From Sanguinoderma infundibulare (taxonomy: Eukaryota > Basidiomycota > Agaricomycetes > Polyporales > Polyporaceae): 64,000 nt of DNA. The number at the start of each line of letters is the position of its first letter. The stretch's first letter is position 1. The translations under genes were made by a program, and so were the position numbers. The stretch lies in NCBI GenBank assembly GCA_032821775.1, contig JAVLRN010000003.1, forward strand, positions 372,001-436,000. Reading direction: 5' to 3'. The notes under the pieces were generated by a model. That model was not told where the DNA came from, did not search any database, and saw nothing but the letters and a program-made list of their open reading frames with translations. This document shows, piece by piece, positions 1 through 64,000 of this stretch.

Positions 1-393
1 ATAGGTTGTTTTCATGTGGCCCTCTGGTCGATTCGAAGGAATTGTCACACGTGGCTCGTATGCCGCTTTTGCAAGAACCAAGGGTCAGCACGTTCGTCAT
101 AGAAATCCCAAGCTTCAGCTTCAACGTGAATCCTCACCGAACTGCCAGTGTTTGGCCCAACAACAACAAGTGATCACGGTCCTCGCGAACATAGCTAACG
201 GAGTGGAAGCATGCAGCTGGGCGTCCACCTGCCATATGTAGGCATCTTCCGTTCCGGGTCCGGGATGGGCCGGGACCGGCATGTCGGCTGGCGGCCTCAC
301 ACTGCTCGCCTCACGTTTACGTCTACGTTCACAATGCACATCGATCCGTGAGCGTGATCATTGGCCTCACTGCTGGACCGCTGTTTGTAGACT
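1..393. other. Upstream region, no gene seen
   Basis: No reading frame with convincing codon use or recognisable protein is visible here on either strand. It lies just before the first exon proposed for the DUF6697-like gene and probably contains its 5' region, but I could not point to a specific TATA box or start site. Confidence 0.3.
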
Positions 394-2440
394 TTGGACT
401 CCCCTTTGCACCTTATGCCTCCAATCCGGAACCCCCAGCTCGCTAGATCACCGGCTGCCACGTCGACCGCCACGGTGGTCCGGCCAAAGGACGCAGAAAA
501 TATAGATTCATACCGTGACTCCAAGCCAATGTTCCCTGTGAGTCTGCGTAGTCACGCGATTGTACAATACTACCATATCCGAGTACGTATTAGCTGCAGG
601 CAACAGATGAAAAAATCCAACCCAGATTGACGTTGAGCGGACCGAGCCACACGAACACAGAGCTGGATGTGAAGCTGGTGAGCATGTTGTCAGTATTATT
701 CACTCGAAGATATGATAACTGAATGCAGGATTTCGAACGCGTCATGTCCCTCAGGATCGCCCGATTCCCGATCATTCTCTACTCAGCGCCCTTCAAGTTG
801 GAGATGTCAAGCCCAACGTAAAGCCTGAAGTTCATGATCCAGTAAGTAACGACTAGAACTTAGGCTAACGAATATTCCTGCTGAATTTCATCTACCGGAC
901 ACAACTCGGGAATGGATGGTTAAGGCAGACATGGTAGTCGCGCCTCGTGAACATGAAGGGCGCGCACGCCCAACAGTCGAAGTCTTGCTTCGTTCCTGGA
1001 AGGATGTTCGTAAAGCCAAAGCTGCTCGCGCACGCGTCGCCCAAGCCAACGCCTGCCAGCCGAATGCGCACGATCCCACAGCGGCAGATGTGGACGAGAA
1101 AGCCGACCGCGGTCTCGCAGATATGATCGACTATCACCCCCCACAGATCGTCCTCCATGCTGCCGTCGAGGAAATGAAAAATGTAGGGGGATCTCATCCC
1201 TATTTTGCCATGAACGGCGTATCTCATGCCCTTCTACAGCCGGACGTGAAGATCAAGGAAGAACTCCTTCTCAGCGACGAGTTCTTCCTCAACGCCCTTA
1301 CCTGGGAAGGCATCAACTACCACCACCCGATCCCGCTCCCCAAACACATCGCCGAGTTCGGCTTCACGCGCGCCTACATCTCGCACCTTTACGGCGGGAA
1401 CACGCAGGACGTCTTCCCACCTGTAAGTAAAGACAAGGTCGAGTGGCACGGGCTCGCCGACTGGGCGTTCCTCTCCCTGGAGTGGAACCCGCATGCGCCA
1501 ACGCGCCCGGGCTACTCCGGGCTGTACTTCACGATGGGCAAGGCGACGTTGTCAGACGAGTGCGAGACGCTCCGGCGGGTCAAGTGGACGTTTGTCAGGT
1601 TGGAGCGGAACCGGTGGGTCTACCTTGGCCAGTACAGGTTCACCCCTGGGCCGTCTCTTACGGCGGATCTGTGGAAGGAACAAAGCACTCAGGTCAACGC
1701 GATGACGGTCTTCCTTGTCTGCTTGGCTCATTTGCTGAGACTTCTGTTGTCTCCTCGCAGGTTCGCCGGGCGTGGGCGAGAGGTATATTCCTTAAGGATT
1801 GGGGGGCGGACATTCTCCTCCGGATCTGGTTCCGCCGCGAAAGAGGCGTCGACTTCAAGCCAGAGAGGCAAGACATTGACGATGCCAAGAAGAACATCGA
1901 ACGGATTCGCAAGATCATGACAGAAGAGGACATCATGGGCGCATATGATCGTGGAGAGGAGGTGCGTTGGGACGTGCAGAATCATTATCCATCACTACTC
2001 TTTTGACTCCTTGAAAACAGGAGATCGGGACGTTTAGGATGACGTGCACCGGTTACGACGCGGAGTTCCAACGCGTCTTACAGAGGAATGCCCACAGCTT
2101 TGTCCAGAAACCAAAGGCGCCGAGGGGAACGAAGCGGGGGCGGCGACACAACGTTGAGGTCAAACCTGAGTCTGATGAAGATGATGTTCGTGTCCCCGAG
2201 CGCGCTCAAAAGCCCAAACGTTCTGCCGCAACCGGGGAACGACAGATGGCAGCTAAACAGGCAGAGAAAGCTCTGAAAAGGCAGGGTTTGAAACGAAAGC
2301 CCTCGGAGGTCGACTTCGATTTGAAGGAGGAGGACGACGGCGATGAAAAGGGGCGGGTTCCAGCGGCTGGAAGCTCTTCGATAGCTATGAACCGGCCTAA
2401 ACGAGCGGCAGCGATGGTCAAGCGCCAGCGGACCAGTTGA
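394..2440 (+). CDS. DUF6697-like nuclear-type protein, copy A (multi-exon)
   Basis: The function is unknown. The central part resembles the Basidiomycota-restricted family I know as DUF6697; this is recalled, not searched. The model I can read has exons at about 394-537, 626-677, 729-841, 925-1182, 1240-1692, 1761-1961 and 2021-2440, separated by GT-AG introns of 50-90 bp that keep one frame. The conserved core includes PIPLPKHIAEFGF, ISHLYGGN, WNPHAPTRPG and WVYLGQYRF, followed across the next introns by RRAWARGIFLKDWGA and GTFRMTCTGYDAEF. The C-terminus is acidic and then basic and ends RPKRAAAMVKRQRTS, a plausible nuclear localisation signal. The core exons are solid. The first three exons, and the choice between ATG 394 and ATG 415, are uncertain. 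A diverged tandem copy follows 0.6 kb downstream on the same strand. Confidence 0.65.
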
Positions 2441-3012
2441 CGGGATAGTTGTCTGCCCAGACCTGCGGTCAAGACCCGTAGATGTCAAGCTGTCCAATCC
2501 ACCGCACTTTCTTGGTGATCAGACTTACGGAGTGTCGAACGGGAGCTCCGAGTATAGTCGTCCGACTAGTGTACTAGGCCGAACGGTAACAAGCATATAC
2601 GTTTACGCCACTTGATTTCCTCTGAATGGACGGGAATACGAATCGGAATGAGGAAGAGTTTGAGGTTGAGGCGTCTATGAGCACCTTCCCTGCACACGGT
2701 CCCGAGCTACGACGCGCATAAGCGATGCGTATGGGGGCCTGCCACGCGACACCAACGTTGCCCCCCTCAACTTTAGGCGAGCATGCTGCCTCGACCGCGA
2801 TCGATAACCACTCACTCTCGCACCCCACCGGACTTGAAAGTGGTCTCAAAACGCCATCGTCGTCTTCGGAAGGATCAAATTTCGACGAACAAACTTGGTG
2901 AAACCAGCAGAGCACTAGGATCCCGATAACACAAGTCCTAACTCAGTCGTACAGCGACCATGGTGCGTAAACCGCCACAGGATAATAATATTGTTTAAAA
3001 CGTTGATGGAGG
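2441..3012. other. Intergenic spacer between tandem paralogues
   Basis: There is no supported gene. The first part (to about 2530) matches the sequence after the second paralogue (4915-5010) in short stretches, such as the shared CAAGCTGTCCA and CCACCGCACTTTCTTG blocks. The duplication unit therefore included the 3' flank of the gene. Confidence 0.4.
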
Positions 3013-4791
3013 ATGATTTCTCAGAAGAGCTCCAGTACCGACGAAACCGAGATCCCGCAGGCCTTTGATCGAGTTCAAGGACACCTCCGGGTTGCGCTTC
3101 CAGTTGCCAGCACGAAGAATGAGCCTTCGGACCGTCACAAAGCTAGTATGTATGATATGCTCCGATTCTTCGGGTGTGAGCCGGTTGTCCGAAATGACAA
3201 CCATATTCTTAGTCAAAAATGAGGATGCGAAACTTCGGAACGCCAAACGAGAGTACGGAGTCAAGACGGAGGCTTTGAACGTCACGGGGGAGCTTCTTCT
3301 AGATTACGACTCGGACAGCCGCCCCGACATCCCAAGGCCCCGCAGCTCAGCAACGAAGAAGGCAGAAGACGTTCCAGGAGCTCAGGCAAGTAACTTGTCT
3401 TCCGATGGTCATTTGCGCGTCCAATGCCTTGACGAAAACCAAGGTTTTTGGCTTCCAGCACGAGCAAGAGCCTCCGCGTCCACCCTCTCCTCAGCCTCAT
3501 TCCCCTATTCTGCGTCACTACCGTGATGGTCGAGCACTTCCCGGACTAGAGGTCCTATTGCCTAGATGGACCGACGTTCGTCGACGGAGGATGATGGCCG
3601 CCCGAGCCGGCCAAGGGGGGCGACAGGAGCGCCCGGAGAACTCGGTTTCCATCAAGCCCGAGCCCGATGACGACGTGAAGCCGCCGCTCCTAGCTCTGGA
3701 TGAGCTCAACCCCATGGAAGCTCGAGAAGCCCTGCGCACGGCCGTGCAGGGCCTACGCAACGTGAGTGCACAGATGTTCAGTGCGTTCCGCATCAGGCCC
3801 TGGCTCAAGTTTCAACATGCCGCATTCCTGTCGCGTAGCCCGACGCGAAGGTGAAGAAGGAGCGGCTGTTGAACGACGAGTTCGTTCTCGATGCCCTCTC
3901 TTGGGAGGGCATCAACTACCGGTACCCGATCCCGCTCCCCAAGGAAGTGGCCGAGTTCCGGCTCCACCGCCGCTACATATCGCACTTGTACGGCGGGAAC
4001 GTCCAGGAGACACATCCAACCCCACGAAAGGAAATGCTAGAATGGCATGGGTTGGACGACTGGGAGTTCCTCAGTCTCGACTTCAACCCGCATGCGCCGA
4101 CGAGACCCGGGCGTTCGGGTCTCTTCTTCTCCAATTGCCGGGCGACGCCTGGTTGGGATACCATTGAACGTACATTCGTGTGCGTCGCGTCGGGCAAGTG
4201 GATGTACATGGGGCAGTACCGGATGGAGGTCGGGATATCGCTGTCCACTCAGCAATGGAAAACCCAGAGACCTTCCGTAAGTGCCTGCCAGTTACGGGTT
4301 CAATTCTCAATTCTCAACTTTTGTCTTCGGCGTTCGCAGGTGCGCCAGGCGTGGGCGAAGGGCATCCTGCGAGCCGGGTGGGGCGAAATGAACGGCGTTC
4401 GGATTTGGTACCGGAAACGGCGAGGCGGTGGCTACGAATTGACTAAAGAAGATTGGGATGAAGGGTATGCCAACCTCAAGACCATTCGAAACCAACTGAG
4501 CGAGCAAGACATCATTGGCGCCCTTGATCGCGGAGAGGAGGTGAGTACCTGCCGAACACTCTCTGCTCACGACTCAGTTGACTACCGACGATGGATCAGG
4601 AAATAGGGACATACAGGATGACGTGCGTCGGGTACGACACCGAGTTCATCATCGTTCTCGTCCGCAATGCGCCCGCGTGGGAACGAAAGCACAAAGCCGA
4701 ACAGGCAGAAAAGGCTCTGAAAAAGAAGGGCTCGAAACGCAAGCCCATCGACGTCGACTCCGTTTCGGATCAGGAGCAGGAGCAGGAGTAG
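3013..4791 (+). CDS. DUF6697-like protein, copy B, C-terminally truncated
   Basis: This is a paralogue of the gene at 394-2440, with the same domain order and intron positions. The exon ending at 3761 carries a basic arm and an SIKPEPDDDVKP stretch. It is followed by exons 3839-4276 (PIPLPKEVAEFRL, ISHLYGGNVQE, FNPHAPTRPG, WMYMGQYRM), 4340-4540 (VRQAWAKGILRAGWG, DIIGALDRGEE) and 4600-4791 (EIGTYRMTCVGYDTEF). The frame stops at TAG 4789-4791 inside a GAG/CAG-rich repeat. If that codon is ignored the frame stays open to the TGA at 4912-4914 and encodes the same RPKRAAAMVKRQRTS tail as copy A. The nonsense change thus removes the putative nuclear signal. The N-terminal exons are uncertain: about 3013-3134 and about 3220-3391, then the exon from about 3440. 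The protein may be functional, truncated or on its way to a pseudogene. Confidence 0.6.
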
Positions 4792-4914
4792 GAGCAGGAG
4801 CAGGATGACGGCGATGAGCTGCGTCAGGTTCAACCAGTGGCTGGAAGCTCTTCGATAGCCACGAGCCGGCCCAAACGAGCGGCAGCGATGGTCAAGCGGC
4901 AGCGGACCAGTTGA

Positions 4915-5999
4915 CCGTCGGGGACGTTCGTTTGTTCTGTTGTCTGCGCTGGACCTGTGCTCAAAACACGTACACGTCAAGCTGTCCAGACCACCGCACT
5001 TTCTTGATGATTAGGCCACGTTGCTTTGTAACCGCTTTAGCTTCGATTCCAATCCCGCGATAACCTTTCAGACATCGCATGATGTGCTAGTTGAAGACAT
5101 TGAGCGCGAGGTGTATGTCATAAGGTGACTAAGTGGTAGCACTAGCCATGCTCCCGATGATGCATAATCAGCAATACGGGGCTGTTGTTCACGGACGTCG
5201 TGCTGCCGCTCGTATGGACGGCCGAGGGAAAGCTGGCCTCGTGTTTGTCAACGGCATTGGGTTGCGCCCCAGTACCCCGCGGCGCCACGCGCGATCCAGC
5301 AGCTTCGGAAGTGCGGATTTCGTTGAGGACTTTAGGTGTGGAGTCATGGAACTATGTATATACAAGTCGCCATACCTCGAACCAGAGCAGAGCAGGAGAC
5401 TCACCGATTCGGACCTCGCTTCCGGCATCTAGAGACCGATTCAGAGACCTGGGCATTCCAGAACAGGCAAAGTTCTTGGTGGGGAGCGTGACGTTCTCCA
5501 CCGATGTAGTACTCACGCTCGTCTGGACGATCAGCGGAAAGCTGGCGTCCTTTCAGGAATGATGCTAAGGATGGTACCTATTGCGGCGGACTGACGTCAG
5601 GATACTGGACGTTTAACAGCACAATCGGGAGCAAAGACTCACCGTTTGAAGTCGTATTGGCAGGCAGCTCCAGACCGAGTCTGATGAGTGGTCGCACCTA
5701 AGCAGTGCGTTCCTGGTACCCAACCTCGCCTTCGACCCTAACCCCACGAGCCTGTCAGTTGGCCTTGCGTCGTACCTACGTATCTTGATTCTGTCAGCCA
5801 GCGCCTTGCGTCCGAACTAAAAGCATACGCAAAATGACGATTGCCCAATGCATGAATATGAAGGCGCGAACGAAGTAGTACCGATACGTCCAATCCAATG
5901 CAACGTCCGAAGCCCGGTCATCAGCCAGCAAGCCACGAGAAGAAGCCACACCCAACCAGAACTCGACACTCGACCGATCTCGCAAAACGCCAAGCGTCG
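4915..5999. other. Intergenic region with a short internal duplication
   Basis: I see no supported gene. Two stretches about 315 bp apart (around 5186-5242 and 5493-5553) encode similar peptides in the same frame (FTDVVLPLVWTAEGKLAS and FSTDVVLTLVWTISGKLAS). They may be remnants of a repeated exon of a decayed gene. Confidence 0.35.
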
Positions 6000-7508
6000 T
6001 TACGGCCTCCACGCCGGCCTCCCCATGCTGCCCGCCACCTCGTTCATCGGCGTCATCCAGTACGACCAGAACCTCAGCTCGTTCCCCAGCGAGTCCTCCC
6101 CAGCCCCAGACGTCGGCGGCGCGAGCGAACCCGGCGAAGGCCTCCTGCCCGAGCGCACCCCCTGCGTCCTCCCCACCGAAGTCTGCCACTCGGGCGAGGG
6201 ACGCTCGCGGTGGAACGCAAACACGTCGCGGTCCGGCTGCTTCTCCCTGCCGGGGCCCGTGCGGAACATCATGCGCTCGTCGACCCCAAACGGCATGCGG
6301 CCGATGACACGCTTCGCGGGCGCCGCAGGCGGGACGCGCTCGCCGACGGTGACGCTCACGGGCGTCGTCACCTTGGCCGACATCGCGTACAGCCTGTCGG
6401 CTTGAGATTGCGTCGTCGTCGACGGCTCCGGGGTGCTGGCGAGCGTAACCCCGCCGGCGTCGCGGATCTGGATGGCGCTGAAGATGCGGCGGTCGCGACG
6501 CTCGCGGGCGCGGGCGCGGGCCTCGTCGCTGGGCGAGGGGATGTTGTCGTACAGCCTGCCTGTGAGCGGCCCGAGGCCGTCGAAGGGCGAGCCGTCGTCC
6601 TTGACGAGCGCGGTGAACCCGAGGCCGACGAGGCGAGATGGGCCGGAGGATGCGAAGCCGATCGTGCTAGTGCTGGTGTCGAAGGAGCTGTCTTGCACAA
6701 ACATGGCCCTTGCCGGGGTGCATTCCGGGGAGGAGCTGTCCTGGGGGAAGAGCGCCTTCGCAGGAGTGCTGTCTGGGGAGGAGCTGGAAGTGTCGGCGTC
6801 GGAGGGATGCGAGTCATCGAGCGGGGGCGGGCTGCTATTCTTGCCGAGAGCAGGGAAGGCAGGGGGTAGGACGGTGAAAGGGCGACGCTTGTCTTCGCGG
6901 AGTTCTCTGAGGAACATGGCCCGCTTGATCTGCGTAAGCGATCCAGATGCTATGGGTGCGTCGTTCGTGTCCGAGCAGTCTTCTGAACCAGCGGGGATAC
7001 GGACAGTCTTGGGGTCCTTGCGTGCGAGGGGGAGACAAGAAGAGCGAGACTTGCTGTTGTTCCGGGAGAGAGCCTGACGCTGAGGGAACGTACTTGAGGC
7101 AGAAGACCGCTTGTGCTGAGGAGCCTCGGAGACGATCTCCTTCCTCATCACGACATTGAAGAAATGCAGGATGTCCTCTGTGTCGAGCTGCGGGGTGGAG
7201 CGGGTCTTGGCCAGGTATGGATGGCGGATGGCGCGAGAACAGTAAGTTTCGCTGGCAGAGGAGACCTTGACGAGCTTGTAGTCCTCGAGGGCTCCAGTGA
7301 TCGGATCGGAAAGCTTGATGACGGACTGCCCCGGAGGTATGCAAGCAAAGACAATACGAGACAAGGCCCGGATGAAATCCTCAGACTGTTGTATCGGTGC
7401 CATGCTGGAGGCGACGAGTAGGAGTGGGAGACGAGAGCAAGAAAAGGCGCAATGGAAAGCTACGAGAAGAGTGAGGCCAAGGACCAAGGAGCAACTGCGA
7501 CGACCCAC
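6000..7508 (-). CDS. Ser/Pro-rich protein of unknown function
   Basis: This is one long frame of 502 codons on the minus strand. I do not recognise a family. The likely start is the internal Met codon at 7403 (MAPIQQSEDFIRALSRIVF). The upstream ATG at 7508 would add a hydrophobic leader (LVLGLTLLVAFHCAF), so a signal peptide cannot be ruled out. The first 100 residues after Met 7403 look folded (SVIKLSDPITGALEDYKLVK, RHPYLAKTRSTPQLDTEDIL). The remainder is low-complexity Ser/Pro/Asp-rich and probably disordered, with a repeated KALFPQDSS / RAMFVQDSS pair. Codon use is GC-rich like its neighbours, which supports a real host gene. It ends 0.8 kb upstream of the next window gene cluster and shows no functional link to it. 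Confidence 0.6.
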   Translation of the reverse strand: MGRRSCSLVLGLTLLVAFHCAFSCSRLPLLLVASSMAPIQQSEDFIRALSRIVFACIPPGQSVIKLSDPITGALEDYKLVKVSSASETYCSRAIRHPYLAKTRSTPQLDTEDILHFFNVVMRKEIVSEAPQHKRSSASSTFPQRQALSRNNSKSRSSCLPLARKDPKTVRIPAGSEDCSDTNDAPIASGSLTQIKRAMFLRELREDKRRPFTVLPPAFPALGKNSSPPPLDDSHPSDADTSSSSPDSTPAKALFPQDSSSPECTPARAMFVQDSSFDTSTSTIGFASSGPSRLVGLGFTALVKDDGSPFDGLGPLTGRLYDNIPSPSDEARARARERRDRRIFSAIQIRDAGGVTLASTPEPSTTTQSQADRLYAMSAKVTTPVSVTVGERVPPAAPAKRVIGRMPFGVDERMMFRTGPGREKQPDRDVFAFHRERPSPEWQTSVGRTQGVRSGRRPSPGSLAPPTSGAGEDSLGNELRFWSYWMTPMNEVAGSMGRPAWRP

Positions 7509-8330
7509 CAGGCCTTAAAGGTTCTCATCGAGTGGCTGCCATCGCGGCTGACGTTTCGAGGCTTCCGAGTGATGTCATCCCTCGTCCCGCCGCACAGGCA
7601 CACAGAACCAGAGAGCGTATACAGCAGCTCGCAAGTCGACCAACACAGGACAAGCACGGCGCCATCGCAGCAGCATGCGTATCCATCTCACCGTCAGTGG
7701 CCAACATGAGTGATGTTGCCCCAACGCGAGGAACGAGCGATTGGGGCAACGGAGTGCTTACTAAGCGTGAGGCCGGAAAGGGAAGGGGCGCGCGAAGCGC
7801 GGCGCGTTCTCGCGCCTTGCCCTCTCCCACTTCCGGCCTCGCCGCCTTACGAACGCACCCACCCTACCTCTCCCTAGTGCTTTGGAAGAGTGATAGCGCG
7901 TGCCGCGCTAGAACCTCCTCCTCGCGCTCGACTCGGAGCCGCTTGCGCGCGCACGCACTTGGCGTAGTGCCTAGTTTCCGCGGGTCTCCGATCCTCCCAG
8001 CCTGAGGACCTGGCAAACCAGGTCCTACCATACATCCCTGTGAGGCTTATCACGCGATTAGGAAGCGAAAAAGCTGCAGACATGGAAGCGCCGGTCGCAC
8101 CCGCACGGCTCGCGGCCGGCGGAGTCTCACATCAGTGCGGCCGCTTCCGTGCGCCAGTCTTCCAGTCGGCAAGATAGTACTGTAGTAGTCACGCAACCTG
8201 AGCTTGAAGACATAACCTCCGAGCAGATGCCATTGACCCGAGTCCCGACTACCACAGTAAAGTAAAACCCGCATATCCATAATGTAAAACGAGCGCCGCG
8301 AGACTCCTTCCGAGTCACGCCCCGAGCACC
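7509..8330. other. Intergenic region with several inverted repeats
   Basis: No gene is supported. Three hairpins lie here: a 10-bp stem (GTTGCCCCAA/TTGGGGCAAC, 7715-7750), a long imperfect GC-rich stem (7769-7840, ends GAGGCCGGAA/TTCCGGCCTC) and a perfect 9-bp stem AGGACCTGG-CAAA-CCAGGTCCT at about 8004-8025. They may be a degenerate miniature element or 3'-end structures. Confidence 0.4.
7715..8025. repeat. Cluster of inverted repeats (possible MITE remnant)
   Basis: There are three consecutive hairpin-forming inverted repeats within about 310 bp, as described for the enclosing intergenic region. I found no clean terminal inverted repeat with a target duplication, so calling it a mobile element is inference. 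Confidence 0.3.
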
Positions 8331-9928
8331 TCAAGCCAAAGCCTGCATGACGGCCGTGTACGCCGGCTTGGGGTTGAAGTTGGCATCGAACAGGAGCGGA
8401 TTCGTCGACGCCCGCCAAGAGTCCTGAAGCGCACCGAAATCAGCCTCGGAAACGACGAGATAATGATACTTGGGAGGGAGAGGCGAGGCTTACGGGATCG
8501 CGGACACCCCAGACGGTGATAGACACGCACTTGGACACCTGCAAGCACGCCTTCGTGACCGCGGCGTAGTCCGACGCACCCTGCGAGAGAGAGAACGCCG
8601 GTCGATGATCAGCGGTGGTATGGATGCGATAGCATGCGGGCGGAAAAGACGCACGGCGTTCGCGATGTCGAGCTCTGTGATCGCGACCTCGTCCACGTTC
8701 GCGCTCGCGAGCTTCTGCAGAGCGGAGAGCGCGCCGCCTGAGGCGCCGGCCTGAGAAGCACAGGAATATGTACATGAGACATAACCGCGAAATGGAGGCG
8801 GCGACGGGAGACGGGACACACCGAAAGATGCATCTGGGTGCCGATGCCGTCGATGAGCTTCGAGCCGCTGTTGACCGAGTTGACGAGGTTGACGAGGGCG
8901 TTGACCTTCGCGTTCACGCTGTCCAGGCTGCATATGTCCATCACACGCGCCGTCAGTCGACGAAAAAGTTCACGAGCACGAAGAGCAGACGCACTTGAAG
9001 TCGTTGATGTACAGGATAGCGTTCGGATCCGCCGCGCGCGCCGCCTCGAACGCGATGTTCACGAAGCTCTCGCCGAGGACGTTGGAGAAGACCGAGGACC
9101 GGAGCGTGCCGTCCTCGTTGAACATCTCGTTCACCACGTCCCACGAGCGCACCTTGCCCTTGTAGCGGCCCGCGACGGTCGAGATGTGGGTCTGGACGAC
9201 GGACGTGAGCGTCGCCTTGTCGGTGATCGCGGACACCCAGGACGGGAGCTGCGAGTGCCACACTGCGGACCGCGTCGCGTCAACTTACACACGAGAATGA
9301 TATAGAGACAGCGCGGACATATGTACATACCGAGGGTGTGCGCGCGGATGAGCATCCCGTTCTGTGTGGCGTAGTTGACGAGCGCGTCGGCGCCCGTGAA
9401 GCTGAACGAGCCACGCGAGGGCTCCGTCTACGGGAAGCTTCGATCTATCAGCGTCCCCCTCGCGACAATCCCCAAGGAACACACGAATGAGTGCGCACCG
9501 CATCCCACTTCATCGAGTTCTCGGGCGTCACGCCGCCGAACTCGCGGATGGTAACTGCCGAGTCCTGCGCGTTGCTGAAGCGGTTCGAGTCCGACGCGGT
9601 GCCCCAGAAGACCTTGCCCTTCGCAGTGAACGCCTTGTTAAGCCCGGTAGCTGCCAAGGCGACCGCCGTCGTGGTGGCTGGGGATGCAGTGGCAGCACCA
9701 GGCTGACACTGAGAGTAATACTGGTTGACGAAGACACAAGTAGAGCCGGTCTCGCAGACGGTAGAGCCGCTGTAGCCAACACCCTGTACATACAAACGTC
9801 AGACACAAACGGAAAGGCTGAGCACACGATTCAAAACGTACACCGCACTGGCCCCACAGGGCAGGGGCAGCGTGAGCCGAAAGCGCGAGGACGGTGGCGA
9901 GAGCGACGAAGGCAGCAAAGTTCTTCAT
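8331..9928 (-). CDS. Secreted GH10 endo-1,4-beta-xylanase with N-terminal CBM1
   Basis: The product is an extracellular enzyme that would cut the xylan backbone of plant cell walls. The start is ATG 9928, with a clear signal peptide ([21 protein letters not shown]). Next comes a fungal type-1 cellulose-binding module (PALWGQCG, joined across a short intron to [14 protein letters not shown] and [10 protein letters not shown]), a short Thr/Ala linker and a GH10 barrel. Visible GH10 marks are [38 protein letters not shown], the acid/base Glu in [12 protein letters not shown] and the nucleophile Glu in [12 protein letters not shown], then [13 protein letters not shown]. The last exon ends [10 protein letters not shown] at 8331. 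About six GT-AG introns of 50-70 bp interrupt the frame. The length of about 400 residues is normal for a CBM1-GH10. All key residues are present and no break is visible. Confidence 0.95.
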
Positions 9929-10010
9929 TTCGGATGGTTGTGGCGACCCTGCACAACTGCGATGAGGCCACTGGACGTTTTTACTTATACCTCCGCGTCG
10001 GGGCCCGCAT

Positions 10011-10021
10011 GGGATATATAG
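10011..10021 (-). promoter_or_regulatory. Putative TATA box of the xylanase gene
   Basis: A TATATA stretch (minus strand, CTATATATCCC) lies about 86 bp upstream of the xylanase start codon. Its spacing fits a core promoter. It is inferred from position only. Confidence 0.45.
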
Positions 10022-10632
10022 TTCACCCGCTCATCGCAACCGCCTCTCAAAAACGCTTGGCGTTGCTCTAAGCAGCATGAACGAGGGCGGAAACGAACCT
10101 CGCATCAGCAACATTGCATTCAACGCGAAATGTGCGGAAAATTCACCTGGAATTCACCGATGAATGACCCAGGTATCGTCCTCCCATCCACGCTCGGCGG
10201 CCGTTAGGATCGATGGGTCAAATACCTGCAGGCCACCCGACTAGGTGGGAAAGCATCTGAAGCACAACAAACCAGAGCAAACGAAATTTCCGCATAGAAT
10301 AATAGTCGAGAACGAAGTGCTCTGATGTCGAGGGCGATCACGAACGCGCTCCGGCACGAGGTCGAGGTTCTGTATCTCTCAATATGGAAGGACTGGGAAC
10401 ATCTCCTTGCGCCCGCGGATTTATCAGAGGTGCAACACCATTCAACCCATGTAAGTGCAGTACGGATGTGGAATGATACAAGAACTGACTGACACAATGC
10501 GTGTCACTATGCCATACAACCAAGACGTCGCCCTGCGCGATCAAGAAAACAGGCGCTTCGTATACCTACCCCCGGTGAAAAAGCGGCGTGAGCAAGAACG
10601 CTTGGCACCGAGCACAACACAATCGACGACAC
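10022..10632. other. Intergenic region between xylanase and IMPDH
   Basis: No gene is supported. It contains the xylanase upstream region and the 3' flank of IMP dehydrogenase. Confidence 0.4.
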
Positions 10633-12629
10633 TCACGAGTTCAACCCATGCACGCCGCCCTCGATCTGCGCGCTCGCCGTACGCAGCTCGAACCGCACGT
10701 TGCCCGTGCGCACGCCTGCCTGGAGCTCGGACACGCTGCGCACCCCGACGTCCTGCAACGAGTGCTGCAGGCCCGCGTACAGATACGGCAAGAACGCGTG
10801 CACGGTGCCCTTGTCCTGCACGTCGCCCGACACGCCCTGCGCGACCTTCACAGCTGACGACTCGGAGAAATATCGTGTCGTCGCCGCGTTTTCGTGTGTT
10901 GATGGCTTCGCGGGGGCCTTAGATGACCCAGGCCCGGATCCACTGCGCTCCATGGACGCAGAGACGGGCTTGCCCTGCTCCATTGCCTCCTGGATTCGTG
11001 AGACCGTTGAGTACGGCCACGGAAACAAACGGAAGAACAGACGACGACGACGCACAATGCTGCCCATGCCCCGGTACGCCTTGACGCGCTTGCCGTCGTG
11101 CCAGAAGAACTCGCCCGGGGCTTCGGTCGTCCCCGCGAGCAGACCACCCATCATGACAGCTCCAGCCCCAAGTGAGAGCGCTTTGACGATGTGGCCAACG
11201 TTGCTGATACCACCGTCGGCGATGACGGGGACACCAAACTTGCTCGCAAACTCCGCAACGGCGTACACGGCAGTAGCCTGAGGACGACCGACCGCCATGA
11301 CCTCCTGCGTAATACAAATCGAACCAGAACCCATGCCGACACGAAGACCGTCGGCGCCGGCGGCAATAAGGTTCGCCGCTTGCTCACGGGTGACCACGTT
11401 GCCAGCGATCACCTCAAGCTTAGGGAATGTCTCCTTGATCCACCGGATCATCTCGACCTGGAAGATAGAGTTGCCCTGAGAGGAGTCGAGGACGACGATG
11501 TCGAGCCCTGCCTCCATGAGAAGCTTAAGACGCTCCCGGTCAGCAGGACGGGTACCGATGGCGGCGGCTGCATAGAGCTGCTTGCTTTGAGGGTTCTTCG
11601 AGGCCAAAGGGAACGTTTTGTTTTTGAGCAGATCGGAGCGCGCCACAAGGGCGGTGAGACGGCCCTGGGAGTCGACGATCGGAAGCTTTCCCTTCTTGGA
11701 GTCCCGGAGAAGGGTGTTGGCCTCCTGGAGAGTGAGACCTTGGGAACCGGTGACGAGGTTGGTCGTCATTACGTCCTTCAAGGGCATAGAGTGGGACTGG
11801 AACTGGACGTCCCGGTTTGTGACGATACCAACCAGCTTGCCGCCAAGTTTGCCGGTATCTATTAGAGTGTTAGCTAACTGAAAAACATACCCGAGATTGA
11901 GAAATTGAAGATCAGATAGACACAATAGAAGTCCCCAAGTCACGCCGATGAGCGTTAGTTCGGAAGAACGAAGGTTGTAATGTTAGATATCATCACTATG
12001 TACTGCGGTCTAGAGCCATGAAAAGCTCTCGAGACATACGAGGTCGCCAAGAGTCGTGGTAATACAGTAGGTCGCAGGGAAACGCGAGAAAACAAAGCTC
12101 ACCAGTGATGGGGATACCAGCGAATCCAAGTCGTTCCTTCACGTCCAATACGTCCTCCACAAGGTGATTCGGGCTAAGGACGACCGGCTCGTTGATGAAC
12201 CCGTTCTCGTGCCGTTTCACGGCGCGAACCATGGCCGCCTGGGACTCCGGAGACTGGTTGTGATGGATGACACCAATGCCGCCAAGGAGCTGAAAAGGAC
12301 AGGAGACGTCGGACACGCCCGGACGCGGGTCAGCGATGGCAGCTTACCGCAAGCGCGATAGCCATATCGCTCTCCGTGACGGTGTCCATGGGCGAGCTCA
12401 TGAAGGGGGTCTTGAGGACGACGTTGCGCGTGATGCGGCTCTCGGTGCTGACCTCCTGCGCGCCGAAGTCGATCTTGCCCGGGAGGAGGAGGAAGTCGTT
12501 GTACGTGAGCCCGCCGTGGACGCGCGAGTCCATGAGGTCGGCGACATAGAGCCCATCGGAGCGTTCGTAGCTCTTCAGGACCTCTACTGCCTTCGCTGGG
12601 TCGAGGGTCTCGTTGGCGTTGGCGGGCAT
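10633..12629 (-). CDS. Inosine-5'-monophosphate dehydrogenase
   Basis: IMPDH catalyses IMP + NAD+ -> XMP, the committed step of guanine nucleotide synthesis in the cytosol. The start at 12629 gives [18 protein letters not shown], then [20 protein letters not shown] and [18 protein letters not shown]. Across a 60-bp intron the frame continues as [12 protein letters not shown]. The CBS-pair (Bateman) region runs from about [13 protein letters not shown] through [13 protein letters not shown] and [16 protein letters not shown], interrupted by an intron of about 245 bp near 11.86-12.10 kb. Catalytic features are [17 protein letters not shown], the loop [12 protein letters not shown] with the active Cys, [28 protein letters not shown] and YRGMGS. 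The flap region continues after another short intron and the protein ends [11 protein letters not shown]. The length of about 545 residues is typical. No break is visible. Confidence 0.96.
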
Positions 12630-14202
12630 GGTGGTGGGGTGGGCAAGAGATTGCCAGACTCTGCATTTTTTGAGCGGCCGCACTTGAGACAAATTTCGGG
12701 CGGAGCTTACTCATCAGGCGCTAGGTTCTCTACTCCGACTAACCCAGTTGACCCTGGACTAGGGTTAGGAGTACAGCGCTTGCGGCACCGTATACGCGTG
12801 CTTTCCTGCAGGACCCAAGTCCAACAGGCCTACACGCTGCCTACACGTAATTCAGACCGCACACCCAGTACTTGTTTAGATCTAAAGTACGTGAAAGTGT
12901 AATTTCAGCGCACGTTACAAGCGAGCACCACTAGTAATCGCGATGCACGCACCTTAGCTTGTCACGGTGTTTCGTATGATGAAGCAGCCTGCACGCGAGT
13001 TCCTTGTGCGGGACACTTCTTTGAGCAATGCCCATGCTGATGGTATTCGAGAATCAGATGGTAGCCCATTGGTCCCCAATCTTTCGATGGGGCCTCCGTC
13101 GTGAATCTAAATGCCCTGGGCCTAGCGCAGTAGCTGGCCGATAGTACCCTCCCTATATATAGGCTCAGTCGCCGTCCCGATAATTGTGGAAGGGCTCCTG
13201 GAGTTCGTGTGGATTTGAAGTACTTGCTAGCCCGTTGGCACAGAGAGCCCAAAGCTGAAAGTTGAATGAAGGGAAGGAAAGACGGAGGCGGACGGCCACT
13301 AGGAAGCACTGCGGCGTTGTGCGTGTACAAGATTGAGGCCTTCGAAGGGGCGGACGTCAGTCGGGAACTTGCGAGGCAGATGATGAACCTTGATAATATA
13401 TCGTGCTCTGCTTCTAAAAGAGAAGGAGAGTATGGAAGAACGGTAGTCCGGAAGCGGGAGCCAGAGACTTCCAGTAGCAAATGTAGAGTCCTGGATCGTG
13501 CGCACGACAAACGATGGAGTGGCCGCCTCAGGACTGAGGTAATCGCGCGTTGTGCGGCGTACAGCGGAACGAGCATTGTGCCTGCCATAAACGGTCGCAT
13601 GGCATCCTGATGATGGGCAGTGACTAGATCTAGAACAGTGCATTATTCGTTTCTACCTCACTCGGCTAAATCACCCCGAACATATTAATCGTACGTGGCG
13701 ATGTCAGTTGTATCATTGGTATCTAGTGTAGCGTTATGTTGTTCGTCACTACTTCGCTTCGCTTTGCCTCTGCTTTCATTTTACGAACACATGTCCGCAT
13801 GCCTTTCTCTCATGTATGTCCCGATATGCCAACGTACTATGCTTTTCATCCTCGGGTTCGATCAGCTCGGTGTTTGCATAGCTGACAAATGACAGATGTA
13901 GGTTTGGCCTGGGAGAACAGTCGTGCTTCTCTGTTATGTATGTCCTGGAAAGCAAACCTTCTTACGAATTGCGGCATGCAAGGTTTGAGGCAATACTGAT
14001 GTCTATCAGCTACCAGCCGCCTTCGCAGACACAAGAGGGTGCCATCGCGCAAGCTCTTCTCGCCCACGACCACCTCCATCCCTTCTTCGTTCTCACCAGT
14101 GCCTGCCGACTATCTCGTTCCCCATGGCCAAATCCCCTCTGATGTTACTTGTGACTTTATTCACAGGGAAAGAGACTGGAAGATCGCCTCGTGCGTTGAA
14201 GC
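12630..14202. other. Intergenic region, no supported gene
   Basis: Several overlapping frames of 100-200 codons occur around 12.96-13.64 kb, but they lie on both strands at once and show no recognisable domain. I treat them as chance. The right part (13.7-14.2 kb) is T/C-rich, as expected for a promoter region upstream of the F-box gene. Confidence 0.4.
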
Positions 14203-15548
14203 ATGCCCGGGGGCCCAACAGAAGTGAGCATTTTCTTTACCATAGCTTCGCTGTGCGTTACGCTCACACAGGTTACAGTACGTCTTGAAGCCGCTCCTCG
14301 TCCTACCATACAGCAACTGCCTATCGAGCTCTGGCTCGAGATCCTCAACTTCGTCCATGACAAGCGCGCTCTGGCACGATGCATGCGGGTCAATCGCACT
14401 TTCTGCAGCATCGCCGAACCCCTCCTGTACCACACCATCCCCCTCCGAGGAGACCGTGCCATGTTCCTGTTCACCAGGTCACTGGAATCATGTTCCGGGC
14501 GCAAACAGTTCGTAGTCGCGGTGCACGCGACAGAGCTGGACATCCGATATCATACCCCCCGCGCCTTCCTGCCTTCCCTCCATCACTTGCGCTACCTAAC
14601 GCTCATGTCAGACCCCGAATGCCCGTCGAAACGCACCTGCGACGACGTCCTCGCCATGCGCTTCCCGGCCCTGCGCGGGTTCGTGACAAACCTGCCCATC
14701 ACCGCGATGGGCGTCCTCGCCAGCTTCCTGGACGCCCACGAAGACCTGGTCGAGCTCGATGTGGGCCAGTCGCACTTCGTTCTTGGAGGTGGATCGAGCT
14801 CTGGAGACATCCCCTCCGAGAGGCCAAAACTCCCCCTCGCCTCTCTCCGCGTCCTTGGCTACCGCTCTCCGTTCTTGTCAGACGAAAGGACCCGGACGGC
14901 GCAGGCCCAGGCTCCCGCTCCCGCGCCCGCGGCCAACCTCACGCACCTGCACAGGCCGACGTGCAGCGGCCCGGAGCTGAACCTCATCGTCCGCCACGTC
15001 CCTCTCCTCGTCAGCTTGCGGGTCGGGTCGAATATGGGCGGATGGCGCATGCATTGGTCTCTGGACGACGTCGCTAGCCAGTTTCCCCGTCTTCGGTTCC
15101 TCCAGGTGGACATGATCCAGGTGAGCGTCATATTGTAAATTCCCCAATTGACGCATCACCTACCGTTTACTTTTTTATGTCCGCGATGCGATGCTCATCA
15201 TACGGCGTCCAGGGTGACGCACCCGCTCTGAGCACGAACGTGGTCGACTGGACCAAGGACCGTGGCGACGTCCCTCGCCGACTCCCATCCGAGCGTCGAC
15301 GCCTGACCGTCGCGTGGATGTACACCGATTGGAAGCGGTGCCGGGTCTCGGTGGATTGGGCGGATGCGTGGGACAAATACTTGGACAAGGCGGCGATCGA
15401 GGTCCTGCGGACGTGGGGCGACATCGTCGGGCAGGTTACTTACCGGCACACGGGGATCCCGCTCACGACGTTGAGGTTGCAGAGCTTCGGCAGGATCGTC
15501 CAGACGGAAGTGATCGACCGGCGGGACGATCATTGGAAGCGGGTATGA
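14203..15548 (+). CDS. F-box domain protein
   Basis: F-box proteins recruit substrates to SCF ubiquitin ligases through Skp1. The model starts at ATG 14203 (MPGGPTE), skips a 50-bp intron and continues as VTVRLEAAPRPTIQQLPIELW. It then shows the F-box core (LPIELWLEILNFVHDKRALARCMRVNRTF, followed by EPLLYHTIPL). This LYHT(I)xL ending is characteristic of the large Agaricomycete F-box families. The following 250 residues contain Leu-rich stretches (HHLRYLTLMS, LASLRVLGYRS, FPRLRFLQVDM), likely a degenerate substrate-binding repeat region. A roughly 90-bp intron after 15121 (MIQ|GDAPALST) joins to the last exon, which ends at TGA 15548 (DDHWKRV). The substrate is unknown. Confidence 0.75.
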
Positions 15549-16317
15549 TTATGTGGACTCGGTTCAGCTGTGTGTTTTTTATTCAGTGTTTCCCGTCGAT
15601 GATCTATGATAATTTGCATGGCAGCTTGGAAATCGGAACTCACTATTTCTTGGAGGAAGAGCGAAAGTCGAATTACACCCACCAGAACTGTCGCCACCCA
15701 TAGCCCTCTCGTCGCCGCCAGGGGAGCTAATATCGTTGTTGGACACGCTAACCAGGAAGTGAGCCATACCAAACCGTGGAGAACAAAGAGGACGGTTACT
15801 TTCCTAGGTGTCCGCTTGATAGCAGTTTTTATGTGTAACGGTACCTGCGCAGAGCATCGATCTGAATCACTCAGTACAGCCTTCGGCTGAGTTAGCGGCA
15901 TTTACATCTATTGTCAACTTTGCAAATACCACGCACCGCAGCTAGCATCAGACGAAGATGACAGTGTGCATCACGCAGCCTGCGTCCGCGAGTCGCCACT
16001 CAGATGTTCGCAGGAAAGCTCCAACTATTGCAGACAGTCCGTCAGACGTGTACATTATAGCGATAATATACAGCAGAAAGCAGGGCGAGGGGCGAGGGGC
16101 GAGGGTCGAGGATACAGCGATTGCACGGGTGTGGATGTACGAGGTATGGGGTCAGACGTGACGGCGGAGATGATGCACTGAAAGCAATCCATGCAAGAAA
16201 GCATCTACAGCGAAGACATATGGTCGGAGCCACACGGGCCGACAAGGTTCGCCAGCGGCCCGCGGGGAGGGTAGCGCAAGGGAGTGATAAAGTAAGCAAG
16301 AAAAAAAGAGGACACGG
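15549..16317. other. Intergenic region between convergent genes
   Basis: No gene is supported. It is the shared 3' flank of the F-box gene (+) and the J-domain gene (-). A GAGGGGCGAGG-type short repeat lies near 16085-16110. Confidence 0.4.
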
Positions 16318-18758
16318 CTAGTGGAAGCCTGGCGGGCTGTAGTGGAACTGGAAGCCGCCGCCACCGCCGGGGAAGCCCTGTTGGAAGAACTGCGCGAACC
16401 CTCCGGGGAAGCCTCCTTGGAACGGGTTGCCGCCCTGGTTCGCCGTCGGGTCGTTCGGGTCGTCGCCGTTGTCGTACCGTTGACGAAGTTCTGGGAGATG
16501 ATGTCAAGACAAAGGATAGGACTACGGGGGTCGCAAGTGGGAGCTTACCCGAATCGTTGAGCACCTCGTACGCCTCGTTGACAGCAGCCATCTTCGCCTC
16601 ACTCCCGCCTTTGTCCGGGTGTGCTTTCAAAACTGCTTTGCGGCTGATAGAGGATCGATCAGGTCCGGTGCCCAATTGCAAGTCAGAAACGCACGGTGCA
16701 CTCACTATGCCTTCTTGATTGTTTTCGTGTCCGCATCCCGCGCAACGCCAAGGACCTTGTAGTAATCCTTCTGCTTCGACTGCTTCAGAAGCTTCTGCGC
16801 CTTCACCAGCCGTTGGTGGATCTGCCGTAACACAATAAAGGCATCGCATCAATCTCCTGAAACACACTAACGTGCAAAGACGGGAATAAGACACGCACCT
16901 CGCGATCCTTCCGCCCGCTCGCCTCGAAGGCGCGTTCGAGCACCCTGACGGCCTCCTCCCACTCCTCCCGCTTGAACAGCGCCTCTGCCATCCCGATCGC
17001 CCCGTCTGCATCGTCCCCCCGCCCCTCCATCTCCAGTAGCTCTCCACACCACTGCTCGCCCTTCGTGGCCTGACCCGTCTTGACGTGCGCGCGACAGAGC
17101 GCCTTCAGTATGATGGCGCGTCGAGGCGACGCGCGCATCGGGTCTGGCATCTGGATCTGGGGGTGGAGCTCGAGTGTGTCGCGCGTGACGTGCTCGGCGA
17201 GCGCGGCGTCGAACTTTGCCGCGAAGCCGTCTGAGCCGTCGGGAGACGAGCCGAGGAGGAGCTTCATGATTCCGCGCCAGTCCTCGGACTGGAGAGACTT
17301 GTCGAGCGCCTTGAAGCTCTTGTCGAACGCCTTGATGAGCCGGTGCATCTTGAGGCATTTCGGCGAGTCCGGGTCGTAGTGCATACATTGCTTCAATGAT
17401 GACATCGCGGGCGAGGTCGGGTCGGTGGGGGAGTTGTAGGGGAAGAGGAAGTAGCCGAGTCGCGCGGATTTCATCGATATTTGGGTCGTCGCGGTCGTTA
17501 GTTGTGCGAGTCGTCTGCGAGCGCGCTCAGACGAACATGTCGACTTGGAGAGGAGACGGGTATAGCACTCACGAAAGGTCTGCCACGGCACTCTCGATAT
17601 CACCAGCCGCGATGGCACAGTCGGCCCTCTGTTGTCTGATTCTGGCCGAATGGGATGCGGTGGCAAGAGCCGACGACGCGGCCTCTACGCATGCCTGCCA
17701 GAGCTTGGCACGGATCGCCTGCCCAACCTTCTTGCTCGCGACCTCGCCGTCAGTGATGGCCATCATCACCTCCTGCGAGCCGCTGTCGCCTTTGACCTTG
17801 GTGGTGTATTTGCGGAGCGCATCGCGGGCGTCGGGGAAGCGGCCCTCCTTGGTGAAGATGCGGGCCTTCATGAGGTTCGCCTTGTCGAAGGTGTCGTTCG
17901 TGAGCGCGAGGACATGGTCGAAGTCGGCGAGGGCGGAAGAGTAACGGCCGGCGGAGTAGTAGGCCGTCGCGCGCTTGTAAAATAGCAGGTACTCGGGCGC
18001 GCCCTCTGTTTTGTTCTCGTCAGCAACGCATGTCCACATGAAAAACAAAGCCTAGCCCGTGAACAACGTGGGGTGTATGGGAGTCGCCTGTGCAATATGC
18101 GCATAAACGAACGGAGATCCACCAAATGACTGACGCATCCCGTACTCTGGCAGTATGTCGTCGGCGTGCCAACGATGTTCATACCAAGAGAAGACCATGT
18201 CTAGGGAGCCCCAGCGGTCTACACCAGCATGGGACGTCGGAGACATTGCATGCTGCTTATACACGGTGCGGAAAGCGAGTCGGGTATACAGACCGCCTGC
18301 ATAACAGCATATATGCGCCAAACTGTGAGCCACTTTAACCCCAGGCGGGACGGCCGCAGCAGTAAGCGCCCGTGGTACCATCCTCCTACACCGTCGTCCG
18401 GAACACGTCCGTACGTAGACTGAGGTGGCGTAGGACTCCTCAACTTTGCACCTCGGCAAAACACGCCTTCCTCTACCTCTCCGTACCGCGCCGAACAATA
18501 AACCCCGGCCTCCATACCATTCGCTGCACCGAGAAGAACGACTGGATGGAATTGCTCACCTATTGCCTCCGAGTACGCCTTTGCAGCATCATTGAACTGA
18601 CCAGCGGTCAGTAGCGCATCTGCCCGGGTGATGAGAGGGATGAGTTCCTCGGGGTACAAAGACGAGCCGGATATGTGCTGTTGCTGCGCCTTGGCGTGGT
18701 ATACAATGCCGACCAGGAGGAGCAGGAGGAGTTGGAGAAGTTGTAACCGTAGGAGCAT
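16318..18758 (-). CDS. ER-lumen TPR/J-domain co-chaperone, DNAJC3 (P58IPK)-like
   Basis: Members of this family bind unfolded proteins through TPR repeats in the ER and pass them to BiP through a C-terminal J domain. Exon 1 (18560-18758) encodes a strong signal peptide (LLRLQLLQLLLLLLVGIVYHAKA) and the first TPR helices (RADALLTAGQFNDAAKAYSEAI). An unusually long intron (18006-18559, 554 bp) is followed by TPR segments: YKRATAYYSAGRYSSALADF, KARIFTKEGRFPDARDALRK, QQRADCAIAAGDIESAVADL, ALKQCMHYDPDS-like, AEALFKREEWEEAVRVLERAF. The J domain follows, with KDYYKVLGVARDADTKTIK, an intron, KAHPDKGGSEAKMAAVNEAY with the HPD motif, and YEVLNDS. The C-terminus is Gly/Phe-rich and ends FQFHYSPPGFH. There is no obvious KDEL signal, as in other DNAJC3 proteins. 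Several 55-60 bp introns are present. Confidence 0.88.
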
Positions 18759-19388
18759 TGCGATTGCCTGCTAGCCAGAGACGGGGCAGAGAGTGTGGGG
18801 AGTAAACAGCGCCAGCCAAGGCCTGCAGTCCAGGAGTCCGAGTTCAAGTTCGAGTTGCCAGTGCACTGCCAAATTCGGACAGGACACGTTGGCCATCGTC
18901 GCGTGGCACGTGACCGGGTCACACATTCTGTTCCGCTGCTTCCGGGTCACACTCCAAGTCCGAAGACTCTGCAGTGGACCACCATCATTGTCCCACAGGG
19001 AGTCTGCCTACTTATATGCACTTCCGATGGACCCTCGTGCGACGACGTACATGCTCACGTAGCCTAGGGGACTCACTATTCGCATGCCAATCCGGCGTGG
19101 GCGCAAGCCTTGCAAACATGAGCGAGGCTGGTTGATCGGGATTAGAGCTTGCTGGCGCTAGCTAGCGGTGCTGGAGTTCGCAATGAGAGGAGTTTGGCGA
19201 GGAGGAGCTAGATGGGGGTGGGGACTCGCAATCTGTCGAGGATTTGCTTGGCGACACTATGACCGACAACAATGATGAGTTCCAGTTCCTGGTATACGAT
19301 TCCTGATATATGATATAGTATAAAGGGTAAACGAGTGCGCACGCAATCGTAACGCGGAACAACTAAGCCGCAACACGACGCGCCCGCG
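18759..19388. other. Intergenic region, no gene seen
   Basis: No supported gene. It holds the upstream region of the J-domain gene and the 3' flank of the kinase-like gene. Confidence 0.4.
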
Positions 19389-21374
19389 CTACAGTCTGTC
19401 GGCCATATCATCATCGTGCTCCGCACAAATAAGACCATAGTCCTCCACGCCTTCCACCCACCCGGCCTTCGCCAGATGCAGCGGGTACCTCACCTCGCCC
19501 TCGGCCCCAGCCCAGTCAAAGTCGAGGATCCGCGTCAGCTCCCCGACGTCCGCGTCCGCGTCCGCACTATTTGCGATCAGGATGTTCGGCGGTCGGATGT
19601 CACCATGGACGAGCTTGTTGTCATGCAGGACCTTCAGTGCCTCCTGCACCTTCGCACGGACAGCCGGAGGGACCCCGTCTGGGTACTTGGCTCCCGCCGT
19701 CTCGCCCTCAATGTACTCCATGACCACCATCTTGCGCGGCCCCGTTCCCCCGCCCGGCACCTCGTCCTCGGGCCAGATGGGGCCGTAGTACAGCAGCATG
19801 GGCGCGAGCCCCCGCTTCGCAAGCAGCCGGTGCGCCTCCTCGCCGTAACGCTCGACAAACTTGACGACGAACTGCCGCTCGTCCTCGCAGCTCTTGACGA
19901 GGAACGTGACGCAGGACGGTTCCGCGCCCTTGAGCGGCAGCACGTACCGGAAGCGCACTCGCTGGCCGTTGAGCTGGAACGACGTTGCCAACGGGAAGAA
20001 CCTGCTCAGCTCGTCGTTCTTGTCGACGACCAGCTCATCGTAGTACTTTCTCAAGCCCGCGATGCCAAGTTTGAGCGAGTGGAACATGCGGGCGAGGGCG
20101 AGCGTGCGGTGGTCGTCGATCACGCGGCTGTGGCCGATCCACACGTAGTCCGTCAGGCGATGGACGATCGGACCGGTGGTGAAAATCGCGCCGCAGACGG
20201 CCAGCCAGGGGCCGGCGATGGCGATAATGAACGAGGGACAGAAGCATGCATCCGCCAGCGCCTGCAGTTTGTTCCTGGATGAGGACAGGAAAGGTAGACA
20301 TCGATCGAGACACGTACCTTTCGGTGTTTGGCGGTCCAAAATTCAACGTAGGAGAACGATCCCTGAACGGATGGCTCACCGCTCTGGCCAAGCTCGCCCT
20401 TCTCCTCCATAACGGCCAGTCCTGCGGCTTCGTATGGTGTGGAAGCACGATGGTGAGAGATGAAGTGGTCTGGAACGGTCTTGTTGCGGTTCACAGGTTG
20501 ATCGATGACCGCATCGAGGAGATCCCTGAGCTTGTCACGAGTTTCGGTACGAAGCTTTTCGCTAGTCGCGATCTTGGAGGCGTAGGTCATGAAGCTTGCA
20601 GTCGCTCGAACGACCTCTTCGTCAACCAACAACGCGTCGTTCTGCACGTCAGCAGCAAATTTGGCGAAGACATGGTGGTAGATCTCGACGGGCGGGGCCA
20701 GCGGGTTCCAGCCTTTTGTGCCATATCGCCCGTCGAGAATGGGATGAGGACCGTCCTGATGCGTTTGGTAATTGCGTGGCTGTGTGCTGACTGAAGGCGA
20801 TGGTCGATCGGTCACGTTCAACGCTTTGGTGAACCCTGCGGGAGAATTAGAACTGCAAACGACCACAACGCAAGACCACGCACGGTGCTGAAGTTCCGCT
20901 AGGGTGTCCCGTGCTTCTTCCTGAGCTGTCGGCGGCTCCGGAGCCCGGGTGGGACGGTGTATGCTTGCGACCAGCGCCGTTCGCTTGGCTGCACGATCAT
21001 CTCGCCCGCCGAATAACGTGTCGAGTGTGTCATCCTCGTAGTCGCAGAGATCTTCGCAAAACGTTAGGGGCTTCCAATCCGACTCAACCAGTTTCTCGAG
21101 GAGCGCCTCTCGACCTAGTTGGTTTTTCAACAAGAACTCGCGGGGCTGTTACAAGAATCACTGGTCACCATCCCAAGAATCCTTTGCGTAGAATTCGGGG
21201 GCGACTGACCTTATATAACATCAGATGACTGATGTGGACGTTCAGTTCCTGAGCCACCTGGACACAGAAATCGTAGATGGAGGTGTCGCGAGTAGATTCG
21301 AAGCGCACTGCCCGCTGATTGACCTTCCCGCTCTCGACGACCCAGACAGAGACATAAATGGAGTTAACGTTCAT
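19389..21374 (-). CDS. Divergent protein kinase-like protein with possible Crinkler-like N-terminus
   Basis: The start is ATG 21374 (MNVNSIYVSVWVVESGKV). The first exon encodes about 57 residues that look ubiquitin-like and end HLMLYK. After a short intron the frame reads PREFLLKNQLGREALLEKL and FCEDLCDYEDDTLDTLFGG, then a middle region from about 20.84 to 20.31 kb. The C-terminal third is a kinase fold: KSCEDERQFVVKFVERYGEEAHRLL (candidate Lys), MVVMEYIEGET (hinge), LHDNKLVHGDIRPPNIL in place of HRDxxxxN, and ILDFDWAG in place of DFG. It ends DMADRL at 19389. This HGD/DFDWAG kinase type is abundant in Agaricomycetes and in Crinkler-type proteins. The Crinkler N-terminal assignment is inference. 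Catalytic activity is possible, because Asp, Asn and the metal-binding Asp are all kept. Introns split the gene at about 21.21-21.14, 20.89-20.84 and 20.31-20.27 kb. Confidence 0.7.
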
Positions 21375-21386
21375 GTGGAGAAGAAA

Positions 21387-21423
21387 GGTGGTGGTGGTGG
21401 TGGTGGTGGTGGTGGTGGTGGTG
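21387..21423. repeat. (GGT)n microsatellite
   Basis: An uninterrupted GGT/GTG trinucleotide run of about 12 units lies just upstream of the kinase-like gene's start codon. Confidence 0.9.
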
Positions 21424-21579
21424 TAAACGATAAAGCTGAGAGATGGTTGGGGAACAGACTCGCCACCGTCGCTCTTTGTTTGGCCGTTGTTTGGTCGAGT
21501 TGTCAGCGTTTACCGGCCCGTGATACCGGGTGCAGTGGCGCGTATATCAGCGCTTCAGCAGTGGCTTCGTGGTACACCA

Positions 21580-21845
21580 CATCAGCAAAAGTGCAGAACA
21601 CATCAGCAAAAGTGCAGAACGCGCGGGCTTCAACAGGCGTGAACCCACTTAAGTACGCTCCTTGGAATCGGCCCAATTTTCGGCCACAAACCTAAGGAGT
21701 TTACTCGAATCTCGCTAAAACCTGCCTGAGCCCATTTGAGGTGCCGGAAGCACATTTCAAGCTGTGTGGGCCTGTTTGAGCCAATTCAAGCCAATTGACG
21801 CAATTGAACAGCGTGATTGGGAGCAATTGGGCAGATTGCGTGCCA
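21580..21845. repeat. Diverged direct repeat, left copy
   Basis: This block of about 265 bp shares an ordered series of words with 22810-23065: GCGGGCTT-AACAGGCGTGA, TTTTCGGCCACAAA, GAGTTTACTC, GCCTGAGCCC, GAAGCACA, AATTGACGCAAT. It opens with a 21-bp tandem duplication (CATCAGCAAAAGTGCAGAAC). The spacing of 1.2 kb suggests remnants of the two ends of an old mobile element. Confidence 0.5.
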
Positions 21846-22809
21846 GTGGGGGCACACATGTACAAATCGGACAAATCTACAATACAATAATTAGCTGGTA
21901 TATTCAGATGTATATATGCGGCGTGCAATCGCAATAGTGAACATTGAATTAAATTATATTGCAGCTCTACTACGCATACATGCATATAGGATGGCACAAA
22001 TACAGGAAGTATGACAAGGGGGCGGCATGGTGCCACTTGGGAAGAGGGCACTCACCGGGCTCAGAATGCATCCCAGAAGAATGATGAGCGTGCACTGACA
22101 TACCTTGGTTGTCTACAGGGCATCCTCACGGAAGGAAATGGACATACCTGATACAACAACAAGTGGTAGGAAACTCACCTTGCCTTGGACGTGTGAAAAA
22201 GATACTTACGATGCACATATAAGCAGCACCGGCGCTCGGACCTACCAGTAGTGCGGCCAGGATTAGATGGACTCGAAGAAACTACACACCTTACTGTACC
22301 CCGAGAGCAATGCTAGAGTCAGAGGGGTCGAGAGGAGAGGAGAGAGAGGTGGGGGTTGAGGTCGAAGGTGCAATGATGCAAGTTTGGGGATGGGCGACCA
22401 GTTTTATGGGGCAGGACAAAGGTACGTCATACATCAGGGTGCCGAGCCAAATCGGGAGGCACCTCGGCCAAATCGGGAGGAGCCTCGGACATCGGGCGGC
22501 TGCCTCCGCGTCGTGGATGCCCCCGCGAGCGTCAGTCTTGGCCCACAAGTAATAACAGTGCAGACATTTGAACGACCTTATTTCTATCAAGTATGGCTTG
22601 TTAGTGAGCCTCAGAAAGTACATAGATACTCAAATTGAGCGCCTTCGCACCCATAAGAGTAGGATTTGTCCTGAGCAATTCTGTCAGACCCGACCTCTCT
22701 GGCAAATTGAGCTCAATCAGCCATACAATGATCAATCGGCTCCAATTGTGTGTGAGTACAAGTTGCCCAATTTGGGGCCCCAGACCCGATTGGCTCAATC
22801 TGAGCCGAG
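21846..22809. other. Interior of the diverged repeat pair, no gene seen
   Basis: AT-richer sequence with no recognised protein. A short tandem motif (AAATCGGGAGG) repeats around 22450-22480. Confidence 0.35.
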
Positions 22810-23065
22810 CATTTTGCACTTTTGCTGATGCAGGCGGGCTTGAACAGGCGTGATTGTACTCAAGTACACTCCTGTCAATTGTCCCATTTTTCGGCCACAA
22901 AGCTGACCAGTTTACTCATCTCCCGTTCATACACGCCTGAGCCCGATTTGGCTGCCTGAAGCACACTTGATGCGGCGTAGGCCCATTGCAGCCAAATCAA
23001 GCGAATTGACGCAATGGCACGGGGTGATTGGTTTAGCTTGGGTTAATTGGGTTCGAACGGATACG
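22810..23065. repeat. Diverged direct repeat, right copy
   Basis: Partner of 21580-21845 with the same word order. Identity is moderate and broken by indels, so the pair is old. Confidence 0.5.
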
Positions 23066-23538
23066 CACCTGTACGCGCCTGCATGTTCTGAGGGATCCTG
23101 TACACAGAATTGATCTGATCAGTTGGTTATAATTGTATGCATCGTGTTCATATCCGAGCAACCCACCTGAAGGGGAGAGTGCCGGGCCAATGGTAAATAC
23201 CTATTGTGTTGGGTCAAATGGGTGCATACGTGCACGCCTGTGTTCCAGAGGGAAAATAATCGAAATTAGCAGGTATAATCAGGTATTCCGGTTGCCCTTG
23301 CAGTATCCAGGCATGCTCAAATATCAAATGCTTCATGAAACATTCATTACCATAATTGAGAGACACAAGAAAGTCTGAACAGAACAATGCACTGCACTAC
23401 CCTTGCTCACCCACGATGCCCGCACACACCCACACCCACCACACCCACAAGCAGAGTCAGTTCGCCCTATGCATCCGTGCACGTACAGATGCATCCTGTG
23501 ATAGGCACCCATCCAACAGCCAAATGTCTGAAACAAAA

Positions 23539-23617
23539 GCACCCACCGGGATTTGAACCACTGACCTCCAGCAGCCCAGTAAGTACCTTAGTCAATCTAA
23601 CCGCTGGACTAACATGC
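23539..23617 (-). other. tRNA-like module in the left arm
   Basis: Mirror copy of the module at 25430-25508, reading outward on the minus strand. It has an A-box-like TAGTCCAGCGGTTA and a B-box-like GGTTCAAATCC. The T and D stems do not pair well, so it is not a functional tRNA. Confidence 0.45.
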
Positions 23618-25429
23618 CTTTTATATACATTATAAGTAATCAATCTATATAGTGAAAGTCAGCCGCCCAACCCTTCGGCCATGTTCCTTCCCAATAGGGA
23701 AGGTCACTACTAGGTGGATGTTCTTGGAGGTGTTATGAAGTCAATACTAATCCGATTTTGTTCGTTTTGGGCTTGTTTTGTTCGTGATTTTGAGGTGGTT
23801 CCAACGCGTCCAACAGCGTATTAGTTAGTGAGGTATTGACTGCACTATCAGGTATACAATGGTCGCTTCAAGCAGGTAAAGAATGGTACGTATCTCTATC
23901 AATTCTCCACGTATCTGTTCGTGCGAGGGCTCGTTGGAACCGCATTTTCAATGCGGTTCCAACGAGCCCTTGACCGTATGAATCTGTCCATCTGTTCCCG
24001 AGATATGCTGACCCTCTCCTCCTACTAGGAGGACAGGTTGGCATATCTCGGGACTGAGGCCTCCTATTTGCGTTGTTTTTGTTGCTTACAATATATACAT
24101 GTTGCCATGGCATGGAAACCTCTATTTGCAGCCGCTATAAGCCCTGTATAGATTTCAGAAAGGGGAGTCCTGTATTCCGGTGCTTACCCCATTCTCACCA
24201 TGATATCTCTGTCCCACATTGCGTCCCCTCGGATTTCTATGCCTCGTCTGAAAGCTGTGAATCAGGGCTTTCCAACGAGCCCCATATCGCCTATGTACGA
24301 TTGCTGGAACAATCAGAATGCACGTCCCTTTCTCCTCCCCCCTGTGTGCCTAATGTTTCGCATACAGCTCTCCCAAATGTTTGCCATTCGTCATGTACTA
24401 TACCTCGTTCGAATCACACAATATACCGCTTTCAAACAAGCCAAAATTTACCAAAAATGACCAGGAACTCGTCAAGATACGGATTGCAGCATCCGGATGG
24501 CTAGTGTCCAAGTAATATTGCACTGGGTTATGGCTGCCTTAGGCTAGCTCTTGGGTTCTGCAATCCGTATCTTGACGAGTTCCTGGTCATTTTTGGTAAA
24601 TTTTGGCTTGTTTGAAAGCGGTATATTGTGTGATTCGAACGAGGTATAGTACATGACGAATGGCAAACATTTGGGAGAGCTGTATGCGAAACATTAGGCA
24701 CACAGGGGGGAGGAGAAAGGGACGTGCATTCTGATTGTTCCAGCAATCGTACATAGGCGATATGGGGCTCGTTGGAAAGCCCTGATTCACAGCTTTCAGA
24801 CGAGGCATAGAAATCCGAGGGGACGCAATGTGGGACAGAGATATCATGGTGAGAATGGGGTAAGCACCGGAATACAGGACTCCCCTTTCTGAAATCTATA
24901 CAGGGCTTATAGTGGCTGCAAATAGAGGTTTCCATGCCATGGCAACATGTATATATTGTAAGCAACAAAAACAACGCAAATAGGAGGCCTCAGTCCCGAG
25001 ATATGCCAACCTGTCCTCCTAGTAGGAGGAGAGGGTCAGCATATCTCGGGAACAGATGGACAGATTCATACGGTCAAGGGCTCGTTGGAACCGCATTGAA
25101 AATGCGGTTCCAACGAGCCCTCGCACGAACAGATACGTGGAGAATTGATAGAGATACGTACCATTCTTTACCTGCTTGAAGCGACCATTGTATACCTGAT
25201 AGTGCAGTCAATACCTCACTAACTAATACGCTGTTGGACGCGTTGGAACCACCTCAAAATCACGAACAAAACAAGCCCAAAACGAACAAAATCGGATTAG
25301 TATTGACTTCATAACACCTCCAAGAACATCCACCTAGTAGTGACCTTCCCTATTGGGAAGGAACATGGCCGAAGGGTTGGGCGGCTGACTTTCACTATAT
25401 AGATTGATTACTTATAATGTATATAAAAG

Positions 25430-25508
25430 GCATGTTAGTCCAGCGGTTAGATTGACTAAGGTACTTACTGGGCTGCTGGAGGTCAGTGGTTCAAATCCCG
25501 GTGGGTGC
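25430..25508 (+). other. tRNA-like module in the right arm
   Basis: A 79-nt stretch with a Pol III-type A-box-like word (TAGTCCAGCGGTTA), a B box matching the consensus (GGTTCAAATCC) and a T4 tract directly after it (25509-25512). It is preceded by ATATAAAAG. The first seven and last seven bases pair at five of seven positions, but the T and D stems are broken. I read it as a tRNA-derived, SINE-like promoter module rather than a working tRNA gene. Confidence 0.45.
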
Positions 25509-25660
25509 TTTTGTTTCAGACATTTGGCTGTTGGATGGGTGCCTATCACAGGATGCATCTGTACGTGCACGGATGCATCTGTAATGCTACGGATGCATCC
25601 GTGACATGCACGGATGCATAGGGCGAACTGACACCCTACCACCCACACCCACCACACCCA

Positions 25661-25881
25661 TGCACTCCATGGCCTACACATCACCTACCCCACTGACATT
25701 GTCTCCATTGCCTGTATCTACTGCGTCGTGGCCATTGTAATAGAGATCTTCATCATTGTCATGCTCCACCTCCTTGGTGACACGTTTGAGAGCCATTTTA
25801 CGAAGCTTCATCTTGCACGTGGCCATCATCTGCTCCCAAAGTGTCAGCGCTACATTGTTGGGTTCGTCGTTGTACAGGGAG
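25661..25881. other. Pre-insertion target sequence, left flank
   Basis: This stretch was continuous with 40611 onwards before the Copia element inserted. A minus-strand frame (ASLYNDEPNNVALTLWEQM...) runs across the junction into PDRICSLIFGHTYGDIKIRQVQ at 40611-40690. The insertion therefore hit an open frame of unknown function, possibly an older repeat gene. Confidence 0.35.
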
Positions 25882-25886
25882 GCCTG
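25882..25886 (+). repeat. Target-site duplication of Copia TR-GAG 1, left
   Basis: GCCTG; the identical partner is at 40606-40610. Confidence 0.85.
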
Positions 25887-26116
25887 TGTGGTAAAAAGCG
25901 GGCGCGCGGGAGCAGAGAGTGGAGAGGAAAAGATAGTCATGTTTGAACACTGATGCAAATGTGTGAGGAACAGCACGTCGTGAGTGGGTTTAAATACATG
26001 TACAAACAATACCATAATATATATGAGACAGGCGCAGGACATAAGATGGGGAATAAGGCATCTAAAACTAAGGCGCGAGCACAAGACGAGCTTGCTATCT
26101 AATCAAATCTCCAACA
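25887..26116 (-). repeat. LTR of TR-GAG 1 (intact copy)
   Basis: 230 bp with TG...CA ends. It is the undivided reference that shows the target of the later Gypsy insertion: GAATAAGGCATCT here is split after AAGG in the other LTR. Confidence 0.88.
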
Positions 26117-26243
26117 CATCCCCTTGAGCGAAGTATAGTGCAAGCAGAAGTATGGGACAGGAAGGGAACAGAGAGGGACAGATAGAAACATATGGAAAGT
26201 GGCCATGGGTGCGCTCTATGCACCCCCTGAATCCTCCAACTCT

Positions 26244-27002
26244 TTACCAAGCTTCATTTGCGAGCTCCTTCTTCTGCTGGGGGCAGTCATGCTGGTAGTG
26301 GCCCTTCTTGCCACATGCGAAGCACGTAATGCACTCGATCAGGGTGCGAGGCTTTATAGCGGTGGCAAGTGCGATGTCGGGGCCGACAGCCATGGCAACC
26401 GGTGCAGTGATGGGCACTGCAGCGAGTTGACGCACTTCTTCATTAAGAAGACGGGTGACGACATTTTCGAGTGTGAGGTCATCGGGCGGGGTAGAGTCGA
26501 GGGTGATGATGAGCTGAGAATAGGTGTCGGGAAGGCCATTCATGAGAACCAGGATACGGTCCTCCTCGGTGACGGGGGTGCCAATCTCCTCGAGGCAGAA
26601 GGCGGCATGACAGACATCAGCAATCCAGGTGGTCATTGGCTGATCTGGGTGCTTTGCCATGCACCAGAGAGCGCGGTGGTGAGCGATGCGGGTGCCAAAG
26701 CCACGGGCGAGGTGAACACGGCAGAGCTCGGACCAGGCCTCATGTGCATCGTGGGACTGGATGTGGGCGTACTGTGAGGGCTCCACATTGATGATGAGCT
26801 CAGCGTGGGCTTCGGCGATCTTCGCACACCAAGTGCGAACAGCCTTCGTGCTGTCAGAGCCGGTGGGATGTGTTTCAGCGGCAGGGGAGCTTGTGGCTTC
26901 CCAGAGGCCCTTCTGAACAAGGATGGCTTCCATTTCAATGGCCCATTCAGGGTAGTTGGTGTCAGAGAGCTTCGTGATGTGAGATGAGGACATCGTGGGC
27001 AT
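26244..27002 (-). CDS. Copia-type Gag with zinc knuckle
   Basis: An intact frame of 252 residues. The N-terminus shows ITKLSDTNYPEWAIEMEAIL and the Gag body WSELCRVHLARGFGTRIAHHRALW and MTTWIADVCHA, as in Ty1/Copia Gag (UBN2/retrotran_gag_2 type). The C-terminus has a CX2CX4HX4C knuckle (CFACGKKGHYQHDC) that would bind RNA. It has no stop or frameshift, unlike most other element genes in the window. It is the only coding region of the TR-GAG element and presumably packages RNA with enzymes supplied by full-length relatives. Confidence 0.85.
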   Translation of the reverse strand: MPTMSSSHITKLSDTNYPEWAIEMEAILVQKGLWEATSSPAAETHPTGSDSTKAVRTWCAKIAEAHAELIINVEPSQYAHIQSHDAHEAWSELCRVHLARGFGTRIAHHRALWCMAKHPDQPMTTWIADVCHAAFCLEEIGTPVTEEDRILVLMNGLPDTYSQLIITLDSTPPDDLTLENVVTRLLNEEVRQLAAVPITAPVAMAVGPDIALATAIKPRTLIECITCFACGKKGHYQHDCPQQKKELANEAW

Positions 27003-27206
27003 GTCGGATAACAGGTGTCGTCAGGTTCGGAGTTCGCTGTGGACAGGTTGCAGGGTTATTGAGATTGTCGCATAGTGGTTGCATACACCGCTCAGTCGTC
27101 GGGTCGTCGGAGTTGTCAGAGTCATTGTCGGTCAAGGTCGTTGTCGGTCAGTCGCGGTCGTCATCGGTCGAGCATGAATTATCCTTCAGTGGAGGAGACA
27201 CGTTTG

Positions 27207-27378
27207 TGTGGTAAAAAGTGGGCACACGGGAGCAGAGAGCGGGGAGGAAAAGATAGTTGCATTTGAACACTGATGCAAACGTGTGAGGAACAGCGCATCA
27301 TGAGTGGGTCTAAATATATGTACAAACAATACCATAATATGTACGAGACAGGCGCAGGACATAAGATGAGGAATAAGG
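27207..27378 (-). repeat. LTR of TR-GAG 1 (split copy, first 172 bp)
   Basis: It matches 25887-26058 and continues at 40548-40605 (58 bp), giving 230 bp in total. It is interrupted by the Gypsy element. AAGG at 27375-27378 is duplicated at 40544-40547. Confidence 0.88.
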
Positions 27379-28466
27379 TGAGATACACACAAACTACCTA
27401 ATAGAATGTACTACTAGATAATATGCACCTGAAGTAATCGGACCAGACTTTAGGTCAGATATTCCTCCAGGTGTCCGTGATAGTGATCAGAGATATGGGG
27501 GATGATAGGTAAGGATGAGGTATGGAAGGGGATAATAGAGAGCAAGCCTGTCAGAGGCTTTCTAACTCTCAGAGGGAAACTATTGTGCACAGTTGCACCA
27601 GAAGCACCTGTCAGAGGTAGAACTTCAGTCTGAGGAGAAACTGAGTTGTCATTCTTGGGGGACCCAGCTGAGGTCCTTATATACTAGTAGCTATCTAGAA
27701 CCAAATACAAATAAACAGGCTATTGTGCTATTGTGCTAAGTCTGGACAATAGGCTATAGACACAATACTGTATCTAAAAATAGCACAATACTGTTAAAGT
27801 GCTCATTGTCCTTGGACAATGAGTATATACAGGCTGTGAGAAATAATCCTATGGACAATAAAGGAATAAACAATAGTCCACCAATCAGCATGGGAATAAC
27901 ATATCCATATCATGAAATATGCACAATCATTGTGCTATATATCTGAGAATATTCTCAAGTACAATAGGCTAGGATAAAAGTTATCCTCAAACAATTAAGT
28001 ATGAGGAATAATAGGTCAAAGTTTGTAGTGTGGGAATGTTCAAAGGATAAAAGGATAGAGTATAATAGTCATTCCCAAATAACAATAAAGTCCCATCATA
28101 CAAAAAGAAAAACCTGCGCTGACTGAGCATGTGTACAGTAATGTGTATCAGTCATCATGCTTGAACCTTAGTTAGCCTTTTCAGGTCATGTGCCAAGAAC
28201 CAAATCATCTGTGCACCATAGCAAATGAATAGAGAGTACATGTAGAGTCCATGCTAGATCGTGTTGCGCCTGGCACGCATTTTGCGCCTTGAGCTCTCGC
28301 CTTCCTCCCCAAGTCCTTCCTGGACTGACTCCCTGTCCTCCCTTTGCCCCGGCAGCTCTCTGAACCTAAAGATAGGCTCTTCAGAGCCAAGGCAGTTCTG
28401 GTGCTGAACCGGCTCTCCTGCCAGCCTGTACCTGTCCAACAGATCAGTCATACACCACATATAACA
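27379..28466 (-). repeat. 3' LTR of Gypsy A
   Basis: 1088 bp, nearly identical to 39452-40543. The clearest difference is a short patch around 27598-27655. It is AT-rich with repeated words such as GGACAATGAG and ACAATAGGCTA. Confidence 0.92.
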
Positions 28467-28963
28467 ACCGCCCCACACTTGAAGTGCAACGTCCCTGTTG
28501 CGAAGGCTGAGAAGAACAGGACCACGTACTCATAGTGCTTCCTAACCAGCCACTGAGCCAGTTGGAGAGGGAGGAAGTAAAGGAGCCTGAGTTCGAGTGG
28601 AAGGTCGTCCACATTGAAGCTGTGCACTGGCAGGCAGAAGTCGGCGGAGGAGAGGATGGGACCAGACGAGGTCATGGAGGTGCCTTCATCGCTACCATCC
28701 GAGGAGTCACCATCTCCAATGGTCTGCCTGTCCTCAAAAATCCATCCAGGGACGACAAAGTACCACTCGCCATGTTGAAAGATGATGTCAGCGGGGTCAT
28801 TGAAGATGCAGAGGGCAGGGATGTCGATATGAAAGTGGCGATAGTCAGATAGGTAAAAGATGGAGTTGAAGTGGAGGGTGGTGTCGGCGTCTGGGCCGAA
28901 GGGGAAGAGGGTCCACAGGCTGGTGGACTCACTGTGAGTGGTGCAGACCATGTTTGCCGGCAT
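28448..28963 (-). CDS. Extra ORF downstream of integrase in Gypsy A
   Basis: A 171-residue frame between pol and the 3' LTR, its end running into the LTR. It is not a known retroviral enzyme. Visible features are SLWTLFPFGPDADTTLHF, YLSDYRHFHIDIPALCIFND, WYFVVPGWIFEDRQTI, a Ser/Asp-rich stretch and a hydrophobic C-terminus (YEYVVLFFSAFATG). In the same frame upstream there are sequences such as TCIMVHAFGPNTDLRPF broken by stops, so the original protein was longer. It sits where env would be but has no signal peptide. From memory I associate this protein type with related basidiomycete elements; this needs a search. Confidence 0.5.
   Translation of the reverse strand: MPANMVCTTHSESTSLWTLFPFGPDADTTLHFNSIFYLSDYRHFHIDIPALCIFNDPADIIFQHGEWYFVVPGWIFEDRQTIGDGDSSDGSDEGTSMTSSGPILSSADFCLPVHSFNVDDLPLELRLLYFLPLQLAQWLVRKHYEYVVLFFSAFATGTLHFKCGAVVICGV
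28467..28481 (-). promoter_or_regulatory. Polypurine tract of Gypsy A
   Basis: The purine-rich minus-strand sequence AAGTGTGGGGCGGTT directly precedes the 3' LTR and is the expected plus-strand primer site. Confidence 0.6.
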
Positions 28964-29210
28964 GGCGAAGCGGCTGGAGGGATAGAGAGGGATTCGTCAC
29001 ACAATGAAGGGCCTAAGGTCTGTGTTTGGGCCAAAGGCATGGACCATGATGCAGGTTTGAGGGGCAAACGTGATGGAGTAACGCATAGTAAAGCAGGACG
29101 AGTGTCAGCGCAGCTGAGAATGATGGGGGGATTGGGTGAGAAAGGTATCGACGGAGGCAAGGATTATATGAGAGGCAGGCACTGCACCACTTGACTGGTC
29201 AGGGCAGCGC

Positions 29211-30260
29211 TTATGCGAACCATTCATTAGAGTCTTCTGAGGATCTGCTTGCTTCGCTGTCGATCTCAGATTCTGGATCTTCATCTTCATCTGAATCAGA
29301 CGCTGAATCTTTTGATAGATCTCGGGGCAACCTCGGCTTGTAGGGAATTACTCTGAATGCAGCATACCCCTGCCGAAGGAATGTGCTATCCAGTTCTGTT
29401 AGGATGTAGACATTATGCATTGTCTTCCGGTGTACTATGTATGGTCCAGAGTACCTTGGTGTATACTTGTCCACAAGGCCTGCATCCCTGGCTGAGTTTC
29501 GCATGAGGACAAGTGTACCTGGCTGGATGAGTAGCTTCTTCAGCCTATGCCTAAAGCACTTTTCAAACTGTTCCTTTGACCTGATTCTAGAGCGAAGTAT
29601 AGTGTCACTTGCACACTTAAGGTCTTGAGGATGCTTGTCTAGCTGCCGCATCCTCAAGGCTAGCAGTTCTGCTGAAGATAATCCTGCCTGGTATGCGCTG
29701 ATCATGAATGTAGCCTCTGTAAGGTCGAAGGGGAGAATGGGATGGACACCATGAAGCAAATAAAAAGGGCTAAATCCTGTGGACCACCGTGTGGTAATGC
29801 GGTCTGCAAAAAATGTCAGATGGACTTTCTTTGGCCATTGCTGAATATCTCCTTGACAATCTTTCAGGATTGCTTCACGGATGGTAAAATGGCCTTGTTC
29901 AACAATGCCATTGCTGTGTTTATTATAGGAAGATATCTTGATTTGAGGAATGCCATACCGCTTCAGCAGTTGCTCAGTTGCTCCCTTAAACTCCGTACCA
30001 TTATCCGTGATAATTTCTGCAATATGCCCATACCGACAGATGATTTCCTCTCATAAAAACTTGGCAATGGTCTTCGCAGTGATCCTTCGCAGTGCACGAC
30101 CTTCAGCTGCATGTGAGAGGTCATCGTGCGCTGCAATGATATACCTATATCCATTGACACTTGGCATAAACATGATGTCCACATAAATCTGAGAAAAGAG
30201 TGACAGGTGTGTGAATGGTGGGAGAGACCTCTATGCGCTTGGTGTTCCACAGTTGACATT
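29211..30260 (-). pseudogene. Integrase core and C-terminal part, Gypsy A
   Basis: The core is readable over frame shifts: CGHHVYAKCQWI-region, IIAAHDDLSHAAEGRALR, IITDNGTEFKGATEQ, QIKISSYNKHSNGIVEQ (the catalytic D,D,E region). It is followed by an open frame of 182 codons from 29759 (HGVHPILPFDLTEATFM, PGTLVLMRNSA, YSGPYIVHRK, GYAAFRVIPYKPRLPRD) ending in an acidic Ser-rich tail, EWFA. No chromodomain is visible. Confidence 0.75.
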
Positions 30261-31265
30261 GATGGCAGGTGCTTACATGATGTTTGACATCCTGGAATAA
30301 GTTAGGCCAATAGAATCGCTCGCGCACATAATGGAATACGCCATAGACTCCTCTGTGACCCAGCTTCTCATGAGCTTCTGTGAGGATGCTATACCGCTGA
30401 TCGCTGTCAAGGACCACTGCTAAAGGTAATTTCTGATTGCACCGCTTATACATCTTTCCTGCAGTCATGAAGAACTGAGTCGCTCGCTGTAGGAATCGCC
30501 TCTTTGCTTGGATAGATGGAAATAATGGAGTCTCTAAGGTCTCAAGAAAATGCTGAATGTAGTGGAGCGCCTGCTCTTGTTTACTGTCAGTCGCATGTAG
30601 AGCTGGCACTTCAGAATGTGTGGGGGTTATGGAATCCTTCCACATAAGGAATAGTGATGTCTCATCCATCCACTGATCCAGCTCTTTAGCCTCTTGCCTT
30701 TCCTCATCTGTTGGTCTCCTCCTTGAGAGGGCATCAGGTCCTCTGTGTTTGTCTGCAGGGACATGCTGTAGCTGAAAATCAAAGAGAAGTATTCCCTGAA
30801 TCCAGCGATTGATAGTGGCATTTGGTTGAAGGTCAGGATTATTGAGCATATCCTTGATGTACTTCACATCGACCTCAAGTATCAACTTTTTAATGCCAAT
30901 AAGGTACAGCCTCCAATGTCACAGTGCACGAAAGCATCCATGCAGCTCTAGCTTGGGTTGGCTATACCTGGACTCTCGCTCATTGAATGGAAGGGATCCA
31001 TATCATGCTGGCCTTCGCCGACCACTCTCGTCCTCTTGAGAAAGAATAAACCCAACTGCAATATTGCTGGAGTCAATTGATATGTAGACTGGCCTGTTAC
31101 AGTTATAGTCTATAGGGTGTAGTGCTGGTGCAGAGGAGATTAACTGCTTGAGTCACTGAAAAGCTCCTTCACACCTCTGGTCCCATATAAACTCAGCATC
31201 CTTTCTGATGAGTTCTGTCAAAGGCCGACAGATTTCTGAATATCCCTTGATCCAGATCCGCACTG
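30145..31265 (-). pseudogene. RNase H and integrase zinc-binding part, Gypsy A
   Basis: After the guest element the polymerase resumes as VRIWIKGYSEICRPLTELI, then RNase H words (PVYISIDSSNIAVGFILSQE, RYSQPKLELHG, LEVDVKYIKDML, LQHVPADKHRGPDALSRR). The integrase HHCC region follows (HEKLGHRGVYGVFHYVRERF, HHVSTCHQCQL). Stops near 31080-31160 and 30930-31000 break it. Confidence 0.78.
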
Positions 31266-32790
31266 CATCAGGAAAAACGATTTTCTCTCGAGTGTGGCAG
31301 GATGCTCGAGAGTGCTCGGGAGGATCGAGAGACGCCTAGAGGGCGTGCGAGCTCTCTCGAGAGCTCGCGAACTGCAGGAGGCCGGGTAGAACATGCCTGT
31401 AACCAGAATCATTATTAATGTTGTCTGTCCTTCCGCGCTTGATGCTTTTCTACCAATTAATGGCCAGCTATACCTACCCCTCACCTCTATGATGACGATT
31501 CGAACTATACTAGCAGCCCAAGCCTGCGATATTGGTCAAGGGCCAAAGTCGTTACGGACCGGCCCTAAACCTTCACGTGGTCTCCGGAACCTGCCAACCA
31601 ATGCCCTAGCTGTCTTTGTACCTCTCCACCTCATTTCTTCCTGGAGGCTCCTGCTGAGCCTTATCCCCTCGCTCCCCCTCTCACTGGAGTCTCCTCCTCT
31701 CTCTGCTCGAACTACGCTCTCGCCAGGTGGACGACGTAGGACGAGGGCCAGGTCCTTATGTACGTTCCTGGTATGCACGCATCAGCGTCTGCGAGTGAAG
31801 GGGGACCCACCAATCAGAAATATAGAAGGAAGTGTGCTAGGTTGCGGTCAGTGCTCAGCCGCTCTTCCCCTCATGCCCCCTTCCTGCAGGTTTCTGCCAG
31901 TCTTCATGACTTCTCGTCGGCTTTGCGCGCGTGGAGAAATAATTGTTGGCTGATCCCGAGGACTGAGCGTATGGCTACTACTCTTACCACGCTGACTCGA
32001 GCGAGCCTGGTCCGTCTACTCTGCTATATGTGCACTTGCCTGGATCATTACACAGCTTTAGGACCCATGGTTTCATTTCTCAAGATACCAACTCAATACA
32101 TTTGCATTGGTATCCCATCCACGTCTCTCCTGGCCATGTTTGCGCCTTCCACTCAATACCCGAGAATCAAATAAACCCCTTACCCTTCCTCGACGCGCTG
32201 TTGAAAGTGAGTAAAGTGGATGTACACGAAGGCATTGTACGTCTATTCATATCCTCTGTCTGCTGCTGCCATCATACTAACTACCAGGCTCGCTCGCTCA
32301 GCCGCTTGGGTGGTGGCGTCACCCTTCAGGTTCAGGCCGCCCAGATGTCGACTACCAACATGGAAGCTGCTACCACGGAGCTCGCAGATAGGACAGGGAA
32401 CACTGATAGCGAAGATGAGGGAAACAGCGATGGAATTGTGTAAGTGGTTGTAGTGATGCCATCTGGGGGTAGCGATACCATTGTATACCCACTCGTCCCA
32501 TAGTGATCTCGGTTAGAGTATCTGGATGAATGCATTATATTTCCATGCATTTTCACACCATGAATGGATGACAGCGAATCAAAACAACCTGTGCTAGCTT
32601 GCCTCGGCAGTGCTCGAGGCGAATCGGCGAGTGCTCGAGACGTCTCGAGAGGTTGCCCATGCATCTCGAGAGCAATAGCTAGTGGCAGGCGGGCGCTCGA
32701 GAGCACTCGAGAGGGGGGGGATGTCTCAGCCCGCTCGACCTGCTCTCGCGCCTCGCGAGCGCTCTCGAGTCAAGTGGATTTTTCCTGATG
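31266..32790. mobile_element. Non-autonomous TIR element nested in Gypsy A pol
   Basis: 1525 bp with a perfect 12-bp terminal inverted repeat (CATCAGGAAAAA) and a 2-bp TG duplication. Removing the element and one TG restores the RT/RNase H frame exactly (GLCGT|VRIWIK). Subterminal regions are packed with the palindrome CTCGAG: about seven copies in the right 210 bp and three in the left 110 bp. No transposase is recognised. A short open exon-like frame (MSTTNMEAATTELAD..., 32345-32442) ends at a good splice donor (GTAAGT) and might be a relic of a lost coding region. The superfamily is undetermined; a 2-bp duplication is compatible with CACTA-like elements. Confidence 0.8.
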
Positions 32791-33720
32791 TGTACCACAT
32801 AACCCTAAAAAGCCTCGCACATCCTTGACTGTCTGTAGTGCTGGCCACTTCTGAACTTTCTCAATCTTGACATCTTCTGGGAGTCGCCCTTTAGAACTAC
32901 ACTTTTGGCCAACAATGATCACTTCAGGCTTGCAGATCTGCATTTTCTTTGCTGAAAATGTTGCACCTGCATGTGATAATCTGTGAAAAATCCTATGCAC
33001 ATCCAACGCATGCTCCCATATAAACCGCCTGATGCCAGGGTTCGCAGGAATAGTCTCTGGATTTCCCGCCTGATCAAGGTACTGGCTTTTGGGTCCTTTG
33101 ATTGGGAGGTCATCAATGAATATGTTTGCAGTGTGGGGGATTTCATCTTGTAGGATAAAAGTCATACAATTCTGGAATTCTGCGGGGGAATTGGTATATC
33201 CCTGCAGCATGCAGGTGATTCGCAGAAGTCCCAAAGGTGTCATAAAAGAGGTCATGTCTCTGCTATGTGGATCAACAATGCGCGCATCATATCCAGAAAA
33301 TAGGTCAAACACTGTGTAACATTGATATCCTGCAAATGGCTCCACAAAGTCATCCAGGATAGGTGGTACTCCTGCATCTCTTATACTGACTTTGTTAAGT
33401 GGCTGAAGGTCATGGACCAATCGCAAGTCTCCATTCTTCTTCAGCACACAAAATCACTGCGAACGATAGGATGCTTGACTCGGCTCATAAACTCCTGCAG
33501 CAATTTTCTCCCGAATAATCTTAATGACCTTCTCCTTAATTCCTGGAGGTACTGGAATGTTGGGCAGCTTCCAGGCTTCATGAGGGACTACTGGCATAAT
33601 GTATGGTGAAAAGTAATCCTCCCGGAGTGTACCGCGGTCATTATCCTCAAATGCAATGCACTTTTCATTAAGTCTGAGAATATGGAGGAACAGCTTCTCT
33701 TCTTCAGGTCATAGATATCC
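32791..33720 (-). pseudogene. Reverse transcriptase, Gypsy A
   Basis: The RT core is an open frame from 33447 (LVHDLQPLNKVSIRDAGVPP, CYTVFDLFSGYDARIV, ITCMLQGYTNSPAEFQNCM, catalytic FIDDLP, VKDVRGFLGLCGT). Upstream in the same frame comes YFSPYIMPVVPHEAWKLPN and EKIAAGVYEPSQASYRS, then a stop just before FCVLKKNGDLR. A further in-frame stop lies at about 33708. The domain is recognisable but inactive. Confidence 0.85.
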
Positions 33721-36117
33721 ATCTGAGTTGATATTGATTTTGTCAATGTGCTCCCGAGTCAGCTTTGCTGTTAGAATAAAATCTGGTATATTTGCACTCA
33801 ATGGCAGTAGGGACTTTAATGGATTTTCTGGATAGCACCTAGTAACCTTGCATTCTTCAGGCACTGTACCAGCTACTGGCTTTACCTTCTGGTCTACACG
33901 CTTGAAGGCTGTGTTTACACTGCTTGTAGCTGAATATAGGTCCTTAGATCCTTCAAAGATGCAGAAGTTTGACCAAAAAATCAGTAACCCTAGGCTAGAG
34001 TTATGCCCGAAATTACTACTAAGTCCTTCCTCCTGCAGATGCTCATCTGCCCGCCCCACACTTGGCATTGCACTGCCCTCAGTGTGGAGAGAGTGCATAG
34101 TGCAAAAGGAAGAGTCAGTGTTACCTTGGTTGCTGTCAAAAAGGGCTTGCGGAGGTGCTGGAGTGCACACGGAAAAGGGTGGGTATGGGCGGGCTATCAA
34201 AGCGCCGGGATATACATTGTGGAAGCTACTGGACACCATATACGGAAAGTAGGTAAACACTGAGGGATGAACATATGCACAGCAGCAGATAACGAGGGAA
34301 AGCATGGCACAGCCAGCCATAGCGCTTGTCACAGACGCACAACTGAAACATACAGGAGGTGACATAAGGTGGAGGGACATAGCGGGAAAGGAGCTCAAGG
34401 CAGAAACTCGAGAAGACGGATGTGTGGGAGTGTGTGGGAACTGCAGCGGAACAGAGTCACCAGGAAATCGTAATGTATGGGGACGACGTAGCACAAACGT
34501 GGCACCACTCTTGCACGCGGGGATCTCTCTCCTGCGGATGGGGGTCTCGGATCGCATATGGAAGGGGAAAAGAAGGCGAAAACACACCTTACTCAGTGAA
34601 AACTTCGAATTCTTCTTTGAAGAACTTGCATAGGTCATCTGCACAGCTCTGCAGGGCCTCGGATAAGACTTGCTCCATGAAAACACGGACCTCACCGTTG
34701 ATGAACAGGTCTTCATACGCGTCTGTCTGCGCACGGGATACAGGGGATGGACAGCGGGCATCATGCTCGTCCGGGGTTCGTGGAGTGTCATGGGAAGGAG
34801 AATCGTGGTCGGGAGGTCCAGTCGAAGGTCCAGCCGTGACAAAGAATACGGGTACCAGAGGCAGTAGCAAAGAGATGGGAAGGGAAGGTGTGGCGGGAGC
34901 TGATGCGGTCTGCGTGGTGCACAAGTTCGGAACGGGAATCAAGTAGGACGTACGAAGGTGTAGAGGACGACGTGGGAGCTCCAGCTTGGTCCGCTCATGG
35001 ACCAGGCTTTGCTGATCTTGATTGACATGATCAAGGTCGGGGCCATCTGTGTCGAGCATGGAGTTGTCCTCTCCGTCGGTGTCGTAGTCGTCGTCATCGT
35101 CGTTACTGGTGGGCGCACTGGGGGAGGGTGTCGTCGATGGACGCAGTGTCGTGCGGCATGCGAGCTGAGTGTCCTCGCCTGGAGGACACTTGGGGATTCG
35201 AGGTTTCTTGATGGGCGGCAGGTGGATGATGATGCGCGGGGGGCTGCCCAGGCACGAGGCCTGGTCGCCATCATCGAAGGTGGGCTGGAGATGGGGGACA
35301 ACGGGCTCCTCCATCGTGAGGTCGAGGCCACGACTGCCGCAAAGATCCAGTGGCGGGAGCTCCGGGAACGTTGGGTTGTCCTTGAAGATGTGGCGGTGGT
35401 CATTGGGCGGATGTGTGAGGCCGGGGATCATTGCTGAGTCAGGGCCACCGCCACGTAGATACGTGGTTTGCGTGCGGCGGGGTTGGGGGAGCTGCGCATC
35501 CTGTGTGTGGTCGTCGCCGATGGGGAGAGGGTCACGGTGGTCGCCCCTGCCATCCTGCAGGAGGGCGGGGTCGACCGTCTTGACGTGGTCGAGGTCGGGG
35601 ATGCCAAGAGATTCGTGGAGGTGAGCAAGGGCTCGGGTGCGGAAGGTGGGGTGATGGGGGTGTCGTTGCTGTCGTTGCTGTCACGGTCGAGGCCAGTCTC
35701 GGGGGCGTCGAGTAGGAGGAAGGGCACACCGAAGTGGGGATCCTGCCCGCTGGCGTCCGTGTTGTTGGTCCCTGGGGTGAGGGTCGATGTCTGTCCGCTG
35801 GAGGACTGTGGGGGCTGGTCGACGTGTTGGGGGCAAAAAGGGGGCATACGCCACAGTGCATCCGTGAGCACAGTGAAGAGGAGGGGAATGGGGGGCTCAG
35901 GCGACGCAGGGGGGGTCGCAGCACCCTTGTTTGGGTGCTCCAGGAGGTAGTCGTCCCCCTGGACACTGGCAAAAATCGTGGTCATGGGCAGAGCCGTTGG
36001 GGCTTTGAGTGTCGTGGTGATGGGCTCCTGGTTGTCCGTCTGAGGCTTTGTGAGCCTCGGGTCTCGAGTGGGGAAAGGGGAGAGGAAAAAGGACAGGGTC
36101 GAGGCCGTGTTGAGCAT
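33721..36117 (-). pseudogene. Linker region between protease and RT, Gypsy A
   Basis: About 2.4 kb of minus-strand frames with no known retroelement domain. Frames 34589-35431 (acidic DDDDDYDTDGEDNSMLDTDG, C-terminal helical VRVFMEQVLSEALQSCADDLC) and 35428-36117 (Pro/Thr-rich) are open but do not match a family I know. Near 33.9 kb the sequence again reads like pol (KVTRCYPENPLKSLLPLSAN). It is longer than usual for Gypsy elements. Confidence 0.4.
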
Positions 36118-36121
36118 GTCC

Positions 36122-37954
36122 TCACCCTGGAGAATGCGCGGAGGGTCGAAAAAAAGGGGGGCTCACGTTTTTACAGTCATTTGCTTGCATCTCCTCCTCC
36201 CTCGCATTCTCCCCGTCCTCCTCGTCCACTTCCATATCCATTTCCCCCTCCTCCAGCTCCTCCTTTGGGGTTTGGTCGATCTTGCTCATCTTCGGCTCAG
36301 CGTTGTCATTGTCGTCGTCATCATCTTCGCCCTTGGGCCCAGTCATAGCGAGGAAGGAAGGGGTGAGGCAAGTAGGATGAGGAGAGTGGATGGGAGACAA
36401 AGCGGGAGTCGTGTCAGGAGACAGAGAGATGAGGGAGGGAAGAGAGTCCAGGGAGAGGTGGCGGCTGGGATCCAAGGATGCGGGCGCTTCCGCCTGGAGG
36501 TGCCATGGGTCTCGTATCTCGAGCGCACGTGATGGACGTGAATTGAGGTGCTCAGTAGGGTAAAAATGTACGTAGACCTGTCTGTGACGCGTAATCGAGT
36601 GCTTAGGGGAGTTATCGAAGCCGTCGGAGACCGTGCCGGAGAAGGTGGTCATGGGGATATACCAATCTTGGAAGTAGCAGCCTTGATAATGGCCGAAATA
36701 GCTGGGGAACATGGTCTGCTCGAGGACCCCGCCTATGTAGTGCTGTTCGGGGGCCGCCAGGGCCATCGAATCATCATCGCAGATGAAGTAGGAGGTCATA
36801 TCAGGGGTATCGAAGGTGTCAGGGGTGTCAGAGAGGTCGGGGTTGTCAGCGGCAATGTGATAGGAGGTGCGGGACTGGTGTGCTGGTTGGGCAAGGAGTT
36901 CCAGCACTCCGAGTTCTGTATTTATAGGGTTTTTGAACAATAAAAATGTCCCTTCCTCCCTCTCGTCAATAGAAATATAATTGTCCCTCTGCCAAAACCT
37001 GCCCAACAATAATCCGAAAGGTGCATTTTCAGAAACACACAGGGTAGCCTCAGTCTGGGCCTCTCCGCAGGTCAATACAACACCTCTGATAATTCCCATG
37101 AGGGTGGATACGGAATTGTTCGCAGATAACATTCTTGGCTTTATTGTTGTGTTCAAGGGTAATTGGATTACCCTTTTCCACAATTCACTGCTGACAATGT
37201 TCATTTCGGAGCCTGTGTCCACTATAGCTGATATTGGCTGCCCATTGAAATATACCTTAATCCTGATTAATGGACTTTGATAAGCCAATAAAGTGGGAAT
37301 TGGAGGGGTTTCCTTTACCCCTTGACTTGAGATAGGTCTTTTAACCTTCATTAAATCCTGCAGCTGCTGAGATACATCCCGGGAGGTCCCTATAACCTCT
37401 CCTACTGACATAGTAACTGGAGTCTTGAGAATCCTGTCAAGGATTTTGCTCGGATTTGCTTGCTTTGCAATCTGTGACTGAACTAAGGGTTTCCGGACAT
37501 TTTTCTCCACCTTAGGTTCATCAGCCTTCTGTCTTCTGGAGGCTCTGTATGTGGCATCCTTCATGACTATGTCTTCATCATTTAGTGGGTCAAATGTGGG
37601 TTTGTGAGTCTCAACTGGCTTGGGCTGGGACACTTGAAGTGTCATATCAGCCGGATGGATCCCTGGAGGTTTGGATTTCTCTGGGGCAGTGCGCTTTGCC
37701 CAATTTGGATGTGGTGGTGGAAATACTCCCTCGAAGCGCTCTTTGTGCGCTTCCCTTGCCATTTTGGGAGCATGTTCTACAGGGAATACATACTGGTAAT
37801 TGTCCTCTGCATCTGACCCTTCCCAATGATCTATGGGTGCTTGAGCTGCTAAAGCCACAAAGTTTGAGCTGCCATGAGCTCCCTGAAGGCGGCAAACTGC
37901 ATGGGTAAGTGGTTCATCATCATTGCGCATAATCCTTGCACCATCTCCCATCAC
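36122..37954 (-). CDS. Gag C-terminal / aspartic protease region, Gypsy A
   Basis: An open frame of 610 codons. It carries a basic-acidic linker, then a retropepsin-like segment: PLIRIKVYFNGQPISAIVDTG with the catalytic DTG (IVDTGSEMNIVSSELW), followed by FGLLLGRFWQRDNY. This order is typical of Gypsy protease. The C-terminal 200 residues are low complexity and end in a strongly acidic stretch (EELEEGEMDMEVDEEDGEN). It is in a different frame from the upstream Gag frame, so a shift or a mutation separates them. Confidence 0.8.
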   Translation of the reverse strand: MMGDGARIMRNDDEPLTHAVCRLQGAHGSSNFVALAAQAPIDHWEGSDAEDNYQYVFPVEHAPKMAREAHKERFEGVFPPPHPNWAKRTAPEKSKPPGIHPADMTLQVSQPKPVETHKPTFDPLNDEDIVMKDATYRASRRQKADEPKVEKNVRKPLVQSQIAKQANPSKILDRILKTPVTMSVGEVIGTSRDVSQQLQDLMKVKRPISSQGVKETPPIPTLLAYQSPLIRIKVYFNGQPISAIVDTGSEMNIVSSELWKRVIQLPLNTTIKPRMLSANNSVSTLMGIIRGVVLTCGEAQTEATLCVSENAPFGLLLGRFWQRDNYISIDEREEGTFLLFKNPINTELGVLELLAQPAHQSRTSYHIAADNPDLSDTPDTFDTPDMTSYFICDDDSMALAAPEQHYIGGVLEQTMFPSYFGHYQGCYFQDWYIPMTTFSGTVSDGFDNSPKHSITRHRQVYVHFYPTEHLNSRPSRALEIRDPWHLQAEAPASLDPSRHLSLDSLPSLISLSPDTTPALSPIHSPHPTCLTPSFLAMTGPKGEDDDDDNDNAEPKMSKIDQTPKEELEEGEMDMEVDEEDGENAREEEMQANDCKNVSPPFFRPSAHSPG

Positions 37955-38068
37955 ATACCTCCCATTTCCATCTCGCTTGACAATTCCGCTGGTTGTGAGA
38001 TCCTTCAGTGCGACACAGTCATTCAGCCCATGCCCTTGTGCACCACAGCTATATCATCTCATCTCCTC

Positions 38069-39177
38069 TCAGCTATTTATGCTATTGGGCCTTGCTGAAG
38101 GCATAGAGGACTTAGATGATGAGCGAGGTGAGGCACCTTTGGGTGACTTGAGAATAAGTGCAATATCTTTGTCCAGCTTGAATGCTCGGTAGAAAAGTGA
38201 TGCATATTTTGGATCATTAATAGACATGCTTTGAAGCCTAATAATGAGATCCTCAACATCATCCTGGGTACCAGGCTCATATGTGTGCTGTGTGGTCTTA
38301 GGGATAGTCTTGGGTAAAGTGTCAAACTTTACTTGGTGTGCCTTTCTCTGCTTTCGCACTAACTTGAGAGTTTTCCGCAGCTTGTCCTTGTGCTTAGGCT
38401 CATAATCAGACTCATTATCTGATTCATCGCTGTCTTCTGTGTCTGAATCAGAATCAGATTCTGAGCTGTCCGAACCAATGTCTCCATCTTCATCATCCCA
38501 GTCTGATAAGTCTGCATCAAACCGGTCTCGACCATACATTCTTTCCATTATCTCGACTAACTTGCTCACCTCAAATGGTTGCTTGTAATCATGTTTGCTG
38601 ACTTCCTGGTGATAGGCTGCCTCAAACCGGACCTGAAGTGTCTTGGGAATGCCTTATCAAAAGCATTTCTGATATTCTTTAGCTGAGATTTGACCTTTTG
38701 ACTTGAGCCATCCTGCAATCTTCTGAAAATCTGAAAATCCCTATAATAATTTCTGAACTTGCTGAGTGAACTCATTGGCCTAGCTCTTGCCTTCTTTATA
38801 AAGCTTGAAAGGTCTTTCTTTCTGTAACACTTTTCATATCGGTCAGCATCAAACAACTTCAAAATCTGCTCCTTCATAATTGTCCAGTCAGTATTATCCA
38901 AAGTCTCCAGTATTTCGCGCACATCCCTGCTGCAATACCGGTGAATATATGTGCACTGCTTGGCTTTGTCCTTGACATTGTTATGGTCTAAAAGGTCTTC
39001 ATAATCCTGAATAAAATCCTTAACCTTGCGAGGTTTTTCTTTAAAGGTTTTGGGGGCCTTGTTAGAACCACACTGTGGCATATCTGCTGCAGAGCGAGTA
39101 GCCATAATAGCAGTCTGTGATGGCAGTGGTATCTGTGAAATGGATATACTAGGTGTTGAGGGCAGCAGCACTGTCAC
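38069..39177 (-). pseudogene. Gag N-terminal region, Gypsy A
   Basis: Frame 38566-39177 (KTFKEKPRKVKDFIQDYEDLL, YIHRYCSRDVREILETLD, FDADRYEKCYRKKDLSSF) is a Gypsy-type capsid region. The frame shifts at about 38568 and continues to 38069 (SKLVEIMERMYGRDRF, acidic Ser/Asp stretch, DDVEDLIIRLQSMSIND). No zinc knuckle is evident. Part of the sequence to 37954 is unassigned. Confidence 0.7.
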
Positions 39178-39431
39178 TGGTATAAGTGATAGGTTAGTGC
39201 TTGCACTAGTCTGCTGTCGACTGATGCTTGACTGCCTTGATATAGTCAGAGAACTGGGCAGGGATAATTGGTCAGAGGATATATGGGATATAGAGGGTGT
39301 AGAGGAGGTTGAGTCTAGGTCTGACTCAGCAAAGGGTAAATTGCTGAGTAAGTCACCTAATGGTCTCGATGGTATGGTGAAATATGAAAGGGATTGGAGT
39401 AGTAGACAAGTGAGATGTCTTGATCACAACC

Positions 39432-39450
39432 CCTCGCGGTGGGCTCCAAT
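39432..39450 (-). promoter_or_regulatory. Primer-binding site of Gypsy A
   Basis: Two bases inside the 5' LTR the minus strand reads TTGGAGCCCACCGCGAGG. Its plus-strand complement ends GGGCTCCA, as expected for the 3' end of a tRNA (CCA). The tRNA identity is not determined. Confidence 0.65.
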
Positions 39451-39451
39451 T

Positions 39452-40543
39452 TGAGATACGCACAAACTACCTAATAGAATGTACTACTAGATAATATGCA
39501 CCTGAAGTAATCGGACCAGACTTTAGGTCAGATATTCCTCCAGGTGTCCGTGATAGTGATCAGAGATATGGGGGATGATAGGTAAGGATGAGGTATGGAA
39601 GGGGATAATAGAGAGCAAGCCTGTCAGAGGCTTTCTAACTCTCAGAGGGAAACTATTGTGCACAGTTGCACCAGGAGCACCTGTCAGAGGTGGGACACAG
39701 TTCTGAGGGGGAACTGAAATTTTTTTCATTCTTGGGGGACCCAGCTGAGGTCCTTATATACTAGTAGCTATCTAGAACCAAATACAAATAAACAGGCTAT
39801 TGTGCTATTGTGCTAAGTCTGGACAATAGGCTATAGACACAATACTGTATCTAAAAATAGCACAATACTGTTAAAGTGCTCATTGTCCTTGGACAATGAG
39901 TATATACAGGCTGTGAGAAATAATCCTATGGACAATAAAGGAATAAACAATAGTCCACCAATCAGCATGGGAATAACATATCCATATCATGAAATATGCA
40001 CAATCATTGTGCTATATATCTGAGAATATTCTCAAGTACAATAGGCTAGGATAAAAGTTATCCTCAAACAATTAAGTATGAGGAATAATAGGTCAAAGTT
40101 TGTAGTGTGGGAATGTTCAAAGGATAAAAGGATAGAGTATAATAGTCATTCCCAAATAACAATAAAGTCCCATCATACAAAAAGAAAAACCTGCGCTGAC
40201 TGAGCATGTGTACAGTAATGTGTATCAGTCATCATGCTTGAACCTTAGTTAGCCTTTTCAGGTCATGTGCCAAGAACCAAATCATCTGTGCACCATAGCA
40301 AATGAATAGAGAGTACATGTAGAGTCCATGCTAGATCGTGTTGCGCCTGGCACGCATTTTGCGCCTTGAGCTCTCGCCTTCCTCCCCAAGTCCTTCCTGG
40401 ACTGACTCCCTGTCCTCCCTTTGCCCCGGCAGCTCTCTGAACCTAAAGATAGGCTCTTCAGAGCCAAGGCAGTTCTGGTGCTGAACCGGCTCTCCTGCCA
40501 GCCTGTACCTGTCCAACAGATCAGTCATACACCACGTATGACA
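39452..40543 (-). repeat. 5' LTR of Gypsy A
   Basis: 1092 bp, partner of 27379-28466, with TG...CA ends. It is followed by AAGG (40544-40547), the target duplication. Confidence 0.92.
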
Positions 40544-40547
40544 AAGG

Positions 40548-40605
40548 CATCTAAAACTAAGGCACGAGCACAAGACGAGCTCGCTATCTAATCAAATCTC
40601 CAACA
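40548..40605 (-). mobile_element. Remaining 58 bp of the split TR-GAG 1 LTR
   Basis: It matches 26059-26116 of the intact LTR (CATCTAAAACTAAGGC...CTCCAACA). Its presence on the far side of Gypsy A proves the nesting. Confidence 0.88.
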
Positions 40606-40610
40606 GCCTG
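40606..40610 (+). repeat. Target-site duplication of Copia TR-GAG 1, right
   Basis: GCCTG, identical to 25882-25886. Confidence 0.85.
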
Positions 40611-42659
40611 CACTTGTCGAATTTTGATGTCACCGTAGGTGTGGCCAAAGATCAAGCTGCAGATGCGGTCAGGTCATCATCAGTATTGTCTGGAAAGCAT
40701 GCTGCAGAGAGTGCAAGCCTCAGAGCACAACTGGCTGTTGTGTGACCACATTGTCGAAGCAGATGGGGAGCATGCCATGCTCGAGCACCAGTTTTTGGAG
40801 CCCCGCATGGTGCTTGAGGACATGGAGTGCCAATTCAAGGACACATGGATGCAGGCTGAGATGGGAAATGTGGACGTGGTTGGGCTGAGAAAGGAGCTGC
40901 AGTGCATTAAGCACAAGCAGAGGGAGACCCAGAGAAGATAAACAGACTGTGAGGAAGGATCTCCGGGTGGGGCGGGTGTCCCAGGCACAGTTTGAGCACA
41001 ATGTCGGCCAGAAAGCACATACCAGTTGTAGGAACCCAGAACACTCTCGTTCAACCACTCTTTGTTTGTCTGAGGGGGAGGAGGAGGGTTGTCCACAGCA
41101 TCTTCAAGCACATTGCGCTCAACATTGAGCAGAGCAATCAGATTAGAGTGTAGCTCCGATCCAGAGCACACGCCATTATCACTGTCCCACTCCGGCAAGT
41201 TGCTCACAAGAAACTTGACCTAGGTTCAAGGTACACATTAGTACAGTTTATACATATGCCTGCCAACGTACCAGAATCACAACATATGCGAGGTACATTG
41301 GTGTCATCATGTGGACTTGATGCTTTTGCACGAGGGAGTTCTGACCAACGCCGCAAAGACCCTCTGCTCAATCTGCGGAACTGGTGCCCTGGAAGAGGAC
41401 ATGCATGCACTTCAAATATTCTGAAGTTAGCAGCTCGAGACCATAGTGCATGTCCTAAACTGACCTTTTGAACGAGTTCGCTGTGGAATATACCTCACAA
41501 AGGATCCTCTGGGTTGAATACGAGGTCTACTGGAAAGAGGAAGGTGGAGAAACTACGGGTGGCATTGGTGTCAGGATTGTGGTGGAGATGCCTGCTTGCG
41601 GCCTTGGGTGTTTCATTGAGGCATTGCTCTTAAAAACTGTGATGATCATGTCAGTACGATACATCCGGGATCTGGATGACTTATGTGGTGGGATCAAGAT
41701 CAAAATCAGAGCATTCATTGATGTTGACAAGTAGTCAGACCATGCAGTTCGAATTGTAGCCACAGTTGCGTTATTTGCGAGAATACTGCATGCAAGTGAG
41801 CATGGGGATCTGTTGGTTGTTGGGAAGTGTGACAGTCTCTAGAAAGGTGGAGAGCTCCTTCTTCAGTGTGGAGATATCGGAAGATCATGCAGCTCACGCA
41901 TGGTGATTAAGCTGCACAGTGAGCATCTGTAGCGAAGGCGACACGCAGTGTGAAACATACAAACAGTCCCATTCGGGTAATATCTTCGGATCGCCCTTCA
42001 AGATGTGCGCAGTAGGCAAGGAAGTTCTGGTCGGTGTTGATCAGGTCGATAAAGATATCCAGGTAATAATCTGCGGCAACAGAAGTCCTGGGCATGCGGT
42101 GAGGAGGATCAGTAGACTTGTGTCCTCCAAAGAGAACATGATGGTAATGACATACATTTTTTTCACCACACGGATGCGTCGCTTGTGCTCATTGTCACTG
42201 ATCGGCCAACTGAGCTGTCAAATACTGAAACTGATCGCAAACATGGAACTGTAGTCTACAAACAGTGAGTAGTCCCGGGGCAAGAAGTGAGCAGAGTCAT
42301 GTAGTTTTGTGAGATGAGATTTGTCCTTTTGGTTGCTGGAATACAATAGTATTAGTAGCCTCAGACTGAATAACACAAACAGCAAATAGGACATACAGGA
42401 TATACACAGATGCATAAATTTGCTTCATATCGTGCTCAAACTTGCGTGTGGTGAGGGGTCCCTCCCCATCTGTCAAAAGAGAGTGGCGTCAATAAGTATT
42501 ATTATGCTTACATCATTCATTGTGCCTGTGATGTCTGTTAGAGTCCATGCTGGACGACGGTCGGCTGTGCAACTGTCACCATGTTTGGCATTCAGAGGAT
42601 GGTGAGTGCAAGGGGGATTCATGCCAGTGACCGCATGAGGGGGATGAGCGATGGTGACA
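40611..42659. other. Degenerate sequence between two TR-GAG elements
   Basis: No recognised gene. Minus-strand frames of 60-175 codons occur, for example around 41040-41207 (NLPEWDSDNGVCSGSELH, NPPPPPQTNKEWLNE), with some codon structure. They may be pieces of an older spliced repeat gene that began in the 25661-25881 flank. I cannot name it. Confidence 0.3.
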
Positions 42660-42664
42660 GCATG
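42660..42664 (+). repeat. Target-site duplication of TR-GAG 2, left
   Basis: GCATG, identical to 44109-44113. Confidence 0.8.
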
Positions 42665-42847
42665 TATTGTAGGTAAATCAGTGCCTCAGGATCTGGTACT
42701 ATACAGTAGTGATAGCCGCCTAAACTTTATTCTCCATACTCTACGTTCTGTGCCCCGTGTCTTGTTAATCCAGTTGTTCGTTTTGTCGCGTCTTGCTGTG
42801 CTTTGCTGCTCCCCACTGCTGCTTGTGCCTGTGGCTTGTTTTTGACA
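42665..42847 (+). repeat. 5' LTR of TR-GAG 2
   Basis: 183 bp; about 15 differences from the 3' copy, many of them transitions. Confidence 0.85.
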
Positions 42848-42864
42848 GGTTATGAGCCCTGCGC
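42848..42864 (+). promoter_or_regulatory. Primer-binding site, half-tRNA-iMet type
   Basis: GGTTATGAGCCCTGCGC directly follows the LTR. Its complement GCGCAGGGCUCAUAACC is the anticodon stem-loop of eukaryotic initiator tRNA-Met (family knowledge from yeast), not the 3' CCA end. Confidence 0.75.
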
Positions 42865-43023
42865 TCCCCTTCTAGCTCGCTTGAAATCAGTTTTTCATCT
42901 CTGTCCTCCGTCGCCACCTCATTTGCAACCACTCGCAATGGTTGGTAACCTCGTCGAGCAACCACAGTCTGACATGCGTCGCCTGACACTGAGCCCACTG
43001 TCCTTACTCCAGTCCACCACCAC

Positions 43024-43890
43024 TGTCCTTACCCCCTTTCCACCGCCACCTCATCATGCATGTCGATGACCGGACCTCGCGCATCCTTCTGCTCACTGAA
43101 GGGAACTACGAGATATGGTGAGTCCAGATATCCTCCATCCTCATTGCTGCCGACCTATGTGATGTTGTTCATCCAACGGAGGAGGTTATGGAGTTGCCGA
43201 AGGGTCCAAAGGGGTTACAGGCGGTTCAGAAGAAACGTGAGTTGGCCCGGTCGAAGATCACGCTCACTCTCAATGCATCCCAATTGCCTTTCATTATGGG
43301 CATGGAAGACCCTCACGAAATGTGGGAAGCTTTTCAAAAGGTGCACCGTTCATCGTCCCTTAACCATGCTCTCTCTCTCCGCCACTCCTTCCTTCGCATG
43401 TTCAAGAATGAGAACGAGACAGTCATTGGCTGGATCGGTCGAGTTCATGCTTGAGCATTCGAGCTCTCCTATACCCCCTGCCCTGCCACTGTCATTGACA
43501 TTGTCCTCGTTATAACAGAAGGCCTCCCCCCCCGAATACTCTCCCATCATCACTCATCTCGACTCCCTCCCCATTGATTCCCTCACCATCCCTGCTGTCA
43601 CCAATCACATCATTGGCTTTGAGGCGCAGCTCCTCCACAGTCAAGCCAAGGCCTCAGTGTCTGAGGACTTGAGTGCTTGCATTGCGTGGGCAGACGTGGT
43701 TTGCCACCAGTGCAACAGCCATGGCCACTTCAAGCGTGAGTGCCCTACTCCCAAAGGACTCTCTAAGCCGAAGAAGATGAGCGCTTCAGGAGTGCATGGA
43801 GAAGGAGATGCAGAGTTGAAGGACCGTATTGCGGCTCACTATGCCAACCTGCACAGGGGTTCTAGCCCAGAGTTGCTTAGGGTTTACTGA
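43024..43890 (+). pseudogene. Degenerate Copia Gag of TR-GAG 2
   Basis: The Gag frame reads MHVDDRTSRILLLTEGNYEIW from about 43051, then meets a TGA at 43119-43121. It continues with ISSILIAADLCDVV, KITLTLNASQLPFIMGMEDP and SLNHALSLRHSFLRMF to a second TGA at 43452-43454. It then loses frame in a poly-C run near 43528 and resumes as FEAQLLHSQAKASV and the zinc knuckle CHQCNSHGHFKREC, ending at 43890. There are two stops and one shift, so it is not translated as such. Confidence 0.75.
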
Positions 43891-43925
43891 TCATTACCTA
43901 TCCATAGTCGCAGATTTAAGGAGCG

Positions 43926-44108
43926 TATTGTAGGTAAATCAGCACCTCAGGATCTGGTACTATATAGTAGTGATAGCCACCTAAACCTTATTCTCCGTAC
44001 TTTACGTTCTGTGCCCCGCATCTTGTTAATCCAGTTGTTCATTTTGTCGCATCTTGCTGCGCTTTGCTGCTCCCCGATGCTGCTTGTGCCTGTGGCTTGT
44101 TTTTGACA
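43926..44108 (+). repeat. 3' LTR of TR-GAG 2
   Basis: 183-bp partner of 42665-42847, followed by GCATG. Confidence 0.85.
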
Positions 44109-44113
44109 GCATG

Positions 44114-45516
44114 AGTTTTGATGGTGCGAGGACATGCAACATTGATGTGGAGATGTTGAGTGATAATGAGACTGAGTGTGTCGAGAACGTGCATCATCCC
44201 TCGATGCACGTCTGTGCAATTGGGAGCAATCCAGGGACTCCTCGGGTGGTGGGCTATTCGCATGAGAGTTGCATGGCATATCTACATCTTCTCCATCACT
44301 CCTTCTTGTGGGCGATGGGACATCTGTGGGAAATGCATCAGGCTGTCGATGGAGAGCAAGCACACAGAGATGGCCACCCCTATCTGGACTGGACAAGGCA
44401 GATCCAGACACTATCAATGTCAGCAACCGAGACCACCAGAGCTCAGATTCATACACATTCAACCGCAAAACCTGCGAGTGATAACTTGCAGTGTCCTCTG
44501 ATGCACACCAGAAGTCACAGGCTGAACACCTCAAGACTGTGGGATGCCGACTACCACCCAACCTCCCTGAGGACATCTTTTGGCAGAGCATCAGGCAATG
44601 GGTGATGGACTTGGAGACAGTTCCATGTCTTGAACTACCTGGGGAAGTTCAAGACATGGTACATCTCATGGCCGGGTTGCTTAGATAGAGGGGGTGGGGA
44701 CAGCTGACTGGTATGCACCTTTCACTGGGAGCAACTTCTTACCACTCTGAGTAGAGTCACCTGGACCTTCATGATCGTCGGCTTGCTGGGGTAGTGGGTC
44801 CTGGTCATGGCAGTGTCAATGTCCTGTGTTGCGATTGCGGTTCCGAGACAGAGCAGGGTCGGCTTCCTCAGATGGCGGATTGAGAGGTTGACCCTGCTCC
44901 AATCACCCAGCCAAGCGATCATGCCTTCGTAATGCATCAGAAAGTCAGTCCCTCTCACGTCCATGAGAGTTGTCACAGTCCCAGCAGGGGTGGTCACGTG
45001 ACCTGTAATGGCCATGATTGCAGGATCTATTGTGGTCCTGCCGGACATTGCAGTCGCAGGTTTAAGACCTCAACCTCAGTCTGTTTGCAGGGCGAGGGGA
45101 CCGGGAGCAACCGTATATGTATCTGCCAAAAGGGATGAGTATATGTGCATATATGTGCATGTATATATGCACCTAAGTCGACATATGAGTACTTACTTTG
45201 CTTGGATTGCCCTCTGGTTACCCACCATTGTGCTGGTTGTTGTGAGCTTGCTTGGAGAGCGGGTCTGGCCAGTGAAAGGGAGGAAGATGATGGCACAAAG
45301 CAAAGAGATGAGTTGGGGAACTTTGGGGCAACAGACGGTATTTTGAGGAAGCAAGAATGCATCCAAAACCAGAATGATGCAACACATTGGGGCGCATAAT
45401 CACAAGGACACCCTCATTATGTGATTGTTATTCTGCCCTTTGGGCATCGGTTGCAATCAATAACACTTGCCTCTCCCACCCACACAGCCTGAACAGGCTG
45501 CCTCTCCATCCTCTCT
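44114..45516. other. Sequence without recognised genes
   Basis: Mostly degenerate. If TR-GAG 2 is skipped, one frame runs from about 42582 into 44109-44600 without a stop at the junction. The element therefore inserted into an open frame of unknown identity. Short ATGTGCAT repeats lie near 45141-45175. Confidence 0.3.
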
Positions 45517-45957
45517 GTGTCTGTGTGGAGTTACCTCCGCATACAGGCACGTCTCGACTTCAGCATCGACATGATGACGACGATGATGATGACAACCACC
45601 ACCACCACCACCACCACCCCCACCCCTGTGAGTTATAACTCACAGTCATATCTGTTCTCCCACCCACGCACCCCACAAACCTCATCCGCCGTCTATAGCC
45701 CCCCGCCAATGTCACCTGCCACCCGTTGCCCGCTGCCCATTGCCTGCCCAGTGCCCATCACCCACCACCCACTGAGCCTTGCTCACCCGCTGAGCCTCAC
45801 TCATCCCCTGATGCGGCTCCTCTTGCTCCTCGTGGTTTTTTTCCTTGTCCTGATGTGTAGTGTATGCAAAGGCTGCAGCGTTGAGTTCACTGATATTTCC
45901 CAACATCGACTCAAGTGCCCCAAGGCCCTCCAGCTCCTTGACGGTGGCCTGAAATGA
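45517..45957 (+). CDS. ORF with Cys-rich end, unknown
   Basis: A 146-codon frame. The first half is low complexity (a Thr run from an ACC microsatellite at 45595-45626). The end reads CSVCKGCSVEFTDISQHRLKCPKA, a possible C2HC zinc finger of the kind found at the N-termini of some basidiomycete DNA-transposon proteins (Plavaka-like). This is a weak resemblance only. Downstream frames to 46720 (PAFVEMTSLHSAHVRWA, NIVPSFLRGLPEHL) could be later pieces of the same decayed gene. Confidence 0.25.
   Translation: MSVWSYLRIQARLDFSIDMMTTMMMTTTTTTTTTPTPVSYNSQSYLFSHPRTPQTSSAVYSPPPMSPATRCPLPIACPVPITHHPLSLAHPLSLTHPLMRLLLLLVVFFLVLMCSVCKGCSVEFTDISQHRLKCPKALQLLDGGLK
45595..45626. repeat. (ACC)n microsatellite
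   Basis: An ACC run ending in a C-rich stretch, within the unknown ORF. Confidence 0.85.
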
Positions 45958-47154
45958 CATGTTGAAGAGGCAAGTGAACACTACACCCAACGCGCTGCCA
46001 AGAGGCTGAAATGGGAGAACAAGCAGAGGGCTCAGATCAAGGAGAAAGCATGGAAGGAGAGAGAATGGTGGGTGCAACTCGAGGTATGTACCTGTTGCTC
46101 ACTCATACTAGGTGGGGGCCAGCAGTGGACTTCTTCACCTTGGAGGTGAATGAAAGCGATGGATATCGTTGTCAGCTAGAATGAGAAAGAAGCAGAGCCA
46201 TTGGCATCGTTGAGGGTGATGTGCAGGCCAATTGCCGCTCAACAATTGCATGCTGATCACCTGTATGCAGGCCAAAAGGGCTGCCAGCATGCCCGCGTTT
46301 GTCGAAATGACCAGCCTTCATAGTGCCCATGTGCGATGGGCACCTGCAAAACTTCGGAACATAGTTCCCTCATTTTTGCGGGGGTTGCCCGAGCACCTTA
46401 CCCCTGTCACTGCTGCTGCTCCCTCTCCGCATCCTAATAATGCTGCTCTCTCCCCCGGTGAGCCTCCCATGGACCCTCCACAACCAGAAGCAATCTCACA
46501 TCCACCATCTCCACCACAAGACTATGTCGAGGATACCCCTGAGCAGCCCAGTGCCAAAGATGCTCCATACGCTGATGGGTGTATGGTCAGTCTATGTGCA
46601 AACAGAGGACCGAAGTCATCTGGGCAAGGTCTGATATGTGTGCGAGGGACTCGGGTGCTTGAGAGACTCCAAAGAGCTGGCACTAGATGTATAAAATCCC
46701 GGGTGTGGAATCAGTGAACCTCAAAGAGGAACAACAAACATCGATGAGGCGATGAGGTGTGGTGACGGGAAACGAAGGGGAATGGGGAATAGAGACTCGA
46801 AACAGCGAGCAGTCACTGTTGTGACTATGAGCGGGAACATCGAAAATGAAATGGCTGAGAAAACGGCAAATGTACGTGCAATGTCAGCAACTCGCTAGTT
46901 GCAGACCGTAGAGCACAGAAGTGAGAGATCCATGTCGTCGGGAGGTAGAAATCTCCTCTATAAAACTCGAACATACACAGGCTATATACCTACAGAAGAT
47001 AGCCAATCAAAAACATCTAAAAGACATTGGCCAATAAAAAACCTGTAAAACTGCAAGGAAGAGAAGTACGTGCACACTGAGTATGCCAGAGCACACCAGC
47101 ATCACAGTGGTGCGACACGGTCACATGTACGTGTCCAAGTGGGGAGGACTGATC
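45958..47154. other. Sequence without supported genes, left flank of Gypsy B
   Basis: Only broken frames occur. One of 161 codons at 46232-46717 is Pro-rich and of unknown origin. Confidence 0.3.
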
Positions 47155-47159
47155 GACCT
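47155..47159 (+). repeat. Target-site duplication of Gypsy B, left
   Basis: GACCT, repeated at 57607-57611. Confidence 0.88.
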
Positions 47160-47340
47160 TGTAAAGGACATTTAGTATAGCACTTGATTACATAATATCG
47201 TAGGTACTCAGTCCTGTATGTGCGGTAAGGTGACTCCAGCCTTACCACCACCACCCCACTAGTGTACCCGTCGCCCTCAATATCAGGACGTTGACGAGTT
47301 ACACCCGGGGCCCTGGAGGCTCAACCCTTGTGCTTTTACA
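47160..47340 (+). repeat. 5' LTR of Gypsy B
   Basis: 181 bp; differs from the 3' LTR at roughly ten positions, nearly all transitions. Confidence 0.92.
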
Positions 47341-47544
47341 TCTTTTTTAACTCACTTTTGTCTCGATTTCTCGGCGACACTCGACTCTGACTTGCTTGGA
47401 AAATTTTCAGACTCGAATCGACTTCTCGGCGACACTCCCCCGGACTCGCCCCGACTTCGATTCCTCGGACAACACTTCAGCGACACTCGACTCGACTCGC
47501 TGAAGCCCTCAACTCCGATTTGGACAACTCCCTGGTGACACTCA
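47341..47544 (+). other. Leader of Gypsy B
   Basis: A 204-bp leader with a repeated CGGCGACACTC / GCGACACTCGACTC motif. No tRNA primer site is evident. Confidence 0.5.
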
Positions 47545-50500
47545 ATGCATTCGCCCCGGAACGTCCCCCGCCGGGACACACCTCCGCACTTCCTGCAACC
47601 AGAGCCCATCAGGGCTCCCACAGGACATCAAAACGCGGTTGACATGACCGCATTCGACCCCTCAAGCTTCGCCATGGCTTGCTCGCACGAGACGAGCCGC
47701 TACGGCGGCAGCCAGGGGTTCTCGGATGGCCTCAACACCATCTGGCTGCCAACTCGAGCGCGCAATCCCGGCGCACTCTTCCCTTCACCCCTGTCGCCGT
47801 CGCCTAGACGGGAAGCATCCGGCTTCAGAACTGCCAGCATGGACCAGACGGGGGTGATAGGTGAGTCCCATTTGTACAATTTCCGCCCCCATTCAACACC
47901 CTATGCGCCACCCCCGGTTCAGGCGAGTCCCTCGCGGCTGGCTCCACAGCTGCCGCATGGCTCACCCCTGGGGCATGCAACATCCCCGCGACTGGCGCAA
48001 TCGCTGTCATATGGGTCTCTGCCTTCTGAGCAGAGACCGTTGAGCGCGAGGAGTCAGCCGCGCGACATTGTGGCCGCGTATGAGATGGCTCTGACAGCAT
48101 ATCAGAGCTCTCTCATGATGCAGGTATCTTTGCATTCCCAGCAGCTGTCCGAACACTCGCGTGAGCTCGCTACGCTCCATGCGAAGTCGGATGCTGTATT
48201 GCGCGAATATGCAAATGAGGTGCGCGCGGCTCAGGCCCGCACCAATCGTGCTGCGGACGATAACCAGCGAATGATGCTGGATATCGAGCGGATGATCGCA
48301 GACTCTCGGCGGGCCCTCAACCTCCCGCCGCTGACCTCAATTGTGTCCCCTCCGCCTCTGCCTGTACTGCCGCCACTGTCACACTCAGCCCCGCCTGTAA
48401 ATACCAGTAGTTTAGATAGGTATCCAAGTGTGACTAGGGCGAACACCTCACCACCATCTGTGCCCAGTCATGAGCCCGAGCGTGCACTGACTGAGTATAG
48501 TGAACATCTACCACATCGCCACCCATCTGAGTCGCTCGATGAGTTTGACGAATGGGTGGGTCGATTGGCCCGACAGCAGAGTCGCATCACCACGGCTATC
48601 CACTCAAGCGTGGATAGCCTCGCCCAGAGCGTGAGACAACTGTCCACCAACAGTCAATCCGCTCCTGCAGGCGTGAGCTCTGGTTACCCACCTGAGATTA
48701 CACATGGTGTGCCTCAAGAAGCTGATCGCTATGCAGCGTATCGGCCGCTCTACAATGACATCCTCAATGAGCAGCATGAATGTGCTCGTCGAGCTAATGA
48801 AGAGTACGAGCAGCGAGCTGAGGCTGACTCTCATCATGCAGCGCATGCCCCCCACGGCTCATATTCTGGAGTCAGTGCTCCGCCACATATGGGCTACACC
48901 CCACAGTCGACAGCGGCCCCACAGACTGTCCCAATGTCTGTGCAGTTCAATGTACCGCCACAGTCGATTTCAGATGCTAGAGCCACATATGCAAATTGTC
49001 ACCAGCCAATGCCTGTGTATATGGCTGGCCAGCCAGTGAGCGTATTGCAGTCAGCTGCAGGCCAGATGAGTGCATCTGCCACAGCTGGATTACCCTGCTT
49101 GAGCAACCCGCACCTCGACGGGTTGCTACAGCAGGTGATGTGCAACATCCAGTACAAGGTGGGACAACCACTTCCACCTCTACCTGAGGGTGCGAAACAG
49201 CCTAAGATTGAGATGCCGCCTAAGTACAGCGGATCTAGTGATCATCAGGCATTTTATCGCTGGCTCGATGGCATATTGAACTGGATGCGAGCTTACAATC
49301 TGTGCGGTCCTCAGGCTGATTTCCATCGACTGAGGTACCTGCGCCAGCACCTTGAAAGAGATGCTGAAGAGTGGTACACTTGTGAAGTGGACCACCCGAA
49401 CATTGCTGGTGTCCCAACGTTTGAGGAGGTAATCTGTGCGATGCATGCCAGATTCATCCACTCTAACACGGCTGCCAAGGCGACTGAGAACTTTGTGTGG
49501 TGCTCATACACCTCTCGTGGTGTTGAGCAATTTGCTGAGGATCTCAAGCAGCGAGCTGCTGAGATGATTGAGCATCCGAACATCTATGAGATGCGCATGC
49601 GGTTGTTCGATGGACTCCCTGCTCACATGCGGAAGGACTTGGTTCACCGTGGCGTGTCACCTGAGTACTGTGACTGGACAACCATCCTCGAGAATGCACG
49701 GCAGCTCGAGGAGGCATACCGGCAGACAGAACTAGCGTCCACCCACCAGTTGTCAGTATACAACCATGCGAACAGTCGAGCTTGTGAGCATGCGACTGAG
49801 ACTCAGCGCCATGACCGTGACTGATCTCGCTCATGGTCGTGAGGCAGACCGTTTGAGAGACGGTCAGAGTGCACCGACAGGCATGAGCGGCGTGATAGAG
49901 ATGACCGTGGACGGTGTGATTCCAAGACACGGTTCCCTCACCACCCGCCCACACCAGGGCCATCTGCAATGAAGGATGTGCCCAAGGACAATGCGTGCTA
50001 TGCATGCGGAAAAGTTGGCCATTTCAAAGGTGATCCTCAGTGCCCAAAGTACAAGGACGCTGGCCAATCTGCCTCAGCCACTTTTCGGCATAAAGCCCAC
50101 TTCCATGCTCAGCGGGTAGTTGACAAGGAGGAGGATGACATGCGAGATGGCTGGGGAGGATCTCAGCTAGAGTCTGAGCACCACTCTCCCGATTCACAGC
50201 GTGAACCAGAGGGGGAGGATGACTCAGGCTCTGACAGCTCAGAAATTCTCCATGCTCACGCAATGCGCATCCTTGAACAGGAAGATGTGCATCGAGATTC
50301 TGCGGAATCCCAACCAGTGACTGCAATGTGTGCGATGTGGGCAGTCACAGTTGAGGAAATTGAGGATGAGTATTATATTCATCAGCGCATACGTCGAGAG
50401 GACCCACAGAGTGAGGACTCTGGAGTTCAACTCAATGCAATGCATGCCTCAAAAGCCCAGACACCAATGGAGTTTCGGTCGACTGTGTGGCGGAAAGATG

Positions 50501-53500
50501 AGTCTGCAACCGCACAGCCCAACCGTGACCCTGACGGTCAGGCTGTACTGAGTGCAATGGTCGAAATTGCTGGCAATCTGGCATATTCGATGTTTGACTC
50601 AGGCAGCACAACCAGTGGTGTTACCCCGGAGTACAGCCATATCATGAAAACTCCCAAGGTTGTACTTGAGGACCAGGTCGTTCTGCAACTCAGTTGTGCA
50701 GGCTCTCGCTCCAAAATTAACTATGGAACGAGAGCCCCAGTCACAATTGGACCACTGCAGAAGGAAATCACCTACTTTGATGTGGTAAACTTGGATCGGT
50801 ATGACTGCGTGTTCGGAACTCCATTCATGAATGAACACGGAGTTGTACTTGACTTCAAGAACCGGGAGATCATCATTCAAGGCCACCGCATCTCAGCATT
50901 TAGTCATGAGGAGGACACTGCATTCCGCACTAAGCGTCATCGCGAGCAGAGTGCAGAAAGGTCAAAGAATCCCAATTGACTCGCAAAGACCCACAGTGTG
51001 TCTCACAAGCACAAGCAGACCACTGTGGAGGAAGTTGAGGATGTAGAGTGGCATACCGCAAAAGAAAAACCCAAATTAGCTGCAGACCACCCCTCGCTGT
51101 TGCTGTCTTCAGACGATGAAGACACTGACACAGAGGACAAGCCCCGCGATGCGCGGCAGCACAAACCAAAGCCTGAAGAGCCAAAATACTCACCACGGAG
51201 GGTACACATTGACTACCCTGACCGTGAATACTTTGCCTACTCCAGAGTGAAGAAGCGACCACATGAAAAGGCTAGCCCCATGCCAGGTATTGCTCCTCAC
51301 AACTATGTACCCATGCACTCATCCAAAGGAGTGAGGTGTGATAAGTATGGTCGTGAGGATCCACTCGGAGTAAATGAACAGATGGAACTGGAGATCAAGC
51401 AGTACTTCCGGGAGTCCCCAGAAGGCACGGCAAAGGACAGCCCCCACTCCTCACACTCAGAAGCAGATATCCCTGCGCTTCGAGCGAAATGGACGGAGGA
51501 GGTTGCTGATCTCACTGGTGAAATACCTCCTGAGCTACCACCATTCCGGGAGGTAAACCACCGCATACCACTGGTAGATGAGAATAAGCGGTACAATTAC
51601 CACCATCCACGATGCCCAGATGCTCTCAAAGGTGAACTTCGAGAGAAGATGGACAAGTATCTGAAGGCTGGATGGTGGGAGATGTGACCCGCACCGCAAG
51701 CTGCACCACTTCTTTGTGTCTACAAAAAGAATGGTAAGCTGCGCACAGTAGTCGATGCACAACAGCGCAATGAAAACACCATTAAGGATGTGACTCCATT
51801 CCCTGACCAGGAGAACATCCGCAATGATGTTGCGCGGTCACCATACCGGTCTAAGATTGATATGTCAGATGCATACGAGCAGATCCGCATCGAGGCTGCT
51901 GACATATAGAAGACTGCGTTTGCCACCATCTATGGGACTGCAGTCTCATTTGTTATGCAACAAGGAGACTGCAATGCACCTAGCACCTTTCAGCGACTCA
52001 TGACATGGATATTTTGTGAGTACATAGGTGTGTTCGTGCATGTATATCTAGATGATATTTTTGTGTTCTCCAACTCAGTGGAGGAGCATGAGCAACATCT
52101 CAAGCTCGTGTTCGATCAGTTGCATGAACACAAGCTGTTTCTCAGCAAGTCGAAGCTCGACTTGTACTCCACCAGCATGGACTGCCTGGGACACCTCATA
52201 GACAGCAAAGGACTCCACGCTGACTCAGACAAGCTGTCGCGCATCCGAGACTGGAGACCAATGCGCTCGCTAGAGGAAGTACAGCGGTTCCTGGAACTGG
52301 TACAATATTTGGCCCATTTCTTACCAGACGTCTCAGCCTATACATCACCGCTTGAGTCGATCTGCAAGAATGGCCAACCATTCCACTGGTGACCGATTCA
52401 CCAGGCCTGCCTTGACCGCATCAAGGGCCTGGCGAGTCGCACGCCAATTCTAAAGCCGATTGATCCCAACTCCAATGAACCCATCTGGGTAATAACGGAT
52501 GCATCAGTCTATGGAGTTGGTGCAATGTATGGGCAAGGCCCTGACTGGCGCACATGCAGGCCAGCAGGTTTTATGTCCAAGAAGTTCTCATCTACTCAAT
52601 GCTCCTATCACACGTATGAGCAAGAGGCTCTCGGTGTGATTGAAGCATTGATGAAGTGGGAGGACCGGCTGATTGGTCACAAGTTTTTCATTGCGACTGA
52701 CCACCAGGCTCTCACTCAAATGCGCAAAGTCATCCGCAATTCGCGCAACAGCAGGCTCATCCGCTGGGCCGAATACATTAATCGCTTTGATGCCACCATC
52801 ATGCATGTTGATGGAGAGGAGAACAAAGTGGCAGACTTTCTCTCTCGCTATTATGAGAATGACACTCCTGCTGATGTCCACCCTCATGCCATGTATGTGA
52901 ATGCAGACATTCGGCTCAATCCTGAGCTTGACGAACTCCCTGAGCTACGCCAGGAGGAAGTTGAGCATGAGATTGCCCTCAGAGTCATGGAACTCAGGAG
53001 GAACCGCAAGCCGTCTGCCAAGGCAAGTGATCCAAACAATGTAGCAAACACTTACTTTCAGCGCAAGCCAAAAGTGAGCAAGCCACAACATGTTCGGCCA
53101 TTCGACCACATCGAGAGCCGTGAGATTGAAGCAGCTGAGATGCATGTGGCTGCGGAAGTACCTGGGTCAACTGAGGGCAACCCTAGCCAGTCAGTTGTTC
53201 AGGAAAACTTGCCACAGACACCTACCGCTGAGGCAGTCACTCCTACCCCTACTACTAGGGAAGCGGAGAACCCCACACTGAGAGATGCATTCCAAGATGG
53301 CCCAAAACTCGACACTATCATCGAGTCGGACCCTGGATTTATCCCTGCAATCAAGGTGGGTTATGCAGAGGACTCACTATTCAAAAAGATAATAGCAAGT
53401 CCCACCACATACCCCAACTTCAGTCTACATGAGGGACTTTTATATGTTCGCACGCGGCTGGGGTTTGAGTGCCTGTGTGTGCCCCGAGTTAAGTACAAAA

Positions 53501-54828
53501 ACAAATATAAGCTTACCGAGTTGGTACTTGACATGGGTCATCGCATGCTCAGCCATTTGGGTCCGCGCAAAACCAATGAATACCTGCGTCGATGGGCTTG
53601 GTGGCCTAGCATGACACAGGAAATTCACAAGTTTTGTGCTACCTGTGGGACTTGTCAGATGTCCAAAACCAGCAACAGGCCGACCGCCGCCTGGTTACAC
53701 CCTCTGTCAATTCCCTTATTCCCCTGGCAATCATCGGGAATAGACTTCCTTGGTCCATTCCCTGATGTCAGTGGTTTTAACTACATTTGGGTAGTTATAT
53801 GCCGCCTCACCAACATGATTCACCTGATACCCTGTCGAGTTACTGATACAGCGTCTGACCTCGCAGTGACTTACATCCGCGAAGTCATTCGTCTGCATGG
53901 AGTGCCTGAGACAATTGTCTCAGACCGTGACTCTTGGTTCTGGCGTGAGGTGCACAGGCTACTCGGTACGAATCTGTTGATGTCAACAGCATTCCACCCA
54001 CAGACTGATGGTGCAACCGAGCGTGCGATCCACAATGTCGGGCAGATCTTGTGCTCAGTTGTGGAACCTGACCAGCGTAATTGGGTTGAAAAACTGCCAC
54101 TTGTAGAGTTCGCACTCAACACAAGTGTCAGCGCTTCAACCGGTTTCGCTCCCTTTGAGCTCAATTATGGTTACATGCCGAAAATGAGCTCATTTCCAAA
54201 TGTACCAAGCACGTTCCCTGGTGCGACTGCATTCGCAGAACGTGCTCGCCACAATTTGGAGCAGGCGCACGATGCTCTGATCGCTGCGAGGGTTGTTAGC
54301 ACTCACCAGGCTAACAAACATCGCTCCGATAGTGTCCCTGTGTTTCAGAAGGGTGATTTAGTTTTTTTATCAACAAAGAACTTATCACTCTCAAAGGGAC
54401 GCGCGCGGAAGCTTGCACCTAAGTATATTGGCCCATTTGTGGTGCTTGAAGCGCACCCAGATACGGCTACATATACGCTCGACATCCCACCGGATCTGCG
54501 GCGTCATCGGGTGCACCCTACGTTCAACGTGAGCTTACTAAAGCCACACGAGCCAAATGACGACTTGCTATCTCCAGCACGTGAAGTCAAACGGTTTTAT
54601 GACTTCGGAATGCCTGTAAATCTTGAGTGGCAAGTAGACGAGATCGCTGGGCACCAGTGGGATGGCGAAACACTCCAGTTTCTTGTCCACTGGACCACAG
54701 GCGAGCACACGTGGGAGGCACACAGCGAGTGTGATGAGCTCGAAGCTTTGGACAAATATTTACGGTTGCTCGGGGTTGTGGATGTCACGGAGTTGCCCCG
54801 CAGGCCCCGTGACGTCACTCCAATCTGA
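47545..54828 (+). pseudogene. gag-pol of Gypsy B, one frame with six stops
   Basis: The frame runs 2427 codons from ATG 47545 to TGA 54828 with stops at 49822, 49840, 50977, 51685, 51907 and 52390, and no frameshift. In order: a long Pro/Ser-rich N-terminus with a central helical part; capsid (KQPKIEMPPKYSGSSDHQAFYRWLD, 49195-49700); knuckle CYACGKVGHFKGDPQC (about 49999); retropepsin (MVEIAGNLAYSMFDSGSTTSGV, about 50557); RT (VYKKNGKLRTVVDAQQRN, YRSKIDMSDAYEQIRI, VYLDDIFVFSN); RNase H (VITDASVYGVGAMYG, FIATDHQALTQM); integrase (HRMLSHLGPRKTNEYL, CATCGTCQM, SGIDFLGPFPD, IVSDRDSWFWRE, FHPQTDGATERA); and chromodomain (LEWQVDEIAGHQWDGETLQF, HTWEAHSECDEL). Five stops are TGA and one is TAG. Confidence 0.92.
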
Positions 54829-54909
54829 TCGATCAGAGCCCGATCGCCAAGCGCGGGCGGCATGCCTGAACTGGCAGCCACCCGGCAAAGGCCGGGACCC
54901 CTCGATGAA

Positions 54910-54949
54910 GGAGTCTACTGACTGTCGCGTCTGCGCGTCAGTAGACTCC
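54910..54949 (+). other. 13-bp perfect hairpin after gag-pol
   Basis: GGAGTCTACTGAC and its exact reverse complement flank a 14-nt loop, between the gag-pol stop and the start of the second ORF. Its role is unknown. It could affect transcription or translation of ORF2. Confidence 0.6.
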
Positions 54950-54997
54950 ATCACCGCCTACTCCCCACTCTCGCTTCTCATCCCCCCTTGCTTTCCC

Positions 54998-57316
54998 ATG
55001 CCCTCTACTGCCCCCAGCTCTGGCCCACTGCAGCCACCGCTTATGCCGGGGCATCAACCTGGCACGCAAAACTCGCTCTATCAAAACCTTGGCGCGGCGC
55101 CCAGCCCTGGAGGACCGGCCCCGCTGCATACCCCCGGGAATGGGCCAACGCCCATGGAGCTCGACCCCACGGGCGCATCGAGAGGGGGAGGAACCGCCCC
55201 GCTGCCTGGATTTGGGTCTCCGCACCCAGTGAACCTCACTCCGGGCCCCGCTCCCACGCACTACTACGCACCGCAGCCACTGCTGTACTCACATGAGTAC
55301 GTGGAGCAGCACTACACGCACGCACCGCCGGCCGGGTACGCTGTCACGTACAGCCCCGGGCCGGCCCCGCAATATGCCTATCCTGTGATTGCGGCCCCCA
55401 CGCAAGTGCCCATGGCTCCGCCATATCCGGCAGAGACATGGCACTCACATCAGTCCCTTCAGGACCGCATTGCCGAGCTAACCAGCCGCAACGCGGCCGC
55501 TGAAGCGGAAATCCAGCGGCTCCGCTCGGAAAATGTGGAGCTGCACCATGCGCAGGAGGCTGAAAGGACGCCTCCTCTGCGCGGCCCCGGGTTCCACCCC
55601 TACAGTAGGAACCCCGCTGCCCACGGCAGCCAGGGACATGACTCCCGTCAGTCGCGCAGCGACCACAGGAGTCGTGGCTCGACTCCTTCGGCCCCGCCCA
55701 CTCGGATGGGGACTCCAGCTGGGCAGTCTGCGGGAAAACCCCCCACGCAGACTGACCCGGCCCCCACAGGTGCGTCCACGTCCCGGGATGCACCCAAATC
55801 GAGTGCTCCCAGCACTAGCGCGCGCGCCGCCACTGACAACCCCACAGTCGGCCGCCGTGAGGGCCGAACCGCTGCCGACGACTCCCCGCTATTGGAGTCG
55901 TCGGAGCACGCCACACCGGGGCAGTGCGACCCGTCGGTCGAGCTGCACCCGCTCTCCCAGTGGTATCGCCACTGGTGCCGCTCGCCGCACGCGGCGCCCA
56001 AACCCGCGCCCAAGTACCGCGATGAGGAGGACGAGTGCCTCCCCAGCGCAATTCTGCCGGAATTTGCGGTCAAATATATCGGCCCGAAGGCGGAGGACGA
56101 GGAGGATAGCTGCGTCAAGTCAGCCGAGAAGAGGAGGGCCACCGGGAAGGACATACGCTCAGCGGAGCGCAAGGACAGACCACAGCCCGAGCTCGGCGTG
56201 TGGGCAGGCCTCACGATCACCACGGCCAACCAGGCCCACAACCTCCGCCACCTTGCTCTCAGTGAGCAGGACGTCTTTGCAGCTCGTTTCTACTGTGAGA
56301 TCCAGCGGCGGCTCCAGCACACCCAATTACAGCGCACTGAGGGTGAGCGAATCCTCGTCCGCACATACACCGCGGACCGCCGCCATTTCCCCGCTGACGA
56401 CTTCTACAACTCGTCGCGCGCCGCTTGATGCACCCCTAAACCGAGCGACACGGAAATGCAAGTCGATGCCTTGGACGACCTGGTCCTGATGGCGCCGGCC
56501 ACTCCTGAGCCCCCTGCCTCTCCTGGCCCTACCACCAGCTCCACTCCCTCCGGAGATTATACGTCGGTTCACCACGTGATCCCCGCAGTGCTTCCCCACG
56601 ACACTTGGAGCATCCGTGCGTCCTCCGGCCTCCAACCTCACCTCTCCTGGTCAATGGACCCCGAGGACATCGTCCGCGCGTTCAGTGCCCTCCCCACATC
56701 AAAGTGGCCGGTTGCCATGCACGATGACAAGGGCACCTTTCCCCCGTGCAGTGACACCATTTTCCGGGTCCCGCGCACTGGTGATGCCATCGCAGAGGCC
56801 TTCATCACTTCCTGGCTCCCCGTCGTTCCCCCGGGGCAGAGCGCACGATTTGGCGAATCAGCGTTCTTCCGGGGGATCGTCAAACTTCTCTCCCTCCCAA
56901 AGGTGTACGACTGGCTCGTGGAGAAGGGCCAGTACCATCTCCTTCTCGTCGAGGAGCCGCAGCCGTACCTATATGACTGCCGCAACCTCGGCCTCCACCA
57001 CGTCGCTGCCTGGCTCTGTAGCCATGGTCTCGAGCCCGACGGCCCTGGGAACCCCAAGACCAAGCTGCTGCGCAGCTGTATCAACAAATATGCTCTGTAC
57101 CTCTGCAGCTGGTTTGAGGGGCACGTCAGCCCCGACAGCGACCACCCATTTGTTTACAAACCTACGTCGACGGGTGAGCTCATCCAGGACGCATTCGTGC
57201 CTCTCATCCCCGATTACTGTACCATCTTCCGCTCACCCCCTGTCTCTTACATTTTGGACACTACTGATCCCACTTCCACTCCTTCCACCCCCGACGTGAT
57301 TATGTCTGGTAAATAG
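54998..57316 (+). pseudogene. ORF2 of Gypsy B, large protein of unknown function
   Basis: From ATG 54998 one frame of 773 codons runs to TAA/TAG-type end at 57316, interrupted only by TGA 56426-56428. The first half is Pro/Gly-rich (PTPMELDPTGASRGGGTAPL, HYYAPQPLLYSHEYVEQHY) with a clear coiled coil (LQDRIAELTSRNAAAEAEIQ), then acidic-basic stretches. The last 290 codons look like a folded domain (DPEDIVRAFSALPTSKWPVA, FFRGIVKLLSLPKVYDWLVE, RNLGLHHVAAWLCSHGLEP). It has no signal peptide, membrane segment or known retroelement domain, so it is not an envelope. It overlaps no pol sequence and lies in a different frame. Its high GC and good codon structure argue for real coding selection in the past. 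Confidence 0.65.
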
Positions 57317-57337
57317 TCACTCCTTTATTATTATTTT

Positions 57338-57389
57338 CCCCGCTATTACCTACATAATCCCCGCTATTACCTACATAATCCCCGCTACA
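57338..57389 (+). repeat. 21-bp tandem repeat, 2.4 copies
   Basis: Unit CCCCGCTATTACCTACATAAT, located between ORF2 and the polypurine tract. Confidence 0.85.
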
Positions 57390-57412
57390 TTCTTGTCCCC
57401 GCGATGCTGGTC

Positions 57413-57425
57413 CAGAGGGGGAGGA
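57413..57425 (+). promoter_or_regulatory. Polypurine tract of Gypsy B
   Basis: AGAGGGGGAGGA directly abuts the TGTAAAGG start of the 3' LTR. Confidence 0.85.
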
Positions 57426-57606
57426 TGTAAAGGATGTTTAGTATAGCGCTTGATTACATAATATCATAGGTACTCAGTCCTGTACGCACGGTAAGGCGAC
57501 TCCAGCCTTACCACCACCACCCCACTAGTGTACCCGTCGCCCTCAATATCAGGATGTTGACGAGTTACGCCCGGGGCCCTGGAGGCTCAACCCTTGTGCT
57601 TTTACA
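57426..57606 (+). repeat. 3' LTR of Gypsy B
   Basis: 181 bp, partner of 47160-47340, followed by GACCT. Confidence 0.92.
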
Positions 57607-57611
57607 GACCT
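57607..57611 (+). repeat. Target-site duplication of Gypsy B, right
   Basis: GACCT, identical to 47155-47159. Confidence 0.88.
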
Positions 57612-58048
57612 GCAGGCCAATCACAAACTAGCAATATCGCATACTGAAGGACTCAGCACATGTCGATGGCAACTCACATAAGGAATGCGTGCACACTGAG
57701 GACACACTAAATCATCAGCCAGAGAGAGGACATACGTACTGCAGGATATACCGCACATGCTGGTGAGCAATGTGCTGAAGGCGTGGGCATCATACAACAT
57801 CATGCTGGAGCCGCCATCGAAGGGTCAATCCACGAGGAGAGACTCATACTGAATGCAGCTGGCAGGGACTATGTGGGCACCGAGCCCATCATCTCCCCCC
57901 CACTGAAGATCGGACTGTCCCCAGTCCAGTGCGATCGCTGAAGGCGAGTCAGACGAATGGAAAAAGGGAATAAGGAGATCGCGCTAGCCTGAATGATACC
58001 AGGAGGCCAGGGGCAGAGCAGTACACCTCTCCTCCGTCCTCCATCATC
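57612..58048. other. Right flank of Gypsy B, no gene seen
   Basis: No supported gene. It is continuous with the sequence left of 47155 before the insertion. Confidence 0.35.
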
Positions 58049-58698
58049 ATGCCTATGCATGACCTTGATGATGAAATGGATGCTCTTGTGGAAGAGTTGC
58101 GTCCTGGACTCAACGAGGAACTGGACCGCTCTGTGGAAGCATTTCAAGTGGAAGTGGAACGCAACAACCCGAATGTAAACCAGATGCGCGAGCTGGTGGA
58201 AATGATTGCTGATCAAGTGGTAAAGTCACTGATATCAATGCATGTGTTGCACTCTAAAGACCAGTAACAGGTGACCCACTCCTGGCTGCAGGGAACATCC
58301 CTGTTGATAGCCGCGAGCGTGGAAGTGACGGAGGCCTTGATTGTGCGCACGAACCCCACGTACGGCCTGGATGAGCACTTCACCAACCAGTACTACCAGC
58401 TCCGGGAACTCTGGTACGTGTGCTCAATTAACATTGACATTGCCACTGCTGAAGTAGCCCTGGCATGCGCGCACGCCTTGAATGCCGCTGCGTTGCACCT
58501 CCCGGTCATTGTACCCTCACGCACCGCGGGCCTGGACCATATTGTCAAAGAAAAATGCAAGGAGCTGAGCCATTTTCACAAGGTGCAGTGACGCTACAAA
58601 CGCACCGAAGCAACCTGGCGACAGGGCAGGCTGAGCGTCGGTGCTGCCCTCAAGAACAACGAGTACCAATACGTGCCAGTACTGCCAGAGGAGTGACA
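58049..58698 (+). pseudogene. Helical ORF of unknown function with point stops
   Basis: A single frame starts at MPMHDLDDEMDALVEELR and continues through LVEMIADQVVKSLISMH, a TAA at 58265-58267, AALHLPVIVPSRTAGLDHIV, a TGA at 58589-58591 and GAALKNNEYQYVPVLPEE to the final TGA. Both inner stops are one C-to-T change from Gln or Arg codons. The start is acidic and helical. I do not recognise it. It may be part of another repeat gene. Confidence 0.35.
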
Positions 58699-59877
58699 TA
58701 TGATGCAGGGGCTAATCATCACCATATATGAATAGCACAGATCCATTTGTTCCGGAAGTGAATTCAAGACTGGTCCTTGATGACCATGATGGAGATCGGC
58801 TGACGCGGTCACACACCCATGGGACCCACTTCGATGCATCCCAATGCAGCTTGGCGAACTTGAGGAGGGGCTTGAGAGTATTCGAGGCGTAGGAGGCCCA
58901 GAGCAAGAACATGAGGACAACCCTGAGTGGCTATCCAATGCCCTGGTGTCATAATGAACACTGCGAAAGGAGAGGCTTCTGGGAAGGTTAAAGAAACAAG
59001 GCCAAACCACACGAGTGCTCGACCATTCCGTAAGTCTTGACATGCCGCTGGCTCTGTTGCCCTCTGTCGAACACTCTTTTGCAGGAGCACAAGACCTCCT
59101 CTGGGTCTCGTTCCGTCTGAACCATGCAGTCGAAGTCCAAGTTGAACAACGCCTGGACACGCTTGAGCAAGGAATTGCAGCTGGAGCTGCACAGCCTTCT
59201 GTGGAAAAGGAAGTACAGACCATCATCGAAGACCTAGTAAGCCTGTCATATGGAGACTAAATGACAGTTACTGAGTGGTCCTCGAAGATGTATTTGGGTG
59301 TCTTCTGAGGCAGTCCTGGAGCGGTTGAGCCCTGGTTCGCTCGATTGCACGTGGCCATGAAACGATGCCCACCGGAGTTCGAGATGACTCACACCACCCA
59401 TCACTACATTGGGCAAGCACAAGACCTCATCTTCATCGAAAGCACCCGCGCACGTCTCGAGCATCTTCGGTGAGACCGAGCGGATGCTATTGAGTTACAA
59501 GACTTGATCGTGCGTCTCGACCCTCCAGACCCTGGATCCGCCCTGGAGGTCGAAGAACTCGTTGCTGAGACCACTGTCGCCGAAGTGCAAACCATGTGCA
59601 CGCTGACCACACTGAACTACCAAGTGACTGACCGCGAGGACTATGTTTGAAAAGCAGCTGCCATCGAAGTGATTAAGGATAATTGAGGATGCAGGGAAGA
59701 GGCATGAGGAACGCTAAATCTGGACGAGTTCAATGCTAGGTTTGGACCCTTAGCAGAAGCGAAGCTGCAGTGGTGCAATTTGGATTCTTTGTGTAGTACA
59801 TAGCCCATGAACAAAAGCTTGAATGTTCGTTCCGCTGCTCGACCTGCGTTCACATCGTTCGAACCTCGTCTTCGTCC
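58699..59877. other. Degenerate coding-like fragments
   Basis: Short plus-strand frames (59015-59260, NHAVEVQVEQRLDTLEQGIA; about 59490-59650, RLDPPDPGSALEVEELVAET) are of the same helical style as 58049-58698. They may be diverged pieces of one repeat gene. Confidence 0.3.
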
Positions 59878-60285
59878 TTGCTCAACATGCCTGCCTTCAC
59901 GATAGCCAGCGTCCACTGCACCACCATCACACTTCTCCAGCAATTGATCACGGATTTCTTGTGCACGGTCTGCGACAATGGTTGCATTGGTCCACAGCCT
60001 GACCACCTCATCACCTTCACCCGACATGTCCTCGTCCTTGTGTATTCCCTTCCTGCTGACGTTGACCTCGACCACATGGTCAACTACCTCCTCATCCAGC
60101 TTCACACGTATGCACAAGACCCGCTTTATGACATCATGACCCTGAACACCTTCATCGCCCTCTACTCCACTCACACGCGTGACCTACGATACACCCACGC
60201 ACGTGACACGTATGACCAGGCAGTCGCCGCCTTCCGCACAGTGCAGGTCGTGCACCAATACGCGATTGCGAGTGGTGTGAGATAG
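59878..60285 (+). CDS. ORF of unknown function, 135 codons
   Basis: An open frame with good amino-acid composition (ASVHCTTITLLQQLITDFLC, DVDLDHMVNYLLIQLHTYAQ, TYDQAVAAFRTVQVVHQYA). It looks alpha-helical. There is no family match from memory, and neighbouring frames of the same type are broken. It could be a residue of the same decayed gene as 58049-59650. Confidence 0.35.
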   Translation: MLNMPAFTIASVHCTTITLLQQLITDFLCTVCDNGCIGPQPDHLITFTRHVLVLVYSLPADVDLDHMVNYLLIQLHTYAQDPLYDIMTLNTFIALYSTHTRDLRYTHARDTYDQAVAAFRTVQVVHQYAIASGVR

Positions 60286-60841
60286 CCGACTCGTCAAGCA
60301 GGGTAGAGGGGGCGAAGCAGGCAATGCAGGGCGCATTGGACCAGATGTCCATCACAGAGTACACCAGTAAGTCATCCTTCGATCCTGCTCTGTTGCAAAC
60401 TGGCCAACCACCCCGCTCCTGTGTGCGCAGGGAACTGCACGCTCGTGACCGGCATGTACTGGTTTCAGGGCGAAGGGCCATACGATGGCCAAGGCGCAGC
60501 CATGCTGCCTGAAGCGGAGACTGGGAACAATGAAGACATGGAGGGCGAGGAGGACATGGGGGCAGAATAGATGGGTAAATGGGTCCAAAACGATGTGCAC
60601 AGCCGGCGCAGGAGTAGCCACAGACCAGAACCAGTCACTTTTGCTTGTAGTTGCGAATTTTTGAATATCCATCGCAAGTCTTGAAGTTCTTGAATAAGCC
60701 AGTGACTGAAGAGATCGACCAAACAAAAGCTAAGAAAGGAAAATTGATGAATAGCAGCAAAATACTTGAGGCATAAAGGAAATGAATCACTGCGCATACA
60801 AGAGTACGTGCACGAGTATCAGGGCATTGCCTGATTTTTGA
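60286..60841. other. Sequence without supported genes
   Basis: Only short overlapping frames. It is the left flank of the Gypsy remnant C. Confidence 0.35.
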
Positions 60842-62971
60842 CTATTGCAGATCATCGATGAGAGCGAGTGCGCCCGCCTCATCCTCCCCTTCACCTATGT
60901 CTTGAGACTCCTCCAAGGCTTTGATATGTTCATCATCGACATCAAGTGCATTCGCCTGCAGCCGAATGGGTGCCAGATGCGCAAAGTAAGGGAGTACCCG
61001 GAACACGGCAACCGGCCAGTCGAAAACAGTACCATCGAGTTCGGACAAGATGTATGTGCCCCCATGGTTATGCACAATAATGAGATAGGGATCCAAATAG
61101 CGTGCGAGCATCTTACGGTTGAGGGATTTCTCAATCGCAGTGTTCCGGAGGAGAACGATCATGCCTGGCTGGTGGTTAAAGTCGCGAATTGTCGCCATGT
61201 GGGTTTTCTCGAACTCGAGCATGTCCTGTACCCGATCTGCATAAACTTCCAAGCACAGGTGCACGACATCTTCGGCATGCTTCTGAAGCACGATTGTTCG
61301 ATACACCACAAGATCAGCAGTCAAAAGCATTGTGTCCGGCAGCCCTACAAGGTAGGTCGCCTCCACAAAATCCAAGAGCAAGATCAGCTAGCTTCCCATG
61401 ACCGTGAAGTATGGAGAACATCCTAGTCACCAGTGCCATGTGGTTCTATCAGACCAGAGTACCATGTGCATGTGTCCGGCCCAACTAGTCGGATCACCAT
61501 TGGTAGCCTTGAATAAGGTGTCCTGGACCATCTGATGCAGACTCTCGATTACTCTGTTTGCTTGCGAATTGTATCCCGAAATCCGAATGTGGCAGATGTG
61601 GTACTTTTTCCCATGGTACTCCAATGCTGTGACCCAGGGCGCACTGTTGTTCGAAACTAGTTCGGAGAGAGCGCTCCACCAAGAAATAAGGTCTTGAAAG
61701 ATCCACTCGCTGATCATCTTCGCACCTTCCGAAGTAACCGCCCGCCCTTTTGGCCAGGATGTGGTTGCACAATGCACGTGCAAGAAATACTTGTATTGTC
61801 CTGGCATATGCATCACATCGACGTGCACACGCACCATGGGAGCAGAAGGTTCCGGCATGACGGGTGGAATTGAGATATGCGTAGTTTGTCTGGTCTGGCA
61901 AATGTGGCAGGAGCGCACATACCAATGTACATCGCACGCGACATCTGGCCACCAAAAATGTTCCTTCACAAACGCACATGTTGCCCATTGACCTCGGTGA
62001 CCAACGCAGTCGTGCAGTGCGAAAAGCATCTCCGGCCGATGTTCCGGCAGTGGTACAAGCTGATGTCTTCCTTCCGGATCCTTCTTCCACAAGCATCCTC
62101 TCGCATCAACCACAAACTGAATCGCGAATTTGAGAAATCCTCCCCAGGTACGGTCTTCCACTCCATCCGGCCGTTTCAGATCATGAAGAAAGGCGCGAAT
62201 GCGCACCAACCGGTCATCAAGCTCGTGCGCCCTAGGTGATCACAGGAAAGCTGAATACGGCGTAAAATCAACTTTGCCCACCCACGCAGACAGTGATGAA
62301 TCCTGTGTAAACACCACGACTGAATCAACTTGACGGGACGCCTCACGCGCAAAGCCAAATGTTGTAGCGGGATGCAGGATGAAGTGCGCAAGGCTGTACT
62401 TGTTGTCAATCCAATCATCAAAGTCGTCCTCTGGTTCCGGGCGATCACCCTCTTGTGCTGAGTGAAGTGATAGGCCATCCGGTGCGGTATGTGTCTTGCC
62501 AGGAACATGGACCAGTTCGAAGTGGAACATGAGTGTCCCCATTATCCAGCGATTCATTGAAGCGGACGGCTGAATATCCGGGTTCACAAGCATGCTGCTG
62601 ATATAACTCACATCAGTTTCGATGAAAAGGTTGCATGCGCCAACGAGCCACAGCTTGAGCGCGCAGAGCGAACGGAAAAGCCCATAAAGTTCCAACTTTG
62701 GTTGCGAGAAACACCTCTTGTGCTCGTTAAAGGTAATGCTTCCAAAACGACTGAAGTAATGTTGAGTCAGGTCTTGAGAGTCCTCCTGCATGAGAACATA
62801 ACCAACTGCAATTGGTGCAGTATCCACTCCCAAAATGATCGCAGCTCCTGAGTCATAGTTGATAGGCTGGAGAGCCAGAGAGTCAAGCAACGCTTGCTTG
62901 AGATCCTCCATAGCCTTGCATTGTTCGAAGCTGAATTCAAATGGAACATCCTTCTGAGTTAAGGCAACCAA
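60842..62971 (-). pseudogene. Gypsy pol remnant C: RNase H and integrase
   Basis: Minus-strand fragment in one frame with stops at 62240-62242, 61427-61429 and 61388-61390. It begins inside RNase H (FEFSFEQCKAMEDLKQALL, IILGVDTAPIAVGYVLMQED, FSQPKLELYGLFRSLCALK, FETDVSYIS-type, VHVPGKTHTAPDGLS). Next come the integrase zinc region (HDCVGHRGQWATCAFVKEHF, CHICQTRQ) and core (VHVDVMHMPGQYKYF, SELVSNNSAPWVTALEYHG, GYNSQANRVIESLHQMVQD). The C-terminal domain follows (TYLVGLPDTM, PGMIVLLRNTAIEKSLNRK, YILSELDGTVFDWPVAVFRV). The wording is close to Gypsy A, so both belong to one lineage. No RT, Gag or LTR is found next to it. Confidence 0.85.
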
Positions 62972-64000
62972 GGGTGCCGCACGATGTAGGGTCCCCTACG
63001 TGCCCTGTGCCCAGAATCTTCGCATTCCATGTGGTTCCCTCTCGCACCGATCAGTCACCACCGTATGCACCATACACGACTCGGGTCCTTGGCCTTCCGC
63101 ATCGTGCAGGCTCTTCGGCTACCACGCGTATCTACCACGTGGTTACCACACATTGTGCGTGTCCCCCTTTGACCGCGCAGCTCCTCTTCCTCGCAGCCCG
63201 GTTACGCATATGGATTACGGGTGCCCTTGCACTCGGGGATCATTCGGTACATCCTCGATCGTATGCACATCTCATTACATACCACAGAACGTGCGGTGGC
63301 ATGGCACGGTGCCTTGTGGCTAGGCCTCCGATCAGTTTAGTATGATGCGTGACTATCTTCGACATGGTCATGATGCGTCAATCACGGTCATGTGTTGTAT
63401 CCGGCATGTACAGGATTCCTTGGCTCTTTTACGATACTGCATGTTTCAGCTCGTGGTTGATAGGTAGTTCTGTTGCAGGTGTCTCTCGGACTCTCTTTTA
63501 GGTTACAGTATGGTTCCACATGGGCTCTGTAGCTACATTTCAGAGCTGTGGTAGGCTAGTAGTGTTTGTGCCACTGCGTGGTATGCGCAGTGTGTCCCCT
63601 TTGTACTTAGTTTTGGATTGGTGTATGGATTCCACAGGCTACCCCTGGGCCTCAGATCTCTCGTCTCTCATACCTGCGTGCATATGACTCCCTTCGGGCT
63701 CCGAGTAGCCTCTCTGCATCGACTTCAAGCCTCTCTTTGCCAGTACATTGTGCAATTGCATGTACTCTGCATTGTTCTTCCTCCATAGTGCCCGTGCACA
63801 CCGATCGTATCCACCTCGTATACTACCGCATGGTAGTTGGCCTATGTGGCCACACCGTAGTTGAGTCTCCCCCCTTTCCCTACCGTTCGGTGGCCTTTAG
63901 GCTTGCAGCACACCTGTACCACCTCGCATCTTTCCGTCACGGCCTGTCCTTTCCCCACGTTGATCCTCCAGTTCTACGTGCAGGTTCCCCGTGCACGTTA
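62972..64000. other. Sequence without supported genes to window end
   Basis: Pyrimidine-rich plus strand with short frames only. It shows none of the RT sequence expected upstream of remnant C, so that element is truncated or interrupted here. A guest element cut by the window edge is possible. Confidence 0.35.

Follow-up and report, generated by a model that had tools for sequence, protein, structure and literature searches.

The fold-back element at the locus

The window, a stretch of 64,000 nucleotides from contig JAVLRN010000003.1 of Sanguinoderma infundibulare, harbors a fold-back structure that an inverted-repeat search and pairwise alignment resolve into a left arm (23469–24494) and a right arm (24553–25578) of 1026 bp each, separated by an asymmetric loop of 58 bp (24495–24552). 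The arms are 99.7% identical and differ at three sites (24134/24913, 24490/24557 and 24492/24555). A 41-bp insertion in the right arm (25579–25619) is composed of GGATGCATCC-type subterminal repeats, and the outermost matching inverted stretches of the element lie at 23456–23484 and 25604–25632. The first-pass annotation of this DNA had proposed a fold-back at 23456..25632, with arms of 1034 and 1075 bp, a loop of 68 bp and the 41-bp insertion as the structural difference between the arms. The fold-back and the insertion are real and the lengths are right if the arms are taken to stop at 24489 and 24558; whether the loop measures 68 or 58 bp depends on extending the arms across the two loop-adjacent mismatches. 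A CpG transition (CCG versus CCA) that had been placed near 24126/24915 corresponds to the mismatch at 24134/24913, at most 8 bp away. Hairpins nested in each arm had also been noted and are present in both, namely H1 (TCCCGAGATATGC..., 23996–24053 on the left and 24994–25051 on the right, limits drawn by eye) and H2, a perfect stem of 21 bp (23926–23970 and 25077–25121). In a covariation check of H1 and H2, 391 of 407 cells were paired and a double change occurred in 3 of 37 pairs; we rejected covariation because conservation at the DNA level accounts for the pairing equally well. The arms further contain two outward-facing tRNA-like units (23535–23621, minus strand, and 25426–25512, plus strand; limits drawn by eye), each consisting of an A-box-like stretch, a B box GGTTCAAATCC and a TTTT stretch.

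Comparison with other copies places the limits of the complete element at 23449–25639, slightly wider than first annotated. The element measures 2191 bp, is non-autonomous and reads GTAGGGT...TCTGCTT on the minus strand. It is flanked by a 7-bp target site duplication, CACCCAC, which matches perfectly between the left (23442–23448) and right (25640–25646) sides. The ends are not mirror images of each other, as a GAGCAG-type end (here AAGCAGA) occupies 23449–23455 and a GTAGG-type end (ACCCTAC) occupies 25633–25639. The 26 complete members fetched from the genome likewise all combine a GTAGG-type end with a CTGCTC-type end (which reads CTGCTT in the window copy), a pairing that partly defined how these members were located. 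Of the 33 exact 5′ ends GTAGGTATTCAGT, 30 have as partner an exact 3′ end GAGCAGCTTCAGT in inverted orientation at a distance of 0.1–4.1 kb, and inspection by eye revealed no exact end site with another of its own type less than 5 kb away. The 7-bp duplications are exact in 24 of the 26 fetched two-ended elements and carry one mismatch in the remaining two, while flanks mispaired across copies as a control matched in 0 of 650 cases. No transposase had been visible in the element at first pass, and scans of open reading frames and Pfam agree: the longest frame overlapping the element encodes 148 aa with alternative starts allowed and no transposase, the 10 frames of or overlapping the element gave no Pfam match over the cut-off, and the longest ATG frame per complete member ranges from 63 to 167 aa in the 26 members. 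Long inverted repeats that form most of the element, a target site duplication and dispersed copies are the features of a fold-back DNA transposon. The window element is one insertion of a non-autonomous DNA transposon family.

A second site in the window (47200) resembles the end pattern with one mismatch and was rejected, as no GGATGCATCC repeats were seen nearby by eye. The surroundings are rich in retrotransposon sequence, with Gag-, reverse transcriptase- and integrase-like frames recognized by eye at 26244–27002, 30145–38000 and 49969–54828.

Family members and structural classes

A search of the genome (48.9 Mb in 87 contigs) with the element yielded 134 matches, including about 20 two-arm loci, and the copies lie on megabase contigs. 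The IMP dehydrogenase encoded in this genome has its closest match in Ganoderma leucocontextum (87% identity over 94%), which makes a polypore host probable. A lack of further copies and of shared ends in related genomes had been named at first pass as grounds for abandoning the idea of a fold-back transposable element; the search of this genome recovered both copies and shared ends. The fold-back is not a product of chance, given arms of 1026 bp at 99.7% identity and a genome with about 20 more two-arm loci.

The family falls into four structural classes. The window type comprises four complete copies of 2191–2234 bp (L021, L022, L038 and L040) that are palindromic to within 6–7 bp of their ends, together with the partial copies L039 and C9:2465238 and the relic L047. 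The main class counts 16 copies by end pairs, 14 of 2448–2459 bp, one of 4089 bp and one of 1450 bp, of which 15 were fetched (L023–L037). These 15 have in common a head of about 250 bp, located on one side only (247–258 bp in the 14 measured), and the junction between arm and head. The single-core class consists of seven copies with a length of exactly 1524 bp and an eighth of 1546 bp; the three that were read (L041–L043) contain the arm sequence once, at 82–83% identity to the window arm. The diverged class (L048–L050, 1.3–1.5 kb) has a core about 62–65% identical to the window arm and internal inverted repeats of 161–319 bp at 79–82% identity. Miniature members with the same exact ends also occur (L046, C9:2061395-2061603, 209 bp; C11:473379-473480, 102 bp). 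The loop of the main-class copy L037 holds a second fold-back of different sequence and about 1.6 kb (positions 2040–3760). Moreover, an end-like motif, GTAGGTATACAGT (one mismatch), recurs every ~16–18 kb along C15:371063-505480 in an apparent long tandem array and has three further matches on C21.

A candidate KDZ-type mobilizer

A pattern derived from the subterminal repeats at the element ends gave 61 genome matches at up to two mismatches and none when reversed as a control. Two matches outside the known copies, on contigs C6 and C10, each lie exactly 7382 bp from a KDZ match. The large KDZ elements at these loci span 23,348 bp (C6:752715-776062) and 23,347 bp (C10:470518-493864), are 99.5–99.8% identical in the parts compared, end in GAGCAG and GTAGG and are flanked by the 7-bp duplications CAAGGTA and GCTCTTC. 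Both contain a KDZ domain, and a CxC2 domain (E 2e-27) is found in the C6 copy, which was the copy scanned. A stretch of 197 bp at one end of the large element matches the main-class fold-back head at 77% identity. Hence, the family has the end layout, the subterminal repeats and the 7-bp duplications in common with a KDZ-encoding element, while the exact end letters agree only partly; the window-type ends (GTAGGGTGTCAG) follow the same layout with letters that are not exact. Since the core and the tRNA-like units of the small elements are absent from the helper parts read (about 15 of the 23 kb of the C6 copy), the small elements are not a simple deletion of the helper. Judged from these sequence features, the KDZ-type 23.3-kb element is a likely candidate for the mobilizer of the fold-back family.

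Could another transposase, be it of the hAT type (7-bp hAT7), of the P/Galileo type or of some other kind, mobilize the family instead? Galileo-type elements make 7-bp duplications as well. According to PMC12730594, hAT7 families with 7-bp duplications occur in rust fungi, and Kyakuja, a member of the KDZ group, has CA..TG ends and no terminal repeats, unlike the family described here. The genome search returned 8 partial hAT matches over the cut-off. Of the two large elements with matching end layout, subterminal repeats and 7-bp duplications, however, both carry a KDZ domain and the C6 copy, which was scanned for it, a CxC2 domain. We thus regard a transposase other than KDZ as rather unlikely.

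Further KDZ loci (L051–L054) carry none of the family's ends in the parts read. An autonomous element was also sought at the solo ends C12:502674 and C14:220900 (3 kb read each) and C5:3036121 (5 kb read, neighboring genes judged by eye), and these were rejected as end fragments or a truncated relic. The C6 element additionally contains a carboxylesterase-like fragment below the Pfam cut-off, so that the large elements, which also possess a terminal palindrome, possibly carry other cargo genes. TET/JBP domains have been reported in the vicinity of KDZ in elements of other basidiomycetes; here, TET/JBP matches lie 2–3 kb from many KDZ matches (e.g. C8:1011990 with C8:1014849) and none lies inside the C6 or C10 large element.

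Probable homogenization of the arms and orientation of the loop

Although long palindromes are expected to be unstable, the 1-kb arms have stayed near-perfect in this family as its members diverged. In the one assembly from which arm identity and loop orientation were read, the arms of the 19 copies L021–L038 and L040 show 3, 1, 14, 42, 2, 43, 0, 1, 0, 2, 0, 4, 2, 2, 1, 3, 3, 9 and 0 mismatches within the copy, respectively. Hence, the arms differ at 0–4 sites in 15 of the 19 copies and at 9, 14, 42 and 43 sites in the four less homogenized ones (L023, L024, L026 and L038); L039, whose second arm is partial and which is outside the 19, has 11 mismatches in 455 bp. In 105 pairwise comparisons between main-class copies, the left arms (left as defined by contig orientation) show a median of 17 differing sites and a maximum of 65. 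Because the head and its junction are common to 15 copies, the main-class fold-back formed once, and since the fold-back thus predates the divergence of the copies, the difference between the arms of one copy should, without exchange between them, be at least as large as the difference between copies. Private variants follow the same trend: 34 are present in both arms and 8 in one arm in 12 main-class copies (L023, L024 and L026 left out), and the counts are 31 and 14 when all 15 main-class copies are included.

The remaining differences are unevenly distributed. In L023, L024 and L026, 93 of the 99 arm differences fall within the 200 columns nearest the loop, out of 1039 aligned; similarly, 7 of 9 are loop-proximal in L038, and 7 of 11 in L039 lie in the last 30 bp. 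The pattern looks as if homogenization had stopped short of the loop, and the unlike inner segments mark where it did. This polarity rests on few lineages, since the 16 copies other than L023, L024 and L026 show 11 inner and 22 outer differences. The short repeats of the diverged elements (79–82% identity, 0.5–0.9 kb apart) are not homogenized, which favors a dependence on hairpin-forming geometry and is confounded by the lower identity of these repeats. CpG transitions make up 19 of the 49 biallelic variable sites found in 11 main-class copies, with 38 CpG pairs among 470 C+G bases, and this fits the decay of methylcytosine.

The loop is common to all 14 main-class copies compared, and its orientation relative to the asymmetric head is forward in seven and inverted in seven; L037 was left out of this count because another element is located in its loop. 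In the window type, the loop of L040 is inverted relative to those of L021, L022 and L038. When loop orientation is mapped on a tree of heads and outer arms (one tree, with some weakly supported nodes), 5 parsimony changes are needed, compared to a mean of 4.9 for shuffled labels. The loops of L027 and L028 are opposite, although a comparison of 2.1 kb shows 6 differences between these two copies, and an unlike inner segment common to L024 and L026 points in opposite directions in the two. These comparisons of sequence point to repeated inversion between the arms, and the inversions look frequent relative to base substitution.

Within-copy and between-copy differences, private variants and loop flips taken together, arm-to-arm conversion and inversion probably recur in this family. 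The first-pass annotation had reasoned that so unstable a structure must be either recent or protected. This misses the likely cause, since the arms appear to have been homogenized repeatedly after the family had formed.

Proposed mechanism

We propose an ancestor that resembled the 1.3–1.5-kb single-core copies and had a unique core, with a tRNA-like unit close to either end of the element. An inverted duplication of the core would have created the near-perfect palindrome, whose arms would then be kept alike by repeated arm-to-arm gene conversion, either through recombination or through mismatch repair in an extruded hairpin, while crossovers or the resolution of a hairpin or cruciform would flip the loop. 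The fold-back elements would be moved by the transposase of the large KDZ-type element, whose ends are laid out in the same way. The terminal 6–7 bp would remain unlike each other, perhaps owing to a need of the transposase for two different ends, a requirement suggested by the preserved asymmetry of the ends. Conversion and crossover between the arms explain both the likeness of the arms and the loop flips. We consider this whole explanation, a fold-back DNA transposon moved by KDZ, with arms homogenized by conversion and a loop flipped by crossover or hairpin resolution, to be probable.

Both patterns would also follow if one arm served as template for the other in a hairpin or dumbbell intermediate, which would moreover give an even split of loop orientations. 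The palindrome would then perfect itself during movement or replication through a single-stranded hairpin or dumbbell, so that each round restores the arms and randomizes the loop (7 of 14), and the need of the transposase for unequal ends would keep the last 6–7 bp different. We deem this variant unlikely.

tRNA-like units and the question of RNA silencing

We scanned eleven elements for B boxes using a consensus. A match near an end and facing outward is present in 10 of the 11 elements, and nine have it near both ends, L047 being truncated; in L046 (209 bp) only an ambiguous half of a tRNA-like unit remains. Weaker matches with 2 mismatches also occur inside some elements and in other orientations. 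An A-box-like stretch, the B box and TTTT are found in all 14 aligned units, which stem from ten elements. The units were not recognized as tRNA by ARAGORN (window and 9 loci) or by the Rfam tRNA model (window and 4 loci). A true tRNA or another known RNA family was therefore rejected, as none was found in the window at Rfam gathering scores; matches at lenient E-values fall below these scores and are mostly to microRNA-type hairpin models, with no tRNA model among them.

Known box-bearing systems are tRNA-derived SINEs and TFIIIC B-box boundary elements, which the units resemble in their A-box-like stretch, B box and TTTT. The fold-back elements differ from both in their 7-bp duplications, their unequal DNA-transposon ends and the paired outward arrangement of the units. 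The Pol III promoter boxes of a tRNA-derived SINE are thus present at the level of sequence, whereas the variable-length duplications of SINEs are replaced by duplications of a fixed 7 bp together with DNA-transposon ends. The units, paired and directed outward, may act as TFIIIC boundaries that protect the element.

The near-perfect arms would give dsRNA if transcribed, and Piwi and RdRP domains are encoded in the genome according to a domain search, so that the main role of the element might lie in a read-through transcript of ~1 kb that feeds RNA silencing. The only promoter-like features that were looked for and found, however, are the tRNA-like units, which face outward, end in TTTT and would not transcribe the arms, and relatives that are no fold-backs multiplied as well (the 1524-bp class with its seven copies of identical length). 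Silencing from a putative dsRNA source is possible; as the main role of the element, we judge it quite improbable.

RdRP-domain matches recur seven times at intervals of 17.66 kb on C1:4233761-4340990, where a unit with an RdRP-like gene appears to be tandemly repeated, and further matches are located on C43 and C76.

Assembly artefacts and recent folding as alternative explanations

Inverted repeats are trouble spots for assembly, and errors of polishing or joining within palindromes could produce part of what is observed here; PMC12870357 is devoted to fold-back artefacts in long reads. An origin of the palindromes, the arm identity or the loop flips in assembly or polishing is nonetheless very improbable, as the 19 copies have different flanks with 7-bp duplications that are exact in 18 and carry one mismatch in one, lie in megabase contigs, possess copy-specific variants in both arms and, in L023, L024 and L026, retain unlike inner segments. 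A recent, independent folding of each copy as the sole cause of the likeness of its arms, with no continuing conversion, would agree with the near identity of the arms within most copies and with the existence of single-core relatives that are no fold-backs, but is highly improbable and contradicted for the main class by shared junctions, as head, junction and loop in common indicate one folding event before a divergence of up to 65 sites, and private variants are mostly present in both arms.

Comparison with known systems

Fold-back DNA transposons, arm conversion and inversion, and KDZ elements are each already known; no paper on their combination was among the literature matches listed. The family resembles the Galileo and Foldback-like elements of Drosophila (P superfamily) in its long inverted repeats, their near identity within a copy and the 7-bp duplications. 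The family described here differs from Galileo in its GTAGG...CTGCTC ends, its candidate KDZ transposase, its outward tRNA-like units and a loop that is inverted in half of the main-class copies. For Drosophila Galileo, PMC3573991 states that the two repeats of one copy are 98–100% identical and proposes that repair from the other repeat extends the repeats. Human Y-chromosome palindromes (e.g. P6) undergo arm-to-arm gene conversion and rare inversions (PMC3723533), and to this extent are similar to the family; the palindromes described here, in contrast, are mobile and measure 2 kb, and their inversion seems frequent when set against base substitution. By analogy, the family probably works like Drosophila Galileo or the Y-chromosome palindromes, on an element that is likely moved by KDZ. 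Its 15 marked copies are a natural resource in which arm-to-arm conversion and loop inversion could be measured in a eukaryote, and a candidate helper is present in the same genome.

With the KDZ transposons of basidiomycetes (Kyakuja, Dileera and Zisupton; KDZ1–3), the candidate helper has the KDZ and CxC2 domains in common. PMC12730594 describes Kyakuja with 7-bp duplications, CA..TG ends and no terminal repeats, and PMC12810828 describes KDZ1 of Cryptococcus as about 11 kb long with 241-bp terminal repeats and 8-bp duplications, and KDZ2 and KDZ3 with duplications of 4–8 bp. Measured against Kyakuja as described there, the family does not qualify, since it possesses GTAGG/CTGCTC ends and subterminal inverted repeats. 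It is further set apart from Kyakuja and the other KDZ elements by the GTAGG/GAGCAG ends, the 23.3-kb helper and the many palindromic non-autonomous members. The family also suggests that very large KDZ transposons (23 kb) mobilize passengers bearing tRNA-like units in a polypore fungus. At 23.3 kb, the large elements exceed the KDZ elements described in the available parts of PMC12730594 and PMC12810828.
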